Below are positions 1-64,000 of a stretch of 64,000 bases of DNA, in pieces. Source of the stretch: a virus; the IMG/VR virus record IMGVR_UViG_3300025087_000044, positions 1 to 64,000 of that record. One strand, 5' to 3'. A program made the translations under genes and the position numbers. The notes beneath the pieces are model-generated. The model made no database searches and was not told the DNA's origin. It saw only the letters and a list, made by a program, of their open reading frames with translations. The stretch's first letter is position 1; every line of letters begins with the position of its first letter.

Positions 1-146
1 AACTTGCAGAAAACATTGCCATAATCAGAGACAAGGGGACTGATTGGAGCGAATGTATGTTTGATGATATCGAAGAAGTTTGTCGTGAGTTTGACAAAAG
101 CGATAAATTCACAACCAAAGAGAATCGCGTTAATCAAGGCTTATGA
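1..146 (+). CDS. Hypothetical protein, 5' end outside the window
   Basis: The reading frame is open from base 3 and ends at TGA 144-146, overlapping the next ATG. The visible 47 residues are nearly identical to the C-terminal part of the protein at 40822-41004 (IIRDKGTDWSECMFDD, then KENRVNQG). It is therefore a paralogue cut by the window edge. No known domain is recognised. It is followed by the same downstream gene as its paralogue, so a two-gene block is duplicated. Function unknown. Confidence 0.75.
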   Translation, partial: LAENIAIIRDKGTDWSECMFDDIEEVCREFDKSDKFTTKENRVNQGL

Positions 147-379
147 CAATATCAGATGAAGAATTGGGGAAAAAACTTCTCAAGTGGATTAGGCGGTATC
201 ATCAATATTGCCATAAAGTTATGGTTGAGTTACCAAATGGAAGCATTACAACACAATACAAAGAAGGCGATATTGTGATATGCAAAGCGTGTAAAGACGA
301 GATAGCTTTACTCGAGGCGGAAATAAACAGAAGGAATAAAAAGATAATTAAACAGAGAAAACTACATGGACTGCAATAA
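143..379 (+). CDS. Small hypothetical protein with CxxC motif, paralogue of 41001-41231
   Basis: This 78-residue protein is close to the 76-residue protein at 41001-41231: both have LLKWIRRYHQYCHKVMVELP, then CKAC near residue 49, then a basic helical tail. The single CxxC with nearby Cys and His could bind a metal, but no family is recognised. The start overlaps the previous stop (ATGA). Function unknown. Confidence 0.75.
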   Translation: MTISDEELGKKLLKWIRRYHQYCHKVMVELPNGSITTQYKEGDIVICKACKDEIALLEAEINRRNKKIIKQRKLHGLQ

Positions 380-608
380 AGCGGTGGTTACGTTCTCCGC
401 CATTCGGTACATGGTCGGGTCAGGCTCGTATGGCGTGGGTTGCGTTTGCGACTGGGTGCGCGATAACGCCAAGGAGTTCAACGAGGGTCAACTGGAAACG
501 GCAATCAGGATAATCAGTGAAGAACTGGACAGGCATAGGAAGTTCGGCGAGGTTCGTTATGAGAAAGAGTGGCTGGAATTGATTGACTTTTTAAAAAACC
601 GCGCCTGA
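366..608 (+). CDS. Small hypothetical phage protein
   Basis: 80 residues with no recognised domain. The start overlaps the end of the preceding gene by 14 nt, consistent with one early operon. G+C is somewhat higher than in the neighbours. The 111 bp that follow (609-719) contain no supported gene. Confidence 0.6.
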   Translation: MDCNKAVVTFSAIRYMVGSGSYGVGCVCDWVRDNAKEFNEGQLETAIRIISEELDRHRKFGEVRYEKEWLELIDFLKNRA

Positions 609-719
609 AAATTGAGGCATTTGGCGTTACTCATCGCAACAGGCGTAAAACAAATATAACTTCAGTTTGGGTGCGAATCGCCGCGCCCGGCGTGTTCCTT
701 TATTTATGAAAATAAAAAT

Positions 720-1115
720 ATGTATACAACTAGCAACAAGTGGACTACAGCTAAAAAACAAGAGTTTAACGGCCACCTCTATGACAGCAAATTTGAATCA
801 GGTTATGCTCAAGAACTAGAACTTAGACTGAAAGCAAAAGATATAAAGGGATATGCCACTCAACAAAACTTAGACCTCATTGTTAATGGTTACGTAGTCT
901 GTCAGTACAGAATAGACTTCGTGATATTCCACAATGACGACACTATCGAATATGTTGAAACAAAAGGTTATCCCATAACTAAGGTTTGGGTATTAAAGTT
1001 CAAAATTTTCGAAGCATTGTATTCAGGAAAAGAAAATGTTAAGATAACAGTAGTGTATCAAGGGAAGCACCCTAAATTAAGGAAAATGAAAAAATATGTT
1101 ATTTGCAAAAGGTAA
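720..1115 (+). CDS. DUF1064-type phage endonuclease, 3' end replaced
   Basis: 131 residues matching the small phage nuclease family DUF1064 (PD-(D/E)XK-like): FDSK-like start YDSKFESGYA with Glu27, IDF with Asp66, and ETK at residues 80-82, followed by a conserved basic helix. Such proteins are usually assigned to phage recombination or junction processing; that is family-level inference. Its last codons overlap the HNH gene at 1096. A second, divergent version of its C-terminus follows the HNH gene at 1622-1687, so the present C-terminus (YVICKR) appears to have come with the HNH insertion. Confidence 0.75.
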   Translation: MYTTSNKWTTAKKQEFNGHLYDSKFESGYAQELELRLKAKDIKGYATQQNLDLIVNGYVVCQYRIDFVIFHNDDTIEYVETKGYPITKVWVLKFKIFEALYSGKENVKITVVYQGKHPKLRKMKKYVICKR

Positions 1116-1623
1116 TGTTCCGTGGAATAAAGGTATAAAAATGCCAATACACTGCGGTTTCCAAAAAGGACACAAAGCCTTAAGAACAAAAGAACAATAC
1201 AAATTAGCCGATAAGTCGTTTTTTAATAATCCAGAATATAAAGAAAAAATGAAACAGATAGCTATTAGCCATGGTTACGGTAAATGGATGAAAGATAAAA
1301 AGAGATCTAACGAAACAATAGAAAAAATTTCGAAAGCTAACACTGGAAGAAGAAAAATCAACCCATTGACACCTGAATACAAAAGAATAAGAACTAGTAA
1401 ATCTTGGATAAAGTGGCGCGAAGCAGTTTTTATTAGAGACAACTTTACCTGTAGGAAGTGTGGAATAAAGAACTCAAAAGGATATGGAAAAACAATTGAG
1501 CTTAATCCACATCATATAAAATCATTTAAAGAACATCCAGGATTGGCTTTTGATATAAGAAATGGCGTTACACTTTGCAGAGAATGTCACAAAAAAACAG
1601 ATAGTTGGGGTCATCATAGTTAA
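1096..1623 (+). CDS. HNH homing endonuclease with NUMOD-type DNA-binding modules
   Basis: 175 residues. The N-terminus carries short nuclease-associated modules (GNVPWNKG, GFQKGHKAL, and a basic helix around NETIEKISKA). The C-terminal HNH domain has CRKC, HH (NPHHIKSF) and CREC. This is the architecture of free-standing phage homing endonucleases that cut a conserved target gene. The start lies 20 nt inside the DUF1064 gene, and a leftover copy of that gene's 3' end follows directly. That pattern marks an insertion into the DUF1064 gene. Confidence 0.9.
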   Translation: MLFAKGNVPWNKGIKMPIHCGFQKGHKALRTKEQYKLADKSFFNNPEYKEKMKQIAISHGYGKWMKDKKRSNETIEKISKANTGRRKINPLTPEYKRIRTSKSWIKWREAVFIRDNFTCRKCGIKNSKGYGKTIELNPHHIKSFKEHPGLAFDIRNGVTLCRECHKKTDSWGHHS

Positions 1624-1687
1624 GTTGACTGTAGTATATCAAGGGAATAATCACCCCAAAATGAGGAAACTTAAAAAGAAAATATGA
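1622..1687 (+). pseudogene. Orphan 3' end of the DUF1064 gene
   Basis: Directly after the HNH stop, one frame reads KLTVVYQGNNHPKMRKLKKKI and stop. It matches the end of the intact DUF1064 protein (KITVVYQGKHPKLRKMKK). Its TGA overlaps the ATG of the next gene (ATGA at 1684-1687), the usual arrangement between native neighbours here. This is therefore probably the original 3' end, stranded by the HNH insertion. It has no start codon of its own. Confidence 0.85.
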
Positions 1688-1986
1688 TTGAACAAACCAA
1701 CTCACTTGACCCACGCTACTGGGCGGAAGAACGAATGAAGATAGCCGATTACTACGCCAAGGCTGGTGAGCAGGCGGTCGCTCTCATGCGCGTCCACGCC
1801 GCGTATTATAAAGCACACCGCCCGGAGCATAAAAGCGACGCGTCCGTGGAGCGTTCGTGGGAACTGACCGATGAGGGTTTGAAGTTAATGGAACTGAAAG
1901 CCAAAATGAAGAGCTACGAACACAAGTTATCAGCCATAAGAACTTTACTTGAAGTCGCGTCCAACGAAAGTCGTAATAATTATTAA
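1684..1986 (+). CDS. Hypothetical helical protein
   Basis: 100 residues, largely alpha-helical and charged. It resembles small phage proteins encoded beside recombination nucleases, but I cannot assign a family. The start overlaps the orphan DUF1064 end by 4 nt, suggesting coupling before the HNH insertion. G+C is higher than average here. Confidence 0.65.
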   Translation: MIEQTNSLDPRYWAEERMKIADYYAKAGEQAVALMRVHAAYYKAHRPEHKSDASVERSWELTDEGLKLMELKAKMKSYEHKLSAIRTLLEVASNESRNNY

Positions 1987-1998
1987 CCAAATATCTCT

Positions 1999-2064
1999 AT
2001 GGCAATCCTATTCGCTATCGCGGTAACGTTCTTAATCGTGAGAGTTAGCTTGGAATACGTATGA
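1999..2064 (+). CDS. 21-residue hydrophobic peptide
   Basis: ATG at 1999 opens a 21-residue frame (MAILFAIAVTFLIVRVSLEY plus V) that is essentially one membrane helix. It ends in an ATGA overlap with the gene at 2061. The overlap and composition support a real micro-gene, but it is very short. Function unknown. Confidence 0.45.
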   Translation: MAILFAIAVTFLIVRVSLEYV

Positions 2065-2243
2065 ACTCCAAATCATTCATTCGGTTTCTGCTTTACAAGA
2101 AACTGCAGGAAATAAAAAAGTTCCGCAAAATGCTGGCGGTATTCACCAGCGAAGATGACTTGTGGAAAAGCCAAGGTTTGAATAAGCTCTACGTTGAGGC
2201 TGATAAGCTAACCGTCAGGCTGGAGCAAGCCGCTAAAATATGA
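2061..2243 (+). CDS. Small hypothetical protein, related to 41747-41947
   Basis: 60 residues, helical and basic. Its C-terminal LNKLYVEADKL resembles LEKLYIEAEQI in the protein at 41747-41947, so the two are likely paralogues. Both sit in copies of the same early gene neighbourhood. No domain recognised. It overlaps the next gene by 4 nt. Confidence 0.6.
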   Translation: MNSKSFIRFLLYKKLQEIKKFRKMLAVFTSEDDLWKSQGLNKLYVEADKLTVRLEQAAKI

Positions 2244-2470
2244 GAACGCTGGTACTTGTCTGCAAGTGCGGAAAGAAGTTGTTGCTCAACCACCCCGACA
2301 GGGTAATTCCGCACTCCACCGGTTGGCGCGAGCCGTTCGAGGCGCAATTCGGAAAGGTCAACATCCAGCCCGCTAAGCAGTTCAGCGGATATAAGAGAAT
2401 GTTTAATAGCGAATGGGCGGAATATCAATGCGTTAAATGCAACCAAGCCGGTACACACGGCTTAAAGTAA
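2240..2470 (+). CDS. Small zinc-ribbon protein
   Basis: 76 residues with CKCG near residue 8 and CVKC near residue 64, a probable four-cysteine zinc ribbon. It starts in an ATGA overlap with the preceding gene. Such small zinc proteins are abundant in this phage. Function unknown; DNA or RNA binding is possible. Confidence 0.6.
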   Translation: MRTLVLVCKCGKKLLLNHPDRVIPHSTGWREPFEAQFGKVNIQPAKQFSGYKRMFNSEWAEYQCVKCNQAGTHGLK

Positions 2471-2471
2471 T

Positions 2472-2639
2472 ATGGAATTTCTATCAGACTATCCTCCAAT
2501 TTGGGAAACAGCCGTCTGGCTGGCCTGCGTTATCCCAGCCACAGCGATACTGTTGGCGGTTGTGGCGATTGCGACTGTGCTGTTGTGGCACGCCATTCTT
2601 TACGTTTATGAGAATTTCGACGAGTTGAATAAAGTCTAA
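2472..2639 (+). CDS. Small membrane protein
   Basis: 55 residues from ATG 2472, one base after the preceding stop. A long hydrophobic segment (about residues 13-42, AVWLACVIPATAILLAVVAI) gives one or two membrane helices, followed by an acidic tail (YENFDELNKV). The A/T-rich start context without Shine-Dalgarno is normal for this genome. Function unknown. Confidence 0.6.
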   Translation: MEFLSDYPPIWETAVWLACVIPATAILLAVVAIATVLLWHAILYVYENFDELNKV

Positions 2640-2650
2640 CAACCAAACTT

Positions 2651-2914
2651 ATGTTCTGGACAATCGTTCTGGCTATCTTATTCGTTTGCGCTCTACCGTA
2701 TATTATCTGGCTTAGCGGTGCTTTTATTTATTGGGTTGGGTGCGGTCTATTTTGGCTCTACCGCTCAATCAAGGAAAACAAAAAAGCACAAGATAACATT
2801 TGTTCATCGTTAAAATCATTAAATAAGTTTATAAATTCACTGCCTGCTTTCGTGCTATGCTGTTTCGGAGTATCGATTTTCTTGCTCTTTACTTTTTTTA
2901 TTGGTCGGATGTAA
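2651..2914 (+). CDS. Membrane protein, last gene of the left early module
   Basis: 87 residues with hydrophobic N- and C-terminal segments separated by a charged stretch (about 40-62), so probably two or three membrane passes. It is the last rightward gene before the convergent terminator. No family recognised. Confidence 0.6.
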   Translation: MFWTIVLAILFVCALPYIIWLSGAFIYWVGCGLFWLYRSIKENKKAQDNICSSLKSLNKFINSLPAFVLCCFGVSIFLLFTFFIGRM

Positions 2915-2918
2915 ATAA

Positions 2919-2951
2919 TAAAAAGAGAACGGATTCGTTCCGCCTCTTTTT
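2919..2951. terminator. Bidirectional intrinsic terminator between convergent operons
   Basis: A-rich arm AAAAAGAG and T-rich arm CTCTTTTTT flank an inner CGGA/TCCG hairpin. This gives an intrinsic terminator on either strand. It lies exactly between the last rightward gene (stop 2914) and the end of the leftward late operon (2959). Confidence 0.85.
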
Positions 2952-2958
2952 TGTTTGT

Positions 2959-5508
2959 TTATTTTACTTTGTCCCACTCTGCTTTTAGTTGCGAGCGGGT
3001 TTTGATTACATTCTTATTCCATACTCCGTAATTAGCACCAAACTTGCTTTCTTGTGTAATCATTCCGTCATAGCCAAGTTTTTTTAGTGCTTTTTTTACT
3101 TCTGGCATTTCTGCAAAATATGCTTTACCATCTTTTATTCCTTGAATAATATCAGTAGAGCTATGAACAGGATTTGACAAACCGCCTGTCTTTTCCGATA
3201 TAGTCAATTTAGTACCGTCTGGTTTTGTAATAATAATTGTCTTACCTGTTTCTTTTGGAGAGATAATTTCATCTATTTGTTTAATTAAATCTCTACTTGG
3301 TTTCCGCAAATCAGCAATCTTTGCATTTTTTGAAAGAGAAATCTCGTTAAGTGTAGAACTTTTTCCTCCATAAGATTTTGCATAGGTTGGATTTTCTGTC
3401 ATATAGAAAGCGCCCCACTTGCTACGCATATTTCCAACCTCTTTTAAGTTTTCTCCTCCGTGATACAAAGTCTCGCCCTGCCCCTTCACCCACTCGTCAA
3501 AAGACAGTCCTGACGCTTTGGCCTCCACCGCGGTAAGATTGCCAGCCTTGGGCGCTATCGCCTCACCTGGGGCAGTTTTGAGGCTCTGAGGTGTTGTTTG
3601 TGGCACAACTGCCTCAGCTTTTGGGAACAACTCGTCCAGTAATTCACGCAAAGCTTTACGTTGATCTATTGCGTTTGGCACCCCTGCCTTAGATACATAC
3701 TCAATTAACTCGGGAATGCCAGCTCTTATTCCTCCAGAAAAACCTGTTTTAGGAATAGTGTCAGGGTACAACTTTCTTAATTCTTGAGCAAAAGCTGCTA
3801 CTTGCTTAGGTGTAGCATCTGCGTAACCTAACTGCCGTGCCAATTCGTCCATTTTATCAGCTACTGCCTCAAAAACAGGCGAACTCTGAGCTTCGCCAAA
3901 TATCCTGCGAAGATTTACTTTTGCAAATTCAGCTCCGTCTGCCGACTTGGTAACATTGAAATTGGGCGTTCTGAATATGCTGTCCTCGATGTCGTCCGTA
4001 ATTAAGACCAAATCACGATACTGTTTATTTAACGCTTTAACTTCAGGCGAAATGTCGTCTAGTTTTTTAGAAAAAATATCTCTAAATACACTAAAGATAC
4101 TCTTACTTCCTTCAGGTGTTTCTATTATGATTTCTCCTACATCTGCCATTCTGGCTTCTCTCTGCAGTTTACTGAATAATTGATCCTTCTTTTTGATATC
4201 TAAAGGACTTAAATTTTTACCTCCTTCCGATGCCATATCAAATAATTGTTGAATAGCGGATCTTTCTGATGGCTTTAAATTAGTAACTTTAAATTTAAGC
4301 TTTCCTTTCGCTCCCACCTCGATACCTTGATCAGATAAAACTTTTCTTACCTCTAAAAAGCTATCCATCATGTCTATCTTCTCTGTCTTGGATAGGCCTT
4401 TAATTAAATCTCCTATTGCAGACCCCACTCGCTTCTTCTCTTTGCTTATAAAGCTGAACTGCTTAACGGCTAAGTCACCGCTGATCTTTGACGGCTGAGT
4501 TATTGCACCAATCGTTTTGGGCGGATTATCAGCCAAATCCAATACTTGCCTATAAGCTCCGACTGTCGGCTCATCTGCTTCAATTACCGTATTTATTATC
4601 CTCTCGTCTAAGTTTGACTCCATGGCGCGTTTAGCTGCAGGCGAAGACTCTTTTATTTTCGCAGCCCTTACCGATGCGGTTTCTAGTCCCTCGCCAATTC
4701 TTTGAGCCACCCTCGGGATTCTACCCAGAAAATCTTTTCCGGTTTGTAGAAGCCCCGAAGCGGCGGACATATCAGGGACTGCCGAAGCAAGCTCAGACCC
4801 TCCTCTTGCAATCGCCAACAAAGCTTTATTACCAGCAGACCCTGTAGCTTCCGCAGCCTTTAATGCGGCACCCTCAACGCCTTTGGCGATTGGCCCAGCA
4901 CCAACTATAGTAGTCACAATATCAACAACACCTAACAACCCCCTAAGGTCAGCTGCAGTTTGCGGATTGGCTTCTTCCCATTCGTTGTATTTCTCAACCC
5001 CCTTAGACAGATACATTAACCCCTCTCTTATTTTAGGCTGTTCTATTGCTTGTTGCGCCTTTGCACCTAAATAATCTTGTACTACCTCAGGCGTGAGTTT
5101 CTTGGCGGCAAACTTAAGTCCTTCAAAAATTAGATCGCCAACACCGCCAGTCACTTCGCCAACCAGCTGCAGTCCGCTCCTAGCGGCTCCTTGCGTTTGA
5201 TTTTCATTACCTCCTCCTTGTATTGGAGCCGTCCTGTCATAAATACTCTTAATACGGTCAACTCTCTTACCCAACGAGTCAGCCAAAGTAGTAGCAGCTT
5301 CTTCTGTGTATTGTTTTTGCTTTGACGGATTCAAGAACGCTGGCAAGTAATCAAGCACCCCGTACTTTTTGTCATTTTTTTCTTTTAAGTAGTCATATTT
5401 ACCGGCCGCCACCTTGTTTTTATCAACAAGCAATGAATTTGAAAATCCGGGGGCAGGAGATAATCCAGCTCCGGCTCTGATTTCCGCTATTTGTTCTGGT
5501 GTAAGCAT
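2959..5508 (-). CDS. Large virion protein with C-terminal ADP-ribosyltransferase-like domain
   Basis: 849 residues and the last gene of the late operon, where podoviruses encode proteins ejected with the DNA. The N-terminal three quarters is helical, with hydrophobic Ala/Gly-rich stretches around 190-260. From about residue 680 there is LYHGG, then WGAFYMTENPTYAKSYGG, then YDGMITQE and a final basic segment. This resembles ART domains of phage polyvalent proteins that modify host targets on entry. The C-terminal acidic residue usual in active ARTs is not obvious (GVWNKNVIK), so activity is uncertain. Confidence 0.75.
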   Translation of the reverse strand: MLTPEQIAEIRAGAGLSPAPGFSNSLLVDKNKVAAGKYDYLKEKNDKKYGVLDYLPAFLNPSKQKQYTEEAATTLADSLGKRVDRIKSIYDRTAPIQGGGNENQTQGAARSGLQLVGEVTGGVGDLIFEGLKFAAKKLTPEVVQDYLGAKAQQAIEQPKIREGLMYLSKGVEKYNEWEEANPQTAADLRGLLGVVDIVTTIVGAGPIAKGVEGAALKAAEATGSAGNKALLAIARGGSELASAVPDMSAASGLLQTGKDFLGRIPRVAQRIGEGLETASVRAAKIKESSPAAKRAMESNLDERIINTVIEADEPTVGAYRQVLDLADNPPKTIGAITQPSKISGDLAVKQFSFISKEKKRVGSAIGDLIKGLSKTEKIDMMDSFLEVRKVLSDQGIEVGAKGKLKFKVTNLKPSERSAIQQLFDMASEGGKNLSPLDIKKKDQLFSKLQREARMADVGEIIIETPEGSKSIFSVFRDIFSKKLDDISPEVKALNKQYRDLVLITDDIEDSIFRTPNFNVTKSADGAEFAKVNLRRIFGEAQSSPVFEAVADKMDELARQLGYADATPKQVAAFAQELRKLYPDTIPKTGFSGGIRAGIPELIEYVSKAGVPNAIDQRKALRELLDELFPKAEAVVPQTTPQSLKTAPGEAIAPKAGNLTAVEAKASGLSFDEWVKGQGETLYHGGENLKEVGNMRSKWGAFYMTENPTYAKSYGGKSSTLNEISLSKNAKIADLRKPSRDLIKQIDEIISPKETGKTIIITKPDGTKLTISEKTGGLSNPVHSSTDIIQGIKDGKAYFAEMPEVKKALKKLGYDGMITQESKFGANYGVWNKNVIKTRSQLKAEWDKVK

Positions 5509-5513
5509 ATTGA

Positions 5514-7376
5514 TTATTTAATTCCTAATAATTGAATCATGTCTTCTTCAGAAATCCCCGGATTGAGTGCCGCCAAAGCATTGTACTCATTAATTAATTG
5601 CGGATTATCACTGAGCGTTTGTTCCAATACACTGATTATTCCATCATCGCCACCTGCGGCAATTAAGGCACTTTGTGCTATCTTTTTTATTCTATTAACT
5701 TCCTCCATAAATATCTCGCGTGAGACCTCCCATCGTCCAATGCCATTGCCTTTATCATCTTTAATCTCCCAATCCTTTAATTTTGTAGCCGAATTTTGTA
5801 ACATCAATCTTTCCGTATCAGATAAAGCCCCCAATGTCCCGCCTGCTTTTTTTAAATTAAGCAAAGCGTCTAATGTCTCCTTATCTGTCAATCTGTGTAC
5901 GGAAGCTTTAAAAGCCATTCTTTCGGATTTATCTATTGTTACCGGCGACCATCGTTTCAAAGCATACGTTCCGACAGACCCCAATAGTCCTTTTTTATTA
6001 TCTTCAATCTCATCAATTAATCCTAATTTATCTTGAAATGCCATTGTAGCCTCAAGATTGGATGCTGAAGTTCCTTTCAGTTTGGCTACCGCATTCATGA
6101 CATCAATCTTCATTTTAGAGTTCTTTCCTATTTCATCCATAACTTGCGCCATTGTCAGTTCTTTATCCACAACTTGTCTAGCCCAAACCATCGCCTCGCT
6201 ATTGTCCGCTATGTCAGTCGCGTTGTGTTGAAAAGTCTTAGGATCTATTAAGTTGCCGTTTTTATCTTTAACTTCTAAATGCAAATGCACTCCTCGCCCC
6301 GCAGCCAATTCTTCAGCCGATGGTGCTGTGCCATCACCTTTTAGCACATAACCAGTATTACCCATTAAACCTATCTTTTGACCTGAAGTTACAGATTCGC
6401 CCATTTTGACATTAACATCATTGAAATGCGCCATTCTCCACTTATTTCCATTTGCGTCTTCAATAACGACAGTAGTTCCCCAGCCTGGAGTACTTTGCGC
6501 TTCCACAACCTTGCCTGATATAGGAGATGTTACAGGTGAATTAAGAGTTCCAGTTATGTCATATCCACCATGTGTTTTCCTGCCGTCTTTAAAATACGAA
6601 ACAGGGGTATCATAGCTTTGTATTGGCTCAACACCCCAATCAGACAACCATTTATTGAAATCAGCAGAACTCCCAACATCTCCACTTTGAGGCTTAATCC
6701 AAGTCCTTGTACTGGTATCCCATTGCTCTAATTGACCATCTCCATCAATATCTTCCATTGTTGGGGCTTTGCCGTCATTCGGAGTGGTTTTGAGATACTC
6801 ACCCCATTTAACAAGAAGCTCATCAGACATTCCGCCATTAACAATGTCCTCAAAATCCTTGCCTGTTAATTGAGAAGCAAATGGCGTGGCTAACATATTC
6901 TGCAGTATTCCACTGCCTATGGCTCGCATCTCTTTCTCTTTGGCGGCGCGTTGAGTTTCTTGCTCCTTAATCATGCTCATTGTGGAATTGTAAATATCCA
7001 CCACCGTCCCGGAACGACGCTCTGTTTCACTGCTAATGGCATTTGAAATTAAAGTCGGATTCTGGATATTCAATCCGGCTTGCTGGTACTGCTGCATTGT
7101 GTCAGCACCCGTCCGATTGCCGTAAGCCGACCTCGCTATCTGCTTCATAGCTAAAGCAAAATCATTGCCCTCAGCAGGCACATCACCGGGAAGCGAACGA
7201 TTCATTGAAGGAAGAGTGCCTTCAAGAGAACCGCTTTCCACTGGAGCTTTTTGATTTGGGGCTGAAACTTCTTGCGCTTTGCCAGTCCAAGACTTTTGCC
7301 ACTCCGTAGGGCCGATGTGCCTGTTTGTGTTGGCTTCAAAAATGTCCTTTCCGACTCTGTAAAATTGTAATGCCAT
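5514..7376 (-). CDS. Virion-associated M23 metallopeptidase
   Basis: 620 residues. A LytM/M23 domain lies at about 250-385, with zinc-ligand pattern HGGYD (His269, Asp273), MAHF (His317) and HLHLE (His364, His366). M23 enzymes cut peptide cross-links of peptidoglycan. The helical flanks and position among late virion genes suggest a wall-degrading tail or ejected protein that helps DNA entry. An EF-hand-like DIDGDGQLE lies near residue 209. A separate shorter M23 enzyme at 16119-16787 is the better endolysin candidate. Confidence 0.85.
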   Translation of the reverse strand: MALQFYRVGKDIFEANTNRHIGPTEWQKSWTGKAQEVSAPNQKAPVESGSLEGTLPSMNRSLPGDVPAEGNDFALAMKQIARSAYGNRTGADTMQQYQQAGLNIQNPTLISNAISSETERRSGTVVDIYNSTMSMIKEQETQRAAKEKEMRAIGSGILQNMLATPFASQLTGKDFEDIVNGGMSDELLVKWGEYLKTTPNDGKAPTMEDIDGDGQLEQWDTSTRTWIKPQSGDVGSSADFNKWLSDWGVEPIQSYDTPVSYFKDGRKTHGGYDITGTLNSPVTSPISGKVVEAQSTPGWGTTVVIEDANGNKWRMAHFNDVNVKMGESVTSGQKIGLMGNTGYVLKGDGTAPSAEELAAGRGVHLHLEVKDKNGNLIDPKTFQHNATDIADNSEAMVWARQVVDKELTMAQVMDEIGKNSKMKIDVMNAVAKLKGTSASNLEATMAFQDKLGLIDEIEDNKKGLLGSVGTYALKRWSPVTIDKSERMAFKASVHRLTDKETLDALLNLKKAGGTLGALSDTERLMLQNSATKLKDWEIKDDKGNGIGRWEVSREIFMEEVNRIKKIAQSALIAAGGDDGIISVLEQTLSDNPQLINEYNALAALNPGISEEDMIQLLGIK

Positions 7377-7377
7377 A

Positions 7378-10300
7378 TTATGTTGTGAATTTAAATGGGT
7401 CTTGCTGATTTATCAATGTATTCTGCAAGTCCAGTATCTTTTGTTGTCTCTGGTCTTCAAGCGAGCCGACTACAGGAGTGGCTTGCGTTCCAAGGCTTGG
7501 CGCACCCGTAGGAAGATTCGCCGTTCCCATAGCTCCCTCAGCCTTTCGCCAGATACTCGTTGCCGCCTCAGCACCCTGCCTAGTAGTGTCTTGAATGCCT
7601 TGTTCCGCCGTTTGAATGCCTCTAAGCCCGGTTGTTTCCAGCTCTCTTAGCGATTTGGCAGCCGCTGAACTTAACGCCTGAGCTTGAGATTGATTAGCTT
7701 CACTTAGTCTTTGTTCTGCTAATTTCCGAGGACTGGAAAACGCCAAGCCTTGCTCTGCGGCCTGTTGTGATAAATCAGTCAAATTCGCTTTATAAGTCCT
7801 TAACAAATCCGACATTTGAGCTTGCTGATCCAATGTTAAAGTCTCCCTTCCATAAGCAAGGTCTTGATTTATCTGGTTTATTTTCGTCTGGTATTGGCCT
7901 ATGCTTGACAATACATCTTGCTCATTTGAAGCTAATGCGTTGGTCACCTCGTCTCTAGCCATCAATAACTGGCTTCTCCACCACGGATCGGCTGTCTTTA
8001 CCGCCTCATCCAACGCTTTAGCCGCCTCCTGTCCTTTAAGCGTATTTGCTAAGGCGATAGCATTGTATTGGTCAATCAATACCTTCTGTTGGTCGGGGTC
8101 ATAACGCTTGATTATAGCCAGCGCGTCAGCAGATATTCCATCATAATTAAGGTCGCCCTCAGTTTCAGGCACGACAGGTGCAGTTGGAGCGGTAGGCATC
8201 GGTGCGCTATTAGTAGCCCAATTCCAGTTTAGTTTGTCAGTTTCCGACCAATCAGCAGCGGGTTTGTTGTATAAATCAACAATGCTTTGACGCTGAGAAT
8301 CATTTAATCCATCCCTAAATGGGATTAGAGTGTCACTTCCAGCAGCAGGAGCTGTTGGTGCAGATGGGGCAGTAGGTGCTACTGGCGCTGTTGGTGCTGG
8401 AGCATTATTAGTTGCCCACTTCCAATTAAGCGTATCTGTTCCTGACCATTGTTCGGGCGGTTTATTATATAAATCTATTATGCTTTGTTTTTGAGCATCA
8501 CTAAGCCCATCTCTAAATGGTATCATTGTATCACCGCCTACGGCTGGCGCAACAGGAGTAGTAGGAACAGTTGGACTTGCGACTGGTGTTGTTGTTGGAA
8601 GCGGAGCAGAGTTTGTAGCCCAATTCCAATTAGAGCGATCTGTGTCTGACCACGAAGAAGATGGCTTATTTGTAAGTGCAATTATAGACTGCTTTTGAGC
8701 GTCCGTTAATCCTGTCCTAAAAGGAATAAAGGTGTCAATGTTTGAATTTGGTGTAGGAGTGGTTTCAGTTGGAGTGGTGGTTGTTGGAGTTGTCACGGGC
8801 TGTGTAGTCGGTGCTGTCGGAGGAGAATTTATTGGTTGCGTTACAGGCTGTGCAGGTTGTGGAGCTAAGGTTTGATTGGGCGCAGTCACTCCTGCCGGCG
8901 GATTATCACCGTAATCTTTAGCGCCAGCACTTACTGCTGCAGAAACTTGCGCCATTGTTCCTAAATAGTTTCCGTCTTGGTCAACGTAATTCCCATTCGA
9001 CTTATATACGTATTTAGCAGGTAATGAGGATGTTGGCGGTTCAATTGTCGGGGTTGTGGGTTGTGGCACGACTGGAGGCGCTACAGGGGCTTCAGGCGTG
9101 GTTGGCGCTTTGTAACTGCCACTAGTTAATCCCCAGCCTTGTGATTGCAAATCAGATGCCTGAGTGCTTCCTGTTTTTACTACTTTCTTTGTGTTGTTTG
9201 GTCCATACAACGTGGCGGCAAGTGTTCCTGGGTCTGTTAATGTTGTAGAGTTAGGAACGGCTACTCTTTCTCCTGATTCAGTAAACGCCCACTTTGTGCC
9301 TGTCGGCGGTTGTACACCCGAATACATAATTCCCGGATTCCATGGTGGATTTTGAGTATAAATAGCGGTAGATTTTATATCAGGTGCTGTAGATTTTGAT
9401 TCAGGTGTTGCTGCAGGAGTGGTAGCAACCGGCGGCACTGTTGTAACTGGGGCGGTTGGTTGTGTTATCTCCTCTTGACTTGGCGCGTCAATTATCGTGC
9501 CCTCGCCTTTGGCGACCAGCGCGTCAGCTGCACTCTTAGTCATTTGCAACTTGTTTACTCCTTTTTGCACCCAAACCAAAGGGTCTTCTGCTGGAGCGGA
9601 AGGTTGCTGGACTGTAGGATTAGGCGTAACCGTTACCGGCCCGGCATTAAAATTAGGATTAGCTTGATTAATCATCGTGTTAGCTTCATCAACCGTTGTA
9701 GCCTTGCCGTCTGCGATTAACTGCAAATCATTTCGTTGAAACTCGGGAGCCGGAGCTTTTACCGTATCCATCTGTTTTTGCTCATCGGCTGTTAAGCTGT
9801 CTTTCCCTGGCGATACTTGAGGAAAGCCCAATGTCTTAAAACTCTTCAGCATATCCAAAGACGTAGCAACAGTTTTCTGGCCTGCGTTATTGATGAACGT
9901 ACCGTAGTCCTTTAACCCAGCGTCCTGGATTTTTCTCCAATCATCATAAGCTGTAGTTTTCCATTTACTTAAATCGGTAGTGGTAAATCCAGCATCTTTT
10001 GCCACTTTAGAAAAAGCACCACTTAAAGTATCCCAGCGTGAAATTCCGACTAGATACCCCTGCTCAGCTCCTGCTGCATACCTAGATAGATTCCTGAAGT
10101 CCCCCCTGTTTGTAGTGTCATAGATAGTAGCCCCTGAAGGATTAATTAATTGATAATGATTCCAACCTGTTCCATTATTAACAACTTCCACTACTTGCAT
10201 TTTGTAGCCATTACCCACGTCAACACTTTGTCCGCTCGTTAATCCTTTCCAATTAGAATTGATGGCGTTGTTTATTGCAGAAGCCATTGAATCGCCTATC

Positions 10301-10428
10301 TTACTGTTAAACTCATCTTGTTGCTTGGAATACCAATCGGAAACCACCGAATATGGGCTTTGGCCTGTCCCTGAATAAGTAGCTGGGTCTTTCAGTATCT
10401 CTAATAGTTTTTGTTCGCCAGTTGTCAT
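7378..10428 (-). CDS. Large Pro/Thr-rich virion protein with three internal repeats
   Basis: 1016 residues. After an N-terminal globular part, Pro/Thr/Ala-rich linkers connect three copies of a roughly 47-residue module (IPFRxGLxDxQxQSI, then W, then NWxWATNxAP). The last 200 residues are a predicted coiled coil. It lies between two wall-associated virion genes and is probably an ejected or tail-associated structural protein. No catalytic motif seen. Confidence 0.7.
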   Translation of the reverse strand: MTTGEQKLLEILKDPATYSGTGQSPYSVVSDWYSKQQDEFNSKIGDSMASAINNAINSNWKGLTSGQSVDVGNGYKMQVVEVVNNGTGWNHYQLINPSGATIYDTTNRGDFRNLSRYAAGAEQGYLVGISRWDTLSGAFSKVAKDAGFTTTDLSKWKTTAYDDWRKIQDAGLKDYGTFINNAGQKTVATSLDMLKSFKTLGFPQVSPGKDSLTADEQKQMDTVKAPAPEFQRNDLQLIADGKATTVDEANTMINQANPNFNAGPVTVTPNPTVQQPSAPAEDPLVWVQKGVNKLQMTKSAADALVAKGEGTIIDAPSQEEITQPTAPVTTVPPVATTPAATPESKSTAPDIKSTAIYTQNPPWNPGIMYSGVQPPTGTKWAFTESGERVAVPNSTTLTDPGTLAATLYGPNNTKKVVKTGSTQASDLQSQGWGLTSGSYKAPTTPEAPVAPPVVPQPTTPTIEPPTSSLPAKYVYKSNGNYVDQDGNYLGTMAQVSAAVSAGAKDYGDNPPAGVTAPNQTLAPQPAQPVTQPINSPPTAPTTQPVTTPTTTTPTETTPTPNSNIDTFIPFRTGLTDAQKQSIIALTNKPSSSWSDTDRSNWNWATNSAPLPTTTPVASPTVPTTPVAPAVGGDTMIPFRDGLSDAQKQSIIDLYNKPPEQWSGTDTLNWKWATNNAPAPTAPVAPTAPSAPTAPAAGSDTLIPFRDGLNDSQRQSIVDLYNKPAADWSETDKLNWNWATNSAPMPTAPTAPVVPETEGDLNYDGISADALAIIKRYDPDQQKVLIDQYNAIALANTLKGQEAAKALDEAVKTADPWWRSQLLMARDEVTNALASNEQDVLSSIGQYQTKINQINQDLAYGRETLTLDQQAQMSDLLRTYKANLTDLSQQAAEQGLAFSSPRKLAEQRLSEANQSQAQALSSAAAKSLRELETTGLRGIQTAEQGIQDTTRQGAEAATSIWRKAEGAMGTANLPTGAPSLGTQATPVVGSLEDQRQQKILDLQNTLINQQDPFKFTT
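8200..8745 (-). repeat. Three tandem protein-coding modules inside 7378-10428
   Basis: Three in-frame copies, each about 140 nt, separated by Pro/Ala/Thr linkers of varying length. All encode PFRxGLxDxQ and the W-rich ending NWxWATN. Copies have diverged but are clearly homologous, indicating duplication and use as a binding or spacer module. Confidence 0.8.
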
Positions 10429-10429
10429 A

Positions 10430-10747
10430 TTATAATAAATTATTTCGCCAATCGATTAAGTTTCCTGTAAGCCAATCAATGTATTCTTCATTTACGCTGC
10501 GAGTTTTCCAGTGCAATAATTCATGAACCAATACGTGCTCAAAATAAGGAGAGTCCTTTTTAATTTCTATTCTATCAGTATCAAAGTAAATACAACCTTC
10601 AGCCTTTTTGTTGTTGCATGGAATATTCTCCAAGTATATTGTTTGATTGCCATTAAAGAAGGGTTGCCATTTCTTCAATATCAAAGATTGTTCTATGGTT
10701 CCTCCATTCAAGATAAACAGTAATAACAAAGGGATAAAAAGTTTCAT
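10430..10747 (-). CDS. Secreted HExxH metalloprotease-like protein
   Basis: 105 residues. The N-terminus looks like a signal peptide or membrane anchor (MKLFIPLLLLFILNGG). HELLH at residues 75-79 is a zinc-peptidase motif, followed by a downstream acidic stretch (NEEYIDW) that could supply the third ligand. The two internal Cys suit an exported protein. It is one base from the fibre gene upstream in transcription. Substrate unknown. Confidence 0.65.
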   Translation of the reverse strand: MKLFIPLLLLFILNGGTIEQSLILKKWQPFFNGNQTIYLENIPCNNKKAEGCIYFDTDRIEIKKDSPYFEHVLVHELLHWKTRSVNEEYIDWLTGNLIDWRNNLL

Positions 10748-10748
10748 A

Positions 10749-12950
10749 TTAACCAGTTATCGCACTAAATACCGGAACATAGTAAGCAGTATTTTCAATA
10801 TAAATCTTAATGAATCCGGCACTATCTCTGTTTGTCGTCCCCTTAAACAAAATAGTTCCGACTCCTACGTCATTAGCCGTAATGTCATAGATTCCTGTTA
10901 CAGTAAGAACGTCTCCAGAAAGACTTGGCATCCCAGGATCTCCAATTACCACAACTCCATTTCCGAACAACGCTTTTCCATCGGCTCTAACATACCAACT
11001 ACTAGTGGTTCCCAGAATATCATAAACGGACGAAGATTGCGTTGCTATATTTATCGAAGCTCCTGTTCCGTAATTTGTAATGTTTAATGTAGGAGCGGCA
11101 TTACTGTAACTATTCTGTTGTAGTGTTAAAACAGAACTATAATTTGGATCTACTTTTCCAGTCGTGAATGTCCAATAATCCCCCATTACACCACCCGTAG
11201 TCCCTCCTGTAAAATAAACAGTAACTCTATAATTTAGTGTTATTGAACCGCTACTAACAGGAACACCCGTAGCATTCCATGTGCTGCCCCCATTATCAGA
11301 CCATTTAAAAGTATTAGGAGTTCCAGTTCCATCTATTTCTATCTTATAAGTGCGACTAGTCGTTGAACCATAATCAAATGTATTTATTTGCAATGACAAT
11401 GAACCAGTCTTAACTGGCGTAATGGCAGGAGAGAAATTAGTATTGTACAATAAAGTTAAAACGTTTCCAGTTGATTGATAACTACCCCCATTGCCAACCG
11501 AAATAGAATGATCAATTATCGAACAAGATGATATTGCTGAAGTATTCGCAACTGGATTTTGTATGTATAAAACATTGTTAGAGCAAACGTCATATGCGGA
11601 GTATGAAGTTAAATACGTACCAGACAGTGACGCTGGTATAATAGTACCAAATATACAATTTCTTGAAGACACTGTTTGATTGACACTTGCTATGGGATTT
11701 GTCACTCCAGTCCAATAAACATCCATACCGCTACTATCCAAGACTATCCGTGAGCCGCTCGTTGCTGTTCTGATTGAACCTGTTCCAATAGTATATAATC
11801 CAGAACTATCAACTATAACGCCATTCGTTGAACTGCCAAAATATCCCTGTGAGGACGCAACCACTCCGCTCAAATACACATTATTCGTCCAAAGCCCATA
11901 ACCTGAAAGAGCCGCCCCGTCATAAGGATTGGTTAATCCAGCCAAATTGCCAAGCCTCACCTTTTCCGTCGTTGTTGACCACGGACTGCCAGCATGAGTG
12001 AATATGCTTAAAAATGGATTGTTCGTATCGGAAGCCGTCAAATATAACAGACCCTGTCCTGATTGACCGTAGTTTGTAACACAAGCCCCTTTTTTCCACG
12101 CAGGATTAGCATTAGCTCCGTAAGCCGAAGCCTGATCACGAGTAACGATATAAGTAGGGGCTGAAGCGATATTTGTTACTAAAAACCATTCGTCGTCCGT
12201 ACCATCTTTTATTCTTAGTCTGTCATTGACTGCAAAAGTAACCGTACCCTTAATTGTTAGTGTAGAATTATCTGCCGCCGTCATATCTACAGACAAAACA
12301 TCACTTGATGGTGCAATTACGAAACTACCTGACATAGCTGAAACTACATCTTTCTGAAATACAGAAGTGCGAATCATTCCTCGTGCCGAGATATTTCCAA
12401 CTTCCAATAAATCAGGCTCCAAAGTAAATCCTGCTCCCGCTACACCTGAAACATAATTAGAACTTCTTATTCTTAAATTCGCACCGTCTATCGTAATGTA
12501 ATTTCCACTTGTAGAACCTACTCTTATCAATGAATTGGCAGAATCAATAAGCACACTTGAAGTTGCCTCAACAGAACCTGAGCTTAAGGTATTAGTATTG
12601 ATATACCAATTCGCTATCCTGCCTGAAGTGGCCGTAATGGAGCCCACAATCGTCAAAATACCGGCAGTCGTTACACCCCAGTCTATAGAGTAAGTTGAGT
12701 TTCCTATCAGCCATTTGTACTTGCCATCGCGGTCGTAGCCCTCAATCTTGCCCTCAGTCGTATCCTGAAAGTTCTTTTTGGCAACGCAAGTCAAAGTTGC
12801 GTTCTCACCCGGTATAATTGAGCCGGGAACAATCGGATTGGTTATCGGATTACCCAAGGACTGCGTAGGAGCAACAGAAAGAAGAGGCGGTTTAGTCAAC
12901 CACCGATTCATTCCTATTTGAGCGTCCCAAATGCTATATGGTTCAGGCAT
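10749..12950 (-). CDS. Tail fibre / tailspike-like protein
   Basis: 733 residues, rich in Ser, Thr, Gly and Asn with beta-strand periodicity. Segments such as TATSGRIANWYI occur in many phage central fibre proteins. It follows the nozzle gene and overlaps it by 8 nt. Likely a receptor-binding fibre; no enzymatic motif identified. Confidence 0.75.
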   Translation of the reverse strand: MPEPYSIWDAQIGMNRWLTKPPLLSVAPTQSLGNPITNPIVPGSIIPGENATLTCVAKKNFQDTTEGKIEGYDRDGKYKWLIGNSTYSIDWGVTTAGILTIVGSITATSGRIANWYINTNTLSSGSVEATSSVLIDSANSLIRVGSTSGNYITIDGANLRIRSSNYVSGVAGAGFTLEPDLLEVGNISARGMIRTSVFQKDVVSAMSGSFVIAPSSDVLSVDMTAADNSTLTIKGTVTFAVNDRLRIKDGTDDEWFLVTNIASAPTYIVTRDQASAYGANANPAWKKGACVTNYGQSGQGLLYLTASDTNNPFLSIFTHAGSPWSTTTEKVRLGNLAGLTNPYDGAALSGYGLWTNNVYLSGVVASSQGYFGSSTNGVIVDSSGLYTIGTGSIRTATSGSRIVLDSSGMDVYWTGVTNPIASVNQTVSSRNCIFGTIIPASLSGTYLTSYSAYDVCSNNVLYIQNPVANTSAISSCSIIDHSISVGNGGSYQSTGNVLTLLYNTNFSPAITPVKTGSLSLQINTFDYGSTTSRTYKIEIDGTGTPNTFKWSDNGGSTWNATGVPVSSGSITLNYRVTVYFTGGTTGGVMGDYWTFTTGKVDPNYSSVLTLQQNSYSNAAPTLNITNYGTGASINIATQSSSVYDILGTTSSWYVRADGKALFGNGVVVIGDPGMPSLSGDVLTVTGIYDITANDVGVGTILFKGTTNRDSAGFIKIYIENTAYYVPVFSAITG

Positions 12951-14394
12951 AATCCAGTGGTGAAGTGTTAGGCAGTTCCAAGCCTTTAAAAATATATCGA
13001 GCCGTGGAACTTGTTCCCGTAATAATGAAATTAAAGTAATGGCCTTTTAAATTATTCGCTAACTTCAAATTGGCGAAGTCTTTATTTGCCGTTCCCATGT
13101 TATATATCTTGAGTCCGTCAATTTGCACGGACAAATTTACGGCAACCGTATTGAAACCGTACATCATTATTCGCTCATTGATTTCCTTGATTATACCCAA
13201 CGACCCTAAGTCTTGATCCTGCGATTCGATTTCAAATGCTATATTCGTTCCGCAATCAGTCAAAGCGGAACTCTCAATTTGAATAATATTGCCGTTCGTA
13301 TCACCTCCTACAGCCTTGACCTCGCCCGAATCTATGTATTGAGTAAAACGCCTGAACTGATTGGCGTAACTGAAGACGGTAAACTCCTTAGTGGCAATCG
13401 TATATCTTAAAACCACATTGCTGAATACCCGACCATCAACTGTGCAATCGCCTACCGAACAATAGTAATGCTCGTTATCACAATAACCGGAAACACTTGA
13501 GTAGAAAGTTGGGTCAATGGCATCAATGAACTTTTGAACCGCTCTTGAGATAAGTTGAGGCATTTCACCAGTTGTCATCCAAATCCCTTTATCATTAAAG
13601 AAGAACAACATTCCCGCGCCTGTGGCAATGCTGTCATGAGAGGAGCAACCTACAGGAGTTACAACATCAGCCTCGATGGAACTATTATTCCAGCGATACA
13701 TCGCTCCATTCTTAAACACTATTAATAAGTTGGCCACAACGCCCATTCCTGTAATATTAGAGTTGTCTGCAGGATTGACCACTATCTCACGGTTATCAAC
13801 TGTCCATGAGATTTGCGTTCCGCCTGAGTCTGGAACTGATGAGATGTAAAGACTGTCAGGACTGCCTGAAACGCCGGCAACTACAATTTGAGCTTTGTAC
13901 ACACAGCCAAACTTACCCTTTGGGAAATTAGTCACATCTAAAGCTCCGCCTGAGGTTGTCCACGAGCCTGTCCCATTCCAAGACTTAACGGCGTCCGTTC
14001 CGTTTAGTCTAGCCACGGAATCTAAAAAAGTAACAAACCTGGTCTTAAGACTGGCCGTATCGCCTGTCAAAGTACTAACCCAAGTTGTGCCGTTGAAGTA
14101 ATATGTCACAGCCGTAGCGTCACCGACAGCATTAAGCGTTGCCAAGAGATGGGAGTTAGCACCGGCTTCGGAGTCCACAAACTGATACAATCCATTGATG
14201 GTCTTGCCTGACGTGATTTGACTGCCAATGGCCGTACAGCCTTTGCGCACAACTGAAAACCCGAACTCCTCATCGAATACCATATTGACGGCATGCTTGA
14301 CGGAATTCAATGGTGCAATCTTGTGCGACACCTTTTGTATCACACCTGTCGATTGGTCTTGGAATACAAATTGTGGACTTAATCTTTGTCCCAT
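12943..14394 (-). CDS. Tail tube/nozzle beta-propeller protein (T7 gp12 / P22 gp10-like role)
   Basis: 483 residues. The N-terminus (MGQRLSPQFVFQDQSTG) and repeated beta blades (ARLNGTDAVKSWNG, YRWNNSS, LFFFNDKGIW) resemble podovirus tail nozzle or stabilisation proteins. It directly follows the adaptor-like gene, the conserved order in T7-like and P22-like phages. This supports a short-tailed virion. Confidence 0.75.
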   Translation of the reverse strand: MGQRLSPQFVFQDQSTGVIQKVSHKIAPLNSVKHAVNMVFDEEFGFSVVRKGCTAIGSQITSGKTINGLYQFVDSEAGANSHLLATLNAVGDATAVTYYFNGTTWVSTLTGDTASLKTRFVTFLDSVARLNGTDAVKSWNGTGSWTTSGGALDVTNFPKGKFGCVYKAQIVVAGVSGSPDSLYISSVPDSGGTQISWTVDNREIVVNPADNSNITGMGVVANLLIVFKNGAMYRWNNSSIEADVVTPVGCSSHDSIATGAGMLFFFNDKGIWMTTGEMPQLISRAVQKFIDAIDPTFYSSVSGYCDNEHYYCSVGDCTVDGRVFSNVVLRYTIATKEFTVFSYANQFRRFTQYIDSGEVKAVGGDTNGNIIQIESSALTDCGTNIAFEIESQDQDLGSLGIIKEINERIMMYGFNTVAVNLSVQIDGLKIYNMGTANKDFANLKLANNLKGHYFNFIITGTSSTARYIFKGLELPNTSPLDYA

Positions 14395-14397
14395 ATG

Positions 14398-15810
14398 TTA
14401 GTACGTAATTTTGTTTATTTTTGGTTGCCATTTGTACTTCTGGCCTGTCAATTCTTTCTTAATCATGTCAATAAGAATCGTATTGAACATCTTGTAGTCT
14501 CCGTCTTCAAAATCCAGTGACCCGGCTGAGTTATTGGTTGAGCGTATCTTCCAAATGAGCCAGTGCTTAACGGCATCATAACGAGGAAACTCAATCACGT
14601 CCGAATCAGTTGTCACAGCAGTCCTTTGTGAATAGTAATCCATTGATAAATTAAAATTGTCGTGAGCGGAATCAGGAAGCGGCCAAATCAATAAATTTGC
14701 CTCATAAACGGTAAAGTAAGTCGGGATTCCCTCTGATTCATTCTGCCAAACATTGGTATCTACAGCAATGGTAACCGTTATCGAGCCATCACCGGTTGCA
14801 GGCACGCCTGTCAATACACCTGCCGTCTGACTTCTGGTAACTCCCGTATAGGAAATTGTGTATTGCGTACCTGAAATGTAAACTTTAACTGTGCCTGAGT
14901 CGGCAAAATCATAAGAGTTATCAATCTCAAGTGTAGTATCGCCAGCTGTGGCTTGTGTTCTAACCTGTGTCTTAGCAACTTTATTCTGCTGATTAATCCA
15001 CTCTTTCTTATCTTGATAGATAAGCGTATTCAAATTGCCCAGTCTGACATCCAAAATAGACTTATTGGTGTTCTTGTCTTCAATATCTGTTGGCATTGAG
15101 AACTCATAAGAACCGCGTTGCGAGTAACCTAACGAGTAATTGAATGATTGGAGCGGCGACCAGTGCTTTAGTTTTCCTGAAATAAACCGCAAGCAGGCAT
15201 TTATCTCATCCTTAAGGAACTCTGTAGTGACTTGTTCATCAATCACAGCTTTAGACTGTTTCAAGGCGGTTCTTATAAGACTTGCGACCGTATCATAGCC
15301 GTAACCTGTGGAAGCAGTAATTCCATCAGAATACGCATCTCCATCTAAAGAATTAAAGCTGTCATACGGCAAAACGAAGTAATAAGCGTATTCTGTCCCC
15401 GTATTGACCCAAGTCGTAAGTTCAGCGTCGACTTGCATGGCTATTGTGGCCAGTAAAACTGCCCCTACGGACGTGTTGGTGGTGTTTCCGTACACTTTCC
15501 ACTGATTGAACAAAACCTTCCGTACAACGCAGTTGAGAGGGTGTGGAAAGGTGAGTGCTGAACATGCTATTGTTGTGCCATAAGTAACCACGCTGGTTAT
15601 CTGCTTGATTTCGGTTTTAGCAGAGCCTACTTGGCCAAATAAAACAAGGTTTGTGTCGGCAAATCCATTATTATCAGCAACACTTATCGAAGTATCACTG
15701 GCGGCTGATTCGGTGGTCAAATACGACTGTAGCTTCTCCAGTTGTTCCAAGTGAGCGATTTGAATTGTTCTGTTAATAGCCCTAACTATCCGAGGTTTTT
15801 CGTAAGCCAT
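14398..15810 (-). CDS. Head-tail adaptor-like protein (T7 gp11-like position)
   Basis: 470 residues. N- and C-terminal parts are helical with a beta-rich insertion in the middle (about 270-350). The motif LSMDYYSQRT followed by FPRYDAVKHWLIWK is like podovirus adaptor proteins that bind the portal ring. Its place just before the nozzle gene supports this. Family assignment is by pattern and context. Confidence 0.65.
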   Translation of the reverse strand: MAYEKPRIVRAINRTIQIAHLEQLEKLQSYLTTESAASDTSISVADNNGFADTNLVLFGQVGSAKTEIKQITSVVTYGTTIACSALTFPHPLNCVVRKVLFNQWKVYGNTTNTSVGAVLLATIAMQVDAELTTWVNTGTEYAYYFVLPYDSFNSLDGDAYSDGITASTGYGYDTVASLIRTALKQSKAVIDEQVTTEFLKDEINACLRFISGKLKHWSPLQSFNYSLGYSQRGSYEFSMPTDIEDKNTNKSILDVRLGNLNTLIYQDKKEWINQQNKVAKTQVRTQATAGDTTLEIDNSYDFADSGTVKVYISGTQYTISYTGVTRSQTAGVLTGVPATGDGSITVTIAVDTNVWQNESEGIPTYFTVYEANLLIWPLPDSAHDNFNLSMDYYSQRTAVTTDSDVIEFPRYDAVKHWLIWKIRSTNNSAGSLDFEDGDYKMFNTILIDMIKKELTGQKYKWQPKINKITY

Positions 15811-15877
15811 AGTTTTTTATAATTATCTTCATAACGCCCCCAGCAACCGCATGGAAGCGATAGAAAACAATTATTTC

Positions 15878-16117
15878 TTAATTATTATCTTTGCGTATTC
15901 TCTTGCGCCAATGGCGACTAAGCCAGTCAAGAAAAGTATCATTCCATACAACTCCTTGCCCGGTGTGAGTATCAAAAGCTGTCCAAGCCCCATTGTAGTA
16001 ATAGCCGCCCCGAGTAAGCCCCCTTTTAATATTAACTCCTTGTCCATATAGTTTATTGGTTATGTCTTTAAAAACATATTTCAAGTCGCTCCAGAATAGC
16101 CGCAACTTAGGTAACAT
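15878..16117 (-). CDS. Small hypothetical protein
   Basis: 79 residues, aromatic and basic (YYYNGAWTAFDTHTGQG; C-terminal RKRIRKDN). No membrane helix and no domain recognised. It sits one base after the endolysin stop, between lysis and tail genes. Confidence 0.6.
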   Translation of the reverse strand: MLPKLRLFWSDLKYVFKDITNKLYGQGVNIKRGLTRGGYYYNGAWTAFDTHTGQGVVWNDTFLDWLSRHWRKRIRKDNN

Positions 16118-16118
16118 A

Positions 16119-16787
16119 TTATTTATTCGGATTGGTGACTGACGTTACGCCATCGTACTTAAGATTATTCAAAGTTAAGAGGTCAACACTTCTTACTTTG
16201 GCTTTGTCTATCGTGTATCCGAATATTATTTGAAATGTGCGCTCGGAATCTATCCAATACCGCTTCTGATTGCGTATAAGGTACACAGCCGGGTCCCATG
16301 GATTCTTTATCAATTCGCCATCAGCCAAGGGTTCCGCCAGCCACGCGGCCGGGTCAATCGCGCCATCGTACCCGTTATTCGTGTTCTGCTTAACGCCATT
16401 CTTGTCTATCAAATACAGCCCAAAATGCAGATGCGGACCCGTGGTGTACCGACCCGTATTGCCCGAGAGAGCAATCACACCACCGGCCTTGACCGACTTG
16501 CCATCTGCCAATTTGTGCTGGCTTAAATGATAATACATCGTCTGGATTCCCAATTCCTTATTGATGACATAACAGTAAATCCCACCATCGCCGCCTACCC
16601 TGTTACTGATAACACCATCATGACAAGCGTGAATATCCGTTCCCACCTTACACGAGAAATCAATCCCATTGTGACCGGCAAGCCCAAGCTCAACGTAGAA
16701 CTTCGCCGTTACCGGAGAATTGGGCGGCCCGAACCACTGCGAGATAGGGAACTTCTGTGGATCGAGAGGCAAGGTTAGTTTTATCAT
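16119..16787 (-). CDS. M23 endolysin with C-terminal surface-binding repeat
   Basis: 222 residues. The M23 core has HNGID (His39, Asp43), MYYHLS (His87) and TGPHLHFG (His119, His121), all ligands for an active zinc peptidase. After residue 155 a separate domain reads LIKNPWDPAVYLI, NQKRYWI and FGY. This resembles a wall or surface repeat that I associate mainly with Patescibacteria and some Gram-positives. No signal peptide, so export would need a holin; membrane proteins lie just upstream at 17.7-18.4 kb. Confidence 0.85.
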   Translation of the reverse strand: MIKLTLPLDPQKFPISQWFGPPNSPVTAKFYVELGLAGHNGIDFSCKVGTDIHACHDGVISNRVGGDGGIYCYVINKELGIQTMYYHLSQHKLADGKSVKAGGVIALSGNTGRYTTGPHLHFGLYLIDKNGVKQNTNNGYDGAIDPAAWLAEPLADGELIKNPWDPAVYLIRNQKRYWIDSERTFQIIFGYTIDKAKVRSVDLLTLNNLKYDGVTSVTNPNK

Positions 16788-16791
16788 ATAT

Positions 16792-17019
16792 TTATTTTTC
16801 TTCTTTTGCCCCCGCCTTTATGGGCGTTTCGCTCTCTTCTTTCGGCTCCCAATAATCGTCGCTGTCATCTTCCTTTTCGTATTCATGCGTTAACTCCAGC
16901 ACCACGTCATCGGCGTACATCCCCACCCGAATGATTATGTCTTCAATGTTCTCAAACCTGCCCACCACTTGAACGTGGCCATCACCGTCTTTATTTGTCG
17001 CGTATAAAACGTAAGCCAT
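16792..17019 (-). CDS. Small acidic hypothetical protein
   Basis: 75 residues with a folded N-terminal part (AYVLYATNKDGDGHVQVVG) and a highly acidic C-terminal tail. No domain recognised. It is the first coding gene after the tRNA/structured-RNA block on this strand. Confidence 0.6.
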   Translation of the reverse strand: MAYVLYATNKDGDGHVQVVGRFENIEDIIIRVGMYADDVVLELTHEYEKEDDSDDYWEPKEESETPIKAGAKEEK

Positions 17020-17040
17020 AGTTTAGGGTTTAGTATTTAC

Positions 17041-17280
17041 TATAAACAGTATATGGTATATTTTTCTGAATTATATCCAGCAAGTGCAGGCCTGCCCAAC
17101 CATCGAGGCATACCCCTCTAGGCCACTCTGCGCCCCTTGCTGACGGCCAGTAGGGCTGTCGCCCCTAAATACGGATAAGAGCCGCATTCCCGTAAGTTCG
17201 CTAGTTAAGTGGGCGTTCCTAGCCAGTATCCTGCCCTCTCGTTAATCGAAAGAGCAAGCAACTAACTCCCACATGAGATT
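17041..17280 (-). ncRNA. GC-rich structured non-coding region downstream of tRNA-like genes
   Basis: No convincing gene in 240 nt, but many potential helices: TACGG/CCGTA (17170-17194), GCTAG/CTAGC (17200-17223), GCAGGCCTGC (17096-17105), CAGCAAG/CTTGCTG (17088-17142) and a CTCT/AGAG hairpin near 17240. G+C exceeds that of the neighbours. It follows the tRNA-like genes on the minus strand, as the ribozyme-bearing RNA follows tRNA-Gly at 63 kb. The minus strand is inferred from context. I cannot match it to tmRNA, RNase P RNA or another known family. Confidence 0.45.
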
Positions 17281-17287
17281 TCACAAG

Positions 17288-17355
17288 GCGATAACAGGGA
17301 CTCGAACCCTGATAGTCATCATTTACTGACATTCTAACCATTGAATCATTATCGC
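17288..17355 (-). tRNA. tRNA-like gene with abnormal anticodon arm
   Basis: Canonical acceptor (GCGATAA/TTATCGC), D stem (ATTC/GAAT) and T arm (CAGGG, TTCGAGT, CCCTG). The anticodon arm is a 4-bp GTCA/TGAC stem with an 8-nt loop GTAAATGA and only three variable bases, making the gene about 4 nt shorter than normal. The anticodon cannot be assigned. No CCA encoded. Either a degenerate tRNA or one with an unusual loop. Confidence 0.6.
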
Positions 17356-17360
17356 CACAT

Positions 17361-17435
17361 AGCAGAGGTGGGACTTGAACCCACGACATCAACCTTTTAA
17401 GAAGGCAAATGCTCTACCAACTGAGCTACGTTGCA
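17361..17435 (-). tRNA. tRNA-like gene, possibly Lys(CUU), with abnormal anticodon arm and acceptor
   Basis: D arm GCTC/GAGC with AGTTGGTA and T arm GTGGG, TTCAAGT, CCCAC are typical. The stretch between them is about 3 nt too long; the best pairing is GCCTT/AAGGT around CTTAA. Reading CTT as anticodon gives Lys, but the loop is not canonical. The acceptor strands pair poorly (TGCAACG with CTCTGCT). Its 5' end abuts the 3' end of the next tRNA-like gene. Confidence 0.55.
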
Positions 17436-17436
17436 A

Positions 17437-17509
17437 GTCAACTGAGGGAGTCGAACCCTCGCCGAGGGTTTTGAAACCCCCACCCGTCCGCAGATGTACC
17501 GTAGTTGAC
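17437..17509 (-). tRNA. tRNA-like gene with short anticodon arm
   Basis: Perfect 7-bp acceptor (GTCAACT/AGTTGAC) and T arm (GAGGG, TTCGACT, CCCTC). The D arm appears to be CATC/GGTG with four extra bases (ACGG) before it. The anticodon arm, GGGTTTCAAAACCC, is only 14 nt. CAA or TCA could be read as anticodon, so identity is unclear. The last 30 nt including flank (17432-17461) occur exactly at 40033-40062. Confidence 0.55.
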
Positions 17510-17586
17510 ATACCGTCCGCCCGAGCGGTATTCCACTCGAAACGGATAGTAGAAATAGTTATTGAAAGGACTTACTACTTGAGATA

Positions 17587-17608
17587 GGGGCTAGACTTGG
17601 CTAGCCCC
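17587..17608. other. Strong perfect hairpin between lysis genes and tRNA-like genes
   Basis: GGGGCTAG and CTAGCCCC flank a 6-nt loop. There is no T-run on either side, so it is not a classic terminator. It lies in the 165-bp gap between the lysis genes and the tRNA-like cluster and may be a processing or stability element. Nothing else is recognised in 17510-17685. Confidence 0.5.
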
Positions 17609-17685
17609 TTACATGAGGAGATTGTGGCGGGTAGCACCCAGTTTGACGACTCGCTGTTTAGGGACATGAGGTGGGCGTTAAAGGG

Positions 17686-17991
17686 TTAAACATTTTGACG
17701 CTTCACTATCCTATCCCGGTACTCCTTTCTGGCCTCGTTTACGGCCACATCCATTGAAGCTTGTGATACGCCAGCTTGATTGCACGCTTGCTTTTCGTTG
17801 CGATAGCGCGGAGATGCAAGCGTGTTAAATATCCCAATATCTTTAAAGCTGGCCGACAGAAACTGCCGAAACCGCCTGAGCTGTTGGTCACGGTCGCACA
17901 TCTCCTTTCCTCGCTTTCTTCCAAACCAGTGTTTCAAACTTGCAAGCAAGGCAATAGGAAGCACTATAAGTATCAGTTTCAGCCAGTTCAT
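17686..17991 (-). CDS. Membrane protein, possible lysis component
   Basis: From ATG 17991 (weak GCGAGG upstream) the protein has 101 residues: an N-terminal membrane helix (NWLKLILIVLPIALLASL), then a basic segment and a soluble tail. This start overlaps the zinc-ribbon gene by about 100 nt in another frame. Starting at ATG 17901 would remove both helix and overlap. The position before the M23 endolysin suggests a holin or related role; this is inference. Confidence 0.45.
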   Translation of the reverse strand: MNWLKLILIVLPIALLASLKHWFGRKRGKEMCDRDQQLRRFRQFLSASFKDIGIFNTLASPRYRNEKQACNQAGVSQASMDVAVNEARKEYRDRIVKRQNV

Positions 17992-18088
17992 GAAGTACCT
18001 CGCGATTGCAATTAGCGCACCTCTTCTTGCGCATGCTCGTGTACCGAATGGTTTTAGTAATCGGCTGCAGAACATCGTCTAAACTCAT
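17888..18088 (-). CDS. Small zinc-ribbon protein
   Basis: 66 residues with CANC (about 24-27) and CLAC (about 46-49), a four-cysteine zinc ribbon, in a basic protein. A strong Shine-Dalgarno (GGAGG) precedes the start, unusual in this genome and supporting the start choice. It overlaps the membrane-protein frame. Function unknown. Confidence 0.65.
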   Translation of the reverse strand: MSLDDVLQPITKTIRYTSMRKKRCANCNREVLHELAETDTYSASYCLACKFETLVWKKARKGDVRP

Positions 18089-18101
18089 TTACCTTCCTCC
18101 T

Positions 18102-18410
18102 TTATAAATATCGTGAAACGAACGAAATCGCTATATTGGCCAGAACACTGCCTAGAAATAACGCCAGCGCGGAATACGTTGAGAACTTGGCAACGAACCC
18201 TATCTGCCATTTCTCCAGCTTCAGTACTCTTGCGTCCAGCCCTATCACGGCCGCCTTAACATCACTCACCGCGCCGAGCAATTCAACGCGATAATCATCG
18301 CGCGTCTTCTCTATGACTTCATGCTCCTTGGAATTGACCGTGATAAGATTGGTCAACCGCTCCAAGATGATGTCTGTATTGACTTTGCTATGTGTGCTTT
18401 CTTGTTCCAT
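18102..18410 (-). CDS. Coiled-coil protein with C-terminal membrane anchor (XhlA-like)
   Basis: 102 residues. The N-terminal 70 form a charged coiled coil (VKAAVIGLDARVLKLEKWQ) and a C-terminal membrane helix spans about 75-98 (STYSALALFLGSVLANIAIS). This layout matches the XhlA family, which works with holins in host lysis. The neighbourhood of the endolysin supports a lysis role. Assignment is by architecture only. Confidence 0.6.
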   Translation of the reverse strand: MEQESTHSKVNTDIILERLTNLITVNSKEHEVIEKTRDDYRVELLGAVSDVKAAVIGLDARVLKLEKWQIGFVAKFSTYSALALFLGSVLANIAISFVSRYL

Positions 18411-18433
18411 ACTCCCCTATATGGTTATTTAAC

Positions 18434-18697
18434 CTAGACAACGCCTAGGTATTCAAATTCTCTTGCTTGTTCCAACTTATCTTTTAATTCTTTATCTGCC
18501 GGCTTCACAGCGTCTTGCTTAACTTTGACTATATCTACAGGCTTGTCATCAAATCCATTTACCTTTTCGCCATTGAATGGATCGGTTTCAACTTCCATAT
18601 CCGTATTAACAGAAAAAGGCAGTTTGAATTCTATCCCGGCATCCGATAGTTGCTGAATTATATCCTTCTTAGTTGTAAATCCTTTTATTGTAGGCAT
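18434..18697 (-). CDS. Small hypothetical late protein
   Basis: 87 residues, charged. The N-terminus (KGFTTKKDIIQQLSDAGIEF) looks like a small helical HeH/SAP-type fold, also seen in the capsid-linked protein at 23266. It follows a fibre gene by one base. Probably a minor structural or fibre-linked protein. Confidence 0.5.
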   Translation of the reverse strand: MPTIKGFTTKKDIIQQLSDAGIEFKLPFSVNTDMEVETDPFNGEKVNGFDDKPVDIVKVKQDAVKPADKELKDKLEQAREFEYLGVV

Positions 18698-18698
18698 A

Positions 18699-19802
18699 TT
18701 ATATTACACTTCGAGCGACCTCCCTCCACGCCTGACCGCCTGCTGTAGTTTCGCATAGACAAAGAGTCAATGTGTCATTGGCCGTCATTGAGAAATCACC
18801 CGCGCCGTTAAGCAGAATGGTTATATTAGAACCACTGGTAGCTGTGCCGTGGTCAATTACAACGCTCTCATTAGCTACAAGCACAACCGTTGCGCCATTT
18901 TGACGACCGGTACTGGCAATCAAATCAACCTTGGTCGTGCCGGTCAACTCAAACACATCGCCGTCTGATGGAATCACGATGTTTGTGGCAGAAGCGATGT
19001 CAGTACCTTGTCTGGACTGAATTGAGCCGCCGAGGGTAATATAACCGCCATACAAATCAATGTATGCTTTTTCAGTCGTTCCATTGTCATTATAGAACGA
19101 AGCAATCTTCGCGCCTGCAGTTGATAAGGCAGAGGCGCATTGAAACTTAATTGCAATTGCACTTGCTCCGTCTGCTATTCTGCCTTCAAGAATAACCACA
19201 GCAACACTCGCAGCTGTAAATTTATTATTCGCTGATACCGTCCCTGTAAATGTTGCGCTACCAGCACCGGAAATTGTAAGCCTATCAACATACGCGCCTG
19301 CAGTAGATGCTTTTGCTTGAAAAATTAAAGATGGAGAATTACTTGCTCCCTGAACAGGCAATACATACATCTGCCAGCCGACTGTTTGTGAAGTACCTCC
19401 TGTAGTTTCCCAACCTCGCGCAGTCCACATTATTGCTGGCGAAACTTGCTGAGCGCCAACAGTTGCGGCTGTGTCTGTTACCAGTGAAAGCATTGCTGAA
19501 GTAGTTGTGCCTAATGAGCTTTTTGTTAAAGTCGCCAGACCGTCCAACCAAGACACTCCCTGCACTTCGAGTTTTCCGGCAATAGCTAAATCATTCGTTG
19601 CCGCAAGTGAGTGCGCCGTTGTAACATTGCCTACCGAAACAAAGGTTTTGCCTGACGCAGAACCTTGAATGTAGCCAGCGATGGTGAAGATATCAACTGA
19701 AGCGTTGCCGAAATTAAAGCTTCCATTAACGGTTAAATCACCCGTTACCGTTAAGTCAACTACAGACAAACTTGTCCCACGAAATGAATCTTTGAATTTC
19801 AT
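18699..19802 (-). CDS. Tail-fibre-like structural protein
   Basis: 367 residues, beta-rich. The N-terminus reads SVVDLTVTGDLTVNGS, the DLTVTGDLTV pattern common at the start of phage fibre and spike proteins. The rest is Ser/Thr/Ala/Gly-rich and similar in style to 20995-23253. Likely a virion surface fibre. Confidence 0.65.
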   Translation of the reverse strand: MKFKDSFRGTSLSVVDLTVTGDLTVNGSFNFGNASVDIFTIAGYIQGSASGKTFVSVGNVTTAHSLAATNDLAIAGKLEVQGVSWLDGLATLTKSSLGTTTSAMLSLVTDTAATVGAQQVSPAIMWTARGWETTGGTSQTVGWQMYVLPVQGASNSPSLIFQAKASTAGAYVDRLTISGAGSATFTGTVSANNKFTAASVAVVILEGRIADGASAIAIKFQCASALSTAGAKIASFYNDNGTTEKAYIDLYGGYITLGGSIQSRQGTDIASATNIVIPSDGDVFELTGTTKVDLIASTGRQNGATVVLVANESVVIDHGTATSGSNITILLNGAGDFSMTANDTLTLCLCETTAGGQAWREVARSVI

Positions 19803-19807
19803 ATGGT

Positions 19808-20377
19808 TTATGCTTCAAATGCTATCTCCACTCCTTCACCGCTAACCGTCGCATCCATCCATATCTGATTGAGATTTTTGACTTGGACTTCAACTGATTG
19901 ATTAGCAAGCAGAGTAAAATAGGACTCATAGGCGGTATTAGTATTCAAAGCTCTCGCAGCTGTACCGGCCAATGTAATAGTCCCGGTATTGGCGTTCTTC
20001 GCCTTGATTACCACCGAAACACCATCGGCTACGGGTTTGCCGTTCTTAGGAACAAGCGTAAACGCGGTACCCGCGCTTTCATCCGTAAGCGCTCCTTGCC
20101 GAGTGATGGTAATCGTACCGGCAACAACTGCCTCAATGGTAACCTCAATGTTATTACTTACCGTTCCGGTGATAACCAGCTTGTCGCCAGCCTTAAATCC
20201 TTCAACCAAGAATTGCGCGGCTGAATCTGTAATCGTGTCATTAACTCCAATCACAGTGCTCCTTACAAAGGCTATCGTTGAAGCCGCATATTTAGGAGCA
20301 AGATTTTCCGGTGTACCGGACGTGGTAACTACCTTTCTGAATGCGTCAATTGATATTAGATTTATCATTCGTCCCAT
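19808..20377 (-). CDS. Putative structural protein
   Basis: 189 residues, beta-rich with repeated short strands (DTITDSAAQFLVEGFKAGD, VTIEAVVAGTITITRQG), as in head decoration or fibre-base proteins. It lies between two fibre-like genes. An HNH gene separates it from the larger fibre gene upstream. Confidence 0.55.
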   Translation of the reverse strand: MGRMINLISIDAFRKVVTTSGTPENLAPKYAASTIAFVRSTVIGVNDTITDSAAQFLVEGFKAGDKLVITGTVSNNIEVTIEAVVAGTITITRQGALTDESAGTAFTLVPKNGKPVADGVSVVIKAKNANTGTITLAGTAARALNTNTAYESYFTLLANQSVEVQVKNLNQIWMDATVSGEGVEIAFEA

Positions 20378-20443
20378 ATTTTTATAAGCCTCTCAGTCCT
20401 CCCCTCCTGTGTAGCGTGAGCAACAGAGGAGGAGAGTGAGAAG

Positions 20444-20932
20444 TCAATTCCTAAATTGTCCTTCTTTATTTCTTATTCTTTCAGCCAAATGAAATTTGGC
20501 ATGTTCACTTCTATTCTTAAAAACAAGCAGATTTGTAGGATTGTTGTCTATTTTCCTCCTATTTCTATGATGAACAATCTCTCCTTTAATCAACAACCTT
20601 CCTAACATTCGTTCTGCCACAAGTATCTGTTCAGGAACATATCCTCGAACATTTGCCAATAAATGTTCAGGTGCAAGAACCATCACATACCCCTGGCTAG
20701 AAATATATCTTCCACCACGCCAGTTTATGTTTTTTTCTCTCGATGTCCGTTGAGTGGTAAATTCTGTCCCCGGCGATCTACGCTTACCGAGATTGACAGT
20801 CCTACAATGCTCCAACCACTTTTCGCTCTCGCTTCTTCTCACAGTAAAACATTTCACTGAACAATACTTCTGCTTTTTAGAATAACTCTTACTCTTAAAC
20901 CGGCAATTACAATTTTGACAAGTTAGCAACAT
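20444..20932 (-). CDS. HNH endonuclease with N-terminal zinc finger
   Basis: From ATG 20932 the protein has 162 residues. Cysteine pairs CQNC and CSVKC form an N-terminal zinc finger. The C-terminal HNH domain has EH (LAPEHLLA), VHHRN and NNPTNLLVF, then HAKFH. The upstream ATG at 20962 would overlap the -10 box of its own promoter, so 20932 is preferred. It sits between structural genes as an independent mobile gene. Confidence 0.85.
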   Translation of the reverse strand: MLLTCQNCNCRFKSKSYSKKQKYCSVKCFTVRRSESEKWLEHCRTVNLGKRRSPGTEFTTQRTSREKNINWRGGRYISSQGYVMVLAPEHLLANVRGYVPEQILVAERMLGRLLIKGEIVHHRNRRKIDNNPTNLLVFKNRSEHAKFHLAERIRNKEGQFRN

Positions 20933-20960
20933 AACTAAGTATTTATGAATTATTACATTC

Positions 20961-20990
20961 ATTATACTTTATTGTGTTATTTTATGTCAA
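20961..20990 (-). promoter_or_regulatory. Near-consensus promoter for the HNH gene
   Basis: On the minus strand TTGACA (20985-20990) and TATAAT (20961-20966) are separated by 18 bp, about 29 nt upstream of the ATG at 20932. The HNH gene thus carries its own sigma70-type promoter within the late operon. Confidence 0.8.
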
Positions 20991-20994
20991 TAGT

Positions 20995-23253
20995 TTATGC
21001 CAGTGCCGACCAGTTCGTAGTTCCGGTACAATAAAAGGGGACACTTGATGGGCCATTCAAGCAGACATCACCAGCCGTGCCGGTAAGATTACCGTTAGGC
21101 GTGGTCGCGTCAATGGATAACCAGCAAGCAACCGTCTTAGATCCGTCAGAACCGCTCCACAACTTAACAAACTTCGACCCCGTACCTGTAACAGCGTCAT
21201 TCCTTATCGCCAACGGCACAGCACCTACAGCCGAGGCATGGTCATTGTGAACCAAGACCAAGTTTCTTGCCGTAGCATCAGCTGAGTTAGACACCAATGA
21301 AGCGATAGAACCTGTCGTCAATGCGTTAGCGTCATTGATAGTCAACGCCACGCCTGTCGTCATTGCAGCTACGCTAATCTTCGCCGCTACACCGCCAATC
21401 AACGTGCCTGAAGCCGTTACCTGCATAACAACCGTTTCGTCAGTCGCTGTTGACTTGAACTCATTCAATACCGTTGATGTGCCCGTAGCACCGGAATGCT
21501 CAGACAAGAAAATTCTACCAACAGAAGTCATTGCCGTAGCAGAGGTAGTCAAATACATCATTTGGCCGGTAGTCAATGAGTTGGCCGTCAACTTGAAAAT
21601 TCCAGCCGCAGTCGTACCTGAAGAAATGATGTTAATCGCCTTCCCGGTAATAGCCGAGTGCGTCAAGCTGATTCCGTCCCCCGAGCCATCAGCGTCCATG
21701 ACAATCTCAATTCCATTTGTCGTAGAAGTGATAGTTCCTGAAGTATTGGTAACCACTGTTTGAATATACAGACAAGAGCCAGCCGAAGTCATTGCGCCTG
21801 CACCATTGATGATAGCCGTTCTTACAATGCTTACTCCATCAAAGTCATCAGCCACTGTGCCTGTGGTTACTGTTCTTGACGAGGTAAGGTTGAGCAACGC
21901 GCCTGTCTTATTCACCGTTCCCGTAATAGCCGTAGCTGTGTGGTCGAATGTAACCAAAGAGCCACTGGTCAAAGCTGAGTTAGCGCCGGTATCTTGAACA
22001 TAAAGCAGATTGCCCGTTGTTACTGAAACACCCGCTGTAATATGCAACCCCTTGCCTTCAGTCAATGCCGCGAGCGGAAGATAGACAGCCGTACCGGTCG
22101 TCAAACCAGAAGGTGTAACGGTCATCCAAGATGAAGTGGTACTGCCTGTAAACGCGCCAGCACCAACCAACACAACAACAGAAGCCGAGGTGGCTGTGCT
22201 ATTGGTTACAGTCAACGAAGCGGCGTTGTCAGCATCCGTAATCGCCAAAGAACCATCAGACCAAACCACATCTCCAGCCGTAATGGTGAAGGTGTTGTTT
22301 CCAGCCGAGCCTGCGATGTTGGTAATGCCAAGCTCACCGATCCTGAACGCGTAAGCGCCAGCATCCTGACTCCAGCACCTAAAGAAGTATCCGCCATTCA
22401 TTCCTGTTTCATCAACTGAAAGATTCAATAGAATACCAGTCGTCAATGACTCAGATGAAATCTGCACAACGCCCAAATCAGCAGCCGCGCCAACCGTAGT
22501 GGCCGTATCATTAACCACCGACAAAGACGCTTCAGTGTTCCAATCAGAAATGATGTAGAAATTACCCAATGTCAATTCCATATCACCCGCTGAAACAGTC
22601 AAAGCTGTGTTATGAGTGGTAGTGCCCGAAATAACAGTGCTTCCAGTGCCGTTCATCGCCAACGTAATCGCGCCATTGGCTGCATCCGTAATGGTAATCT
22701 TAGACGAGTTTGTTCCGCTATTGGTCTCCAATACCAGGTCATAAGCGCCGTTAGACGTAATTGTTCCCGTGGCGGAGCCTGACCCGAACAATGTCGTACC
22801 TGCTAAAGTTGATCCCGTAGTGAATACAGCGACACCGGCCTTAGTGATGTACCAAGTACCGGAAGTACCGTACACATCATAACCAGTACCGGCATTCGAG
22901 ATAACCAGACAATGACCGGCCGACCCGGCAGATCCCGTAATGGTCAAGCCATTATTGGTTGCATGCTCAAGCGCGAAAGTTAAGGTCGTGGAATCCAAGG
23001 TCAAGGTCTTGTCAATGTTGTAGATGGTATCCCATGTAGGCGTAGAACCGCCGCCTTGCCCCAACGCGACCGCTGAAGAACCGTTGTCGTAGTAAAGAAC
23101 ACCGTTATCAACGTACAGATAGAAATATCCGGTAGCCGTTGTTGGCGCTTCCACCACATCATCAAATTGAAGGATAGCATCCCTTACGACATCACGCGCA
23201 ATGAGCTTGATGCCGGGAATGCCAGAGCTTTTCTTTCCATTTGCTATAGGCAT
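20995..23253 (-). CDS. Large repetitive tail-fibre-like protein
   Basis: 752 residues, rich in Thr, Ser, Ala, Gly and Val with irregular beta-helix-like repeats (TTGSTLAGTT, LTTGTAVYL). The N-terminus (PIANGKKSSGIPGIKLIARD) may be the virion attachment part. Short motifs recur with 30-50-residue spacing. Likely a long fibre; no enzymatic motif. G+C is slightly higher than the early genes. Confidence 0.7.
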   Translation of the reverse strand: MPIANGKKSSGIPGIKLIARDVVRDAILQFDDVVEAPTTATGYFYLYVDNGVLYYDNGSSAVALGQGGGSTPTWDTIYNIDKTLTLDSTTLTFALEHATNNGLTITGSAGSAGHCLVISNAGTGYDVYGTSGTWYITKAGVAVFTTGSTLAGTTLFGSGSATGTITSNGAYDLVLETNSGTNSSKITITDAANGAITLAMNGTGSTVISGTTTHNTALTVSAGDMELTLGNFYIISDWNTEASLSVVNDTATTVGAAADLGVVQISSESLTTGILLNLSVDETGMNGGYFFRCWSQDAGAYAFRIGELGITNIAGSAGNNTFTITAGDVVWSDGSLAITDADNAASLTVTNSTATSASVVVLVGAGAFTGSTTSSWMTVTPSGLTTGTAVYLPLAALTEGKGLHITAGVSVTTGNLLYVQDTGANSALTSGSLVTFDHTATAITGTVNKTGALLNLTSSRTVTTGTVADDFDGVSIVRTAIINGAGAMTSAGSCLYIQTVVTNTSGTITSTTNGIEIVMDADGSGDGISLTHSAITGKAINIISSGTTAAGIFKLTANSLTTGQMMYLTTSATAMTSVGRIFLSEHSGATGTSTVLNEFKSTATDETVVMQVTASGTLIGGVAAKISVAAMTTGVALTINDANALTTGSIASLVSNSADATARNLVLVHNDHASAVGAVPLAIRNDAVTGTGSKFVKLWSGSDGSKTVACWLSIDATTPNGNLTGTAGDVCLNGPSSVPFYCTGTTNWSALA

Positions 23254-23265
23254 ACTATTAAAGCC

Positions 23266-23616
23266 TTAGCTCTCCAACGCAGGAGCCTGTTCCTGTTTGG
23301 CAATTAAGGCTTGTTTAATCAACTGAATTAAATCTAGTCGTGTCGCTTCATCAGTGAAGTTTAGTCCGAGTTCACGAGCTTCCGCCTGCAAATCCGCTTT
23401 CTTCATTACATCAATAGGCCTTTTTCCTGTCGCTTTCACGACTTCATCTGTCGCATTCAGCGCCTCTTGATACGAAACGACCGTTAAATGTCCAAGCCGA
23501 ACATACTCATAAGGGATTTTCAATGCGTAAATCGCATTCAGCTCCTCATCATTCCAAGGAACTCCAATGAACTTACATCTACCCCTCTCGTACAAAGCTG
23601 ACCAATTTGGCGGCAT
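23266..23616 (-). CDS. Head-associated protein with C-terminal HeH/SAP-like motif
   Basis: 116 residues. The C-terminal half (MKKADLQAEARELGLNF, then RLDLIQLIKQAL) fits a small HeH/SAP-like helix-extension-helix. Such proteins are often encoded next to the major capsid gene as head completion or fibre-linked proteins. It lies directly downstream of the capsid gene. Confidence 0.6.
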   Translation of the reverse strand: MPPNWSALYERGRCKFIGVPWNDEELNAIYALKIPYEYVRLGHLTVVSYQEALNATDEVVKATGKRPIDVMKKADLQAEARELGLNFTDEATRLDLIQLIKQALIAKQEQAPALES

Positions 23617-23656
23617 ATAGTTTGAAAGAGAGGGCGTGGACGTCCGCCCTCGTTAA

Positions 23657-24637
23657 TTAAGAACCTGTACCGTTCGACCCGAACACGAAAGCCGGGAAGC
23701 CTCGCAGAATAGCGTAGTAGAAATCAATACTGTAATCCCAGTTCTTGTTCTTGTACACTTGCTCAGGAGCGTCCAATGCCGGCCTCTCTCTAAACAATGC
23801 TTGCAAGGAGTTCTTAGCGCGCTTGGAATCGCACATGAACCAATACGCCGAGGTATCAGTACCACCCGTGCGCGTCTGCAATTTCTCCCAAGTCACCACC
23901 TTAACCTTGCCTTTCAATGGATTCGGGTCGTTATCAAATGAACCTGAAATCTTATCGGAATTGACAATCCTCAATACCTCATCTTCTTTTTCTGGAGCTA
24001 CGTAAATCGTATCCAGATTAATCGGGCGGTTATGGCCTGTAGGGTCTTTGTAAATCATTGCGTCAACTCTAGCCTTCACAATCGCCTCACGTGAAACAAC
24101 CGGATTATTGGCGCTGTTGTAACGAATGATGTTTCGGAACGTCTCAGAATTGATGTTGTTGGTATGCGAAGCTGAGAACAACGCAAGTCCATCCGGCCCG
24201 GTCGCGCCTACGCTTTCACCATACACATCTGTGTAATTAGAAGCGGAGAAGCCATTCAATAACACGTCAGCCAAAGACTGGTCAACCTTCTGGAACGCGT
24301 CTTCAGTAGCGGAACGCACCAATCCGTCAATCTGGTCGTAAAGGTCAAACAAACGCATATCCTTAGTGACGGAAACGATACCGCCGTATCTCGACTGTGT
24401 GGCAGTAATGGAGTCGCCCTGAACCACAGTAGCTTGCGGCAAGTCAGCGCCTTCAGCAACCTTCTTAATCACATCCATACCATGCAGAATCAGATAGTCA
24501 TAAGTTCTGCGGTCGGTATCCTTGATGTTAAACAACTTAAAACCTGTCATGTCTGAAACACTTGTCTTGGCCACCTCATTGAAAATCTCCTGAAGATCGT
24601 CTGTAAGGGCGGCAAAGTCTGTTGTTCGTATCGCCAT
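23657..24637 (-). CDS. Major capsid protein (HK97-fold, Mu gpT-like)
   Basis: 326 residues. Patterns typical of Mu-type and related HK97-fold major capsid proteins: a helical N-terminus, a central VTKDMRLFDLYDQ, and a C-terminal stretch with SKRAKNSLQALFRERP, LDAPEQVYKNKNWDYSIDF and a final Gly/Ser tail. It follows the scaffold and decoration-like genes, the expected order. Confidence 0.85.
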   Translation of the reverse strand: MAIRTTDFAALTDDLQEIFNEVAKTSVSDMTGFKLFNIKDTDRRTYDYLILHGMDVIKKVAEGADLPQATVVQGDSITATQSRYGGIVSVTKDMRLFDLYDQIDGLVRSATEDAFQKVDQSLADVLLNGFSASNYTDVYGESVGATGPDGLALFSASHTNNINSETFRNIIRYNSANNPVVSREAIVKARVDAMIYKDPTGHNRPINLDTIYVAPEKEDEVLRIVNSDKISGSFDNDPNPLKGKVKVVTWEKLQTRTGGTDTSAYWFMCDSKRAKNSLQALFRERPALDAPEQVYKNKNWDYSIDFYYAILRGFPAFVFGSNGTGS

Positions 24638-24661
24638 ATTCTTATAGTGTTAATTCTTAAA

Positions 24662-25057
24662 CTACTCTCGTGGCATGAATCTGCCCTCAACAATCTTATT
24701 GGTCGCATCGACGATACGATCAACATGGAAAACCTTGTCTGTGGTATTACCCAAATCAACTGTCGCGTCGTCAGTCAAATCATACTCATTGCCGACATGC
24801 GTAGCTTGCACCGGAGTAATAGAGGTCAAAGCACGGAATACAATCGTCTGATCCAGCGGCAGAACCTTCACAAGTTCGCCTGTCGATGTTGTCAATTTAC
24901 TCTCAAGGCAAAGATACTCGGCTTTATCATCGGCAGCTGCGGCATTCACAAGATAGCCTGAAGAAAACTTCACCAGCTTGTTCTTGACGAATGTAGTAGC
25001 GTCCGTGCCTTTCAGCTCCATCTCTTTGCCGTCACACTTAGTCATTGGTTCGAACAT
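24662..25057 (-). CDS. Putative capsid decoration protein
   Basis: 131 residues, beta-rich, starting MFEPMTKCDGKEM. Composition and location immediately upstream of the capsid gene match small cement or decoration proteins. No family-specific motif is clear. Confidence 0.6.
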   Translation of the reverse strand: MFEPMTKCDGKEMELKGTDATTFVKNKLVKFSSGYLVNAAAADDKAEYLCLESKLTTSTGELVKVLPLDQTIVFRALTSITPVQATHVGNEYDLTDDATVDLGNTTDKVFHVDRIVDATNKIVEGRFMPRE

Positions 25058-25082
25058 ACATTTTAGATGTTAATTCTTAAAT

Positions 25083-25718
25083 TTACTTATACCAGCCGTC
25101 CGGACCGGTCTGTTTCGGGATAACTCGCTTCCTATCAGGACTGCTAACCTCATTGTTCGTCCTGCCTGAAGGGACAGAATGCGATGTCGCCAGCTCTGAC
25201 GCTTTATCCTTCGCCTTATCTTTGAAGCCTGTAGCCTGTTTCCAACCGCTGACAGCGATTCTAAGCGCCTTCACAACCCCCTCCTGGCTCGTTCTGTCAA
25301 TCTTGCGAGGCAGATACTGCAAGATGTCCTGATACTGCGATTCCTTCACCAATTCAGGCATGTAGTTAGAAGACTTCGGATTGATTACATCCTTTAAAAC
25401 CTGTTGCTCGTTCTTTTCTTGCAAGACTTCATCAACCTTAGTGCGGATTTCCTCCTCATAAGGCTGAGGCTCAGGCTTCTCTTCTAACTTGCGCTTCTTA
25501 ACCGCCAACAAACCCTCTTTGTAGTTGTCGCGGTCACGCCTTAATGTCTCATTCTCCTCACGCAACTTCGCAATATCATCGTCCAATTCATCTGATCCGC
25601 TAGACCCACCGCCTTCACCACCCTTAGATTCCTCATTTTCTTCATTGGTATCCTCTGAGCTTTCTTGGTCGTCAATCTCTTCTTGCGCTTGTTGCGATTC
25701 TTTTAAGTGCTCAAACAT
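25083..25718 (-). CDS. Scaffolding protein
   Basis: 211 residues. A very acidic Gln/Glu/Ser N-terminus (QEEIDDQESSEDTNEENEES) is followed by a Gly/Ser linker, a coiled coil (about 50-110) and a basic C-terminus. This is typical of phage capsid scaffolds, and it sits between portal and capsid genes. Confidence 0.75.
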   Translation of the reverse strand: MFEHLKESQQAQEEIDDQESSEDTNEENEESKGGEGGGSSGSDELDDDIAKLREENETLRRDRDNYKEGLLAVKKRKLEEKPEPQPYEEEIRTKVDEVLQEKNEQQVLKDVINPKSSNYMPELVKESQYQDILQYLPRKIDRTSQEGVVKALRIAVSGWKQATGFKDKAKDKASELATSHSVPSGRTNNEVSSPDRKRVIPKQTGPDGWYK

Positions 25719-25761
25719 AAAGTTTTAAACCGCTTGTTTCAACTGGCTCGGTCACCAGCTT

Positions 25762-26052
25762 TTATGTTTTATATGTCAATTCCACTTTCTTCTTTCTCTC
25801 CGCCAAATCCTTTGCCTCCTTCACCTTACCGGCCAATAGCAACAACTCATGTCGCTGCCCTACTAGCTTCCAATACTCCTCCTGCCGCAATCCCTGCCCC
25901 ATTTGCTTCAATATCGCCAAATCGCGGTATTTAAAGTAGCCTATAAATCCCATATCCAATGAATTGGCTAACAGCCACTCCTGCATTTTATCCTTGTCTA
26001 TTCCCGAATAATCCCTGTTGCCAAACAACTTTTCTAATAACCAATAAATCAT
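25762..26052 (-). CDS. Small helical hypothetical protein
   Basis: 96 residues, mostly helical and basic (EEYWKLVGQRHELLLLAGK). It lies between portal and scaffold genes. No domain recognised; a head-assembly accessory role is possible. Confidence 0.55.
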   Translation of the reverse strand: MIYWLLEKLFGNRDYSGIDKDKMQEWLLANSLDMGFIGYFKYRDLAILKQMGQGLRQEEYWKLVGQRHELLLLAGKVKEAKDLAERKKKVELTYKT

Positions 26053-26064
26053 ATTATACTCCGC

Positions 26065-28071
26065 TTATACTCCGCCAACTAAAGCCGGAAGACTCTTTGT
26101 TGGCGCTGTTATTTGTTGGCTCACCTGCCCTGGTGCTCCCTGCTGACTCTCTTGAGGTTGTTGCGTCATCGCTTGCATCTGGCTCATTTGCTGCTTAACT
26201 ATGTTCTCCAAATACTTATCCGCGCTCTTTCCATTAATTTTCATGTACTCCTTGAACAACTCTTGCTGATTAGCGGCAAATATCTCCGGAAACGCCGTTG
26301 CAATGAACTGAATGTTTTCTGACATCATTGCCTTGTCCAATGCTCTAGACTTCTGATAGAAGTTATCCGTCTCTACTGTTAAATCATACTCCCAGTCATC
26401 CAAGAAATCTGAGCTTATCATGATTGTTTCTATTGGCTTGCCTTGGATTCTTGCCATCTCTGCCCTTACATCCAATTCGTTAAATTGCTTACCGCTCGGC
26501 ATAACCCCAATCGGCCGATTCATTTGGTCAACTGTAGCTTGCTCAGCCACTCCTATCTGAAGCGTACCCGTTTCACCAGTGGACAATGTCCCTGGCACAT
26601 TAAACGACTTGTATTCATTGATAAAAACCTCATCGCCGTCAGCGCCCACTATTGCTTTGGTCTTAAGCGGATTCGCGTAGTTGGCAACGATATTGTAAAT
26701 CCTTAATCTTGTCTTCTGAACATACAAATCCTTCATTAGAATAAAGAACAGCCCCTTAAGCTCCTCAGCACGCTCATTAGCCAGAACTATCTCTCTAGCA
26801 GTGCTCCCCGAACCACCGTAACCACTTTGCAAGCTATCAGTTGAGTCTTCATCGATTCCTCTCGTCGTGAACTCCAACATCTTCATCTCACCCTGCTGAA
26901 TTGTCTGCATCGGCATCGGCTGAACTTGACTAACATCTTCCACATAAATCCTTGTATCACCGGTAACATACTCGTCCTCCAACTCCAATGAATCCTTATT
27001 TACCATTCCAACGAGCATTGGCGTGTTAAGTGTTCGATACACCTTATCCGCCATTGAATTGATAAACGCATTGGAAACATCCTGGCTAGCCATTAAGATA
27101 TTCGGCAGAGAATTACCGTAGAAGAACTCCACATTGGCAAATGGCTCATATACGCTCTTAGCAAATGGGTACACTTTGCGCTTCTTGCCCCATAACATTA
27201 TCGTATCAAGTAATAACACCCCATTAGCCACTATTCGATATTGATTATCATTCTTATTGTAATACCTAACAACCTCAATTTTCTTCTTCTCTACGCGGTC
27301 GTTCCATTGCTCACCAAAAAACAAGATGTTCTCGCCCGCCTCAAACTTGAATCCCGCCTGCTTTACTTTACTGGCGTTTTTATACTTGCCAAATTCTTTC
27401 TTGAACTCACCCTCGCCTTGATAACTCACCCAAATCATATCAGGCTGTTGCTGAATGTCCGCTATATATGGGTCGCGGATAAACAAGTTCTGCAATGGAA
27501 CATTAACCTCTATCACCCTGTCCTCTGTGATAACCTCCTCGCCATCCTCATACTCTATCTTTCCAGTAGCCAGATCGTAGCTAGTGATAATCTTAGGAGT
27601 TTCCTTAGTCTTTAAATAGCCTACATACTTAACAATTGTACCGTTAATGGCGCAGTTCCATGAATCAATGTAGATGAGCTTCTCAGGATTGCCGCCATAC
27701 TCCAGCTCTGAAGCCCTAACCAGTTTGGACATTATATCCGACCGCTCAATGGAAATAGTGTTGGCCTCATTAGTAGCTGTTATCTTAATCGGCGGCGGCT
27801 CCTTAGCGATTGTTGCTATATGAGCCTTAATCTTACGCCTTGTGTAGTTGGTGAAGATATTAGCCTGCCACTGCTCCTTGCCTTGGCTCTCCCGGCTTGG
27901 AGTGTACCCATTGGCGCGCTTCTGGCAGTCGTCAAGGTATTCCTTCAAGGTTCTGTCGCGCTCCTTAGATTCTGAATAATTAAACTCACGAAATCCGCCA
28001 TTCTGGATATCGCGCATCTCTTGGTATGCTTTATAAACTTCCGATACTATTGGGTCTACTTGATTTTCCAT
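26065..28071 (-). CDS. Portal protein
   Basis: 668 residues. Order and features fit large portal proteins of podoviruses: an N-terminal ERDRTLKEYLDDCQKRANGY, a central beta region, a long helical part with QDVSNAFINSMADK, and a Gln-rich C-terminal tail. It directly follows the terminase and Com-like genes. An intrinsic terminator-like hairpin ends two bases before its start codon, and no Shine-Dalgarno is present, so its expression may be attenuated or antitermination-dependent. Confidence 0.85.
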   Translation of the reverse strand: MENQVDPIVSEVYKAYQEMRDIQNGGFREFNYSESKERDRTLKEYLDDCQKRANGYTPSRESQGKEQWQANIFTNYTRRKIKAHIATIAKEPPPIKITATNEANTISIERSDIMSKLVRASELEYGGNPEKLIYIDSWNCAINGTIVKYVGYLKTKETPKIITSYDLATGKIEYEDGEEVITEDRVIEVNVPLQNLFIRDPYIADIQQQPDMIWVSYQGEGEFKKEFGKYKNASKVKQAGFKFEAGENILFFGEQWNDRVEKKKIEVVRYYNKNDNQYRIVANGVLLLDTIMLWGKKRKVYPFAKSVYEPFANVEFFYGNSLPNILMASQDVSNAFINSMADKVYRTLNTPMLVGMVNKDSLELEDEYVTGDTRIYVEDVSQVQPMPMQTIQQGEMKMLEFTTRGIDEDSTDSLQSGYGGSGSTAREIVLANERAEELKGLFFILMKDLYVQKTRLRIYNIVANYANPLKTKAIVGADGDEVFINEYKSFNVPGTLSTGETGTLQIGVAEQATVDQMNRPIGVMPSGKQFNELDVRAEMARIQGKPIETIMISSDFLDDWEYDLTVETDNFYQKSRALDKAMMSENIQFIATAFPEIFAANQQELFKEYMKINGKSADKYLENIVKQQMSQMQAMTQQPQESQQGAPGQVSQQITAPTKSLPALVGGV

Positions 28072-28073
28072 AT

Positions 28074-28099
28074 AAAAAAAAGCTCTATTGCTAGAGCTT
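28074..28099 (-). terminator. Intrinsic terminator directly before the portal start
   Basis: On the minus strand AAGCTCTA and TAGAGCTT pair around a GCAA loop, followed by eight T. The T-run stops two bases before the portal ATG. It could separate the terminase unit from the structural genes or act as an attenuator. Confidence 0.8.
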
Positions 28100-28126
28100 C
28101 AAGAGCTTCATCTATGCTTAAATTAT

Positions 28127-28252
28127 TTAAACCTTGTTCACTCGCTTACATCGCTTGCACTTTATCGACACTTGATACTTCACTTCGTCAGGATTACGCT
28201 CCACCTCACACAACTTGGCTTTGCATTGTTCGCACCGTATTTCGTAGCTCAT
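28127..28252 (-). CDS. Com-like small zinc-finger protein
   Basis: 41 residues with CEQC (7-10) and CKRC (32-35) in a basic protein starting MSYEIRC. This resembles Mu Com, a zinc-finger translational regulator. Its ATG overlaps the terminase stop (ATGA), so it is translationally coupled. No mom-like gene is visible nearby, so the role is open. Confidence 0.7.
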   Translation of the reverse strand: MSYEIRCEQCKAKLCEVERNPDEVKYQVSIKCKRCKRVNKV

Positions 28253-29667
28253 ACCATTCGTGTAGCGTAAATGTTTTTATGTTTCTTTTTCTTTTGCAGC
28301 GGCCGCTCGAACATCCTCACATAAGTCGAATCGAATGACATCATCAATGCGTCCGCCACGTCAGGACTCTCTATTCCATTGCGCCGCATCTCATCTTTGC
28401 TCATAATCTGCAGTCGTCCCGAAGAATCTGTTTTGTACTTAATATCCAATAACTCGCTCCAATCACCATCTTTGTCGAGTTTGCCGCCATTGTTTATCCA
28501 CTTCTTCAGCTTCCAATAGTTCTCAGCACGCCGATTGATGAACTTCGTCTGCTCCTTAGCTTGCCCGCCCAGCTTAACAGCGTTGACTCTAAAACCCTGC
28601 TCCTTAAGCCTGTCAGTACAACCGCCACCCATTCCTGTATCGTCAAGACTGACATTCTGCCAATCCACCTTATTCTCCACCGCCAATCTTATCGTAGTGC
28701 CTACGGTGCTCATCAAATCGTTATCAGAGTTCTTAGCTAGGATTGTTGCGAAATTCTCACTGCGCTTAACCCAAACGTTGAAGTTCCCACCGCCTCTGGC
28801 TATATCATGCCCGATATTCCTTGTCCCGAACTCCGCGACATCCTTCTTATCCACCAAAGCACTATCGTATTCCCTGTCTGTTATCAAATTACTCCAGCCT
28901 TTGTCATCTATCGCTGATGCTTCAGGAAACTTATTCTCGTATAACACATCGAAGAATGGCTTCTTGCGGCACTCCTCAATGTATTCTTCATTAAGCCGGC
29001 CTTCGTCAAGTCCTATCTTGTAATCAATATTAAGTTTATAAAACTTCGGGTCTCTGTAGTCCTTCAAGAAATGATTCCTTTTAAATGGATTGCCAATCTT
29101 GAAGTAAAAGTTATCCATCTTATCCCCTAACATTCGGAATATCTTCGCCTCAATGTCATCATCAATCAGAGCCGCTTCGTCCAGTACAACATTGCTTGCC
29201 CCAAACCCCATCAACGCTTCGCCGGCAGTTTGCTTGTTTCTGGAATCCGCCGACAAGATGTAGACCTCACCCATCGAACCGTCAGTGTGCTTAAATGTCA
29301 ATCGGCTCTTGCTGCGCTCTCTTCTCAAGTGCTCAAGACTTTCACCCTTCGCTATGTCCAGTTTCTGCTTGGTGTAGTCATTGTCAAAGGCATGGTCAAT
29401 GATGTAGCTCATGATAATCTTAGCCTTCTTCTCACTAGGTGCCACAATCGCCCACTTCTCAGGAAAGGTCGCTACCCTAGTAAGAACAGCCAACGCTACG
29501 GTTAAAGATTTCCCATAGCGCGTATGCGCAGCCAGCCAATTCCTTGGGTGAACTCTTCCAAATATAAGCCTAAAAATATCTTGTTGTCCTGCGGATAATT
29601 GAATTGGCTTACGTTCTTCGTCTTTATACATTGCCGCAACCATTTTCTGGACTTTTATATCACTCAT
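28249..29667 (-). CDS. terL: Terminase large subunit, 5' end replaced
   Basis: 472 residues. Walker A TRYGKS (49-54), Walker B VLDEAA (161-166), and nuclease-domain acidic motifs (HDIARGGG, DDTGMGGG, DVADALMM). It is the DNA-packaging motor ATPase and nuclease. Its first 35 residues (MSDIKVQKMVAAMYKDEERK) duplicate a stranded older start at 29886-30002 (MSEKMQKLVASLYKDEERRP), with an HNH gene in between. The N-terminus therefore seems to have been supplied with the HNH insertion. Confidence 0.9.
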   Translation of the reverse strand: MSDIKVQKMVAAMYKDEERKPIQLSAGQQDIFRLIFGRVHPRNWLAAHTRYGKSLTVALAVLTRVATFPEKWAIVAPSEKKAKIIMSYIIDHAFDNDYTKQKLDIAKGESLEHLRRERSKSRLTFKHTDGSMGEVYILSADSRNKQTAGEALMGFGASNVVLDEAALIDDDIEAKIFRMLGDKMDNFYFKIGNPFKRNHFLKDYRDPKFYKLNIDYKIGLDEGRLNEEYIEECRKKPFFDVLYENKFPEASAIDDKGWSNLITDREYDSALVDKKDVAEFGTRNIGHDIARGGGNFNVWVKRSENFATILAKNSDNDLMSTVGTTIRLAVENKVDWQNVSLDDTGMGGGCTDRLKEQGFRVNAVKLGGQAKEQTKFINRRAENYWKLKKWINNGGKLDKDGDWSELLDIKYKTDSSGRLQIMSKDEMRRNGIESPDVADALMMSFDSTYVRMFERPLQKKKKHKNIYATRMV

Positions 29668-29878
29668 AGAAAATATCGCTTATTATGCAAGTTGCAGTCC
29701 AGAATTGACGATTTCCGCTGGTAGTCTTTTGATGGCAACTTCTACACAATGATATTAAATTGTCCTCTCGGCAATTTTTCTTCTCGTAGTCTATATGGTG
29801 AACTTCCAACTTTCGACTTCCTTCGGTTTTTCCACAAAATCTACATTTTCTTTTGTGCTCTTCTGTAAAAGGCTTCAC
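29660..29878 (-). CDS. Compact HNH endonuclease inserted at the start of terL
   Basis: 72 residues from GTG 29878. CRFCG, VHHIDY, NLISLCRSCH is a complete HNH/zinc core without extra DNA-binding modules. The stop overlaps the terL start by 8 nt, and the GTG overlaps the TerS stop. The interrupted terL start lies just upstream in transcription. Confidence 0.88.
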   Translation of the reverse strand: MKPFTEEHKRKCRFCGKTEGSRKLEVHHIDYEKKNCREDNLISLCRSCHQKTTSGNRQFWTATCIISDIFYE

Positions 29879-30228
29879 AATGTTTTTAAAGCCTCTTGAA
29901 TATCAGCTCGAATATCAGTGCCTGATTGGGAGTCAACTTGATCGGCCTCCGCTCCTCGTCCTTGTAAAGACTCGCTACTAGTTTTTGCATCTTCTCGCTC
30001 ATTGGATAGTTTCCTTAAAGTTATCTCTAGGGTGGTTAGCTTATCGCCGCCGCTTGTTACGTCCATCTCTTGAGGAATCGTCCTGGAGCAAATCTTGAGT
30101 GCTATCATGGTCTTAGTCTTCTCACTGGTGCCGTCCATTATCTTATCAATATGAACCCAGCACTTGCCAATCACCTTAGCGCGAAGCAATTCCTCGACCA
30201 TTGTTTTCCTTCCCACAATGCTTCCCAT
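29875..30228 (-). CDS. Putative terminase small subunit
   Basis: 117 residues with start MGSIVGRKTMVEELLRAKVI. Position directly upstream of terL and a basic helical N-terminus fit TerS, the DNA-recognition subunit. The last ~42 residues are read in another frame across the orphan terL start, so the native C-terminus may have been altered. Assigned by context. Confidence 0.55.
   Translation of the reverse strand: MGSIVGRKTMVEELLRAKVIGKCWVHIDKIMDGTSEKTKTMIALKICSRTIPQEMDVTSGGDKLTTLEITLRKLSNEREDAKTSSESLQGRGAEADQVDSQSGTDIRADIQEALKTL
29886..30002 (-). pseudogene. Orphan 5' end of terL
   Basis: ATG 30002 starts a 38-residue frame beginning MSEKMQKLVASLYKDEERRP and ending IFELIFKRL then TAA. It matches the current TerL N-terminus through the position just before Walker A. 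It lies inside the 3' part of the TerS frame. It is the original terL start, cut off by the HNH gene. Confidence 0.85.
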
Positions 30229-30272
30229 ATTAACTCCTTTATTTTATTGTAATTTTACACTAAATTTACATG

Positions 30273-30449
30273 TTATTTATACCAACTCTTAGTGGAAGTA
30301 GTCTTAGGAAGCACCTTGTTGGAATAAAGTGTAACATTCCCTTTTGCGGGCGGTTTGGATACTGGTGTTGGTAGAAGAGCACCTTTCTTGCTTTTAGGGA
30401 GCGGCATTGGTTTTTTTATTCTCGGGAGACCTATTGATACTTTTGCCAT
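30273..30449 (-). CDS. Small basic Pro/Lys-rich protein
   Basis: 58 residues, very basic and proline-rich (LPRIKKPMPLPKSKKGALLP). Start at 30449, five bases before the end of the upstream gene. No domain recognised; possibly nucleic-acid binding or a small virion protein. Confidence 0.55.
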   Translation of the reverse strand: MAKVSIGLPRIKKPMPLPKSKKGALLPTPVSKPPAKGNVTLYSNKVLPKTTSTKSWYK

Positions 30450-30453
30450 ACGT

Positions 30454-30945
30454 TTATTTTAGAGCGTCTTCGAGTTCCGAAACACTTGGGTCGTCGCCGG
30501 CGGCGAAGCCTACCTCGTTAGCGTATTCTTGGAAATACTTATTGACGACTTCTTTTGTTTTGGGCTCGAGTTGAAACTCTATTTTTTTAGCGTTAAGTTG
30601 TTTATTTAAATCCTCTAATAGTTTCAGACTGGCTTGAATCTCCTTATCTTCTGATAGCGCTTTATCAATATCTTTCTTTTTGCCGCTTTTTTCCAATTCT
30701 TCCTTTTTAGAATCTCTCAAGGTATTGTGAACTTTAACCGCTTGTTCGATTTCCTCTGAGGCTTCTTTGATTGGAGCCTCAACATTCTTGAAGAAGAATC
30801 TCCGCTGAACAGACTCCAGAACATTAAGCTTCCTGGCTGAGCTTACTTCTTGCTCCTTGCCTTGGTTGTCTTTAACAATTTCCTTCTTGCCGTCATAAGT
30901 GAGCACGTGCTTCAATACTGCAATGGCATTTAGACTGAGTTGCAT
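30454..30945 (-). CDS. Coiled-coil hypothetical protein
   Basis: 163 residues with a long charged coiled coil (about 55-125). The N-terminus (QLSLNAIAVLKHVLTYDGKK) resembles small phage proteins of the DUF1617 type, but I am not certain. It overlaps the upstream gene by 16 nt. Confidence 0.55.
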   Translation of the reverse strand: MQLSLNAIAVLKHVLTYDGKKEIVKDNQGKEQEVSSARKLNVLESVQRRFFFKNVEAPIKEASEEIEQAVKVHNTLRDSKKEELEKSGKKKDIDKALSEDKEIQASLKLLEDLNKQLNAKKIEFQLEPKTKEVVNKYFQEYANEVGFAAGDDPSVSELEDALK

Positions 30946-31370
30946 AGTTTTTTTGTTATTTTAGTTAAATTAGCGATATCGAGCTTAGAAAGCTTCTGGC
31001 GTAATTCTTTAGAGTTATCGTCCTCTAAAACCATTGTTATCATATTAACGAAACTACGCTCCGGCGAGTATTGAATATTTAAAGGTGGAAGCTCTTCTTT
31101 CTTTTCGATTTCTTTCTCGGGAGTTATAGGAATTGAAGGAGTCCACTTGGTTATATTTATTTTATGCTGTGCTATGACTAAATTCACCAACTCCATTGGA
31201 ATGGAAGCCACGTGTCCGATATCCACATTCATGTTGTTGTCCGCCGCAATCTTGCCTATAACACTTTGTTCATCTTGCCCGATGGCTACCGTTACTTGCT
31301 TTTGCTGATTCATGATGAACGTATTGGGTTCCTGCTTCTTTTCTACGGTGAATATCATTAGCTTTTCCAT
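30930..31370 (-). CDS. Hypothetical protein
   Basis: 146 residues, mixed alpha/beta. A basic-acidic linker (PEKEIEKKEELP) divides it near residue 87, and the C-terminus is helical. No family recognised. It belongs to the start of the late operon. Confidence 0.55.
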   Translation of the reverse strand: MEKLMIFTVEKKQEPNTFIMNQQKQVTVAIGQDEQSVIGKIAADNNMNVDIGHVASIPMELVNLVIAQHKINITKWTPSIPITPEKEIEKKEELPPLNIQYSPERSFVNMITMVLEDDNSKELRQKLSKLDIANLTKITKKLCNSV

Positions 31371-31371
31371 A

Positions 31372-31647
31372 CTACTTGATTTTACTTAGTTGGTCTTTAA
31401 AGTATCCCGTGTAATTTGAATCCGACAAATACTGTTCGTGTTTTGCTTGAAGAGCTTGCTTAAGAATACCCCACTCTCCACCCTTTCCGGCTTTTATCGA
31501 GGATTTAATTTGTTTAGACACTTGATTGTAATTATCTTTAGTCATCGGAATAGCCGGATAATACCGCATCAAATTCTTATAATAATTTTTCTCATCTGCC
31601 GTATTCTGCTTCCACATTCTATACCGCTTCTTAAGATTTAATGGCAT
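31372..31647 (-). CDS. Basic helical hypothetical protein
   Basis: 91 residues from ATG 31647 (MPLNLKKRYRMW), chosen over an upstream TTG. Rich in Lys and Tyr, with no recognised domain. Second gene of the late operon. Confidence 0.55.
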   Translation of the reverse strand: MPLNLKKRYRMWKQNTADEKNYYKNLMRYYPAIPMTKDNYNQVSKQIKSSIKAGKGGEWGILKQALQAKHEQYLSDSNYTGYFKDQLSKIK

Positions 31648-31652
31648 ATTGT

Positions 31653-31784
31653 TCAATACCCGGGCACTTGATACCCGGCCTCTTTTAATTTTTTTATGTC
31701 TTCAGAACTTAATAAATCAGCAAGATTGACACTCCTCGGGAGCTTATCGTCAGCTTGGCGCTTGGCTTTGTCGTAGTCGTCCAT
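31653..31784 (-). CDS. First gene of the late operon, small MDDYxKAKRQ protein
   Basis: 43 residues beginning MDDYDKAKRQADDKLPRSVN. The same opening (MDDYEKAKRQ) begins the 41-residue protein at 55981-56106, so this is a two-member family. The start lies just after a terminator-like T-run and has no Shine-Dalgarno. Function unknown. Confidence 0.6.
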   Translation of the reverse strand: MDDYDKAKRQADDKLPRSVNLADLLSSEDIKKLKEAGYQVPGY

Positions 31785-31788
31785 ATAC

Positions 31789-31953
31789 AAAAAAAACTCC
31801 GTAAAGAGTTAGTCGTTTTGATGAAAATATGTTGCAATCATATTTTACGAAGCGAGGCCGATAGTTGTAGATAGAGCGGAACACGGCACCCAACCTCGCT
31901 TTCCTGCTCTCGTTAAGAGTGCAAGTATGTTGTGCGTGGCCATTGCTCTTGTC
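31789..31953 (-). ncRNA. Structured leader of the late operon ending in a terminator-like hairpin
   Basis: Between the leftward promoter and the first late gene, the minus strand can form CTCT/AGAG (31907-31919), AGCGAGG/CCTCGCT (31851-31900), AAAATATG/CATATTTT (31824-31846) and finally AACTC/GAGTT followed by eight T (31789-31810). The T-run ends four bases before the ATG of the first gene. This looks like an attenuator or antitermination leader; the control mechanism is inferred. Confidence 0.6.
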
Positions 31954-31960
31954 TGATTAC

Positions 31961-31989
31961 ATTATACAGCATCTATTATTATACAACAA
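31961..31989 (-). promoter_or_regulatory. Leftward promoter of the late operon
   Basis: Minus strand TTGTTG (31984-31989), 17 bp, TATAAT (31961-31966). It faces away from the rightward promoter at 32015-32043, and both flank one DnaA box. It is the only promoter seen ahead of the late genes here. Confidence 0.75.
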
Positions 31990-31997
31990 TACACAGG

Positions 31998-32006
31998 TGT
32001 GGATAA
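31998..32006 (-). promoter_or_regulatory. DnaA box between divergent promoters
   Basis: Perfect TTATCCACA on the minus strand. It lies about 8 bp from the -35 boxes of both divergent promoters, next to the replication-initiator gene. It could serve as a DnaA-dependent origin element or as a regulator of both promoters. Confidence 0.7.
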
Positions 32007-32014
32007 CTTCCTAG

Positions 32015-32043
32015 TAGACAAGATTTGTGGCGGAGTGTATAAT
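32015..32043 (+). promoter_or_regulatory. Rightward early promoter
   Basis: TAGACA (32015-32020), exactly 17 bp, TATAAT (32038-32043). Transcription would start about 32050 and run first through the structured RNA at 32080-32162, then the DnaD-like gene. Confidence 0.8.
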
Positions 32044-32079
32044 GAAATAGTAAATATCCAAAATATGACGATAACAAAG

Positions 32080-32162
32080 TTCTCAAGAGCTTGCAATGAT
32101 ACCGTAAAATCGGTAGCACCTGTCATAGGTGTGGATACATTGTAAGCTCCTGAGAATTTTTT
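32080..32162 (+). ncRNA. Structured leader/ncRNA, copy 1 of a two-member family
   Basis: An 18-bp base-paired stem (TTCTCA/TGAGAA and GAGCTTGCAATG/CATTGTAAGCTC, one A-C mismatch) encloses two hairpins: TACCG/CGGTA with loop TAAAAT, and CACCT/AGGTG. The long stem is followed by six T and then the ATG of the DnaD-like gene. The RNA at 42077-42159 has the same architecture and covarying helices. It can act as a terminator or attenuator; any ligand or partner is unknown. Confidence 0.75.
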
Positions 32163-32165
32163 GTT

Positions 32166-32885
32166 ATGTCAACAGGCTGGGTACGTTTGTACCGAAAATC
32201 TATGAACAGTTCAGTTTTCGAAAACCCCAATATCTGGTATGTCTGGAGTTGGTGTCTTTTAAAAGCGAACCACGAACCACACAAATTTCCCTTTAACGGA
32301 GAGGACATCGAAATCCTCCCCGGGGAATTTATAACGGGTAGAACCGAAGCATTAAAAGAGTTACACCACATATCAGCTCAGAAGTACAGAAATTGTATTA
32401 CATACCTAAAATCAACCAGCAGAATAACCAGCAAAACAACTAACAAATTTAGCTTAATTAAGATAACAAACTGGGATAGCTACCAAGCAAACAACCAGCA
32501 AAACAACCAACAAACAACCAGCCAGCAACCAGCCAGCAACCACATACAAGAATGTAAAGAATGTAAAGAATGTAAGAATGAATACTCTTTGGGATTAGGA
32601 ATTGAATACTGGAATGCCAGACAAGCATGGAACCCCGCAAATGGAAATCCAATAAACAATACCGCCATAAAAAAACTCTTGCCACAATGCAGGAAAGAAA
32701 CAACAAGTCTGGCAAAAATGTGGGATAAACAAGTTCCTTCTCAAGAAGAATGGGAGCGTGCGGTACGTGCGTATATTTTAGAAATTGCCAATAGAAATCC
32801 TCTTAACGATTATTGCCATCACCGGTTTTCAATGTTTGACTTTATAACTCAAAAGAACGGATATTTAAAATTTGTAAACAAGTAA
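32166..32885 (+). CDS. DnaD-like replication initiator / helicase loader
   Basis: 239 residues. The first 100 match the winged-helix domain of phage replisome organisers (GWVRLYRKSMNSSVFENPN, W, KANHEPHKF, GEFITGRTEALKEL). A Gln/Asn/Ser-rich middle contains a threefold ECK repeat (ECKECKECKN). The C-terminal part (EYWNARQAWNP on) is a probable helicase-binding domain. First gene of the rightward operon, just before the primase-helicase. The start has no Shine-Dalgarno and abuts the T-run of the structured RNA. Confidence 0.8.
   Translation: MSTGWVRLYRKSMNSSVFENPNIWYVWSWCLLKANHEPHKFPFNGEDIEILPGEFITGRTEALKELHHISAQKYRNCITYLKSTSRITSKTTNKFSLIKITNWDSYQANNQQNNQQTTSQQPASNHIQECKECKECKNEYSLGLGIEYWNARQAWNPANGNPINNTAIKKLLPQCRKETTSLAKMWDKQVPSQEEWERAVRAYILEIANRNPLNDYCHHRFSMFDFITQKNGYLKFVNK
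32488..32576 (+). repeat. Short direct repeats inside the initiator gene, candidate origin
   Basis: Tandem and near-tandem copies of AACAACCA/CCAGCAAC units, followed by three TGTAAAGAA-type repeats. Iteron-like repeats inside an initiator gene are a known origin layout (for example lambda O). This is a candidate origin by analogy only; low-complexity coding could also explain it. Confidence 0.4.
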
Positions 32886-32891
32886 AAATCT

Positions 32892-34814
32892 ATGGGAACC
32901 ATCTACTGCTTGCTAGATGACACCAAGAAAGTTCCGGGCGCAAAAACTTATCTAAACAAAAACGAACAAGAATTTAAAACGCTTAATGCTCAAGGTTGGG
33001 GTGTGTACTTTTCCGTCAACGAATTTGCGGGCGATCGCAAGACTGAGAATTGCACTAGGTTACGCTATGTTTACGGCGACCTTGATATTGGTAAAGCCGG
33101 AGACGGCCAAACTCGAGAAGAACGCCAAGCTAAAAAGCAGGCACTACTCAAGGAAATTATAGCCAAGTGCGAGCCGACAATGGTAATTGATACGTCTAAC
33201 GGATTACAGCCATTATGGGAACTAGTAGCCGGAGAACCTACTACAGAAAACAAAGAAAGATATGTGCGAGTATTAAAAGGGCTTGTGGCGTGGAGTAAAC
33301 AGCACGGTTGTAAGGCGGACAACGTCTATGACATTTCTAGGATTTTAAGAGTACCAGGTTATGACCACATGAAAGAGGAGCCGTACGCTTGCGAAGTGAT
33401 TTATCAATCCGTTAAAAAATATAATTTAGCCGGCCTCGAGATAATTTTTCCGTTCAAGGAATTGAAAGTTTTACCGGGAATCCCGGAGCATACAGGAGAC
33501 AATCCTGTATTTAGGGAGATTGAACGATTGGATTTCAAGGAAATGGTTATGCGTGCTTTTTCTTCAATTGGTCGTCCTGTAACATTTGACGTTAGTGGAC
33601 ATCTCATTGACCCAATAGGAAAAACAACAGGAACATTTCTTGGCAGACAAGGTAATCGCGATTATTTGGCTTCGTCTTCGCATGAACCATTCAAAGGCAA
33701 CAGAATTACGGCAATAGCGGAAATACTGAATATTACTTATAGCGATGCGTATAAATGGATTTGTCGAGAATATGGTTTGAATTATCAGAAACTGGTACAG
33801 CAAGAAACGAAAACTATTTCAGCAATAAAAAAAGACGGAGTGGAGTTCGTAACAATGAGTGATATTGTAGAAATGGGTTATAAAGAGCTTGTTGCAACGA
33901 ACGCGAATCAAGTTATCTCGTTCGGATACAGTTGGCTTGATGATAAACTGGTTGGAATTTTCCCGTCAGAACTGGTAGTGCTAGGTGGAGAATCGGGGAC
34001 GGGTAAAACAGCATTGGCCACTAACATCATTTACAAAGCCAGCAAAAAGGTTAAATGCGGGATTTATGCTCTGGAAGATAGATTGCCCGATTACGGCATT
34101 AAGGCTTTATTTTACGAAGTGAATAAAATAAAAAAGAATTACGAAGCAGGCTCTAAGGGATACTGGTGGAACGATTTTAGATTGAACGAGATACGAGATA
34201 TTCAATATCCCAGGTATTTGGAGGAAGCTAGAGCCAGCTTGAAAAACGACAATATATTTTTCGCCAAAGTAAACGAGATGATGAGTATAGACTTACTGGA
34301 AACTTTGGTTTACGACCAGATAAGCAAAGGGATAAAATTATTTCTGGTTGACCATTTGCATTACTTTGATATGTCGTCCAAAGAAGACAGCAAAGCGGAT
34401 TATGTGGAAAAAATAATGGTTAGGTTAAAAACATTGCTTAATAAAACCGGGGCTTCGATGATATTGATTGTACATTACAAAAAGTTGGAGGGGAAAAAGC
34501 CGGGTATTGATAGCTTCAAAGACTCCGTGGCAATTCCGCAAAATGCAAACTATGTTATCAACTTATGGCGTGAACGTTCCTCGGACAAAGCAAACGCAAC
34601 GGAGCAGTTGGGCGACAGAATAATTGAAAAGAAATTTATTACTCACTTTATGATTCCCAAAGTTCGCAATCCAAACGGAGAAGGGACATATAAAGCGATA
34701 TGGAACGCCGACAAAGGAGATTATGAAGACGAAAAGTATGCTTGGAAATTTGGAACTTCTACAAAATCAGAGGATATAATAATCGGAGAACTTCTAAATA
34801 ATATAAAATTTTAA
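32892..34814 (+). CDS. Primase-helicase: AEP-type primase fused to a RecA/DnaB-like ATPase
   Basis: 640 residues. The N-terminal archaeo-eukaryotic-type primase has VYGDLDIG (DxD at 63-65), a central DTSNGLQPLWEL, and SRILRVPGYDH. The C-terminal ATPase has Walker A GGESGTGKT (about 365-373) and Walker B FLVDHLHYF (about 483). It probably primes and unwinds DNA at the phage fork. No DNA polymerase gene was found in the window, so host replication enzymes are likely needed. Confidence 0.85.
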   Translation: MGTIYCLLDDTKKVPGAKTYLNKNEQEFKTLNAQGWGVYFSVNEFAGDRKTENCTRLRYVYGDLDIGKAGDGQTREERQAKKQALLKEIIAKCEPTMVIDTSNGLQPLWELVAGEPTTENKERYVRVLKGLVAWSKQHGCKADNVYDISRILRVPGYDHMKEEPYACEVIYQSVKKYNLAGLEIIFPFKELKVLPGIPEHTGDNPVFREIERLDFKEMVMRAFSSIGRPVTFDVSGHLIDPIGKTTGTFLGRQGNRDYLASSSHEPFKGNRITAIAEILNITYSDAYKWICREYGLNYQKLVQQETKTISAIKKDGVEFVTMSDIVEMGYKELVATNANQVISFGYSWLDDKLVGIFPSELVVLGGESGTGKTALATNIIYKASKKVKCGIYALEDRLPDYGIKALFYEVNKIKKNYEAGSKGYWWNDFRLNEIRDIQYPRYLEEARASLKNDNIFFAKVNEMMSIDLLETLVYDQISKGIKLFLVDHLHYFDMSSKEDSKADYVEKIMVRLKTLLNKTGASMILIVHYKKLEGKKPGIDSFKDSVAIPQNANYVINLWRERSSDKANATEQLGDRIIEKKFITHFMIPKVRNPNGEGTYKAIWNADKGDYEDEKYAWKFGTSTKSEDIIIGELLNNIKF

Positions 34815-34817
34815 TCT

Positions 34818-35048
34818 ATGAAAATCACAATCGAAGCGATAGAAAAAATAAAAACTCTCGACACGGTCGAGTTCCGCAAGCGGTTCGAAGAGCAAGGATT
34901 GCAGGCCGGTAAAATATCCGAGCAACTGTTCATGGAACTTTCCGCGATGTGGGTGGAACTGCGACAAGGCTGTACAGCCCGAACTGTGTTCGATAAGTGG
35001 GCGGACGGCGCGTGGATTCCTGCCATTAACGGCTACGAAAAAATATGA
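34818..35048 (+). CDS. Small hypothetical protein
   Basis: 76 residues, alpha-helical. It begins MKITIEAIEKIK, the same opening as the broken gene at 37882 (MKITIKAE). No domain recognised. The stop overlaps the next gene (ATGA). Confidence 0.6.
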   Translation: MKITIEAIEKIKTLDTVEFRKRFEEQGLQAGKISEQLFMELSAMWVELRQGCTARTVFDKWADGAWIPAINGYEKI

Positions 35049-35188
35049 GACCAATAACACCCGAAGAGAAGTCATTGAGCAATGCTCTGGATAAGATAAT
35101 CAATCAGATAGACGAAACAAAAACGCCCGAACGCCTGAACTTTTTGAAAGCGTTGAAAGCTAAGTGCGAGGAACTATTAAACTTGTAA
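35045..35188 (+). CDS. Small helical hypothetical protein
   Basis: 47 residues (MRPITPEEKSLSNALDKI), helical and charged, starting in an ATGA overlap with the previous gene. Likely the last gene before the next promoter. Function unknown. Confidence 0.55.
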   Translation: MRPITPEEKSLSNALDKIINQIDETKTPERLNFLKALKAKCEELLNL

Positions 35189-35207
35189 CTTTAGTCTTAA
35201 AACAGAC

Positions 35208-35252
35208 TTATCCACAAAAACCTCTTGCAATATCCGTTGAACGTGCTATACT
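35208..35252 (+). promoter_or_regulatory. Rightward promoter with DnaA box
   Basis: TTATCCACA at 35208-35216, then CTTGCA (35224-35229), 17 bp ending in TGC, and TATACT (35247-35252). The same order of DnaA box, -35 and extended -10 occurs at several other promoters here. The gene at 35277 follows. Confidence 0.7.
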
Positions 35253-35276
35253 GGTTGTAGGAGATAACCAATTTAT

Positions 35277-35438
35277 ATGATGACGCAAAAAGACATGATA
35301 CGGCTTGCCCAGAAGTCAGTAACGGCAAGACGGCGCAAGAACCGAATATACGCAATCAGCTTGAAGACCGGGCGGAGCGTACAGGAGCTGGTGAAGCTGG
35401 AGAATAAGGACGTGGACATGATGTGGTGCAACCTTTAA
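35277..35438 (+). CDS. Small basic protein, first gene after the promoter
   Basis: 53 residues (MMTQKDMIRLAQKSVTARRR), basic N-terminus and an acidic C-terminal stretch (LENKDVDMM). A tandem ATGATG start is present, and GGAG lies 14 nt upstream. No domain recognised; possible small DNA-binding protein. Confidence 0.55.
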   Translation: MMTQKDMIRLAQKSVTARRRKNRIYAISLKTGRSVQELVKLENKDVDMMWCNL

Positions 35439-35513
35439 AAAAATCACTGCTCTACTCCTATCGCAACCGCCACACCGCAATGATAGCAGGCGGAAGACAG
35501 GAAAGAGCGGTAA

Positions 35514-35596
35514 GCTTAATCTCTGAATGAGCCAGATATGTGGAATAACTCCTAGCAGGGTGCGCTCCACATGTCTGGCGGATTAAGAGATTAAGC
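35514..35596 (+). ncRNA. Long nested hairpin RNA in a gene-free stretch
   Basis: GCTTAATCTCT (35514) pairs with AGAGATTAAGC (35586-35596). Inside, GCCAGA/TCTGGC and ATGTGGA/TCCACAT continue the helix to a 21-nt loop. A second hairpin with GGGGAG and CTCTCCC arms follows near 35618-35668. No gene is seen in 35439-35684. The coding direction of neighbours suggests transcription on the plus strand. Confidence 0.6.
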
Positions 35597-35684
35597 AATA
35601 TCAATAATCAATCCTTTGGGTGGCAGGGGAGTCGGCGGTTAGTTGATTAGCCTCCTCTCCCGTTGCCCTAAGGACAGTAACAAT

Positions 35685-35936
35685 ATGACAAAGAAAGAGT
35701 ACATCGCCTTAGTTGGCGACAGTCCAAGCTCGTTGTTTGGCGGCGATTGGAAGAACGAGCTGGCGGAGCTTGAAGACCTGGCAATACGAGATGGCGTAGC
35801 GAGACGGTGCGGATTAGTTCCTTGCGGGAAGAATTCCGAGGGTGAGCAGGAGTACATCGGCACGAAGCAAGAGTGGGACAGGTACGATGACGATAACGCT
35901 TCCGATGTGCTTTACGAGGAAGGAGCGGATAAATAA
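35685..35936 (+). CDS. Acidic hypothetical protein
   Basis: 83 residues from ATG 35685 (MTKKEYIALVGDSPSSLFGG), chosen because the upstream frame runs through the hairpin region. Acidic C-terminus (DRYDDDNASDVLYEEGADK). No domain recognised. Confidence 0.6.
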   Translation: MTKKEYIALVGDSPSSLFGGDWKNELAELEDLAIRDGVARRCGLVPCGKNSEGEQEYIGTKQEWDRYDDDNASDVLYEEGADK

Positions 35937-35937
35937 T

Positions 35938-36090
35938 ATGTCCACCCATAGCGATTGGCAACGGTCGCAGTCCAATAGCAATTACGCCGAGTGCGAGGTG
36001 TGCGGCCGCCACCTGCCAGCAGGAACTGTCTGTTACGGGAACGACGAAGGAGAATTTGTTTGTGAGAATTGCATGCCTGATAACGAATAA
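35938..36090 (+). CDS. Small zinc-ribbon protein
   Basis: 50 residues with CEVC (about 19-22) and CENC (about 43-46), plus a Gly-rich centre. A four-cysteine zinc ribbon. One base after the previous stop. Function unknown. Confidence 0.6.
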   Translation: MSTHSDWQRSQSNSNYAECEVCGRHLPAGTVCYGNDEGEFVCENCMPDNE

Positions 36091-36094
36091 CCAT

Positions 36095-36334
36095 ATGGAT
36101 GACCAAAAAATACTATGCCAACATTGCGGAACGGAAAAGGTATTCCACAACGGAGGAGTGCTTAACGGCAAAGGCTATCGGGCGTTCTTCTACTGCCCTG
36201 CATGCGAGATAGTTCAAAAGTACATGCCGATAGCACTAGGTGACAAGTGTCCTGTGTGTGGCGAGCCTGCTATATTGGGCAAGTATGGAGCGTACTGCAA
36301 GAATTGTTACATCAAGAATAAAACCAATAATTAA
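36095..36334 (+). CDS. Double zinc-ribbon protein
   Basis: 79 residues from ATG 36095. Four CxxC pairs: CQHC, CPAC, CPVC and CKNC. Two zinc ribbons in tandem. No catalytic part is present. Perhaps a nucleic-acid or protein-binding regulator. Confidence 0.65.
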   Translation: MDDQKILCQHCGTEKVFHNGGVLNGKGYRAFFYCPACEIVQKYMPIALGDKCPVCGEPAILGKYGAYCKNCYIKNKTNN

Positions 36335-36374
36335 GCCAATAGTCGCCAATTAGGCGCACGGCACAAAAAATAAT

Positions 36375-36965
36375 ATGGAAAACACATTCCTCCCAAGTAC
36401 TTATGAGCCACCCGCGACCGAGAGCAAGTATTTGAAGATTGAGCAGGGCAAGACTAAGTTCCGAATCCTGTCGAACTCTATTCAAGGCTGGGTGGACTGG
36501 CAGGAAAAAGACGGCAAGCGAAAGCCTATCCGTACTCGAGAATGGCAACCTGCAATTGACCCCGAGCGTCCGTCAAAACATTTCTGGGCGTTCGCAGTGT
36601 GGGATTATGCCGCGCAATCCGTCAAAGTCATGGAGATAACGCAGAAGACCATTCAGCAGGCCATTCTAGAACTCTACAAGAGCGAGGATTGGGGCGACCC
36701 GAAAGGTTATGACATCGAGATAACACGTGAGGGCGAGAAAATGGAAACAAAGTACCACGTCATTCCGAAACCCCCGAAACCGCTTGACACTGTAGTGGCG
36801 GAAGCGAGAGACAGCATGAACGTTGACTTGGAACAGCTGTTTGTGGGAGGCGACCCGTTTGGTGAAGCCAGCCACAATGCCCCTGTGAGCCCCTACAATG
36901 CCCCAGGACGAACGGAAGAGCCGTTACCTGAGGAATCGGTCACGGTGGCAGGAATTCCCTTCTAA
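36375..36965 (+). CDS. ssb: Single-stranded DNA-binding protein
   Basis: 196 residues. The N-terminal 130 form an OB-like region with FRILSNSIQGWVDWQ, HFWAFAVWDY and VIPKPPKP, as in gp32/gp2.5-type phage SSBs. The C-terminal tail is acidic and proline-rich and ends in the hydrophobic tip GIPF, like the protein-binding tip of SSBs. Position near the replication genes supports this. Confidence 0.75.
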   Translation: MENTFLPSTYEPPATESKYLKIEQGKTKFRILSNSIQGWVDWQEKDGKRKPIRTREWQPAIDPERPSKHFWAFAVWDYAAQSVKVMEITQKTIQQAILELYKSEDWGDPKGYDIEITREGEKMETKYHVIPKPPKPLDTVVAEARDSMNVDLEQLFVGGDPFGEASHNAPVSPYNAPGRTEEPLPEESVTVAGIPF

Positions 36966-37061
36966 ACGAAGTTTTAACTGCCCCTTTCCCGTTTTCGCAA
37001 CTTTTATGCGACTGCACAATCAGTCCACCGGTGCGGAGACGGGGTGGGGCGGTATAATAAT

Positions 37062-37253
37062 ATGACCAACGATTTAATTTCAGAAACAATCAAAATAACA
37101 AAAGAAGAAACCGCGCTTAGTCCGCAAGAAGAATACGTTCTGGAACACGCTTTAAGATTTTTCGCCCAGAGAATAAGATACGACTTACTGGTCATTGCAG
37201 GCAAGGGCGAATACGAAGACATGAGGCGTGAGGTGGAGAATTATTTTCAATAA
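37062..37253 (+). CDS. Small hypothetical protein
   Basis: 63 residues from ATG 37062 (MTNDLISETIKITKEE), preferred over an upstream in-frame ATG because of the usual AATAATATG context. Helical. No domain recognised. Confidence 0.6.
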   Translation: MTNDLISETIKITKEETALSPQEEYVLEHALRFFAQRIRYDLLVIAGKGEYEDMRREVENYFQ

Positions 37254-37254
37254 T

Positions 37255-37716
37255 ATGCCAAAACTAAATGAATTTAAAGTAGGCGACAAAGTGAGACTTA
37301 ATATTCCCGGAGATAGTGATAATGGCAAAGAGGGTGTGGCTGGGTGCATTCATGATGATTGTTTGTACCTTGAATCAAATGAGTGGAATTTCAATGGCCT
37401 TCAATGCAAAGAACACGGGTCTAAAAAATGTTGGATATGTGAAATTAATTCTAGTGGTGAAGTTAGTGCAAGTAGCAAGAATGGTGTTTTAGAACTAATT
37501 AACTCTAATATCAACTTTATGAATCTCAAAGAAAAGTTCGTGCAAGTGTTTTTAAAAGAGCCTGAAAAATCTTTCCGCAAAGCGGAGATAACCAATGGAG
37601 ATGGGATACTAACAACTGACGGTCAAAGCGTCTTTCTTGGCTGGTTACTGAAAAAGCACGGTGATGAGTTTAAGACGGAAGTGGTTGATGAACTCTTGAA
37701 AGAAAAGGAGGCGTAA
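37255..37716 (+). CDS. Hypothetical protein
   Basis: 153 residues from ATG 37255. The N-terminal half has a beta-barrel-like start (FKVGDKVRLNIPG) and four Cys (CIHDDC, CKEH, CWIC) that could form a zinc site. The C-terminal 60 residues (NLKEKFVQVFLKEPEKSF) look like a separate helical domain. No family assigned. Confidence 0.6.
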   Translation: MPKLNEFKVGDKVRLNIPGDSDNGKEGVAGCIHDDCLYLESNEWNFNGLQCKEHGSKKCWICEINSSGEVSASSKNGVLELINSNINFMNLKEKFVQVFLKEPEKSFRKAEITNGDGILTTDGQSVFLGWLLKKHGDEFKTEVVDELLKEKEA

Positions 37717-37717
37717 C

Positions 37718-37825
37718 ATGGCTATCAAGTTATCGTGGCAGGCGTGGCTGTTGCTCACAATGCAAGCCCGACTGGACTTGCTCTATGGCGAGTGCGCCGG
37801 GTACTGGACGCTTGACGTTATTTAA
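37718..37825 (+). CDS. 35-residue hypothetical peptide
   Basis: ATG 37718 follows a strong AGGAGG at proper spacing, rare here, which supports translation. The peptide is Trp- and Leu-rich (SWQAWLLLTMQARLDLLYG) and could be amphipathic or membrane-linked. A perfect GCCCCTG/CAGGGGC hairpin lies just after it at 37835-37854. Confidence 0.5.
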   Translation: MAIKLSWQAWLLLTMQARLDLLYGECAGYWTLDVI

Positions 37826-37881
37826 TCCTCACACGCCCCTGTCATATCAGGGGCTAAAAAAACTTTAACTGTACTAAACAT

Positions 37882-38000
37882 ATGAAAATCACAATCAAAG
37901 CGGAGCCAACCTGTGCAGAGCCGACCTGTGCAGAGCCAAAATTAAAATTGCGCAAAAAGCGGAGTTGTTAAAAACCTTAGGTATTATTATTGAGGAGTAA
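37882..38000 (+). pseudogene. Small gene with repeats and an apparent frameshift
   Basis: ATG 37882 reads MKITIKAEPTCAEPTCAEP and stops at 37971. Another frame continues AQKAELLKTLGIIIEE to TAA 37998-38000. The opening matches the gene at 34818. A GAGCC-ACCTGTGCA-type repeat lies where the frame is lost. It is probably a decayed paralogue with a repeat expansion. Confidence 0.45.
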
Positions 38001-38027
38001 GAACTTAACTAACTAACATAAAACAGT

Positions 38028-38486
38028 ATGCAAACAAAACAAGCAATTCAAGCAAGTGCGAATGTAGTGCGAATAACATCTATCTCTGCTGGCGATCTGT
38101 ATAAAAGATTTGACGAATCTTATGATGATAGGGTTTATTACGGAATTGTCAAAAAAGTCCATAATGACGGAGAAAAAACGGTAATTGAGGCAGTAGAATA
38201 CAGATATTCATGGAACTCCTTGGAAGTGGATTATAAAATTATTAGAGGAGAAAAAGACTTTACTATTTTCCCCGCCACACAAGAAGAATTTAATCTTGAA
38301 TTGGGTAAGGCAAAAAAGAAAAAAATTCAAGAAATAAAAGAATCAGAAGAAAAGATAGAAGAAAACAAAAAAGTCTTAGAAGAAATCAGCAAAATGGAAT
38401 CGGGAGAACTAATGGCAGGCCTAAAAAGCGTTAGCTATGCAGAATTAACGCAAGAACAATATAACGAAAGAATGCTTTTGAAATAA
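38028..38486 (+). CDS. Hypothetical protein with coiled coil
   Basis: 152 residues. The first 95 are mixed alpha/beta (VVRITSISAGDLYKRFDES). Residues 95-130 form a Lys/Glu coiled coil (KIQEIKESEEKIEENKK). No domain recognised. Confidence 0.6.
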   Translation: MQTKQAIQASANVVRITSISAGDLYKRFDESYDDRVYYGIVKKVHNDGEKTVIEAVEYRYSWNSLEVDYKIIRGEKDFTIFPATQEEFNLELGKAKKKKIQEIKESEEKIEENKKVLEEISKMESGELMAGLKSVSYAELTQEQYNERMLLK

Positions 38487-38505
38487 CTAAATAATATAAA
38501 AAAGT

Positions 38506-38859
38506 ATGAATGAAGAACTAACAGTCAATGGAATTGAGTATGTTCCCAAGAGTTCAGTTGCGGAGAAGTTTGAAGGTTTGAAATATGTAATAGCAAGAAC
38601 TTATTCGGCAGGCGTTTTTGCTGGATATTTAAAGAGTAGGAACGGCCTAGAAGGAGTTTTACTGAAGGCTCGCAGATTGTGGTATTGGGCTGGAGCGGCC
38701 AGTCTGTCTCAATTGGCAATGGAAGGAACTTCGAAACCGACAGAATGTAAATTTCCGTGCGAAGTGGACGCAATCGAATTGACGCAGATTATTGAAATTT
38801 TGGATGTAACAAAAAAAGCTCAAGACTCAATTAACGCCGTAAAAATATGGAAAGAATAA
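38506..38859 (+). CDS. DUF6948-like phage protein
   Basis: 117 residues. YVIARTYSAGVFAGYL, then LLKARRLWYWAGAASLSQLA and CKFPCEV match a conserved phage protein I recall as DUF6948. Function unknown. Its end overlaps the Gly-rich repeat gene; the start of that gene is read from the KIWKE codons here. Confidence 0.65.
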   Translation: MNEELTVNGIEYVPKSSVAEKFEGLKYVIARTYSAGVFAGYLKSRNGLEGVLLKARRLWYWAGAASLSQLAMEGTSKPTECKFPCEVDAIELTQIIEILDVTKKAQDSINAVKIWKE

Positions 38860-39134
38860 ATGACGGTTCCGGTTCCGGTTCCGGTGACGGTTACGGTTAC
38901 GGTGACGGTGACGGTGACGGTTCCGGTTACGGTTACGGTGCCGGAACCGGTTCCGGTTCCGGTTACGGTGACGGTTACGGTGACGGTTCCGGTGACGGTT
39001 ACGGTTACGGGGACGATGACGGTTACGGTGACGGTTACGGTGACGGTTCCGGTTACGGTTACGGTGACGGTGACGGTGACGGTTCCGGTGACGGTGACGG
39101 TTCCGGTGACGGTTACGATTCCGGTAACGGTTAA
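38847..39134 (+). CDS. Gly-(Ser/Asp/Tyr) repeat protein
   Basis: 95 residues, almost entirely alternating Gly with Ser, Asp or Tyr (for example GYGDGDGDGSGYGYGAG). The Gly codon is always GGT or a close variant and the partner is TCC, GAC or TAC. It starts inside the previous gene. The protein would be disordered and acidic with Tyr side chains. Function unknown. Confidence 0.6.
   Translation: MERINDGSGSGSGDGYGYGDGDGDGSGYGYGAGTGSGSGYGDGYGDGSGDGYGYGDDDGYGDGYGDGSGYGYGDGDGDGSGDGDGSGDGYDSGNG
38866..39132 (+). repeat. Degenerate hexanucleotide tandem repeat
   Basis: About 44 units of GGT-NNC-type hexamers (GGTTCC, GGTGAC, GGTTAC and rare GGTGCC or GGAACC) run without interruption. Substitutions are confined to two of six positions, keeping the frame. 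The repeat is the whole body of the gene at 38847. Confidence 0.85.
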
Positions 39135-39181
39135 AATCCAGACCTGTTGGCGGAGCAGGCCAAAACCGCCTGATTAAATTT

Positions 39182-39343
39182 ATGAAACTTAAAACACATA
39201 TCCCCTCACTGGTTTGTGCCGCGTTCTCGGCAGTAACCACTGGCAGCATGCTTGCGTATAACGTACCGCTTTGGTTAATAATCCCGATCGCTCTAGTGGG
39301 TTCTTTGTCTGTTGGTGTCGTAATGCTCATTATACTTGACTAG
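39182..39343 (+). CDS. Small membrane protein
   Basis: 53 residues with two hydrophobic segments (LVCAAFSAVTTGSMLAY; WLIIPIALVGSLSVGVVMLI). It ends with TAG, showing that TAG is a real stop here. Function unknown. Confidence 0.6.
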   Translation: MKLKTHIPSLVCAAFSAVTTGSMLAYNVPLWLIIPIALVGSLSVGVVMLIILD

Positions 39344-39352
39344 CCCACCTTC

Positions 39353-39502
39353 ATGCCGCAAACTTGGAGGCCGGGGGAGAGGAAATTAACTCGATTCCTC
39401 AACAGCCTGCAAAATAACTTTACTCTACAGAACTGGCTCCTACCAACAAACAACAATGTCCAAACAATTCCTTGCACCACCACATTGAATAAAAAAATAT
39501 GA
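39353..39502 (+). CDS. Small hypothetical protein
   Basis: 49 residues (MPQTWRPGERKLTRFLNSL), basic and Asn/Thr-rich. The stop overlaps the next start in an ATGA junction, which is the main support. No domain recognised. Confidence 0.45.
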   Translation: MPQTWRPGERKLTRFLNSLQNNFTLQNWLLPTNNNVQTIPCTTTLNKKI

Positions 39503-39780
39503 TTAAATTGAAAATTGAATTTTTTGATAGAGTTTCACAAAGTGGAGAAACTGGATTTAGAAGCGCGGAAATTCAAATTCCAGATGAGGCAATGTTACTT
39601 TCTAACAAGCCAACCTTTAATGGAGAAATTTCAAACGAACGCCATCAATTTGTTATGGATGAACTCGAAAGAATAGTTAATGAAACAGAGGGTGTCAATT
39701 ATGGAGAAATTAGTGAGATTGAAAGCGATATCCCAATTAGACAAAGATTTGTAATTATAACATGTCGAAAAATTCAATAA
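39499..39780 (+). CDS. Small hypothetical protein
   Basis: 93 residues, acidic alpha/beta (IKLKIEFFDRVSQSGETG). No domain recognised. Standard A-rich start context; overlaps the preceding small gene by 4 nt. Confidence 0.6.
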   Translation: MIKLKIEFFDRVSQSGETGFRSAEIQIPDEAMLLSNKPTFNGEISNERHQFVMDELERIVNETEGVNYGEISEIESDIPIRQRFVIITCRKIQ

Positions 39781-39953
39781 TAAAAAATCCTATGACACTT
39801 TCAGAATTAAAAAAACACTTGGAGGTGATACGTCTAAGAAATGGCGTTGATTCAGACAGAGACCATCAGGAAGTTGATGATATGCTTATCGGTTATATAA
39901 ACGATGGCGAGGTAACTGAGTTGTTTGATTCAATTGAAAAGTGGTATTCCTGA
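39762..39953 (+). CDS. Small hypothetical protein
   Basis: 63 residues from ATG 39762, or 53 from ATG 39792, which has the more usual TATG context and avoids an 18-nt overlap. Helical and acidic (LSELKKHLEVIRLRNGVDS). No domain recognised. Confidence 0.55.
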   Translation: MSKNSIIKNPMTLSELKKHLEVIRLRNGVDSDRDHQEVDDMLIGYINDGEVTELFDSIEKWYS

Positions 39954-39991
39954 CCTAATAATAATTGGAAAATAAATTAAAATAAAATCTT

Positions 39992-40066
39992 ATGAGTAAA
40001 TTCAAAGCGGGAATGATTATCGAGAACGCTGACGAGGGTTCGACTCCCTCAGTTGACTTGCACTAA
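39992..40066 (+). pseudogene. Truncated copy of the gene at 40245, fused to a tRNA 3' end
   Basis: The frame starts MSKFKAGMIIENA, nearly identical to the protein at 40245 (MSKFKAGMIIKNA). After 13 codons it runs into a 30-nt tRNA-derived segment and stops at 40064-40066. The usual leader of the next gene follows at once. It is a recombination product, probably not functional. Confidence 0.8.
40033..40062 (+). repeat. 30-nt exact copy of a tRNA 3' end
   Basis: The 30 nt equal the reverse complement of 17432-17461: the T arm (GAGGGTTCGACTCCCTC), the acceptor 3' strand (AGTTGAC) and a few flanking bases of the tRNA-like gene at 17437. Both junctions are sharp. tRNA 3' ends are frequent integration and recombination sites, but no integrase gene is visible in the window. 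Confidence 0.9.
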
Positions 40067-40084
40067 ATTTAATAGGAGAATAGT

Positions 40085-40243
40085 ATGACCGAAGAGCAAG
40101 AGTTTTTAGACAAAGAAATCCAAGTCTGCAATGACGAGATGGATAAGGCCATCAAGACCAGTTCCGCGGCGCAAGACGTATTGAAGTTCTACGCCCGGCG
40201 CAAAGAGTTTTTAACTAAGATACTAAATTTAATAGGAGAATAA
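40085..40243 (+). CDS. Small hypothetical protein
   Basis: 52 residues (MTEEQEFLDKEIQVCNDEMD), helical. It is preceded by CTAAATTTAATAGGAG, the same leader with Shine-Dalgarno that occurs again before 40245, so the leader is duplicated. No domain recognised. Confidence 0.55.
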   Translation: MTEEQEFLDKEIQVCNDEMDKAIKTSSAAQDVLKFYARRKEFLTKILNLIGE

Positions 40244-40244
40244 T

Positions 40245-40619
40245 ATGTCAAAATTCAAAGCGGGAATGATAATCAAGAACGCTGCAGGTAAGCGCAAGAT
40301 ACTCGGCCAGTGCGGTGAAGTGTTCTTTATTAGCGAGGAAGATGATTTTGAAACAGCAGTATCCGAGATATACACAGAAGAAGAATTGCTGAAAGTTAAT
40401 TTTAAACCCGTCGAAGAGCCGTGGAAACCTGAGAAGAACAGAGAATATATTTTTCTTGACCTCGCTGGAGAACACGCTTCTACGATTTGGATAAATGGCA
40501 AAAGCGACAATTATCTCCTCTCCATCGGCAACGTCTTTCCACCCGAGAACAACGAAGAACTCATTGCCGAGTACAAGCGCAAGTTGCAGGAGATGTTTAA
40601 GCCAGAGTCTTACAAGTAA
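40245..40619 (+). CDS. Hypothetical protein
   Basis: 124 residues, acidic alpha/beta (KFKAGMIIKNAAGKRKILGQ; EYIFLDLAGEHAS). The beginning suggests a small beta-barrel or SH3-like fold. Its 5' end is duplicated at 39992. An AGGAG Shine-Dalgarno is present. No family assigned. Confidence 0.6.
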   Translation: MSKFKAGMIIKNAAGKRKILGQCGEVFFISEEDDFETAVSEIYTEEELLKVNFKPVEEPWKPEKNREYIFLDLAGEHASTIWINGKSDNYLLSIGNVFPPENNEELIAEYKRKLQEMFKPESYK

Positions 40620-40627
40620 AAAATAAT

Positions 40628-40816
40628 ATGGAAAAAACATTTTGCGATATTTGCGGGGTGGAGATGAAGAAGCTAAACTATTACATTTACCGGCTAATGC
40701 ACGAAAAACCGGGACTTGATATGTGCGATTTTGCCGTGTCAAGCCATCTGGATGTCTGCCAAGATTGCTGTGAAAAATTCATTACAAAAGAAAACCGCGT
40801 TAATCAAGGGAAATAA
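40628..40816 (+). CDS. Small zinc-finger protein
   Basis: 62 residues with CDIC (6-9) and CQDC (about 44-47), a zinc-finger pair. Its last residues (TKENRVNQGK) are the same as the end of the next protein, so the 3' end of the gene has been shared by recombination. Confidence 0.6.
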   Translation: MEKTFCDICGVEMKKLNYYIYRLMHEKPGLDMCDFAVSSHLDVCQDCCEKFITKENRVNQGK

Positions 40817-40821
40817 AAAAT

Positions 40822-41004
40822 ATGAAAAAAGGCCAACAATTGGCGTGTATATTGCGAGAACTTGCAGAAAACATTGCCATAATCAGAGACAAGGGGACTG
40901 ATTGGAGCGAATGTATGTTTGATGATATCGAAGAAGTTTGTCGTGAGTTTGACAAAAGCGATAAATTCACAACCAAAGAGAATCGAGTTAATCAAGGGAA
41001 ATGA
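40822..41004 (+). CDS. Hypothetical protein, full-length copy of the gene at the window start
   Basis: 60 residues (KKGQQLACILRELAENIAII, then DWSECMFDDIEEVCREF). Nearly identical to the fragment at 1-146. The C-terminus (TKENRVNQGK) also ends the preceding protein. No domain recognised. Confidence 0.65.
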   Translation: MKKGQQLACILRELAENIAIIRDKGTDWSECMFDDIEEVCREFDKSDKFTTKENRVNQGK

Positions 41005-41230
41005 TTATGACAATATCAGATAAAGAATTGGGGGAAAAGCTTCTCAAGTGGATTAGGCGGTATCATCAATATTGCCATAAAGTTATGGTTGAGTTGCCCG
41101 ATGGAAACATTACAACGCAATACAAAGAAGGCGACCTTATGATATGCAAAGCTTGTAAAGATGAGATAGCTTTACTAGAAGAAGAAATAAACAAAAGAAA
41201 TAAAAAGATAATTAAAAATAGACTTGTATG
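40859..41230 (+). repeat. Second copy of window bases 1-379
   Basis: Bases 1-140 and 40859-41000 are almost identical, and the following gene is alike at both sites with scattered substitutions. The gene order is conserved across the copy. This is a dispersed direct duplication about 40 kb apart; the left copy starts beyond the window. Confidence 0.85.
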
Positions 41231-41231
41231 A
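41001..41231 (+). CDS. Small hypothetical protein with CxxC, paralogue of 143-379
   Basis: 76 residues; an internal ATG at 41007 is an alternative start. It shares most residues with the protein at 143-379, including CKAC. Its stop overlaps the next start (ATGA). Function unknown. Confidence 0.65.
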   Translation: MIMTISDKELGEKLLKWIRRYHQYCHKVMVELPDGNITTQYKEGDLMICKACKDEIALLEEEINKRNKKIIKNRLV

Positions 41232-41422
41232 AAACTGTCAAGTGTAAAAACTGTTATGATAAAAGTTTCGCCAGCGTTTATTAAGCTGACAGTTATGCCA
41301 TGCCTGATTTTTACGGCGATAAAAAATACCGAGTCCAAAAAGTGGGAATAAGAATTAAATACTGCACTTGCCTAAAAGGCAAACGCATGAAAGCTTATGA
41401 CAAACAAATTAAAAAAAGATAA
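41228..41422 (+). pseudogene. Small zinc-ribbon gene with one in-frame TAA
   Basis: From an ATGA-overlapping ATG the frame reads MKTVKCKNCYDKSFASVY, then TAA (41282-41284), then continues through PDFYGDKKYRVQKVGIRIKY, CTC and a basic end to TAA 41420. CKNC and CTC would complete a metal site only if the stop were read through. Either a nonsense-mutated gene or a readthrough case. Confidence 0.5.
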
Positions 41423-41750
41423 ATTCCTAAAAGCATGGCGATATCTTGAAAGTCTTAAATACTTTAATCCGCCCGAGATAGCTGGACTTTTCGGATTCGG
41501 CAATTTCGATATAATGGTCAGCAGTGAGACGACCCCAAAAGGAACCAATGTTTACGTTGAATTGAACACGGGCAGTTGGAACGAGAAGTATAGTTGCTTT
41601 TCTCACGATTACAGACTAGACGTTTCATGTCCTACATTCGAGGATGCCATAATCGAGCTTGCCAAGAAATGCAAAAAGTTAGGCCGCAAGCTTAATCATT
41701 CAGTAAGCGAGACGATAAAGTTCAAGAAAATAAAACATCTCCTAAAATGA
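41397..41750 (+). CDS. Hypothetical protein
   Basis: 117 residues (AWRYLESLKYFNPPEIAGLF; VSSETTPKGTNVYVELNTG). Alpha/beta with a basic C-terminus. No domain recognised. It overlaps both neighbours. Confidence 0.6.
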   Translation: MTNKLKKDKFLKAWRYLESLKYFNPPEIAGLFGFGNFDIMVSSETTPKGTNVYVELNTGSWNEKYSCFSHDYRLDVSCPTFEDAIIELAKKCKKLGRKLNHSVSETIKFKKIKHLLK

Positions 41751-41947
41751 GTTACGAATATCAAATGGTTCTCCTCGACGTTAAAGTTGAGGCGATAAAC
41801 CAGAGGCGCGATAAGTTACTGAGAGGTGGAATCAGTTACGATAAATTGTGGTTGGATTTTAATCTTGAAAAGCTATATATCGAGGCAGAGCAAATCATAC
41901 TAAAATTAAAGCAAATTACCACTTATCCACACAATTTCCAAAAATGA
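41747..41947 (+). CDS. Small helical protein, related to 2061-2243
   Basis: 66 residues with LEKLYIEAEQIILKLKQI, like the C-terminus of 2061-2243. It overlaps the previous gene by 4 nt. A DnaA box (41933-41941) lies within its last codons. Confidence 0.6.
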   Translation: MSYEYQMVLLDVKVEAINQRRDKLLRGGISYDKLWLDFNLEKLYIEAEQIILKLKQITTYPHNFQK

Positions 41948-41988
41948 CTTAAACAACCCCTTTACAAATCTATTCAATCTGCTACAAT
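41933..41988 (+). promoter_or_regulatory. Rightward promoter with DnaA box, ahead of structured RNAs
   Basis: TTATCCACA (41933-41941), then ACCCC, TTTACA (41961-41966), 16 bp ending in TGC, and TACAAT (41983-41988). It drives the structured RNA at 42077 rather than an immediate gene. Confidence 0.65.
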
Positions 41989-42076
41989 TTAATTAGGCAA
42001 AAAATAAGCTAACCTTACAGAAAATAACTTTCTAGTGCCTAAACAATATAAGCGATGTCAAATCGTTTCGTGTGTT

Positions 42077-42159
42077 AATCTCATTTAAGATGTGTCTTGC
42101 CTTTAAAACGGCAGTACCAACACGGGTACATTTGACACACATCTTAGCTGAGATTTTTT
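42077..42159 (+). ncRNA. Structured ncRNA, copy 2 of the family at 32080
   Basis: Outer stem AATCTCA/TGAGATT and TAAGATGTGT/(AC)ACATCTTA encloses TGCC/GGCA with loop TTTAAAAC and GTACC/GGTAC. The outer stem ends in six T, then GTTAT, as in copy 1. The core AAAACGGCAGTACC corresponds to AAAATCGGTAGCACC at 32107; CGGC/CGGT and AGT/AGC differ in ways that keep pairing. No gene starts right after it. Confidence 0.75.
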
Positions 42160-42165
42160 GTTATT

Positions 42166-42360
42166 TATATCCTGTTCGGAATAAAAGAGATATAACGGTC
42201 ACACGCTAACGCTACGACCCAAACTGTCCCTCCCGATTCCGAGCAGGATATAGGTAACTATAGTCTTCCCCCAGAGTTGCTAGCTACTCTATAAGCGGAC
42301 TTAAAAAGGCTTATGTCAAGCTAATCCTTGGGCGTGCAGGAACCGCTCTAAATAGCCTGC
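42166..42360 (+). ncRNA. Second structured RNA region after copy 2
   Basis: TATATCCTG plus CGGAAT (42166-42182) pairs with ATTCCG plus CAGGATATA (42236-42252), 15 bp with a 2x2 internal loop. Downstream are AGAGT/ACTCT (42273-42290), ATAAGC/GCTTAT (42291-42314) and GCAGG/CCTGC (42336-42360). No gene is seen in 41948-42553 otherwise. Family unknown. Confidence 0.55.
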
Positions 42361-42553
42361 CTTTATACGAGTTTCACCACAAAAGTCCTTTTAAATCAAA
42401 TCGCTAATTTCTCTTATATAAATTGATATAAATATCTATTTAAAAAGAGTAATTATAAATAAAATTTTAACTCGGTAATGGTTGTATGGGGAGTGGGGGT
42501 AATATAGCTATATATAGCCATTCCATAAACAAACAATATATTGTCTAATATGT

Positions 42554-42724
42554 ATGCAGTTACATTCCAAAGAAGAACGATTGATTTTAAAGAAAAAGGT
42601 GTATGTAACTGATGAGGTTTTTGAAACATTGTTAGTCGAAAAGAAAAGGCAAAAAATATCAATGGCAAAAATAGTTTGTAATTTGATAATAGAAAAATAT
42701 GTTAATAGAGAAAACAAAACTTGA
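42554..42724 (+). CDS. Ribbon-helix-helix-like DNA-binding protein
   Basis: 56 residues. A short beta-like segment (LILKKKVYVTDEVFETLL) and two helices (KKRQKISMAKIVCNLIIEKY) fit Arc/MetJ-type small repressors. It is followed by, and overlaps, a second protein of the same kind. Possibly regulates the promoters nearby. Confidence 0.6.
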   Translation: MQLHSKEERLILKKKVYVTDEVFETLLVEKKRQKISMAKIVCNLIIEKYVNRENKT

Positions 42725-42878
42725 AAGTAATGCAACAAGTATATTTAAAAAAAGAGTAAGAGTTAGTTTGAAAGATTATGCTTTTCTAGTAAAGACCAAA
42801 GGAAAGAAAAGTATAGCAGGGCGATTGGAAGAGATAGTTAAATTCCATATTGAGAAAATATATAAAGAAAAAAAATAA
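42699..42878 (+). CDS. Ribbon-helix-helix-like protein
   Basis: 59 residues (IFKKRVRVSLKDYAFLVKTK, then KKSIAGRLEEIVKFHIEKIY). Beta strand plus two helices as in RHH regulators. It overlaps the previous RHH-like gene by 26 nt. RHH dimers usually bind operators; the operator is not identified. Confidence 0.6.
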   Translation: MLIEKTKLESNATSIFKKRVRVSLKDYAFLVKTKGKKSIAGRLEEIVKFHIEKIYKEKK

Positions 42879-42881
42879 ATT

Positions 42882-43271
42882 ATGCACTTATATGTTGACG
42901 GATATACTATAGGAGCTAATCCTAGCAAAGTAGGCGGAGGATATGTCGTAATGGACGAAAGAAAGAACGTCTTATGGGAAGGAAAGTGCTTAAAGCCTAA
43001 TTTTACGAACAATGAAGCAGAGTTGATAGCCATTATGAGAGCCACCGAGCTTGCTCATCAAAACGATACCATTTTTACGGACAGCCATTGCGCTTGGTGC
43101 TGGGTAATCGGAGGCCATTGCAAGGCCAGGAGAGATTTAAATAAATACGCAGCCCAGTCCCAATGCAATATGTATGACAAGAACCTTACAATAAAGCAGA
43201 TACCCAGAGAGATAAATTTAGCGGGTATTTACTTGGAAGATAAAAAATATGGAACGATTATTCCAAGATGA
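42882..43271 (+). CDS. RNase H-like protein
   Basis: 129 residues. YVDG (Asp6), GGGYVV, TNNEAEL (Glu45) and TDSHCAW (Asp67) match the RNase HI catalytic core. The fourth acidic residue, expected in an ADxLA-type motif, is replaced (INLAGIYLE). It may still act with three acids, as in some relatives, or have another role. Likely acts on RNA-DNA hybrids during replication. Confidence 0.7.
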   Translation: MHLYVDGYTIGANPSKVGGGYVVMDERKNVLWEGKCLKPNFTNNEAELIAIMRATELAHQNDTIFTDSHCAWCWVIGGHCKARRDLNKYAAQSQCNMYDKNLTIKQIPREINLAGIYLEDKKYGTIIPR

Positions 43272-43491
43272 CAAATTCAAAACCGCGGATATTGCAAAAA
43301 TGAACTTGAAGACATTGCAAATGTTCGAAGGATTCTGGACTGCCGTTTACGAGAGTGCAGGCAGGAACAATAATGAGAAAAAGTTTATTGAGGCTGAGTC
43401 TAATCTTATAAAAATAAGAGAAGCGATGATGGCTCTAAAATTAAAAGAAACAAAACCCTATGGACAGAGAGAAGTACATAACTCGATTTGA
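43249..43491 (+). CDS. Hypothetical protein
   Basis: 80 residues, helical (AKMNLKTLQMFEGFWTAVYE; EKKFIEAESNLIKIREAMM). It overlaps RNase H by 23 nt and the next gene by 32 nt. No domain recognised. Confidence 0.55.
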   Translation: MERLFQDDKFKTADIAKMNLKTLQMFEGFWTAVYESAGRNNNEKKFIEAESNLIKIREAMMALKLKETKPYGQREVHNSI

Positions 43492-43786
43492 TATCGTAAC
43501 CAAGCCTATGATGCTGGAGTTCATGTTCAAGCATAAGATATTCAATGCTCAGGACGTGATAGCTCTAGGCGTTGAGAATAGAACCGATAAGCGTAAGACC
43601 CCCGAAGGTCGAGCGAGAAAGATTGTTAAGTTCTTGGCCTATCTAATCGGGATGGGCTTTTTGAGAGCCAAGCCAGACAGCAATGTTTTAGAAGTTGATG
43701 AGTCATTCATTCCCAGAGACCAGCGAGAACCTGTTAAGATTGTAGAGCCTAAAAAGACAAAAAAAGTTAAAAAAAGACGAACGTAA
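43460..43786 (+). CDS. Winged-helix-like hypothetical protein
   Basis: 108 residues. The middle (EFMFKHKIFNAQDVIALGVE, then GRARKIVKFLAYLIGMGFL) suggests a helix-turn-helix fold, with a Lys-rich C-terminus (KKTKKVKKRRT). Possibly DNA-binding; family not assigned. Confidence 0.55.
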   Translation: MDREKYITRFDIVTKPMMLEFMFKHKIFNAQDVIALGVENRTDKRKTPEGRARKIVKFLAYLIGMGFLRAKPDSNVLEVDESFIPRDQREPVKIVEPKKTKKVKKRRT

Positions 43787-43803
43787 TAAATAGAGAAAAT
43801 CTT

Positions 43804-44154
43804 ATGAATAAAGAAAAACTGTATGTGCCAATCGCAATCTTGATTGTTGGTGTTGTTCTCGGTACGTCTATTGTGTCGGTTCAAGTATTAAAACAGAAGT
43901 CCATTGAAAGACAGCAGCAAAGAGAATTGTTGTCCAAGGAAGAGCTGGATAGTAGAAGAATAAAAGAGGACAGGCGGAATGCAGAGCTTTTGGATGATTG
44001 CCTTGCAGGTGCTGACAGTGCATATTGGAATTATGTTGAGAATAACATGGAAGAGAAAAAAGACGGAACGTATTTTGGTGAGAATTGGAGATGGGATGAG
44101 GCGCAAAGCCGCAAAGACGCAAAAGAGAAAAGTTGTTTTACGCAATATAAATAA
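43804..44154 (+). CDS. Membrane-anchored protein
   Basis: 116 residues. N-terminal membrane helix (YVPIAILIVGVVLGTSIVSV), then a charged coiled coil and an extracytoplasmic-looking domain with Trp-rich C-terminus and two Cys (LLDDCLAG, KSCFTQ). Host-surface or lysis role possible; unknown. Confidence 0.55.
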   Translation: MNKEKLYVPIAILIVGVVLGTSIVSVQVLKQKSIERQQQRELLSKEELDSRRIKEDRRNAELLDDCLAGADSAYWNYVENNMEEKKDGTYFGENWRWDEAQSRKDAKEKSCFTQYK

Positions 44155-44155
44155 T

Positions 44156-44305
44156 ATGAATGTAATAAATAAAGAAAATTATAAAATTCCAGTCTTTAGT
44201 TGGTGTCCTGAGATTGAAGACAGTGCAATGGAGCAGATTGACCATTTGGCACAGCTTCCTTTTGCAGTTAAACACATCTCAATCATGCCGGATTGTCACG
44301 CATGA
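44156..44305 (+). pseudogene. Orphan 5' end of rtcB
   Basis: 49 residues reading IPVFSWCPEIEDSAMEQIDH, then LAQLPFAVKHISIMPDCHA and TGA. It matches the N-terminus of the intact RtcB (VPVKSWIPEKD, LARLPFSFGHVVLCPDGH) up to the conserved PD-H site. The HNH gene follows 22 nt later. It is the older rtcB start, cut by the insertion. Confidence 0.88.
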
Positions 44306-44327
44306 GCATTGTGTGCGAATATAATGT

Positions 44328-44840
44328 ATGAAAAATTCCCTACAAGCATTAAAAAACAGAAAAGAGAAAAGAAAGTTTTTAAAGAAGACAATAGACCAAA
44401 GTTCGTTTTCTCACCACGTAGAAAGAGTTTGTAAGGATTGTGGAGAAATAAAAAAGTGCGATTGGATGAGTGAGTTTAATGCAAATGGAACACCTCAATA
44501 TAGAGCAAGATGTAAGGAATGCCATAATAAGTTGATTAGAAAAAGAAGGGTGAAGCGTTGGCCGTATATATTAAAAAAGAAAAGAGACAATCAAAGGATT
44601 GTGAAACAGAGATGCGTTGATTATCTTGGCGGAAAATGTTGTATGTGTGGATATGATAAAAGCATAAGAGCTTTAACCTTCCACCACAAAAACAGGAAAG
44701 ATAAAGAAAAGGCGATTTCAGTTATGATAGTTAATAATTCTTTTCGGAAAATAAAAAAAGAATTAAAGAAATGTGTTTTGGTGTGTTTTAACCGTCACAT
44801 GGAAATAGAAGAAGAGTATGTAAAGAATAACAGTAAATAG
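44328..44840 (+). CDS. HNH endonuclease inserted in rtcB, altered zinc site
   Basis: 170 residues. CKDCG and CKECH form a zinc finger, followed by a basic stretch and an HNH domain (CCMCGYD, FHHKNR). The last zinc pair is changed: CFNRH replaces the usual CxxCH, so the fold may be weakened. It lies between the orphan rtcB start and full rtcB. Confidence 0.8.
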   Translation: MKNSLQALKNRKEKRKFLKKTIDQSSFSHHVERVCKDCGEIKKCDWMSEFNANGTPQYRARCKECHNKLIRKRRVKRWPYILKKKRDNQRIVKQRCVDYLGGKCCMCGYDKSIRALTFHHKNRKDKEKAISVMIVNNSFRKIKKELKKCVLVCFNRHMEIEEEYVKNNSK

Positions 44841-44843
44841 CTT

Positions 44844-46973
44844 ATGTTTACCTATAAAAAAGATGGATTCAATGTTCCAGTCAAAAGTTGGATACCAGAA
44901 AAAGATTATTATTCTGACGTTGCTATGGTTGAACAGTGCGAGAATTTGGCAAGGTTGCCTTTTTCTTTCGGACACGTTGTCTTGTGTCCTGACGGACATG
45001 TTGGTTTCGGTTGCCCAATCGGTTCAGTCGTTGCAACTAAAGCTGTAATAATTCCCAATGTTTGTGGGGTAGATATTGGAGCTGTAGATAGGGATACTGA
45101 GATTTTAACTAAAAGTGGATGGATTACTATAGATAAATATAACAACATTGATGATGTCTTAATTTATGATAATTACAAGCAAACTTCCTTTTTTAGCAAG
45201 CCATTGTTGTATATTGTAAAACCTTGTGAAGATTTTACGGAATACAAAAGCAAATATGGATTAGACCAGGTTTTGAGTGACGAGCATAGAATGTTGGTTT
45301 ATGAAGGGTATGGAAAAGATAGAACAAACAATACTTATTTTTGTAAGGACTTTAGGGAAAAATTATCAAAATTAAAAAAACAAGATTATTATTCAGTAAG
45401 AACGACGTTCGCAACAAATGAAAAGGGAATAAAATTAACAGATGAGCAGATAGCTATTATGGTAATGGTTTCTGCTGATGGTCATATTAGAAAACAGTCT
45501 AGTGTATATACAAATGTAGAGATGCATTTTAAAAAGAGTAGAAAAATAAATCGTTGTAAGGTTTTGTTGAATAAAGCAAAAGTTAGTTTTAAAGAATATG
45601 ACCACAGTGATAAGACAAAGTCAATAATCTTTAAGTTAGATTGGGAGTGTAAGAAAGAATTAACTGCTTTATATCTATGTAATCAGCATCAGGCAAAAGT
45701 TGTTTTTGACGAGTATTTGTATTGGGATGGAACCATTGATAAAAAAAGAAATCATAAAATGTATTCCACAACAAAGAAAGTAAACGCCGATGTTGTTCAG
45801 TATATATGTGCCGTGAATGGAGTTAGGGCTGGCATACATCTTCAAAGTTATAAAAATGAAAATTGGAATGATTCATATAGCGTGTATCAAACGAGAAACG
45901 AATATGTTGGATTCAGTCGTCCCCAAAAAATAAAGATACCAAACGGTAACAAGTATTGTTTTGTTGTTGAAACTGGATATTTTGTTGCTAGAAGGAATAA
46001 CAAGATATTTGTTACTGGAAACTGTGGAATGATTGCGGTTAAAACATCTCTTACTGAATTGGACAGAGAAACATTAAAAAAGATTCTTGGTAATATAAGA
46101 CAAACGATTCCTGTAGGATTCGAACACCACAAAACAGACCAAGACATTACCCTCATGCCGAATTATGGGTTAGGAGCAGGTGGCGAAATAACAGGAAGAG
46201 AGTACATGTCAGCCCTAAGGCAGATTGGAACACTTGGTGGAGGTAATCATTTTATCGAAATCCAAAAAGGAGATGATGGGCATATCTGGATAATGATTCA
46301 TTCGGGTTCGAGAAACTTAGGAAAGCAAGTTGCTGATTATTATAACAAAGTCGCTATTGAGTTAAACGAAAAATATCACTCCTCAGTACCTAATGAATGG
46401 CAGTTAGCGTTTTTGCCTGTTGACAGTCAAGAAGGACAGAATTATATTTCCGAGATGAATTATTGCGTTGAGTTTGCGTTGGCTAATAGACAGTTAATGA
46501 TGAGCAGGATAATTGATATTTTCTGCAAGCATACAGAATTGGCTGCTAAGGGTTGGGAACCGCCAATCAATATAGCTCACAATTATGCCAAGCAAGAAAA
46601 TCATTACGGACAAAATTTATGGGTTCACAGAAAAGGAGCAACGTTAGCGCAAGACGGAACAATAGGAATAATCCCTGGCTCACAAGGTTCAAGTTCGTTC
46701 ATCGTTAAGGGCAAGGGAAGTAAAGAATCATTTAATTCATGTTCACATGGTGCAGGAAGGCTTATGAGCAGAACCAAAGCCATGGCCACTCTTAACCTTG
46801 AAGATGAGATAAAGAAACTTGACGACCAAGGTATTTTGCATGCAATCAGAGGCAAGAAAGACCTTGATGAGGCAAGCGGTTCTTATAAGAACGTAGAAGA
46901 AGTAATGAACAATCAATCTGATTTAGTGGATATTTTAGTAAAATTAAGCCCAATGGGTGTCGTGAAAGGATAG
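44844..46973 (+). CDS. rtcB: RtcB-type RNA ligase with intein
   Basis: 709 residues, of which about 314 (80-393) are an intein. The extein has RtcB signatures: PDGHVGFGCPIGSV, GVDIG joined to CGMIAV after splicing, GTLGGGNHFIEI, HSGSR and SCSHGAGR. RtcB joins 2',3'-cyclic phosphate or 3'-phosphate ends to 5'-OH ends, as produced by many tRNA-cleaving toxins. The N-terminus appears to have been supplied with the HNH insertion upstream. An Rnl2-type ligase gene and several tRNA genes lie in the same genome. Confidence 0.93.
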   Translation: MFTYKKDGFNVPVKSWIPEKDYYSDVAMVEQCENLARLPFSFGHVVLCPDGHVGFGCPIGSVVATKAVIIPNVCGVDIGAVDRDTEILTKSGWITIDKYNNIDDVLIYDNYKQTSFFSKPLLYIVKPCEDFTEYKSKYGLDQVLSDEHRMLVYEGYGKDRTNNTYFCKDFREKLSKLKKQDYYSVRTTFATNEKGIKLTDEQIAIMVMVSADGHIRKQSSVYTNVEMHFKKSRKINRCKVLLNKAKVSFKEYDHSDKTKSIIFKLDWECKKELTALYLCNQHQAKVVFDEYLYWDGTIDKKRNHKMYSTTKKVNADVVQYICAVNGVRAGIHLQSYKNENWNDSYSVYQTRNEYVGFSRPQKIKIPNGNKYCFVVETGYFVARRNNKIFVTGNCGMIAVKTSLTELDRETLKKILGNIRQTIPVGFEHHKTDQDITLMPNYGLGAGGEITGREYMSALRQIGTLGGGNHFIEIQKGDDGHIWIMIHSGSRNLGKQVADYYNKVAIELNEKYHSSVPNEWQLAFLPVDSQEGQNYISEMNYCVEFALANRQLMMSRIIDIFCKHTELAAKGWEPPINIAHNYAKQENHYGQNLWVHRKGATLAQDGTIGIIPGSQGSSSFIVKGKGSKESFNSCSHGAGRLMSRTKAMATLNLEDEIKKLDDQGILHAIRGKKDLDEASGSYKNVEEVMNNQSDLVDILVKLSPMGVVKG
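45081..46022 (+). other. Intein in RtcB, Ala1 type with LAGLIDADG domain
   Basis: Starts at Ala80 (AVDRDTEILTKSGW) instead of Cys or Ser. LSDEHRML fits block B, VSADGHIRK is a LAGLIDADG-like motif, and CFVVETGYFVARR is block F. It ends TGN before Cys394 of the extein; the usual penultimate His is Gly. The insertion is at the active-site GVDIG/CGM junction. Splicing is expected but not certain given these changes. Confidence 0.85.
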
Positions 46974-46977
46974 ATTT

Positions 46978-47283
46978 ATGAGTTTAGAAACATTACTGTA
47001 CGATAGTCTTAAAAAATCCAAACAGTTAAGCATGGATGAGCTTTATAGTCTTGGGAGGCCCCACAAGCAAAGTGCCGTTGAAAGAAAATTGCGAGCATTG
47101 GCTCAAAAAGGACTTCTAAAGGCTCTGATTGGTTCCCACAACTCAAATATCGCGTATAGGGTCACGGAACGCACACAGGCCAATTTTGAGGCTTCTAGGC
47201 CCATTCTAAAACAAGAACCATTCCCCCTAGGACAGGGCGGTAATACAACCAAAGTCGTAAATCCACCAGAGATTTATGACTGA
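46978..47283 (+). CDS. Winged-helix protein
   Basis: 101 residues. The first 70 form a winged-helix-like fold (LSMDELYSLGRPHKQSAVER, then LRALAQKGLLKALIG). The C-terminus is flexible and Pro-rich. Possible regulator of the RNA-repair genes; inference only. Confidence 0.6.
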   Translation: MSLETLLYDSLKKSKQLSMDELYSLGRPHKQSAVERKLRALAQKGLLKALIGSHNSNIAYRVTERTQANFEASRPILKQEPFPLGQGGNTTKVVNPPEIYD

Positions 47284-47311
47284 TTTATATATTTATAACT
47301 AATTTAAAATT

Positions 47312-47554
47312 ATGAACAATGAAACGTCTAAAGAGGTCAAGCCATGTACTGCTGGCTTAGTGTTGGGTATCTTATCGGTAGTGTTTTTCTGGATGTCATT
47401 TTTTTGTCTCCCAATGACAATCCTTGCAATCGTATTCGGTGCTATCGGAATTAAGAAAGAGCAACCGTATTCACTTGCCGCTCTTACTCTTGGTATTCTG
47501 TCTGGTTTCTTAATGGCGATTATGTTACTTGTCCTTTTTTCAGTGGCAGCTTAA
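47312..47554 (+). CDS. DUF4190-like small membrane protein
   Basis: 80 residues, two membrane helices: LVLGILSVVFFWMSFFCLP and LAALTLGILSGFLMAIMLL, separated by FGAIGIKKEQP. This is the double-helix pattern of DUF4190 proteins. Function unknown. Confidence 0.65.
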   Translation: MNNETSKEVKPCTAGLVLGILSVVFFWMSFFCLPMTILAIVFGAIGIKKEQPYSLAALTLGILSGFLMAIMLLVLFSVAA

Positions 47555-47585
47555 CCCACGTATCTGCTCCACGAGGAGCAGGTAT

Positions 47586-47655
47586 CACTTGGTAGCCAAA
47601 TGGTAAGGCTATGGGTTGCAAACCCATGATTGCAGGTTCGATTCCTGCCCAGGTG
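47586..47655 (+). tRNA. tRNA-Cys (GCA)
   Basis: Acceptor CACTTGG/CCAGGTG, D arm GCC/GGC, anticodon stem ATGGG/CCCAT with loop TTGCAAA (GCA), T arm GCAGG, TTCGATT, CCTGC. The discriminator is T, typical for Cys. No CCA encoded. All arms are canonical. Confidence 0.93.
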
Positions 47656-47662
47656 TTTGAAC

Positions 47663-47719
47663 TTATCCACATCAAAACCCCCAAAACCCCTTTACAATAT
47701 TAAAAAACCATGCTATAAT
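47663..47719 (+). promoter_or_regulatory. Promoter cassette with DnaA box and CCCC repeats
   Basis: TTATCCACA (47663-47671), then CAAAACCCCCAAAACCCC directly before TTTACA (47691-47696), 17 bp ending in ATGC, and TATAAT (47714-47719). The same cassette occurs near 51.2 and 58.4 kb. Confidence 0.8.
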
Positions 47720-47752
47720 ACAAACATTAAAACATTTAAAATAAAAAAGAGT

Positions 47753-47887
47753 ATGGACTTCATCAAACATCTCAAAGATGAATTAAAAGAAGAGCGTTAC
47801 AAGTGCCTGTTAGACGGTATTAACGTTGGTTCAAAAGACGGATATTCCGCAAATGAAGAAGAATATGATATTCCAAAACACGGATGA
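47753..47887 (+). CDS. Small hypothetical protein
   Basis: 44 residues from ATG 47753 (MDFIKHLKDELKEERYKCLL), helical and acidic. First gene after the promoter. No domain recognised. Confidence 0.55.
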   Translation: MDFIKHLKDELKEERYKCLLDGINVGSKDGYSANEEEYDIPKHG

Positions 47888-48050
47888 AGCTTTAGCAGCT
47901 TTAGGAAATACGTTTAGGCGATTAGTATTGCATAGCGATGGCTCTTGGACTGCTAATTGCAGAAAGAAAGGTATTGTCTACGGACGTTTGTTTAAGGGAA
48001 ATACGTCCCTTGAGGTTCTTCAAAAAATGTACGATAAAATAAAACAATAA
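47865..48050 (+). CDS. Small hypothetical protein
   Basis: 61 residues from ATG 47865 (MIFQNTDEALAALGNTFRRL), preferred over a longer frame that overlaps more. Basic, with a possible alpha/beta fold. It overlaps the previous gene by 23 nt. Confidence 0.55.
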   Translation: MIFQNTDEALAALGNTFRRLVLHSDGSWTANCRKKGIVYGRLFKGNTSLEVLQKMYDKIKQ

Positions 48051-48051
48051 T

Positions 48052-48747
48052 ATGCCAAGTTATTATTACATTGATGACGGAACAAGTACTGCAGGTTTTA
48101 GCAGAGTTGGAGTTTCCGAGTATAATAGTAAATCTGTTGGGTTCAAGTCCACGGTTGAAAATGGAATTGAGCCTACTCTTGCTTTCAATTTTATAAAGAA
48201 GAAATTTGGCATTCTTGAAGGCACTGTTCTAAAAAGAAGACTTGATAAATTAGAGAAAGCCTTTAGCGTTGCGGTTAGTAACGGACAGGACACACTGGCT
48301 AAAAAGTTTCTTAATGAAGTGGTATTGCAGACAAAAGAAAGCGTTATTTATGCCAAGGGTATAAAGCTTTATGTTGAACGTGATGACGTTATGAAAGTAA
48401 AGAATAAGTTGAAAGACGGAAAGATTGCCGATACCAAGCTTGAGGATTATACCAAGATAGTTCCCGATGATGTTATAAAGATTAAAAACAAACTCGTTGA
48501 CGTGTTTGATGGTTTCGTTGTTTATCATTATTACAATGATGCTCTTGAAGATAAGGTTTCTAAGGCTCAGAAGATTACTCCAGAGGAGAAGGCTAAAATG
48601 AAAGACCCGATATTATTCGGCTATATCAATGAGAGTGATAGATTGTATTTTATCGCTGACTGGGAAAGTGATGAGTGTGATTTTACGTTTGATGAGATTG
48701 TTGAATTGGTCGGAGAGACAAGATTAAATAAATATCCAACATTATGA
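48052..48747 (+). CDS. Hypothetical protein
   Basis: 231 residues, Lys-rich alpha/beta. Contains YYYIDDGTSTAGFSRVGVSE, a helical middle (KRRLDKLEKAFSVAVSNG) and an acidic end (DWESDECDFTFDEIVEL). No domain recognised. It overlaps the next gene by 4 nt. Confidence 0.6.
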   Translation: MPSYYYIDDGTSTAGFSRVGVSEYNSKSVGFKSTVENGIEPTLAFNFIKKKFGILEGTVLKRRLDKLEKAFSVAVSNGQDTLAKKFLNEVVLQTKESVIYAKGIKLYVERDDVMKVKNKLKDGKIADTKLEDYTKIVPDDVIKIKNKLVDVFDGFVVYHYYNDALEDKVSKAQKITPEEKAKMKDPILFGYINESDRLYFIADWESDECDFTFDEIVELVGETRLNKYPTL

Positions 48748-48923
48748 GTGATGAAAACAAAACCTACTCTGGAAGCTGTGGTGGATGTTGTGTAAGTGCG
48801 GTTGTCTTTATCTTTATTGTCTGGGCGTGGTTGCTTGGCGTGCCTACTTTTTGGGGATATTTCAATCTTGATTTGTTTCCTCCTGGAATAAGTCTTAATA
48901 ATATAAAGTACATAGGAAACTGA
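48744..48923 (+). CDS. Small membrane protein with Cys-rich N-terminus
   Basis: 59 residues. GSCGGCC precedes a membrane helix (VSAVVFIFIVWAWLLGV), followed by an aromatic loop. It overlaps the previous gene in ATGA. Function unknown. Confidence 0.6.
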   Translation: MSDENKTYSGSCGGCCVSAVVFIFIVWAWLLGVPTFWGYFNLDLFPPGISLNNIKYIGN

Positions 48924-48924
48924 T

Positions 48925-49572
48925 ATGCACTATTACCATAAAATAAATTCAATGTTCAAAAGAGAGTCTGTTAATGGCGGAAAGATATTGATTGGAGAAT
49001 GGGCTACTCCAGAGTTCGGATGGTTACAGGATAATAAATGGGTATGGACAGAAAAAATTGACGGCACTAGCATTTTAATCCATTTTGACGGAGAAAAGAT
49101 TACGTTTGGCGGACACACCGTAAACTCTCAAATTCCATTTGCTTTAGTTGAGAAGTTGCATGAATTGTTTGATTCAAAACTGCAATTATTCAAGGATACA
49201 TTTTTGCCCAATGAAGAAGGGCTTACCGATGTTACTTTTTACGGCGAGGGATACGGCGCGGGGATTCAAGGTGGAGGTGGAAAGTACCGTAAAGATAAAA
49301 GTTTTATAGGTTTCGATATTAGGATAGGTAATATATGGTTATTGAGAAAAGACGTTGAGGAGATATTCACTAAATTCCTAATTGATGTGGTTCCCATTGT
49401 GGGGTATGGAAATTTAAATTCAGCCATTGAATTTGTTAGAAACGGATTCAAGTCCACGTTTGGAGATTTCATTGCCGAGGGGTTGGTGGTTAGGCCAGAA
49501 GTTGAGTTAAGGACTAGGCGTGGAGACAGAATAATCACTAAGATAAAATACAAAGATTTTAAAGACCTTTAA
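48925..49572 (+). CDS. Rnl2-type RNA ligase
   Basis: 215 residues. Nucleotidyltransferase motifs in order: EKIDGTS with Lys44 (motif I), FYGEGYGAG (about 108, motif III), EGLVVRP (about 186, motif IV) and KIKYKDF (about 208, motif V). It would seal 3'-OH/5'-phosphate RNA breaks via an AMP intermediate. With RtcB, the phage can mend both end types, except that no polynucleotide kinase gene was recognised. The C-terminal domain of full T4 Rnl2 is missing. Confidence 0.85.
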   Translation: MHYYHKINSMFKRESVNGGKILIGEWATPEFGWLQDNKWVWTEKIDGTSILIHFDGEKITFGGHTVNSQIPFALVEKLHELFDSKLQLFKDTFLPNEEGLTDVTFYGEGYGAGIQGGGGKYRKDKSFIGFDIRIGNIWLLRKDVEEIFTKFLIDVVPIVGYGNLNSAIEFVRNGFKSTFGDFIAEGLVVRPEVELRTRRGDRIITKIKYKDFKDL

Positions 49573-49585
49573 AAGAACAAAATTT

Positions 49586-50461
49586 ATGTTCATGCTAATC
49601 GACAAGATTCAAGAGCATTTAAACCGTAAGGCGGAAGAAGAACGCAAGAGAGATGACGGAAGTGCCAGAGTAAAAGACAGTTTCTGGTGCAGCGAGTGTG
49701 AAGCACCATTATTTGACCTTTATCATAAATGGATTGGAACTCCGCCAACTAATCCTTCAAGTGCTGAAGGCATGATGATAATGTCAACTGGCAAGATGGT
49801 AGAGATGTCATTAGTTGATACGCTGAATGACTTGGACCTGATAGAATTCAATCCGAAAGAACCGCAGGTAAGGGTTGATATGAAACGATTAGGAGTAAAG
49901 ATTACGGGATACATGGATGCAGTATTAAAAGACGGAAGAACCCCAGTTGAGGTAAAAAGTTTTTATGGAGACTATCAGGCAAAAGAATTGAAAGAAGGAA
50001 AAGCCAGAACGTCATATCTCAAACAGCTTGGTTGTTACATGGATTTTATAGGGTCGGATATTGGACGATTGGTTTATATCAATCGAGGTACTGGTGAGTT
50101 GCTAGAATTCATTCTTGAAAGAAACGGATTAAAATTCAAATGTTTGGACATAGAGTTTGATTTGGAAGATACTTATAAGAGATGGGCAGAGTTGTATTAC
50201 AATAATATCTTGCCAAGGAAAGAGCCTATCAGCGAATTCCGCTATAAGATAAAAGTTGAAGATATTGACTGGAGTCTTATAAGTAATGCTGATATCTCAA
50301 AGGCTAGGACTAATAAAAAAGTAATAGGAGATTCTTGGCAAGTTGCTTATTCTCCATATAAATCTCTTATCATTGAGCGAGAGGGAAGTACTTTGGGCTA
50401 TACAGAGGAAGAGTTAGAATTCATTTTAAACGCCACGAAAGGCTATAGTAAAAGAAAATAA
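49586..50461 (+). CDS. PD-(D/E)XK exonuclease (Cas4/RecB-like)
   Basis: 291 residues. GYMDAVLKDG (Asp111) and VEVKSFYG (Glu122, Lys124) are the catalytic core, followed by YLKQLGCYM (QxxxY-like motif). N-terminal CSEC could be part of an iron-sulfur or zinc site but the full four-Cys set of Cas4 is not seen. Likely a phage recombination or DNA-degradation nuclease. Confidence 0.75.
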   Translation: MFMLIDKIQEHLNRKAEEERKRDDGSARVKDSFWCSECEAPLFDLYHKWIGTPPTNPSSAEGMMIMSTGKMVEMSLVDTLNDLDLIEFNPKEPQVRVDMKRLGVKITGYMDAVLKDGRTPVEVKSFYGDYQAKELKEGKARTSYLKQLGCYMDFIGSDIGRLVYINRGTGELLEFILERNGLKFKCLDIEFDLEDTYKRWAELYYNNILPRKEPISEFRYKIKVEDIDWSLISNADISKARTNKKVIGDSWQVAYSPYKSLIIEREGSTLGYTEEELEFILNATKGYSKRK

Positions 50462-50463
50462 AT

Positions 50464-50658
50464 ATGAGAAATTATCTAGTTTATTCAGTTATCGTTCTGT
50501 CATTCTGCGTCTTGCTGTTGGGAATTCTTGAGGCAATAAACTTTAGCGACAACAGACAGCAGGATGAGCTTATTTTTGGAACGGTTAATAATGTTGACGG
50601 TCTAATTACGAATGTAAATTTTCTGACTGATTTCATGTCTAAAGAATGTATAAAGTAA
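50464..50658 (+). CDS. Small membrane protein
   Basis: 64 residues. One N-terminal membrane helix (YLVYSVIVLSFCVLLLGI), then an acidic soluble part. Two bases after the nuclease gene. Function unknown. Confidence 0.55.
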   Translation: MRNYLVYSVIVLSFCVLLLGILEAINFSDNRQQDELIFGTVNNVDGLITNVNFLTDFMSKECIK

Positions 50659-50659
50659 T

Positions 50660-51166
50660 ATGCCTTACGGAATCCCTGTGATAACCGAATATTCCATATT
50701 ATGCGAAGAGTGTGGAGTTAAGTTCAAGAAGTTAGTCCACGCTCACTTGAAACTGCACGGATTGACGATAACTGAATATAAAGAAAAATGGGGTTTCTGC
50801 ATTACGCAGCCACTAGAGGCTCTATACATCAAAAAATTAAGAAGGCATTATAATAAGATTTATAATGCGTCTAAATATCTAGTATCTGATTTTGCTTTTA
50901 AGAAAGGAGATGATGGAAGAAAGACAAGGATAGTTTCAGAGCAAGAGAGGATAAGACTTGCAAGTATAGCTGTAAATGTCCAGAGTACTGAGAAATTCAG
51001 AAAGACAATATCCAAAGCGGCCAAGAAAGTCTGGGACAGGCCAGGTTACAAGAAGAAGTATTCCAAGAAAATGAAGAAGAAGTATTCTAAAGACAAAGGA
51101 TTTAGTAAAAGGATGGGCGAACAATCAAGTAAGTTCTGGGACAGTCATAAAAAGGCAACTCATTAA
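50660..51166 (+). CDS. Ros/MucR-like zinc finger with nuclease-type basic repeats
   Basis: 168 residues. The N-terminus has CEECGVKFKKLVHAHLKLHG, a Ros/MucR-type C2H2 finger followed by TEYKEKWGF. The C-terminus repeats KKVWDRPGYKKKYSKKM-type units, like DNA-binding modules of homing endonucleases. No HNH or GIY motif found, so it may be a DNA-binding relic or regulator. Confidence 0.6.
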   Translation: MPYGIPVITEYSILCEECGVKFKKLVHAHLKLHGLTITEYKEKWGFCITQPLEALYIKKLRRHYNKIYNASKYLVSDFAFKKGDDGRKTRIVSEQERIRLASIAVNVQSTEKFRKTISKAAKKVWDRPGYKKKYSKKMKKKYSKDKGFSKRMGEQSSKFWDSHKKATH

Positions 51167-51184
51167 CCATGGTTGTCTTTTTTT
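51154..51184 (+). terminator. Intrinsic terminator
   Basis: GGCAAC (51154-51159) and GTTGTC (51172-51177) pair around a 12-nt loop, followed by seven T. It overlaps the end of the preceding gene and ends that operon before the promoter at 51277. Confidence 0.7.
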
Positions 51185-51205
51185 AACCATAACCCCCAAA
51201 CGAAC

Positions 51206-51305
51206 TTATCCACACCCCTTTGTTAAATTACTAAATTTACACAAAAACAGACAATAGTCAAAACCCCTAAAACCCCTTTACAACCTTTAAAAACCATGCT
51301 ATAAT
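51206..51305 (+). promoter_or_regulatory. Promoter cassette with DnaA box
   Basis: TTATCCACA (51206-51214), then TCAAAACCCCTAAAACCCC, TTTACA (51277-51282), 17 bp ending in ATGC, and TATAAT (51300-51305). Nearly the same spacer as the 47.7 kb promoter. Confidence 0.8.
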
Positions 51306-51354
51306 ACTAATATACATATAAACAACATTTACAAACTAACTAACCAACAAATCT

Positions 51355-51609
51355 ATGAAAGCAATCAAAAAGCTTGGAGACATCAAAGAGAGCTTAGGGG
51401 TTGATTCAATTAGTAGGAAAGATGGAGTAATCACTATCAGAGAGGGTTTCTTCTACACTCATGGAAAAACAGTTGAAGGTTTAATAAAAAAGGTTAAGGC
51501 ACTTTTCCCAGAGGCAGTAATAGTCTCAAGTGGAGAAAAGTGGTCTCCCTTTCATGGTGGTCAATCAATCGCTAGCGGTTCTCATTGGTGGGTGTCTTTT
51601 ACAAACTAA
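51355..51609 (+). CDS. Conserved-looking small phage protein
   Basis: 84 residues. GVITIREGFFYTHGKT, then GEKWSPFHGGQSI and SHWWVSF resemble a widespread small phage protein of unknown function. First gene after the promoter. Confidence 0.65.
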   Translation: MKAIKKLGDIKESLGVDSISRKDGVITIREGFFYTHGKTVEGLIKKVKALFPEAVIVSSGEKWSPFHGGQSIASGSHWWVSFTN

Positions 51610-51628
51610 TCAACTAACCTAAAAAACT

Positions 51629-51829
51629 ATGAAATCAACAATCATGAAAGTAATCATCTTGTTAATGGTCGGAGCATTTTTTCTCTACATCTTCTCTGTA
51701 GGGATAAGACTCACAGAGATTAAGGAATGTGAGAGATGGCAAAAACAAATCAAGGAGTATTCATTATTCACTCCCAACAACTGGCAAATCAACCAGTGTT
51801 TGAACTACGAAATCAAATTAGAAAAATAA
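51629..51829 (+). CDS. Membrane-anchored small protein
   Basis: 66 residues with one membrane helix (VIILLMVGAFFLYIFSVGI) and a charged C-terminal part with two Cys. Function unknown. Confidence 0.55.
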   Translation: MKSTIMKVIILLMVGAFFLYIFSVGIRLTEIKECERWQKQIKEYSLFTPNNWQINQCLNYEIKLEK

Positions 51830-51845
51830 CACTCCACCAAACACT

Positions 51846-52025
51846 ATGAAAAACTATCTAATCAGCCACGACAAAACGCATTACAAAAGCAGAAAAGAGA
51901 AGGGAGTAAGATACTGCACAATCAGGGAAGTTTCAGGGAGTGAAGTTATAGCTACCTGTGATTGTTTGGGATTCTTTTTCCACGGCCACTGCTGGCACTC
52001 TGACAGGCTTTTACAAACTAACTAA
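51846..52025 (+). CDS. SWIM-like zinc-finger protein
   Basis: 59 residues. CDCLGFFFHGHCWHSD near the C-terminus fits the SWIM pattern CxCx(n)CxH, as in the larger protein at 58548. Possible nucleic-acid-binding adaptor. Confidence 0.55.
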   Translation: MKNYLISHDKTHYKSRKEKGVRYCTIREVSGSEVIATCDCLGFFFHGHCWHSDRLLQTN

Positions 52026-52041
52026 CTAATATAAAAAAAGT

Positions 52042-52176
52042 ATGCCAAAAATCGACAACATCGAGTTATCAGAGGATGAGGTGTTAATGGCTGAGGACAT
52101 TGGACTGGGAGATTATGTGGATTACGATGACATTCCTTCAGTAGAGGAATACGAGAAAGGAGAAAAATCTATATGA
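52042..52176 (+). CDS. Small acidic protein
   Basis: 44 residues, very acidic (IELSEDEVLMAEDIGLGDYV). It ends in ATGA overlap with the next gene. Could be a protein-binding inhibitor or DNA mimic; inference only. Confidence 0.5.
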   Translation: MPKIDNIELSEDEVLMAEDIGLGDYVDYDDIPSVEEYEKGEKSI

Positions 52177-52364
52177 GAGCCATAACCAACAAACAGGAGA
52201 AGTACATTATCAATCTCATCAAGAAAGACCGTTCCATAAAAACCGTGGACGATTTAAAAGAAGAAGACTGGGTAGCGATAGGAGAAATGAATTATTCAGA
52301 GGTGTTGTGGGCTAATGTTAACGGGTTTATTTCGGACATGAGATTTAAATTACTAAACAATTAA
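52173..52364 (+). CDS. Small hypothetical protein
   Basis: 63 residues (RAITNKQEKYIINLIKKDRS), helical and basic. A short Shine-Dalgarno-like AAAGGAG lies upstream. No domain recognised. Confidence 0.55.
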   Translation: MRAITNKQEKYIINLIKKDRSIKTVDDLKEEDWVAIGEMNYSEVLWANVNGFISDMRFKLLNN

Positions 52365-52392
52365 GTTTAACAAGAACTGGGAAAAAAAATAA

Positions 52393-52609
52393 TTCCAGAT
52401 TCTAAATCATATCGGACGCAATTACTCTGGCGACATAAATGGAAAATTTTGGTTCGCAGTGCAGTCCAGCGATGATGCTTCATTTTTCGGGGGAACGGAA
52501 TGCGAGCCAAACCATTATCGGCTCTTGGGCTGGAGACCACATTTTGATAGACAGCAAAAAACCACAGGGCTATGAAGAGGTCATTTTCGACCTTCAAGAA
52601 GACCGCTAA
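52393..52609 (+). pseudogene. Frameshifted small phage gene
   Basis: One frame reads NHIGRNYSGDINGKFWFAVQ and SSDDASFFGG; another, from about 52511, reads IIGSWAGDHILIDSKKPQG to TAA 52607. Neither has a proper start. An eight-A run near 52382 may be one site of lost frame. Together they look like one or two decayed small genes. Confidence 0.5.
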
Positions 52610-52712
52610 TACCCAACTATCAAAAACCACCCAAACACCCCTTAAAACGCAATTTTAGGCCTCACAATCACCCTTAAATAACCTTTTATAACGTAAAAAT
52701 AAACATCAATCT

Positions 52713-53009
52713 ATGAAAACAGCCACAGTTGAGTTGTATTACACTCCACCGTCAATCGAGCAATTCAATGAAGTTAGAGATGCGGCCATAATTCTATGGT
52801 CTAGCATAGGTGACTATAATTACAAAAAAGAGAAGATTGGAAGTATTAAAGAGTTGGAAAACATTGAAGATAATTTTATGTTTATAGTGGCCATGTTCGA
52901 CCAATCCAATCAGGTGTTATTGGCTGACTTATTGAGTGAAGACACAAAGAAGTCTATTCGTGAAAGGTTAATTGACGGAGGCATGCCCAAAGAACATATA
53001 GTATTTTAA
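52713..53009 (+). CDS. Hypothetical protein
   Basis: 98 residues, acidic alpha/beta (TVELYYTPPSIEQFNEVRDA; SNQVLLADLLSEDTKKSI). No domain recognised. The 100 bp upstream carry a CCCC-rich stretch and a repeat shared with 56245, but no clear promoter. Confidence 0.55.
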   Translation: MKTATVELYYTPPSIEQFNEVRDAAIILWSSIGDYNYKKEKIGSIKELENIEDNFMFIVAMFDQSNQVLLADLLSEDTKKSIRERLIDGGMPKEHIVF

Positions 53010-53027
53010 TAATTAAAACAAAAACGT

Positions 53028-53198
53028 ATGAGCATGAGAATGTCGTTAGCTAAAGCTGGAGGAAAGGGGATTTGTTAGCTTTGTAAAGGCAAATTAAAAG
53101 AAGGAGAAACTCAATTGGTGGTAGTTACTCCAAGTTCAAGAGCCAGATGGCATATCGGTTGCGTTGAGAAACTAATAAGAGATAATATGCACGAATAA
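53028..53198 (+). pseudogene. Zinc-finger gene with one in-frame TAG
   Basis: The frame reads MSMRMSLAKAGGKGIC, then TAG (53076-53078), then LCKGKLKEGETQLVVV and WHIGCVEKL to TAA. The TAG lies between the two Cys of a CxxC, and HIGC would supply the other ligands. Apart from the TAG, the gene looks intact. Mutation, sequencing error or readthrough. Confidence 0.5.
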
Positions 53199-53202
53199 AA
53201 AT

Positions 53203-53583
53203 ATGAAACATCTTATTTTAGACCAATTTGATGAGGATATAGGTTACGAAAAGTCAATGAATGTTGATGAGTGCAATTGGAACTCGGGAATCCACGATAC
53301 TGATGCTCTTTGTCAGAAAGCATATATCAAGGGGCTTGAAAGGGGTAGGGAAATATCAATTGATTTGTTCGATAGCATGGACCCAACGATAGCCGAGATA
53401 GAATATATGTGTAATGAAGTTGAAAAGTTAGTTTGTTCTCTTATGGATATCATTGAGAGATTGTCGCCGGAGGAATACCACAAATCTGATGTTATCTTAA
53501 AGTGCGATAAGTGGTTGAAGTGGGCTAACGAAGAGTCTGATGCGGTAGAATTAAAAGAATTTTTCGGATATGAAGAAAAATAA
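53203..53583 (+). CDS. Acidic hypothetical protein
   Basis: 126 residues, acidic and helical (EEYHKSDVILKCDKWLKWAN). No domain recognised. It overlaps the next gene by 14 nt. Confidence 0.55.
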   Translation: MKHLILDQFDEDIGYEKSMNVDECNWNSGIHDTDALCQKAYIKGLERGREISIDLFDSMDPTIAEIEYMCNEVEKLVCSLMDIIERLSPEEYHKSDVILKCDKWLKWANEESDAVELKEFFGYEEK

Positions 53584-53881
53584 AAAATGTTGTGTCTGTT
53601 TAGTGAAGCCTGCCAAGCAAGGTGTATATTGCTATGGATGTTACAGTTCAATGCGATGGATTCTTGGAGATGACGAATACAAGAGAAAAAGAACTGAGTC
53701 CACTAAAAAGTGGGCGCTTAAAAACCCAGAGAAAAATAGAGCCATAATTGACCGTGCCAGAAGGAAGTATCTTAAACGGCCAGATGTCATAGTTAAGACA
53801 AAGGCCAAGAGGCATGAAACGTACATTAAGAATAGGGATATAATCAGGGAATATAAGGCCAAAAACTTATCCCCAAATTGA
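53570..53881 (+). CDS. Basic zinc-finger protein, possible nuclease relative
   Basis: 103 residues. CCVC and CYGC near the N-terminus, then Arg/Lys-rich helical repeats (KNPEKNRAIIDRARRKYLKR). This resembles the DNA-binding part of phage endonucleases, but no catalytic motif is visible. Confidence 0.55.
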   Translation: MKKNKKCCVCLVKPAKQGVYCYGCYSSMRWILGDDEYKRKRTESTKKWALKNPEKNRAIIDRARRKYLKRPDVIVKTKAKRHETYIKNRDIIREYKAKNLSPN

Positions 53882-53923
53882 GGGTTCTGCTCTATTTACA
53901 ATAACTAACAAATGAGCTATAAT
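53867..53923 (+). promoter_or_regulatory. Promoter with DnaA-like box
   Basis: TTATCCCCA (one mismatch to the DnaA box) at 53867-53875, TTTACA (53895-53900), 17 bp ending in GAGC, and TATAAT (53918-53923). It drives the membrane-protein and SSB-like genes. Confidence 0.7.
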
Positions 53924-53936
53924 ACCTTTATAAACT

Positions 53937-54200
53937 ATGAAAAATAAAGATGTGGCAGTCTTGGTTTCAGCAGGTTCTCTAGTGTTTGGATTGATGGGAC
54001 TTATAGGAGTTGTAGTAAGTCCAGACTTTACCAGATTCAGCATGGCGTGTTGGATGATGGTTTCAGGACATGTAGGACTTAATTTCTCGGTAAAGACCCT
54101 TGAAGTTTCCAATGAAGATGTTGCTGAGATAAGTAAAGTTATAAAATCAGCTAACGAAACTATTGAAAAGATAGAGAATAAAATCAAAAAGGTCGAATAA
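53937..54200 (+). CDS. Membrane protein with C-terminal coiled coil
   Basis: 87 residues. Two membrane helices (VAVLVSAGSLVFGLMGLIG; SMACWMMVSGHVGLNFS), then a coiled coil (NETIEKIENKIKKVE). Function unknown. Confidence 0.6.
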   Translation: MKNKDVAVLVSAGSLVFGLMGLIGVVVSPDFTRFSMACWMMVSGHVGLNFSVKTLEVSNEDVAEISKVIKSANETIEKIENKIKKVE

Positions 54201-54232
54201 CATTTCAGTCTAACAATTAACTAAAAAAACTT

Positions 54233-54976
54233 ATGACAGATGAATCAAAAAGCGTAGCGTTAACGGTAGAACAAGAGAAGCAACTCATTGCCGAGGCCAG
54301 AAGCAACTCTGGAGAAGGGATGAGACTAAGTCTAAAGTATGTTTCATTCAACGGAAAAGAGGGGACATATTACTTGAGTACAGGAATGAAGAATGAATCC
54401 GGAAAGACAATCAAGGAGGATTTGGGGCCGAATTACAGTGGGATAGTATTAAAGAACAGAAACAGAGTAAACGTATTCAATCCCAAAAACGCACTGGCCT
54501 CATTCAAGAGTGATGAGTTCGATAACACCCAGACGGAGCAGATTAGTGTTTTTAACGGAAACAATCAACTTGTTGGCAGAGGGACTTACAAGGAGTTAAA
54601 AGAAAAAATCCCAGGTTTAACCATGGAAAAAGTGCTTTACATCAAGGAAGTCGGAGGTGACGAAGGACTTGTAAAGATGTCAGTTGGAGGTTCTTCAATG
54701 AAGCCATGGTTCGATTATCTGAAAGTATTCCCTGCTGATGACACTTCGATAAGATACGTTACTATTTTCGGAGAAGAGTCTAAGAGCAATGATTTCGGTG
54801 ATTTCCATTGTATGAAGTTTTCAAAGGGAGAGTCTATTGATATTATTAAAGCATTGGATTGGCAGAGGTCTCTTAATATCGCTCTAAATGCTTTTAGCAG
54901 AAATGTTAATATCCCCTCAATGGTTGATGACAAGGAGGATTTAGAGGTTATTTCAGTAGAGGAGTGTCCATTCTAA
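54233..54976 (+). CDS. Possible second ssDNA-binding protein
   Basis: 247 residues, beta-rich core (YVSFNGKEGTYYLSTGMKNE; VFNPKNALASFKSDEFD) and a C-terminal end EVISVEECPF that is acidic with a final Pro-Phe, like SSB tails. No family is certain. It is the main product of the promoter at 53895. Confidence 0.5.
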   Translation: MTDESKSVALTVEQEKQLIAEARSNSGEGMRLSLKYVSFNGKEGTYYLSTGMKNESGKTIKEDLGPNYSGIVLKNRNRVNVFNPKNALASFKSDEFDNTQTEQISVFNGNNQLVGRGTYKELKEKIPGLTMEKVLYIKEVGGDEGLVKMSVGGSSMKPWFDYLKVFPADDTSIRYVTIFGEESKSNDFGDFHCMKFSKGESIDIIKALDWQRSLNIALNAFSRNVNIPSMVDDKEDLEVISVEECPF

Positions 54977-54997
54977 CCATTTCAATGGTAATGATAG

Positions 54998-55032
54998 GTC
55001 TGGGGTAGTGTTAGCATGGCATTATCCCAGAC
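54998..55032 (+). other. Intergenic hairpin
   Basis: GTCTGGG and CCCAGAC form a 7-bp stem around a 21-nt loop in the 74-bp gap between genes. No T-run follows, so termination is unlikely; it may mark processing or stabilise the transcript. Confidence 0.4.
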
Positions 55033-55050
55033 TAATCATTTATATAAAAT

Positions 55051-55431
55051 ATGACAAAAAAAGAAACAAGTGATTTCGGTGACGGATTTATTTATAATCT
55101 CATACTGTTTGCAGAGCATTTTGGAAGGATTGAAGATGAGATAAGTCAGGCAAGAGCTCTTGGAGGCAGAGATGATATGGCTGTGATGTTGTGGTGCAAT
55201 GTAGCAAGCGACCATTTAAGGGATATTAAATTTCCAAGCAAGTTTTTAGGGACTGACATGGAAAAGAAATTTTGGGAATTAAGAGATTATGTTCTTGACA
55301 GACGTGGATTAGAAAAAATTAGATTGTGTAAAATTAAAGACTTTGAAGTTATAAAGCGGATGACTAAAAATCTGGGCTTGCTTATAGATAAAGAGTTTGG
55401 TATAAAAGTAGAGAAGGCAGAGTACGAGTAA
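55051..55431 (+). CDS. Hypothetical protein
   Basis: 126 residues, helical (FIYNLILFAEHFGRIEDEIS; ASDHLRDIKFPSKFLG). No domain recognised. Confidence 0.55.
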   Translation: MTKKETSDFGDGFIYNLILFAEHFGRIEDEISQARALGGRDDMAVMLWCNVASDHLRDIKFPSKFLGTDMEKKFWELRDYVLDRRGLEKIRLCKIKDFEVIKRMTKNLGLLIDKEFGIKVEKAEYE

Positions 55432-55462
55432 GGTTCAGTTTGAATACAGACTAAGCAATTAC

Positions 55463-55939
55463 ATGAAAAAGAATATCAACAAAAAGGTTTCTATAAATAG
55501 ATGGAAACGCTTTAGTCCGTTGCAACAAGCAATGATTGAACGCAATAATCCATGTTTTACAATCACAATTAAACCCAAAAAGCAGAAGACAAAGCATTTA
55601 AAGCAAGACCCTAACCAGAATCAGTTTTCGCTTTTTACTGGAACTTATGATGAATATTTAAAGTCTGATATTTGGCTGAAAATTAGAAATGAGGCTGTTA
55701 GACTGCAGAAGTGTTGTTATGTTTGTAGGTCTTTTGACTTCTTAACGGTACATCACAAGTGTTACGCACAAAAAGGAAGAGAAAAACAGAAGCATTTAGT
55801 TGTACTTTGCTGGAAGTGTCATAAAGCTGTACACAATTTAATGATAGACAACAAGACTATAAGTTTAAAAAATGCTCATGAAGAATATGCTAAACTGTGG
55901 AGACTAGGAATAAGAAAATATGAAGCTTTAGATGGATAA
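55463..55939 (+). CDS. HNH endonuclease
   Basis: 158 residues. A basic N-terminus, then CCYVC, TVHHKCY, VVLCWKCHKAVHN: a full HNH/zinc core. Target and role unknown. No split gene was found beside this copy, unlike the HNH genes at 1096, 29660 and 44328. Confidence 0.85.
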   Translation: MKKNINKKVSINRWKRFSPLQQAMIERNNPCFTITIKPKKQKTKHLKQDPNQNQFSLFTGTYDEYLKSDIWLKIRNEAVRLQKCCYVCRSFDFLTVHHKCYAQKGREKQKHLVVLCWKCHKAVHNLMIDNKTISLKNAHEEYAKLWRLGIRKYEALDG

Positions 55940-55980
55940 GTTTTTGTTATATAGCGTTGTGAGCGTTGACTTAAGAACGT

Positions 55981-56106
55981 ATGGACGATTACGAAAAAGC
56001 AAAAAGACAGCAAAAAAAAGAAGAGAGCAGTCCTACTGTTATGTTTAAGGATTTATTAACCCAAGAAGAATTGGATATGTTGAGTAAGTTCTTTTCAGAA
56101 GAGTAG
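55981..56106 (+). CDS. Small MDDYxKAKRQ protein ending inside tRNA-Ile
   Basis: 41 residues (MDDYEKAKRQQKKEESSPTV...) sharing its opening with the first late gene (31653-31784). The stop TAG (56104-56106) is formed by U8-A9-G10 of the overlapping tRNA-Ile, so the last 10 nt are shared. Function unknown. Confidence 0.65.
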   Translation: MDDYEKAKRQQKKEESSPTVMFKDLLTQEELDMLSKFFSEE

Positions 56107-56168
56107 CTCAGTTGGTAGAGTGTCCGCCTGATACGCGGAGTGTCGCTGGTTCGAGTCCCAGCTCTTCT
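56097..56168 (+). tRNA. tRNA-Ile (GAT)
   Basis: Acceptor AGAAGAG/CTCTTCT, D arm GCTC/GAGT with AGTTGGTA, anticodon stem TCCGC/GCGGA with loop CTGATAC (GAT), T arm GCTGG, TTCGAGT, CCCAG. Discriminator A. No CCA encoded. Its first 10 nt are also the end of the gene at 55981. Confidence 0.93.
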
Positions 56169-56182
56169 ATAAACAAAAAACT

Positions 56183-56626
56183 ATGACAAAAACAAAGGCA
56201 GTAGACGTTTCACATAATAACTCTCAACTTCAAGAGTCAACCCCTCTTAAAACGCAAAATCAGGCCTCACAGGATGATTTCTACTATAGTCCATTACAGG
56301 GTAGGGAGATTTCAAAGATTATTGCCCTATTCCACAAGACAATCAATCCAGTAATAGAGTTCGGCAATAAGACCCAGAGAAATGCTTGTCAGTTCCTTAT
56401 TGAAAAGTTCGGATACGAAAAGACGGAAAAAATGAGTAAATACGCTATCTCCATACAAGGAGAGAAATATGCTCCAACAGTTACCTCGCCTTGGGATTTA
56501 AAGCAGAAGCTTGCCAAGGTTTTTGTGTTTTATAAGAAGAGTTTGAGTATTGAGAAACCGTCTAAACAAGGAAAAAACTATGATGTCATTGACAAAAAAG
56601 CAGATGGTAATCTGCTTGAGGAATAG
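56183..56626 (+). CDS. Hypothetical protein
   Basis: 147 residues. After a disordered start, EISKIIALFHKTINPVIEFG and RNACQFLIEKFGYEKTEK look like a helical replication-loader or DNA-binding domain. Part of the N-terminal coding sequence (near 56245) repeats a stretch found in the non-coding region at 52638. Confidence 0.55.
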   Translation: MTKTKAVDVSHNNSQLQESTPLKTQNQASQDDFYYSPLQGREISKIIALFHKTINPVIEFGNKTQRNACQFLIEKFGYEKTEKMSKYAISIQGEKYAPTVTSPWDLKQKLAKVFVFYKKSLSIEKPSKQGKNYDVIDKKADGNLLEE

Positions 56627-56981
56627 TTTAGAGATATATATTGACGCTGAGATTGCAGAAACTTTAATGGACGATTTGCACAGTGGAAGGATAAAGGGAT
56701 TTATCAAAATTGCAGGAAGAATGCTTAATGTTGTTGATATTTCTGCCGTAGTTCCACCAGAGGATATGATTGACTTGTCTAAGAGAAGGAATGGGCAATG
56801 GAGATGCGATAAAGGAGTCTGGCATGACAGGGGGACGAAATGCGATTGCATAGATAATGATTTGCTTGAAAGGAACAAACGGATAGCCCAAGCTATAAAA
56901 GATTGTGGTAAGTGTCATGATGGGTATGTTCAAGACAGTGAGTGTTTCGTAACTAAGTGCGATTGCATAAAAAATTTATAA
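56580..56981 (+). CDS. Hypothetical Cys-rich protein
   Basis: 133 residues from ATG 56580. The C-terminal half has CDK, CDC, CGKC and CDC pairs, suggesting a zinc-binding domain. The N-terminal half is alpha/beta (GRIKGFIKIAGRMLNVVDIS). It overlaps the previous gene by 47 nt. Confidence 0.55.
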   Translation: MMSLTKKQMVICLRNSLEIYIDAEIAETLMDDLHSGRIKGFIKIAGRMLNVVDISAVVPPEDMIDLSKRRNGQWRCDKGVWHDRGTKCDCIDNDLLERNKRIAQAIKDCGKCHDGYVQDSECFVTKCDCIKNL

Positions 56982-56982
56982 T

Positions 56983-57285
56983 ATGTCTTGTGAGTTTTCT
57001 TCTAAGACTAGAGAGTTATGGTTTTGGCAAAGAGAGTGTCTTGTTTGCGGAAACAACAGGGTATTAGAACTTCATCACATTCTGGGACGGGTGTCCTCGA
57101 GGCCATTAAACAGTATTCTTATTTGTCATAACTGTCATTCTGATGGAAAGATAACAAACAGAGAGGTGAGGATTAAATATCTCATGATTACAAAAAGATT
57201 TTTGCTAACCACGGGTTATAATGTAAAGGCTATTGATAAAAAGTTTATAGAGTATGCTGAGAAAATGTTAAATTTTAGCTATTAA
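56983..57285 (+). CDS. HNH-like endonuclease
   Basis: 100 residues. CLVCG, ELHHILG, ILICHNCH: complete HNH core with zinc ligands, plus a helical C-terminus. Possibly a functional phage enzyme rather than a homing gene, since no disrupted neighbour is visible. Confidence 0.8.
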   Translation: MSCEFSSKTRELWFWQRECLVCGNNRVLELHHILGRVSSRPLNSILICHNCHSDGKITNREVRIKYLMITKRFLLTTGYNVKAIDKKFIEYAEKMLNFSY

Positions 57286-57296
57286 AATCAAAAACT

Positions 57297-57641
57297 ATGA
57301 AGACAACAGAAACGTTTCACACGCAATTGATTTCTGTCAATGTGAAAAAGAAAGGCGAGGCTAGGATTACGTTCGCCTGCGATAAAGAGGCTTTCATGAA
57401 ACTTGAGGAGTTGAGGTCTGCTGAGTTACCACTTGATTTTTGGGTGGAAGGAGCTGAGCTTGAGAAGTTAAGTGGAGCTATTGTTTCCATAACCAGCACT
57501 TCAAGCGGCAGTTTTCCAAGAAAGTTTGTCATTGAAACTCCTGAAAGCGAGAAGATGAGGGTTGCCGAATTGACTTCATTGATGGGTGCTGAACTTAATA
57601 TCATTATGGAGATTATGCAAGAAGATAAACTAGCTTTATAA
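57297..57641 (+). CDS. Hypothetical protein
   Basis: 114 residues. Beta-rich first half (HTQLISVNVKKKGEARITF) and helical end. No domain recognised, but the layout fits a small phage recombination or replication accessory. Confidence 0.55.
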   Translation: MKTTETFHTQLISVNVKKKGEARITFACDKEAFMKLEELRSAELPLDFWVEGAELEKLSGAIVSITSTSSGSFPRKFVIETPESEKMRVAELTSLMGAELNIIMEIMQEDKLAL

Positions 57642-57645
57642 AAAT

Positions 57646-57975
57646 ATGAATCAAATCAATGAAGTTGAACAAAAAGAGAAAGAGGTCGCTGAGTTTGTTA
57701 GGGGCAGGATAGAGAAGATGGGAGTAGAGATAAAGCAGTGCAGATTTTGCGGCGAGGATATATTTTTCATGAAGACCAACAGAGGTAAGATTGTTCCTGT
57801 TTCATTCAATCTTGTAATTCATTTTTACGATTGTCCTAAAGGTCAAGATTATTACAGCGAGGCTCCCCAGCCTCTTGAGCAACCCTCCTATTCCAGCATA
57901 AACAAGCGAAAGTCCGTTTACTCTTCTAGAGAGCAAGAACGATATGGTGGAAGAGGCTTTAGGGCTGGGTATTAA
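57646..57975 (+). CDS. Zinc-ribbon protein
   Basis: 109 residues. CRFCGEDIFFMKTNRGKIVP and then HFYDCPKG form a C-x2-C ... H-x3-C site. The C-terminal 40 residues are disordered (Tyr/Arg/Ser-rich). Possibly nucleic-acid binding. Confidence 0.6.
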   Translation: MNQINEVEQKEKEVAEFVRGRIEKMGVEIKQCRFCGEDIFFMKTNRGKIVPVSFNLVIHFYDCPKGQDYYSEAPQPLEQPSYSSINKRKSVYSSREQERYGGRGFRAGY

Positions 57976-57978
57976 ATT

Positions 57979-58377
57979 ATGATTATTATAAGCAATGAAA
58001 ACAAGTACGGCCATTGCAAGAGAGGAAAGTATGATGTCAACGGAACAGAGATATTCTTTAGGAGCGAATGGGAGTATAAGTATGCAATGTATCTTGATTT
58101 CCTAAAAAGAAAGAAGCAGATAGTTTGTTGGGAATACGAACCCTGCACGTTTTTTTTTGAGGCTATCAAGCAAGGAACACGGAGTTATCTTCCAGATTTC
58201 AGGATAACCAATAACGATAAGTCACAAGAGTATCACGAGATTAAGGGATATATGGATTCCAAGAGTAAGACTAAACTCAATAGGATGAAGAAGTATTATC
58301 CTTGCGAGAAGGTCATCTTGATTGATGGTCCAGCATATAAATCTATCATGAGGTACGAAAATGTCTACGGAATATAG
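57979..58377 (+). CDS. PD-(D/E)XK phage nuclease
   Basis: 132 residues. FRSEWEYKYA (Glu30), YLPDFRI (Asp73) and HEIKGYM (Glu87, Lys89) give the PD-(D/E)XK core, similar to the DUF1064 protein at 720. Probably cuts branched or structured DNA during recombination. Confidence 0.75.
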   Translation: MIIISNENKYGHCKRGKYDVNGTEIFFRSEWEYKYAMYLDFLKRKKQIVCWEYEPCTFFFEAIKQGTRSYLPDFRITNNDKSQEYHEIKGYMDSKSKTKLNRMKKYYPCEKVILIDGPAYKSIMRYENVYGI

Positions 58378-58388
58378 AGATTGTGGAC

Positions 58389-58510
58389 TTATCCACAGTA
58401 TTTTAGTTTGACTAATTAAGGTTAAGTTGTACAATATAAATGACGTTTGGTTTATGCACACTCAAAACCCCCAAAAAGACCTTTACAACCTATAAAAACA
58501 ATGCTATAAT
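58389..58510 (+). promoter_or_regulatory. Promoter cassette with double DnaA box
   Basis: TGTGGACTTATCCACA near 58382-58397 includes a DnaA box and its near-inverted copy. Then CTCAAAACCCCCAAAAAG, TTTACA (58482-58487), 17 bp ending in ATGC, and TATAAT (58505-58510). It drives the SWIM protein operon. Confidence 0.8.
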
Positions 58511-58547
58511 TACAATATAAAACAATAAAACAACGAACAAAAACAGT

Positions 58548-59720
58548 ATGTCTTATGTAGAAAAAAATAGTCTTTTCGGTGATGTTGAAAGAAGGTCAGT
58601 CGATGATTTAACTGGAAAGATAAGTAAGATAATCCATAAGCCAGAGATTGTTAAAGTAGAGTCGTTTTCGCAAAGTGGGTTGTTTTATGAGGTTGATATA
58701 AAAAACTCAACCTGTTCCTGTCCAGCATTTCAAACAAACAAGAGAATCCCATGTAAACATCTTAATAAGGCATTCGGATTTAATTTTGAAAAGCAAGAAA
58801 TTCCTTTGTCTCTCATAAAATCCTTGGTTCAAAAGGCTGTCAGAAGAAGAGAAGTTGAGGTCGCTATCAGGTCTTCTAAGTTAATGATGTCCATGGATTT
58901 AAATCAGTTTTTAAGAAGATGGTTAATAATTATAATAGAAGATGCTATTTTACACCCAGATATTGGTTTTATAGCTAAAATTCTCAATAGTGGAAAAGGT
59001 TTTCGTGATTTGTCTACTCAAGAAAAAGATGTAATAATAAATTGTGTTTTTCAGGTTGCAGAATCAGAAGAGAGAGACGTGTGGGTAACTAGAGATAGAC
59101 CATATCTTGACAATGATGGAAATGATATAGTTTTGCGAGGAAAAAATTCAGAGTATAAAGTTGTTTCGTTGCCAGATAATATAAAAGACATGCTGTTTGG
59201 TATAAAATACAGATGTGGAATTGGTGGCATGAGAGGAGATATTGTATTCATGAATAATTATTATTATTTATGGGTTGATAGGTTTGTTAATCTTGGCTGG
59301 ACATTCGACGATGTGTGTAAGTTTTTTAAAAAATCTAGTTTGAAGTTCGATGATGTTTGTATGTTGGAGAAAAAAGACATTATTCCAGAAGCTGCTGATT
59401 TTCATTGCACTCCTCTTTTAAGAATAATGCTTAAAAAAGAATACTTTGTGGATTTACTTCAAAAGTATTATCCAAACCAAATACTAGAAGATTTGAAAGG
59501 GATAGAAGGAGTTGCTGGTTCTTTTTTGTGGAGACAGATGAGTTGTATAAATTTAAAAAGAATTTATGATGGTTCACAAAACATGCAAGCTGTATGGTAT
59601 TCTTGTGATGGAGGCGAAAAGTTTGATAGAAAAATAGATGAGTATATTTTTAGTGTTATTAAAAATGAGGTATATAGAATAATGAATTGGTACATAAATA
59701 AAGCAGTTACTCTAAAATAA
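58548..59720 (+). CDS. SWIM zinc-finger protein with RarA/MgsA-like region
   Basis: 390 residues. CSCPAFQTNKRIPCKHL (56-72) is a SWIM finger. From about 85, LVQKAVRRREVEVAIRSSKL and LRRWLIIIIEDAILH resemble the C-terminal oligomerisation part of RarA/MgsA clamp-loader-like proteins, without the ATPase. It may bind replication structures. Family assignment is tentative. Confidence 0.6.
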   Translation: MSYVEKNSLFGDVERRSVDDLTGKISKIIHKPEIVKVESFSQSGLFYEVDIKNSTCSCPAFQTNKRIPCKHLNKAFGFNFEKQEIPLSLIKSLVQKAVRRREVEVAIRSSKLMMSMDLNQFLRRWLIIIIEDAILHPDIGFIAKILNSGKGFRDLSTQEKDVIINCVFQVAESEERDVWVTRDRPYLDNDGNDIVLRGKNSEYKVVSLPDNIKDMLFGIKYRCGIGGMRGDIVFMNNYYYLWVDRFVNLGWTFDDVCKFFKKSSLKFDDVCMLEKKDIIPEAADFHCTPLLRIMLKKEYFVDLLQKYYPNQILEDLKGIEGVAGSFLWRQMSCINLKRIYDGSQNMQAVWYSCDGGEKFDRKIDEYIFSVIKNEVYRIMNWYINKAVTLK

Positions 59721-59721
59721 C

Positions 59722-60303
59722 ATGGGAAGATATTGCATTCATTACGAGAACATTCACGGGAGTGCTATTTCTAATATAGGAGATAGACTTGTTGAGTATC
59801 TAAAACTTAAAGGACACGATGTTGTTGTTGATTTTAAATTTAACAATCTTAATGATGTTAATATAATAAATCTTCTTCCTCATCATCATAATAAAATTAA
59901 AGACCTTGGAAGATTCATTAAGATTAAAGACATGGTAACTGTTTTTACTCCAAATTTCGAAGAATATAGTCCTAATGAACGATGTTCTTTTTTAGTTAAT
60001 GGTGTTTATAATAAGATAGTGTTTACTTCGTTGTTTTCTTATGAAGAGGCGATTAAGTTTTGTAAAAGTTATTTCTCTCCGTCTGTGTGTCTTGACATGT
60101 TTAAAAACTTCGTGTTGCTTTACAATGGAATAGATACTGAGCATATAAAAAGTTCAATGTCTAACAATAGAAATTCTTTCATAGTTCCCTTCAACAGAAA
60201 GAATAATCAACAAAAAAATTATAAGTTGCATTGTGAACTAAGTAGTTCTATTAAAACCTATCTGTCTGTGAAAGGATTTGACACAAAGCATACTTTTTTG
60301 TGA
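59722..60303 (+). CDS. Glycosyltransferase, N-terminal half
   Basis: 193 residues. GSAISNIGDRLVEYLKLKGH and LLYNGIDTEHI are typical of GT-B (GT4-like) N-terminal parts and the junction to the sugar-nucleotide domain. The stop TGA overlaps a GTG that opens the C-terminal half in another frame, within T-runs. Probably one split enzyme. Confidence 0.6.
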   Translation: MGRYCIHYENIHGSAISNIGDRLVEYLKLKGHDVVVDFKFNNLNDVNIINLLPHHHNKIKDLGRFIKIKDMVTVFTPNFEEYSPNERCSFLVNGVYNKIVFTSLFSYEEAIKFCKSYFSPSVCLDMFKNFVLLYNGIDTEHIKSSMSNNRNSFIVPFNRKNNQQKNYKLHCELSSSIKTYLSVKGFDTKHTFL

Positions 60304-60692
60304 ATAATTTTTTTGTAAAATCTCTTGATTGCGTAGACGATGTTTATAATTGTATGTTCCAGTATTCATCAAGGGAAGATTATGTCAATTACATAAAGAA
60401 TGTTGGGTTTTTTGTGTCAACTTCTAATTACGAAAGTTTTGGACTTTATTATTTAGAGTTATTGGCTAGTGGTGTTGTTGGTGTGTTTGTAGATAAGCCT
60501 TGGATTAGGAAATTGCTTCCAGATTATAAATATATAGTAAACAAAAATCACGTTGTGTCTGTAGTAGGACAGCTTCATTCTGATTACGTAGCGGCTAATA
60601 AGTACATTCACGATGATGTTATCCCTTTCATAAAATTAAAATATAACGACACTGTTTTTTATGAGTCACTGATAAGTCTTTTTAAATTATGA
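60300..60692 (+). CDS. Glycosyltransferase, C-terminal half
   Basis: 130 residues from GTG 60300. VGFFVSTSNYESFGLYYLEL and LASGVVGVFVD are the donor-binding end of GT4-type enzymes. It overlaps the N-terminal half by 4 nt. A frameshift or coupled two-part expression could give activity. Confidence 0.6.
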   Translation: MNNFFVKSLDCVDDVYNCMFQYSSREDYVNYIKNVGFFVSTSNYESFGLYYLELLASGVVGVFVDKPWIRKLLPDYKYIVNKNHVVSVVGQLHSDYVAANKYIHDDVIPFIKLKYNDTVFYESLISLFKL

Positions 60693-60760
60693 GAGTATTA
60701 TACATTCCGTTCTTCTCCAACAGTAGCAATCATAATGGTTGTAGTATCTATAAACCATGA
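60689..60760 (+). pseudogene. Split-off start of the next glycosyltransferase
   Basis: 23 residues (MRVLYIPFFSNSSNHNGCSI and YKP) that look like the start of a GT-B enzyme. TGA overlaps the ATG at 60757 that opens the long frame. One missing base would join them. Confidence 0.55.
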
Positions 60761-62130
60761 AGATTTTTTTTAGGGCATGGGTTGATTCGGATGAAAGTGT
60801 ATTTGTTTATTTCCTTGTCCCAGACAATGTTAAGTATTCTTATGACGATGACGCTCTTAATCACCCAAGAATAAAGAAGATTCCAGTGCCAATGATTGGA
60901 AGAGACCAGTATGACGAGAAAGTTATTGTGCCAGAAAGTCTTTATGCTCTATTCAACACAGACGTTGGCAAGTATTACTATGATTTGGTGTTCTGTGATA
61001 AGGCTCAGATAGCAAATCTTGTTAAGATAATGTTAAGTAGAAAGTTTAAGGTAAATAGCTTTGACACTCTGCCCTATGTTACATTGACTCAGTTTTTAAT
61101 AAAAAAAGAGGGTAGATTTCAAAACATACTAGATGAAATTGAGTTTAGTCATTGTCTTGGGTGGATGTCTGGATACAATCTTTTTGAGAATGAAAGAAAT
61201 GCTAGTCAATGCCTTAGTGTTGCTAAGAAATACTTACTGCCAACTCATGTAATGAAGATTAAGGAAAAGTCTAAAATTCAAAACATTTATGGATTAAACA
61301 CGAAGGTTTTGGATAAGTATTATACTGGAAACACTTATAAGGCTGGAGAAGAGATTAGAATAAATTTTGCCAATAGAGCAGCAATTCATTACAAGTTAGA
61401 GGAAATTCTTGATGTTGTTGATTACATTTTTAAAAGTGGAATAAACATAAGATTCATAATAACCACTCCAACCATTGCTCTTGGAATGTATGCTCACAAA
61501 AGAATAAGTGAAATGAAGAGAAATGGAATGAAGATTGATGTTCATTGTGGCTTGAGTCAGCCTCAGTTTTATGAGATAGCAGCTACTTGTCATTTCTTTA
61601 TTTCAGCAATAGATGAGTTGCAGTCCCCTAATGCTTATATGGAACAGCTTTATCTTGGACAGGTTGGCTTGTTCCCTAAACATAATTGGGTTGATGGATT
61701 TTTCAAAGACTATCCATATAGATGGAACAATTTAAAAGATGCGTTTGTCACCTTGAAAGAGTTTTCTCAAAATCCAGTGCCAATGATTGAAAGAAATTTG
61801 ATTGAGAGAAACAAGTTAAAGGAAGAGTATGATATATCACAAAACTCAGTAAAAGTTCTTGACTGGCTAAAGAAAGATGTTTTGCCTCTTTACACTTCAA
61901 CTAGCGACTCACAAACAGACTTAGTAAGAGAGTGTGTAGAAAAGGCTGGTTTTCCAAATAACATTACCATAACCGAGTTTGCTGAAATGCTAAAGAAATA
62001 CTCAGCAACTAAAATAGACTTGTATGAGCCAACCTTTAGGCGAGTAAACAAGTTTGACTATATAAAGTCACTTATGTCGCTTGGCTATAAAGATACCTGT
62101 GAAGAGGAATTAACATTTATTAAAACTTAA
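60757..62130 (+). CDS. Glycosyltransferase-like protein
   Basis: 457 residues. Lacks the expected first strand, which is on the 23-residue piece upstream. INFANRAAIHYKLEEILDVV, then RISEMKRNGMKIDVHCGLSQ, ATCHFFISAIDE and QSPNAYMEQLYLG suit a GT-B fold. May modify host surface or phage components; substrate unknown. Confidence 0.6.
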   Translation: MKIFFRAWVDSDESVFVYFLVPDNVKYSYDDDALNHPRIKKIPVPMIGRDQYDEKVIVPESLYALFNTDVGKYYYDLVFCDKAQIANLVKIMLSRKFKVNSFDTLPYVTLTQFLIKKEGRFQNILDEIEFSHCLGWMSGYNLFENERNASQCLSVAKKYLLPTHVMKIKEKSKIQNIYGLNTKVLDKYYTGNTYKAGEEIRINFANRAAIHYKLEEILDVVDYIFKSGINIRFIITTPTIALGMYAHKRISEMKRNGMKIDVHCGLSQPQFYEIAATCHFFISAIDELQSPNAYMEQLYLGQVGLFPKHNWVDGFFKDYPYRWNNLKDAFVTLKEFSQNPVPMIERNLIERNKLKEEYDISQNSVKVLDWLKKDVLPLYTSTSDSQTDLVRECVEKAGFPNNITITEFAEMLKKYSATKIDLYEPTFRRVNKFDYIKSLMSLGYKDTCEEELTFIKT

Positions 62131-62139
62131 CTTTAAACT

Positions 62140-62844
62140 ATGTCCACTGAAATTAAACAGAATCAGCTTATAGACATTAACTTGTTAGAGCCAGCAGAGT
62201 TCAATCCTAACAAGATGCCTGACAAGAAATTTAATAAGTTGGTCGAGAGAATAGCAGAACAGGGATTCAAGGACCCAATTAGTGTTGTTCCTCTTGAGGA
62301 TGGTAGATATAGGATTATTGAAGGAGAACATAGATGGCGTGCTGGAAAGTATTTGGATATGTCTCAAGTGCCAGTTTTTATACACACAGACTGGGATGAT
62401 GATAAGCAAAAGTTTGAGATAGTTAAGAGTAACATTCTCAAAGGAGAGATTGATGTAGAGAAATTCACTAAACTTGTCAATGGTCTAAACGACAAATATG
62501 AAAACGATATTTTGTCAGACATGATGGGGTTCACTGATGAGGCTGAGTTTGGGAAGTTCTACGAGAAAGTTCGTTCTGGCTTGCCAGATGAATTGAAAGA
62601 CAAACTCGATGCTGTTAAAGATGAGATTAAAACAATAGACGACCTTAGCAATATCCTGAACCGCTTGTTTAGAGAGTATGGCTCAACTTTAGAGCAAGGT
62701 TTCATGATGTTTGACTATGGCGGCAAGGACAATATCTGGATTAAGTGTAATGACCATTTATGGAAAAAAGTTGTTGAAATAAAAAACAAGTGTACTGCTG
62801 AAAGCAAGGACATCAACGATACATTCATTGAGTACTTGAAATAA
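62140..62844 (+). CDS. ParB/sulfiredoxin-domain protein
   Basis: 234 residues. ISVVPLEDGRYRIIEGEHRW and RAGKYL is the ParB/Srx nucleotide-binding motif (GEHRxxA). Unlike chromosomal ParB, no typical HTH follows; the C-terminal 130 residues are helical and acidic. Phage ParB-like proteins may be DNA-binding, nuclease or CTP-dependent switch proteins. Confidence 0.75.
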   Translation: MSTEIKQNQLIDINLLEPAEFNPNKMPDKKFNKLVERIAEQGFKDPISVVPLEDGRYRIIEGEHRWRAGKYLDMSQVPVFIHTDWDDDKQKFEIVKSNILKGEIDVEKFTKLVNGLNDKYENDILSDMMGFTDEAEFGKFYEKVRSGLPDELKDKLDAVKDEIKTIDDLSNILNRLFREYGSTLEQGFMMFDYGGKDNIWIKCNDHLWKKVVEIKNKCTAESKDINDTFIEYLK

Positions 62845-62845
62845 T

Positions 62846-63007
62846 ATGAAAACAACAACAGAAGAACAATCTAAAGTAGTTGAAGATAAAATAACGGGAC
62901 GCTCAACTGCAACTGGTGAATTGTTTTTAGAAAGAAGTAAATTGGCTAAAATAATTGTTGAATTGTTTGACAGGATAGAAGAACTTGAGAATAAGTTGCG
63001 TCAATAA
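62846..63007 (+). CDS. Small helical protein ending inside tRNA-Gly
   Basis: 53 residues (MKTTTEEQSKVVEDKITGRS...), coiled-coil-like C-terminus. The stop TAA (63005-63007) is formed by U8-A9-A10 of the overlapping tRNA-Gly, the same arrangement as at tRNA-Ile. Function unknown. Confidence 0.65.
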   Translation: MKTTTEEQSKVVEDKITGRSTATGELFLERSKLAKIIVELFDRIEELENKLRQ

Positions 63008-63069
63008 TTCATGGGTTAGAATCTGAGATTTCCAATCTCGGTAAAAGGGTTCAAGTCCCTTTTGACGCT
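62998..63069 (+). tRNA. tRNA-Gly (TCC)
   Basis: Acceptor GCGTCAA/TTGACGC, D arm ATTC/GAAT, anticodon stem TGAGA/TCTCG with loop TTTCCAA (TCC), T arm AAGGG, TTCAAGT, CCCTT. Discriminator T. No CCA encoded. It shares its first 10 nt with the gene upstream and is followed at once by a structured RNA. Confidence 0.93.
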
Positions 63070-63075
63070 TCGTGG

Positions 63076-63260
63076 GTATCCATGAGGTTGTACGCAGGAT
63101 ACATCTAGCACTCCAATTAAAAGCGACTGATGAGAGAGTAACCCTCTCGAAACTCATGAGAGTCTCGCGGAGTAGCCCTAGGAGTGGAATAACTGGCTAC
63201 CAGCAACCTCTTTAGCAAATAGTACCTTACACAACTTACTGGCTAATACCACAAGGTCAA
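63076..63260 (+). ncRNA. Pseudoknotted RNA containing a hammerhead ribozyme
   Basis: Helices GTATCC/GGATAC (63076-63102), GAGGTTG/CAACCTC (63084-63211), CACTCC/GGAGTG (63109-63187) and GTAGCC/GGCTAC (63172-63201). GAGGTTG sits in the loop of the first helix and pairs far downstream, so a pseudoknot is expected. The hammerhead occupies the centre. No gene is seen in 63070-63267. Confidence 0.7.
63123..63168 (+). ncRNA. Hammerhead ribozyme, stem-I-open type
   Basis: Stem I GCGA/TCGC, core CTGATGA (63127-63133), stem II GAGAG/CTCTC with loop TAACC, GAAA (63149-63152), stem III CTC/GAG with loop ATGA, then GTC. All catalytic positions are present. Predicted self-cleavage is after C63164. Stem I may extend through CACTCC/GGAGTG with internal loops that could form the usual tertiary contact. 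Confidence 0.88.
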
Positions 63261-63692
63261 AACAAATATGCCCTTGCGTTATAATCGTATGGATAAGAAT
63301 ATAAGTGAAATGTTGAATTGCTTCATGGACAGCAATCTTAGAATAAAGGAAAGCTCAGAAATTGATGTTCCTAAAAGAACTGGAGATACGGGGTTTGACG
63401 GGGACGTGTGTTCTTATGCAGTAGGAGGCTTTCCGGTTCCTAGTGGTACAGTCCCTATGACTGGTTGGAATTGGTGGCAAGATTATTATTACCCCAATGT
63501 AATAAGAGAAGTCTATCCTGTATACGTCCAAGAAAGAACAATTGATTCCGGCAAGAAAGCCTATGAGATAATTAAAGCTCTCAATGACAAGAAGATTATC
63601 AAACTGGACAAGGTGTCAGACTTTGTTGAAGCTATGGACTTATTGATTAAAATGTTGTAGACTAAACAGCTAACTCCAGTAAGTTGTGTAAG
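63227..63692. repeat. 17-bp perfect inverted repeat around a gene
   Basis: CTTACACAACTTACTGG (63227-63243) and its exact reverse complement (63676-63692) flank the gene at 63268. In RNA they would pair and bring both ends of the transcript together. Purpose unknown. Confidence 0.85.
63268..63660 (+). CDS. Hypothetical protein
   Basis: 130 residues from ATG 63268 (or 123 from ATG 63289, MDKNISEMLNCFMD). An aromatic centre (GWNWWQDYYYPNVIREVYP) and a helical end. No domain recognised. It lies between the arms of the 17-bp inverted repeat. Confidence 0.6.
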   Translation: MPLRYNRMDKNISEMLNCFMDSNLRIKESSEIDVPKRTGDTGFDGDVCSYAVGGFPVPSGTVPMTGWNWWQDYYYPNVIREVYPVYVQERTIDSGKKAYEIIKALNDKKIIKLDKVSDFVEAMDLLIKML

Positions 63693-63730
63693 TTTAGATA
63701 AAATACGTTTAAGTGGTTTAAATATAATAT

Positions 63731-64000
63731 ATGGAAGAAGTTGTCAATCCCAAAATAAGTACCGAGGCAAGGATAGGGTATACCGTTAAGGCAAATCAAT
63801 GGAGTGCTAAAGGTGGATTGATAAGTCATCTCATGAAGACTGAGCCTGGATTTAGAGAGTTCTTTCATGAAGAGATAATGAAGAAGAGTATTCCTGTTGG
63901 AGTGTTTATTGCTAGAATGAGAGAAAAGTTTCCCAAGCTTGATGAAGAGATGTATCCGTGTGAAGCTACGGTATATAACTATAAGAGGAAGTTAAAGAAA
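63731..64000 (+). CDS. Hypothetical protein, 3' end outside the window
   Basis: 90 residues visible (MEEVVNPKISTEARIGYTVK; EEIMKKSIPVGVFIARMREK). It continues beyond the window. A helix-turn-helix-like fold is possible in the basic end (CEATVYNYKRKLKK). No family assigned. Confidence 0.6.
   Translation, partial: MEEVVNPKISTEARIGYTVKANQWSAKGGLISHLMKTEPGFREFFHEEIMKKSIPVGVFIARMREKFPKLDEEMYPCEATVYNYKRKLKK

Follow-up and report, generated by a model that had tools for sequence, protein, structure and literature searches.

A three-way-junction RNA between a phage early promoter and a helicase-loader gene, probably a switch or an immunity-type brake for phage replication

A structured RNA element lies between a sigma70-like early promoter and the gene of a DnaD-like helicase loader, and it is probably an RNA switch or an immunity-type brake on virus replication. 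We favour, with about even confidence, the view that the element attenuates transcription of the early replication operon as a bistable RNA and uses an antisense-type self-recognition. The element was studied in the window, by which we mean the whole 64,000-nt stretch of DNA analysed (positions 1 to 64,000 of the record IMGVR_UViG_3300025087_000044). The features discussed below are listed in Table 1.

Table 1. Coordinates of the element, its leader, its neighbours and the second copy in the window
Feature	Position	Strand	Basis
sigma70-like early promoter, TAGACA-17-TATAAT	32015-32043	+	consensus scan, 11/12
Leader segment 1, TATCCA, complement of J3/1	32055-32060	+	leader/loop duplex; exact-block and pair-count tests
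Leader segment 2, TATGACG, complement of the P3 loop; contains the start codon of the leader ORF	32064-32070	+	
Possible leader ORF, MTITKFSRACNDTVKSVAPVIGVDTL*	32065-32145	+	one shared phase open throughout the family, with an ATG in frame in three members
5' arm of stem P1	32077-32098	+	fold
Hairpin P2, UAAAA in the loop of every member	32100-32115	+	fold
Hairpin P3, variable loop TGTCATA at 32121-32127	32116-32132	+	fold, alignment
Junction strand J3/1 plus last base of P3, TGGATA	32132-32137	+	fold
3' arm of stem P1	32138-32159	+	fold
U6 tract, intrinsic-terminator-like end	32157-32162	+	sequence; in 4/4 members
DnaD-like helicase loader, first gene downstream of the element	32166-32885	+	phrog_2514, E 9e-31
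Block 91% identical to L076, flanking genes unrelated	31645-32168	.	alignment; divergent promoters, leftward leader, 43-aa ORF (31653-31784, -)
Leader of copy 2, complement of its own J3/1 (42130-42136) and P3 loop (42119-42124)	42057-42073	+	
Copy 2, phage B	42077-42155	+	fold, covariance model; same plan as copy 1

The element (32077-32159, + strand) is predicted to fold into a closing stem of 21 bp, P1, that encloses the two hairpins P2 and P3 in a three-way junction. In P1, AAGUUCUCA-A-GAGCUUGCAAUG is paired to CAUUGUAAGCUC-C-UGAGAAUUU. P2 has the sequence UACCG-UAAAAU-CGGUA, P3 the sequence GCACCUG-UCA-UAGGUGU, and GGAUA forms the junction strand J3/1. A minimum free energy of -40.2 was calculated for a 91-nt stretch compared to -16.5 ± 2.9 for shuffled sequences (z = -8.05), and none of 200 shuffles was as good. 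The fold bears out the original prediction of a long stem with a U-run and two small hairpins in a three-way junction. Its placement agrees as well: a start about 30 nt after the promoter and an end at the initiator ATG had been claimed, and we find a gap of 33 nt between promoter and stem, while the next gene starts with its ATG at 32166, three bases past U6. The second gene after the element encodes a DnaB-like helicase. Because the + strand genes of the phage that carries this copy, phage A, continue to 40.8 kb and then, on the circular map, from 1 to 2914, the element appears to head an early operon of about 11.6 kb.

The same prediction held that a second locus at 42.1 kb has the same plan. 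This plan is indeed present there (z = -6.27 against shuffles), but in a different phage, as the 99,113-base IMG/VR record (G000) is chimeric. In it phage A, a circular genome of about 40.9 kb, is joined to a second phage, B, at position 40986 of the window. The first 127 bases of the record recur exactly at 40859-40985, and the last 127 bases are an exact repeat too, being the reverse complement of the stretch from 17884 (record end, G000 98570-99113). Since both repeats are exactly 127 nt long, they can be understood as the trace of an assembler with k = 127 walking between circular genomes. A record of 42,171 bases from a different sample (G002) represents phage A in permuted form, with window 33665-41216 followed by window 1-33991, and is identical to the window across the first 500 bases of the latter. 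The terminase of phage B is 95% identical to that of L076, which also carries the element. As copies 1 and 2 belong to different phages, comparing them is a comparison between phages, with no duplication involved.

Several other observations were made along these genomes. G002 carries, at one of its ends, an in-frame insertion of 895 bp in the Walker A motif of the DnaB-like helicase gene (G002 41186-42080 vs window 33991-33999), which begins with C and ends with HHN and is thus intein-like, and the other strain is without the insertion. The RtcB gene of phage B (window 44844-46973, 709 aa) is apparently split by an intein or a similar insert. Directly 3' of copy 2, at 42165-42258 and within a gene-free stretch of about 500 nt in phage B, a hairpin of 20-odd bp encloses about 45 nt (z = -6.4). 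A long GA/GY-coding repeat of TGACGGT-like units at window 38847-39177 contains open frames on both strands, and the ORF calls made there look like repeat artefacts. Phage A further shows two tandem odd tRNA predictions (window 17286-17436, - strand), one called with a two-base anticodon and the other stop-reading with the anticodon TTA.

Four members of the family were found in total, namely in phage A, phage B, L066/L076 (IMGVR 3300009285_000603) and L085. A covariance model trained on two sequences only (A and L066), the E-values of which are rough, scored 31 bits for copy 2 (E = 2e-4 in a search of 829 kb) and 24.3 bits for L085. L085 (terminase 68% identical) has an entirely different stem sequence, and its element was found from structure alone. 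In all members the closing stem consists of 6-9 outer and 9-12 inner base pairs separated by a 1x1 mismatch; P2 has 16 nt and UAAAA in its loop, P3 has 14-20 nt, and the junction strands measure 0-2, 0-1 and 5-7 nt. Three independent stem sequences follow this one plan, with U6 in all four members. Three members (A, L076 and L085) sit between a promoter and a DnaD-like loader gene; the gene in L076 is only about 22% identical to that of phage A, and the one in L085 belongs to another family. The copy in phage B is not followed by a helicase-loader gene. MAFFT fails on the stems of different members, and the formal count of covarying pairs covers A vs L076 only.

Searches for further relatives were carried out at the levels of sequence, structure and genomic neighbourhood. 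None of 4227 Rfam models, riboswitches included, matched at gathering level and nothing credible was obtained at the permissive level, the weak matches being microRNA or snoRNA models far under their cut-offs. BLAST against named phages returned no homologue, and an exact 25-mer had no match in genome contigs. Beyond the known phages, the exact 17-mer of P2 gave only chance matches and an unrelated repeated motif after tRNA genes in viral contigs. Around the 17-mer match in L077, L078, L081 and L082, a different conserved motif, GAATTAACTAAGATACCGTAAAATCGGTAGGTGGTGATTC..., stands right after a tRNA-like sequence. A pattern of the P2-P3 core matched 23 stretches, none of them a new member, and scanning 1.25 Mb for terminator-like two-branched structures yielded no further one with this geometry. 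One candidate, L043 2494-2577, was rejected: its energy is similar, but its hairpins and junction do not match the plan. Only L066 and L085 carry the element among the relatives of the helicase loader (69 and 21 loci) and of the terminase (41 viral and 7 genomic loci). The covariance model R1 found nothing new over 80 records, which is weak evidence because the same search missed copy 2. Within the searched data, the RNA family is real but small. The proposal of a new structured RNA family is supported by three independent stems that share one plan and by the lack of a credible Rfam match, and the homologues covary (four members only) in a structure that is not terminator-only.

All four members have the anatomy of an intrinsic terminator, with a stable stem and a U tract directly after it. 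Their terminator scores of 18 to 31 are clearly positive. The original prediction had offered three options, a riboswitch-like attenuator, an antitermination element comparable to HK022 put sites and an independent sRNA. An attenuator is the best supported of these, as U6 lies between promoter and gene in three phages. If P1 were stabilised or opened by a metabolite or phage protein bound at the junction, the conserved P2 loop and junction lengths would be accounted for, but J3/1 and the P3 loop, the parts expected to form the pocket, are variable and no Rfam riboswitch matched, so that we regard this reading as very unlikely. The put RNA of HK022 comprises about 70 nt folded into two stem-loops, and it binds the zinc-binding domain of the RNAP beta' subunit (PMC9378689). 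The element resembles putL and putR as a structured nascent RNA directly downstream of an early phage promoter. However, it has one closing stem ending in U6, whereas put has two stem-loops, no closing stem or U6, and the opposite expected effect (PMC9378689). The suggested comparison with put, the two stem-loops of which act on RNA polymerase, is not supported, and a put-like antitermination RNA that modifies RNA polymerase is barely credible here.

Two further explanations have to be weighed against the same anatomy. The long stem and U6 would suit a plain intrinsic terminator or fixed attenuator, one that stops most transcripts constitutively and whose three-way junction plays no part in regulation. 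Such a terminator needs neither a conserved junction geometry nor a UAAAA loop in P2 in three lineages, and it needs no covarying complementarity to the leader, which makes it an improbable account. A long inverted repeat could also act at the DNA level, as a replication origin or as a recombination or protein-binding site, given that both DNA strands of the element fold well and replication genes adjoin it. On the other hand, U6 is on one strand only in all members, the stem of each member contains one wobble pair that allows pairing only in the + strand RNA, and the complementarity to the leader makes sense as RNA. We therefore consider a DNA-level element to be most unlikely.

In the block shared by A and L076, about 7 differences were found within 31654-32011, and the P1 and P2 sequences are identical. 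The divergence in the element region is located in the promoter and leader (32012-32074), the P3 loop and J3/1. Three of the four phages (A, L076 and B) have a promoter-proximal leader whose sequence complements both J3/1 and the P3 loop. In phage A, UAUCCA pairs with UGGAUA (J3/1) and UAUGACG with UGUCAUA (P3 loop); in L076, UGCCUA pairs with UAGGCA and UACGUUUC with GAAACGUG; in phage B, GUCAAAU pairs with AUUUGAC and CGUGU with ACACG. When the segment-1 pairs of A and L076 are aligned, 3 of 5 are changed on both sides, 2 are unchanged and 0 are broken, a count from two rows for which a shuffle control is uninformative. When the partner is shifted by 1 to 3 columns, only 0-50% remains paired. 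As judged from the aligned sequences, the leader/loop pairing is preserved between A and L076 through compensatory changes.

This pairing was discovered post hoc and was examined with cognate and non-cognate controls. Compared to shuffled leaders, the energy of the cognate duplex is significant in A (p = 0.003), L076 (p < 0.001) and B (p = 0.011) and not significant in L085 (p = 0.098). Non-cognate combinations are unremarkable, with the one exception of the B leader and the L076 loops (p = 0.036). An ordered exact-block test, which asks for a 6-mer complement of J3/1 and, at most 6 nt on, a 5-mer complement of the P3 loop, gave chance rates of 2e-4 (A), 6.5e-5 (L076) and 2e-3 (B), and L085 did not pass it. 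In a genome-wide duplex scan, complements of the loops stronger than the leader exist, and no outstanding second target of the seqC type was found close downstream. A duplex between copies 1 and 2 was equalled by 10 of 200 shuffles, and its energy comes mostly from the stem. The block also contains a leftward leader (about 31955-31784, - strand, within 31645-32011), identical in A and L076 and followed by a terminator-like AACTCTTTACGGAGTTTTTTTT and the 43-aa ORF, which has no known family. This leftward leader may be a second regulatory RNA; its pairing with the element is no better than that of shuffles (80/200).

An open reading frame also runs through the leader. All four members keep the P2 codon phase NCC NNN AAA NNG G open over the length of the element and have the other two phases closed, with a chance of about 5% for a shared phase (0.60 x 0.295 x 0.297, three independent lineages). 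In A, L076 and L085 the promoter is followed by an ATG in this frame (chance 10-15% each), and in these three the leader ORF runs into the terminator-like stem. The difference in length of 3 nt between A and L076 maintains the frame. Phage B has no ATG in the shared phase, but carries an overlapping ORF of seven codons, MSNRFVC*, that starts in the paired segment and ends just before P1; the alternative there is a frame started by GTG. Shine-Dalgarno motifs are rare in the genes of phages A and B (6/29 and 1/18, loose 4-mers included), so that their absence from the leader ORF is no argument against its translation. On these sequence features, a role for the leader ORF is plausible. Both the leader ORF and the leader/loop pairing go beyond the original prediction.

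Folding of the nascent RNA of phage A in silico showed the leader-bound fold, in which the 5' arm of P1 pairs internally, to be optimal from 32137 to 32145, and the terminator fold to win once the 3' arm emerges. L076 behaves alike. In phage B the switch is only partial, and the leader's own hairpin is preferred at most lengths.

From the computed structure, homologues, U6, position, covarying complementarity and open leader frame, we infer termination, regulation, a role of translation and an action in cis or trans in the following way. P1 and U6 would form an intrinsic terminator and a conserved scaffold, on which P2 and the three-way junction would keep J3/1 and the P3 loop exposed. Before the 3' arm of P1 is made, J3/1 and the P3 loop would be bound by the leader, and the 5' arm would fold on itself; after the 3' arm has emerged, the terminator fold would prevail unless something holds it off. 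Pairing of the leader, either in cis or in trans by already terminated RNAs, would mask the start codon of the leader ORF. If the leader ORF is translated, the ribosome would block P1 and the operon would be transcribed, and if it is not, transcription would end ahead of the helicase-loader gene. The outcome would be a self-limiting, phage-specific control of replication genes. Block and release of translation would be the most natural read-out, since the leader ORF starts inside the paired leader. Because both partners are on one transcript, action in cis (as a timing switch) and in trans (as negative feedback or immunity) would fit alike. Against this attenuator stand L085, which lacks the leader/loop pairing, and phage B, where the nascent leader is mostly self-folded and neither a loader gene nor an ATG in the shared phase is present. 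The leader is also not the top complement of the loops genome-wide, the pairing is a post hoc finding, and two of the only four members (A and L076) share a recently exchanged block.

A related explanation, less probable in our view but a serious one, is that the main product, a short RNA some 110 nt long with its end at U6, acts in trans for immunity or copy control. J3/1 and the P3 loop would then bind the leaders of other transcripts, of the same or a superinfecting phage, and force their termination, and the difference between A and L076 would be heteroimmunity. The terminator fold leaves the recognition parts exposed, and these are the variable parts and have a matched leader, in a regulatory block that is otherwise near-identical in A and L076. 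Pairing in cis would fit equally well with leader and loops on one RNA, however, and the genome-wide scan brought up no outstanding second target of the seqC type. An independent sRNA, as in the original prediction, may also be made: a transcript terminated after about 110 nt would qualify, and its exposed loops are complementary to its own leader.

Two known systems lend weight to such an RNA. In phage P4, according to the summary in PMC4825925, the replication genes are regulated likewise: a leader RNA halts their transcription by pairing with upstream and downstream sites. The CI RNA of P4 with seqA and seqC resembles the element as a structured RNA complementary to an upstream leader segment of the same transcript, located in a replication-operon leader, and in premature termination, which is predicted for the element (PMC4825925). 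A complement to the upstream leader of a replication operon is present in A and L076; in B the complementarity is there with no replication-loader gene behind it. Unlike the P4 RNA, the element is itself an intrinsic-terminator-like stem with U6; it has no processing site and no sequence relation to that RNA, and no downstream seqC was seen. The c4 RNA (RF01695), the basis of the heteroimmunity of P1 and P7, is a parallel for the recognition loops, because it is a small structured RNA with complementary stretches in its loops that cover a translation start, and the difference between A and L076 resembles that between P1 and P7 (PMC12197685). Loops complementary to an ATG-bearing leader were found in A, L076 and B and not in L085. 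The element targets its own leader before the helicase-loader gene, whereas c4 targets an antirepressor mRNA, and a search of the A, B, L076 and L085 records with the C4 model stayed empty up to E = 10.

Two other systems share parts of this arrangement. In the pyr leader of E. coli, advancing ribosomes suppress the terminator (PMC5021804), and the element resembles a pyrBI-type attenuator in that a leader ORF runs through the terminator and ribosomes could block the hairpin. In contrast to pyrBI, the element has a three-way junction and a matched leader/loop pairing, precedes no nucleotide-biosynthesis gene and is not homologous. IsrK of prophage Gifsy-1 is similar in that one phage promoter gives rise to a short terminated RNA and a read-through mRNA, and that translation is controlled by RNA isoforms (PMC4825925); it concerns other genes, and no sequence or structural match to the element was found. 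The element belongs to none of the P4 CI/seqA, c4, pyrBI and put families.

If the attenuator reading is right, phages of uncultured communities control their replication by a base-pairing attenuator, the specificity of which can be read from the sequence as a constant scaffold with a matched pair of leader and loop. To our knowledge, RNA-based phage immunity and copy control are known mainly from P4 and P1/P7, and they would thereby extend to an unrelated scaffold. The example also illustrates that what looks like a duplicate within one genome can arise from faulty assembly and mask a comparison between phages. More tentatively, the element may represent a new phage RNA-immunity family in which a conserved three-way-junction terminator scaffold carries exchangeable loops, the P3 loop and J3/1, that read their own leader. 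Unrelated phages of one community would then have swapped the whole block with the recognition patches changing in step, and heteroimmune types would arise by RNA base pairing alone.
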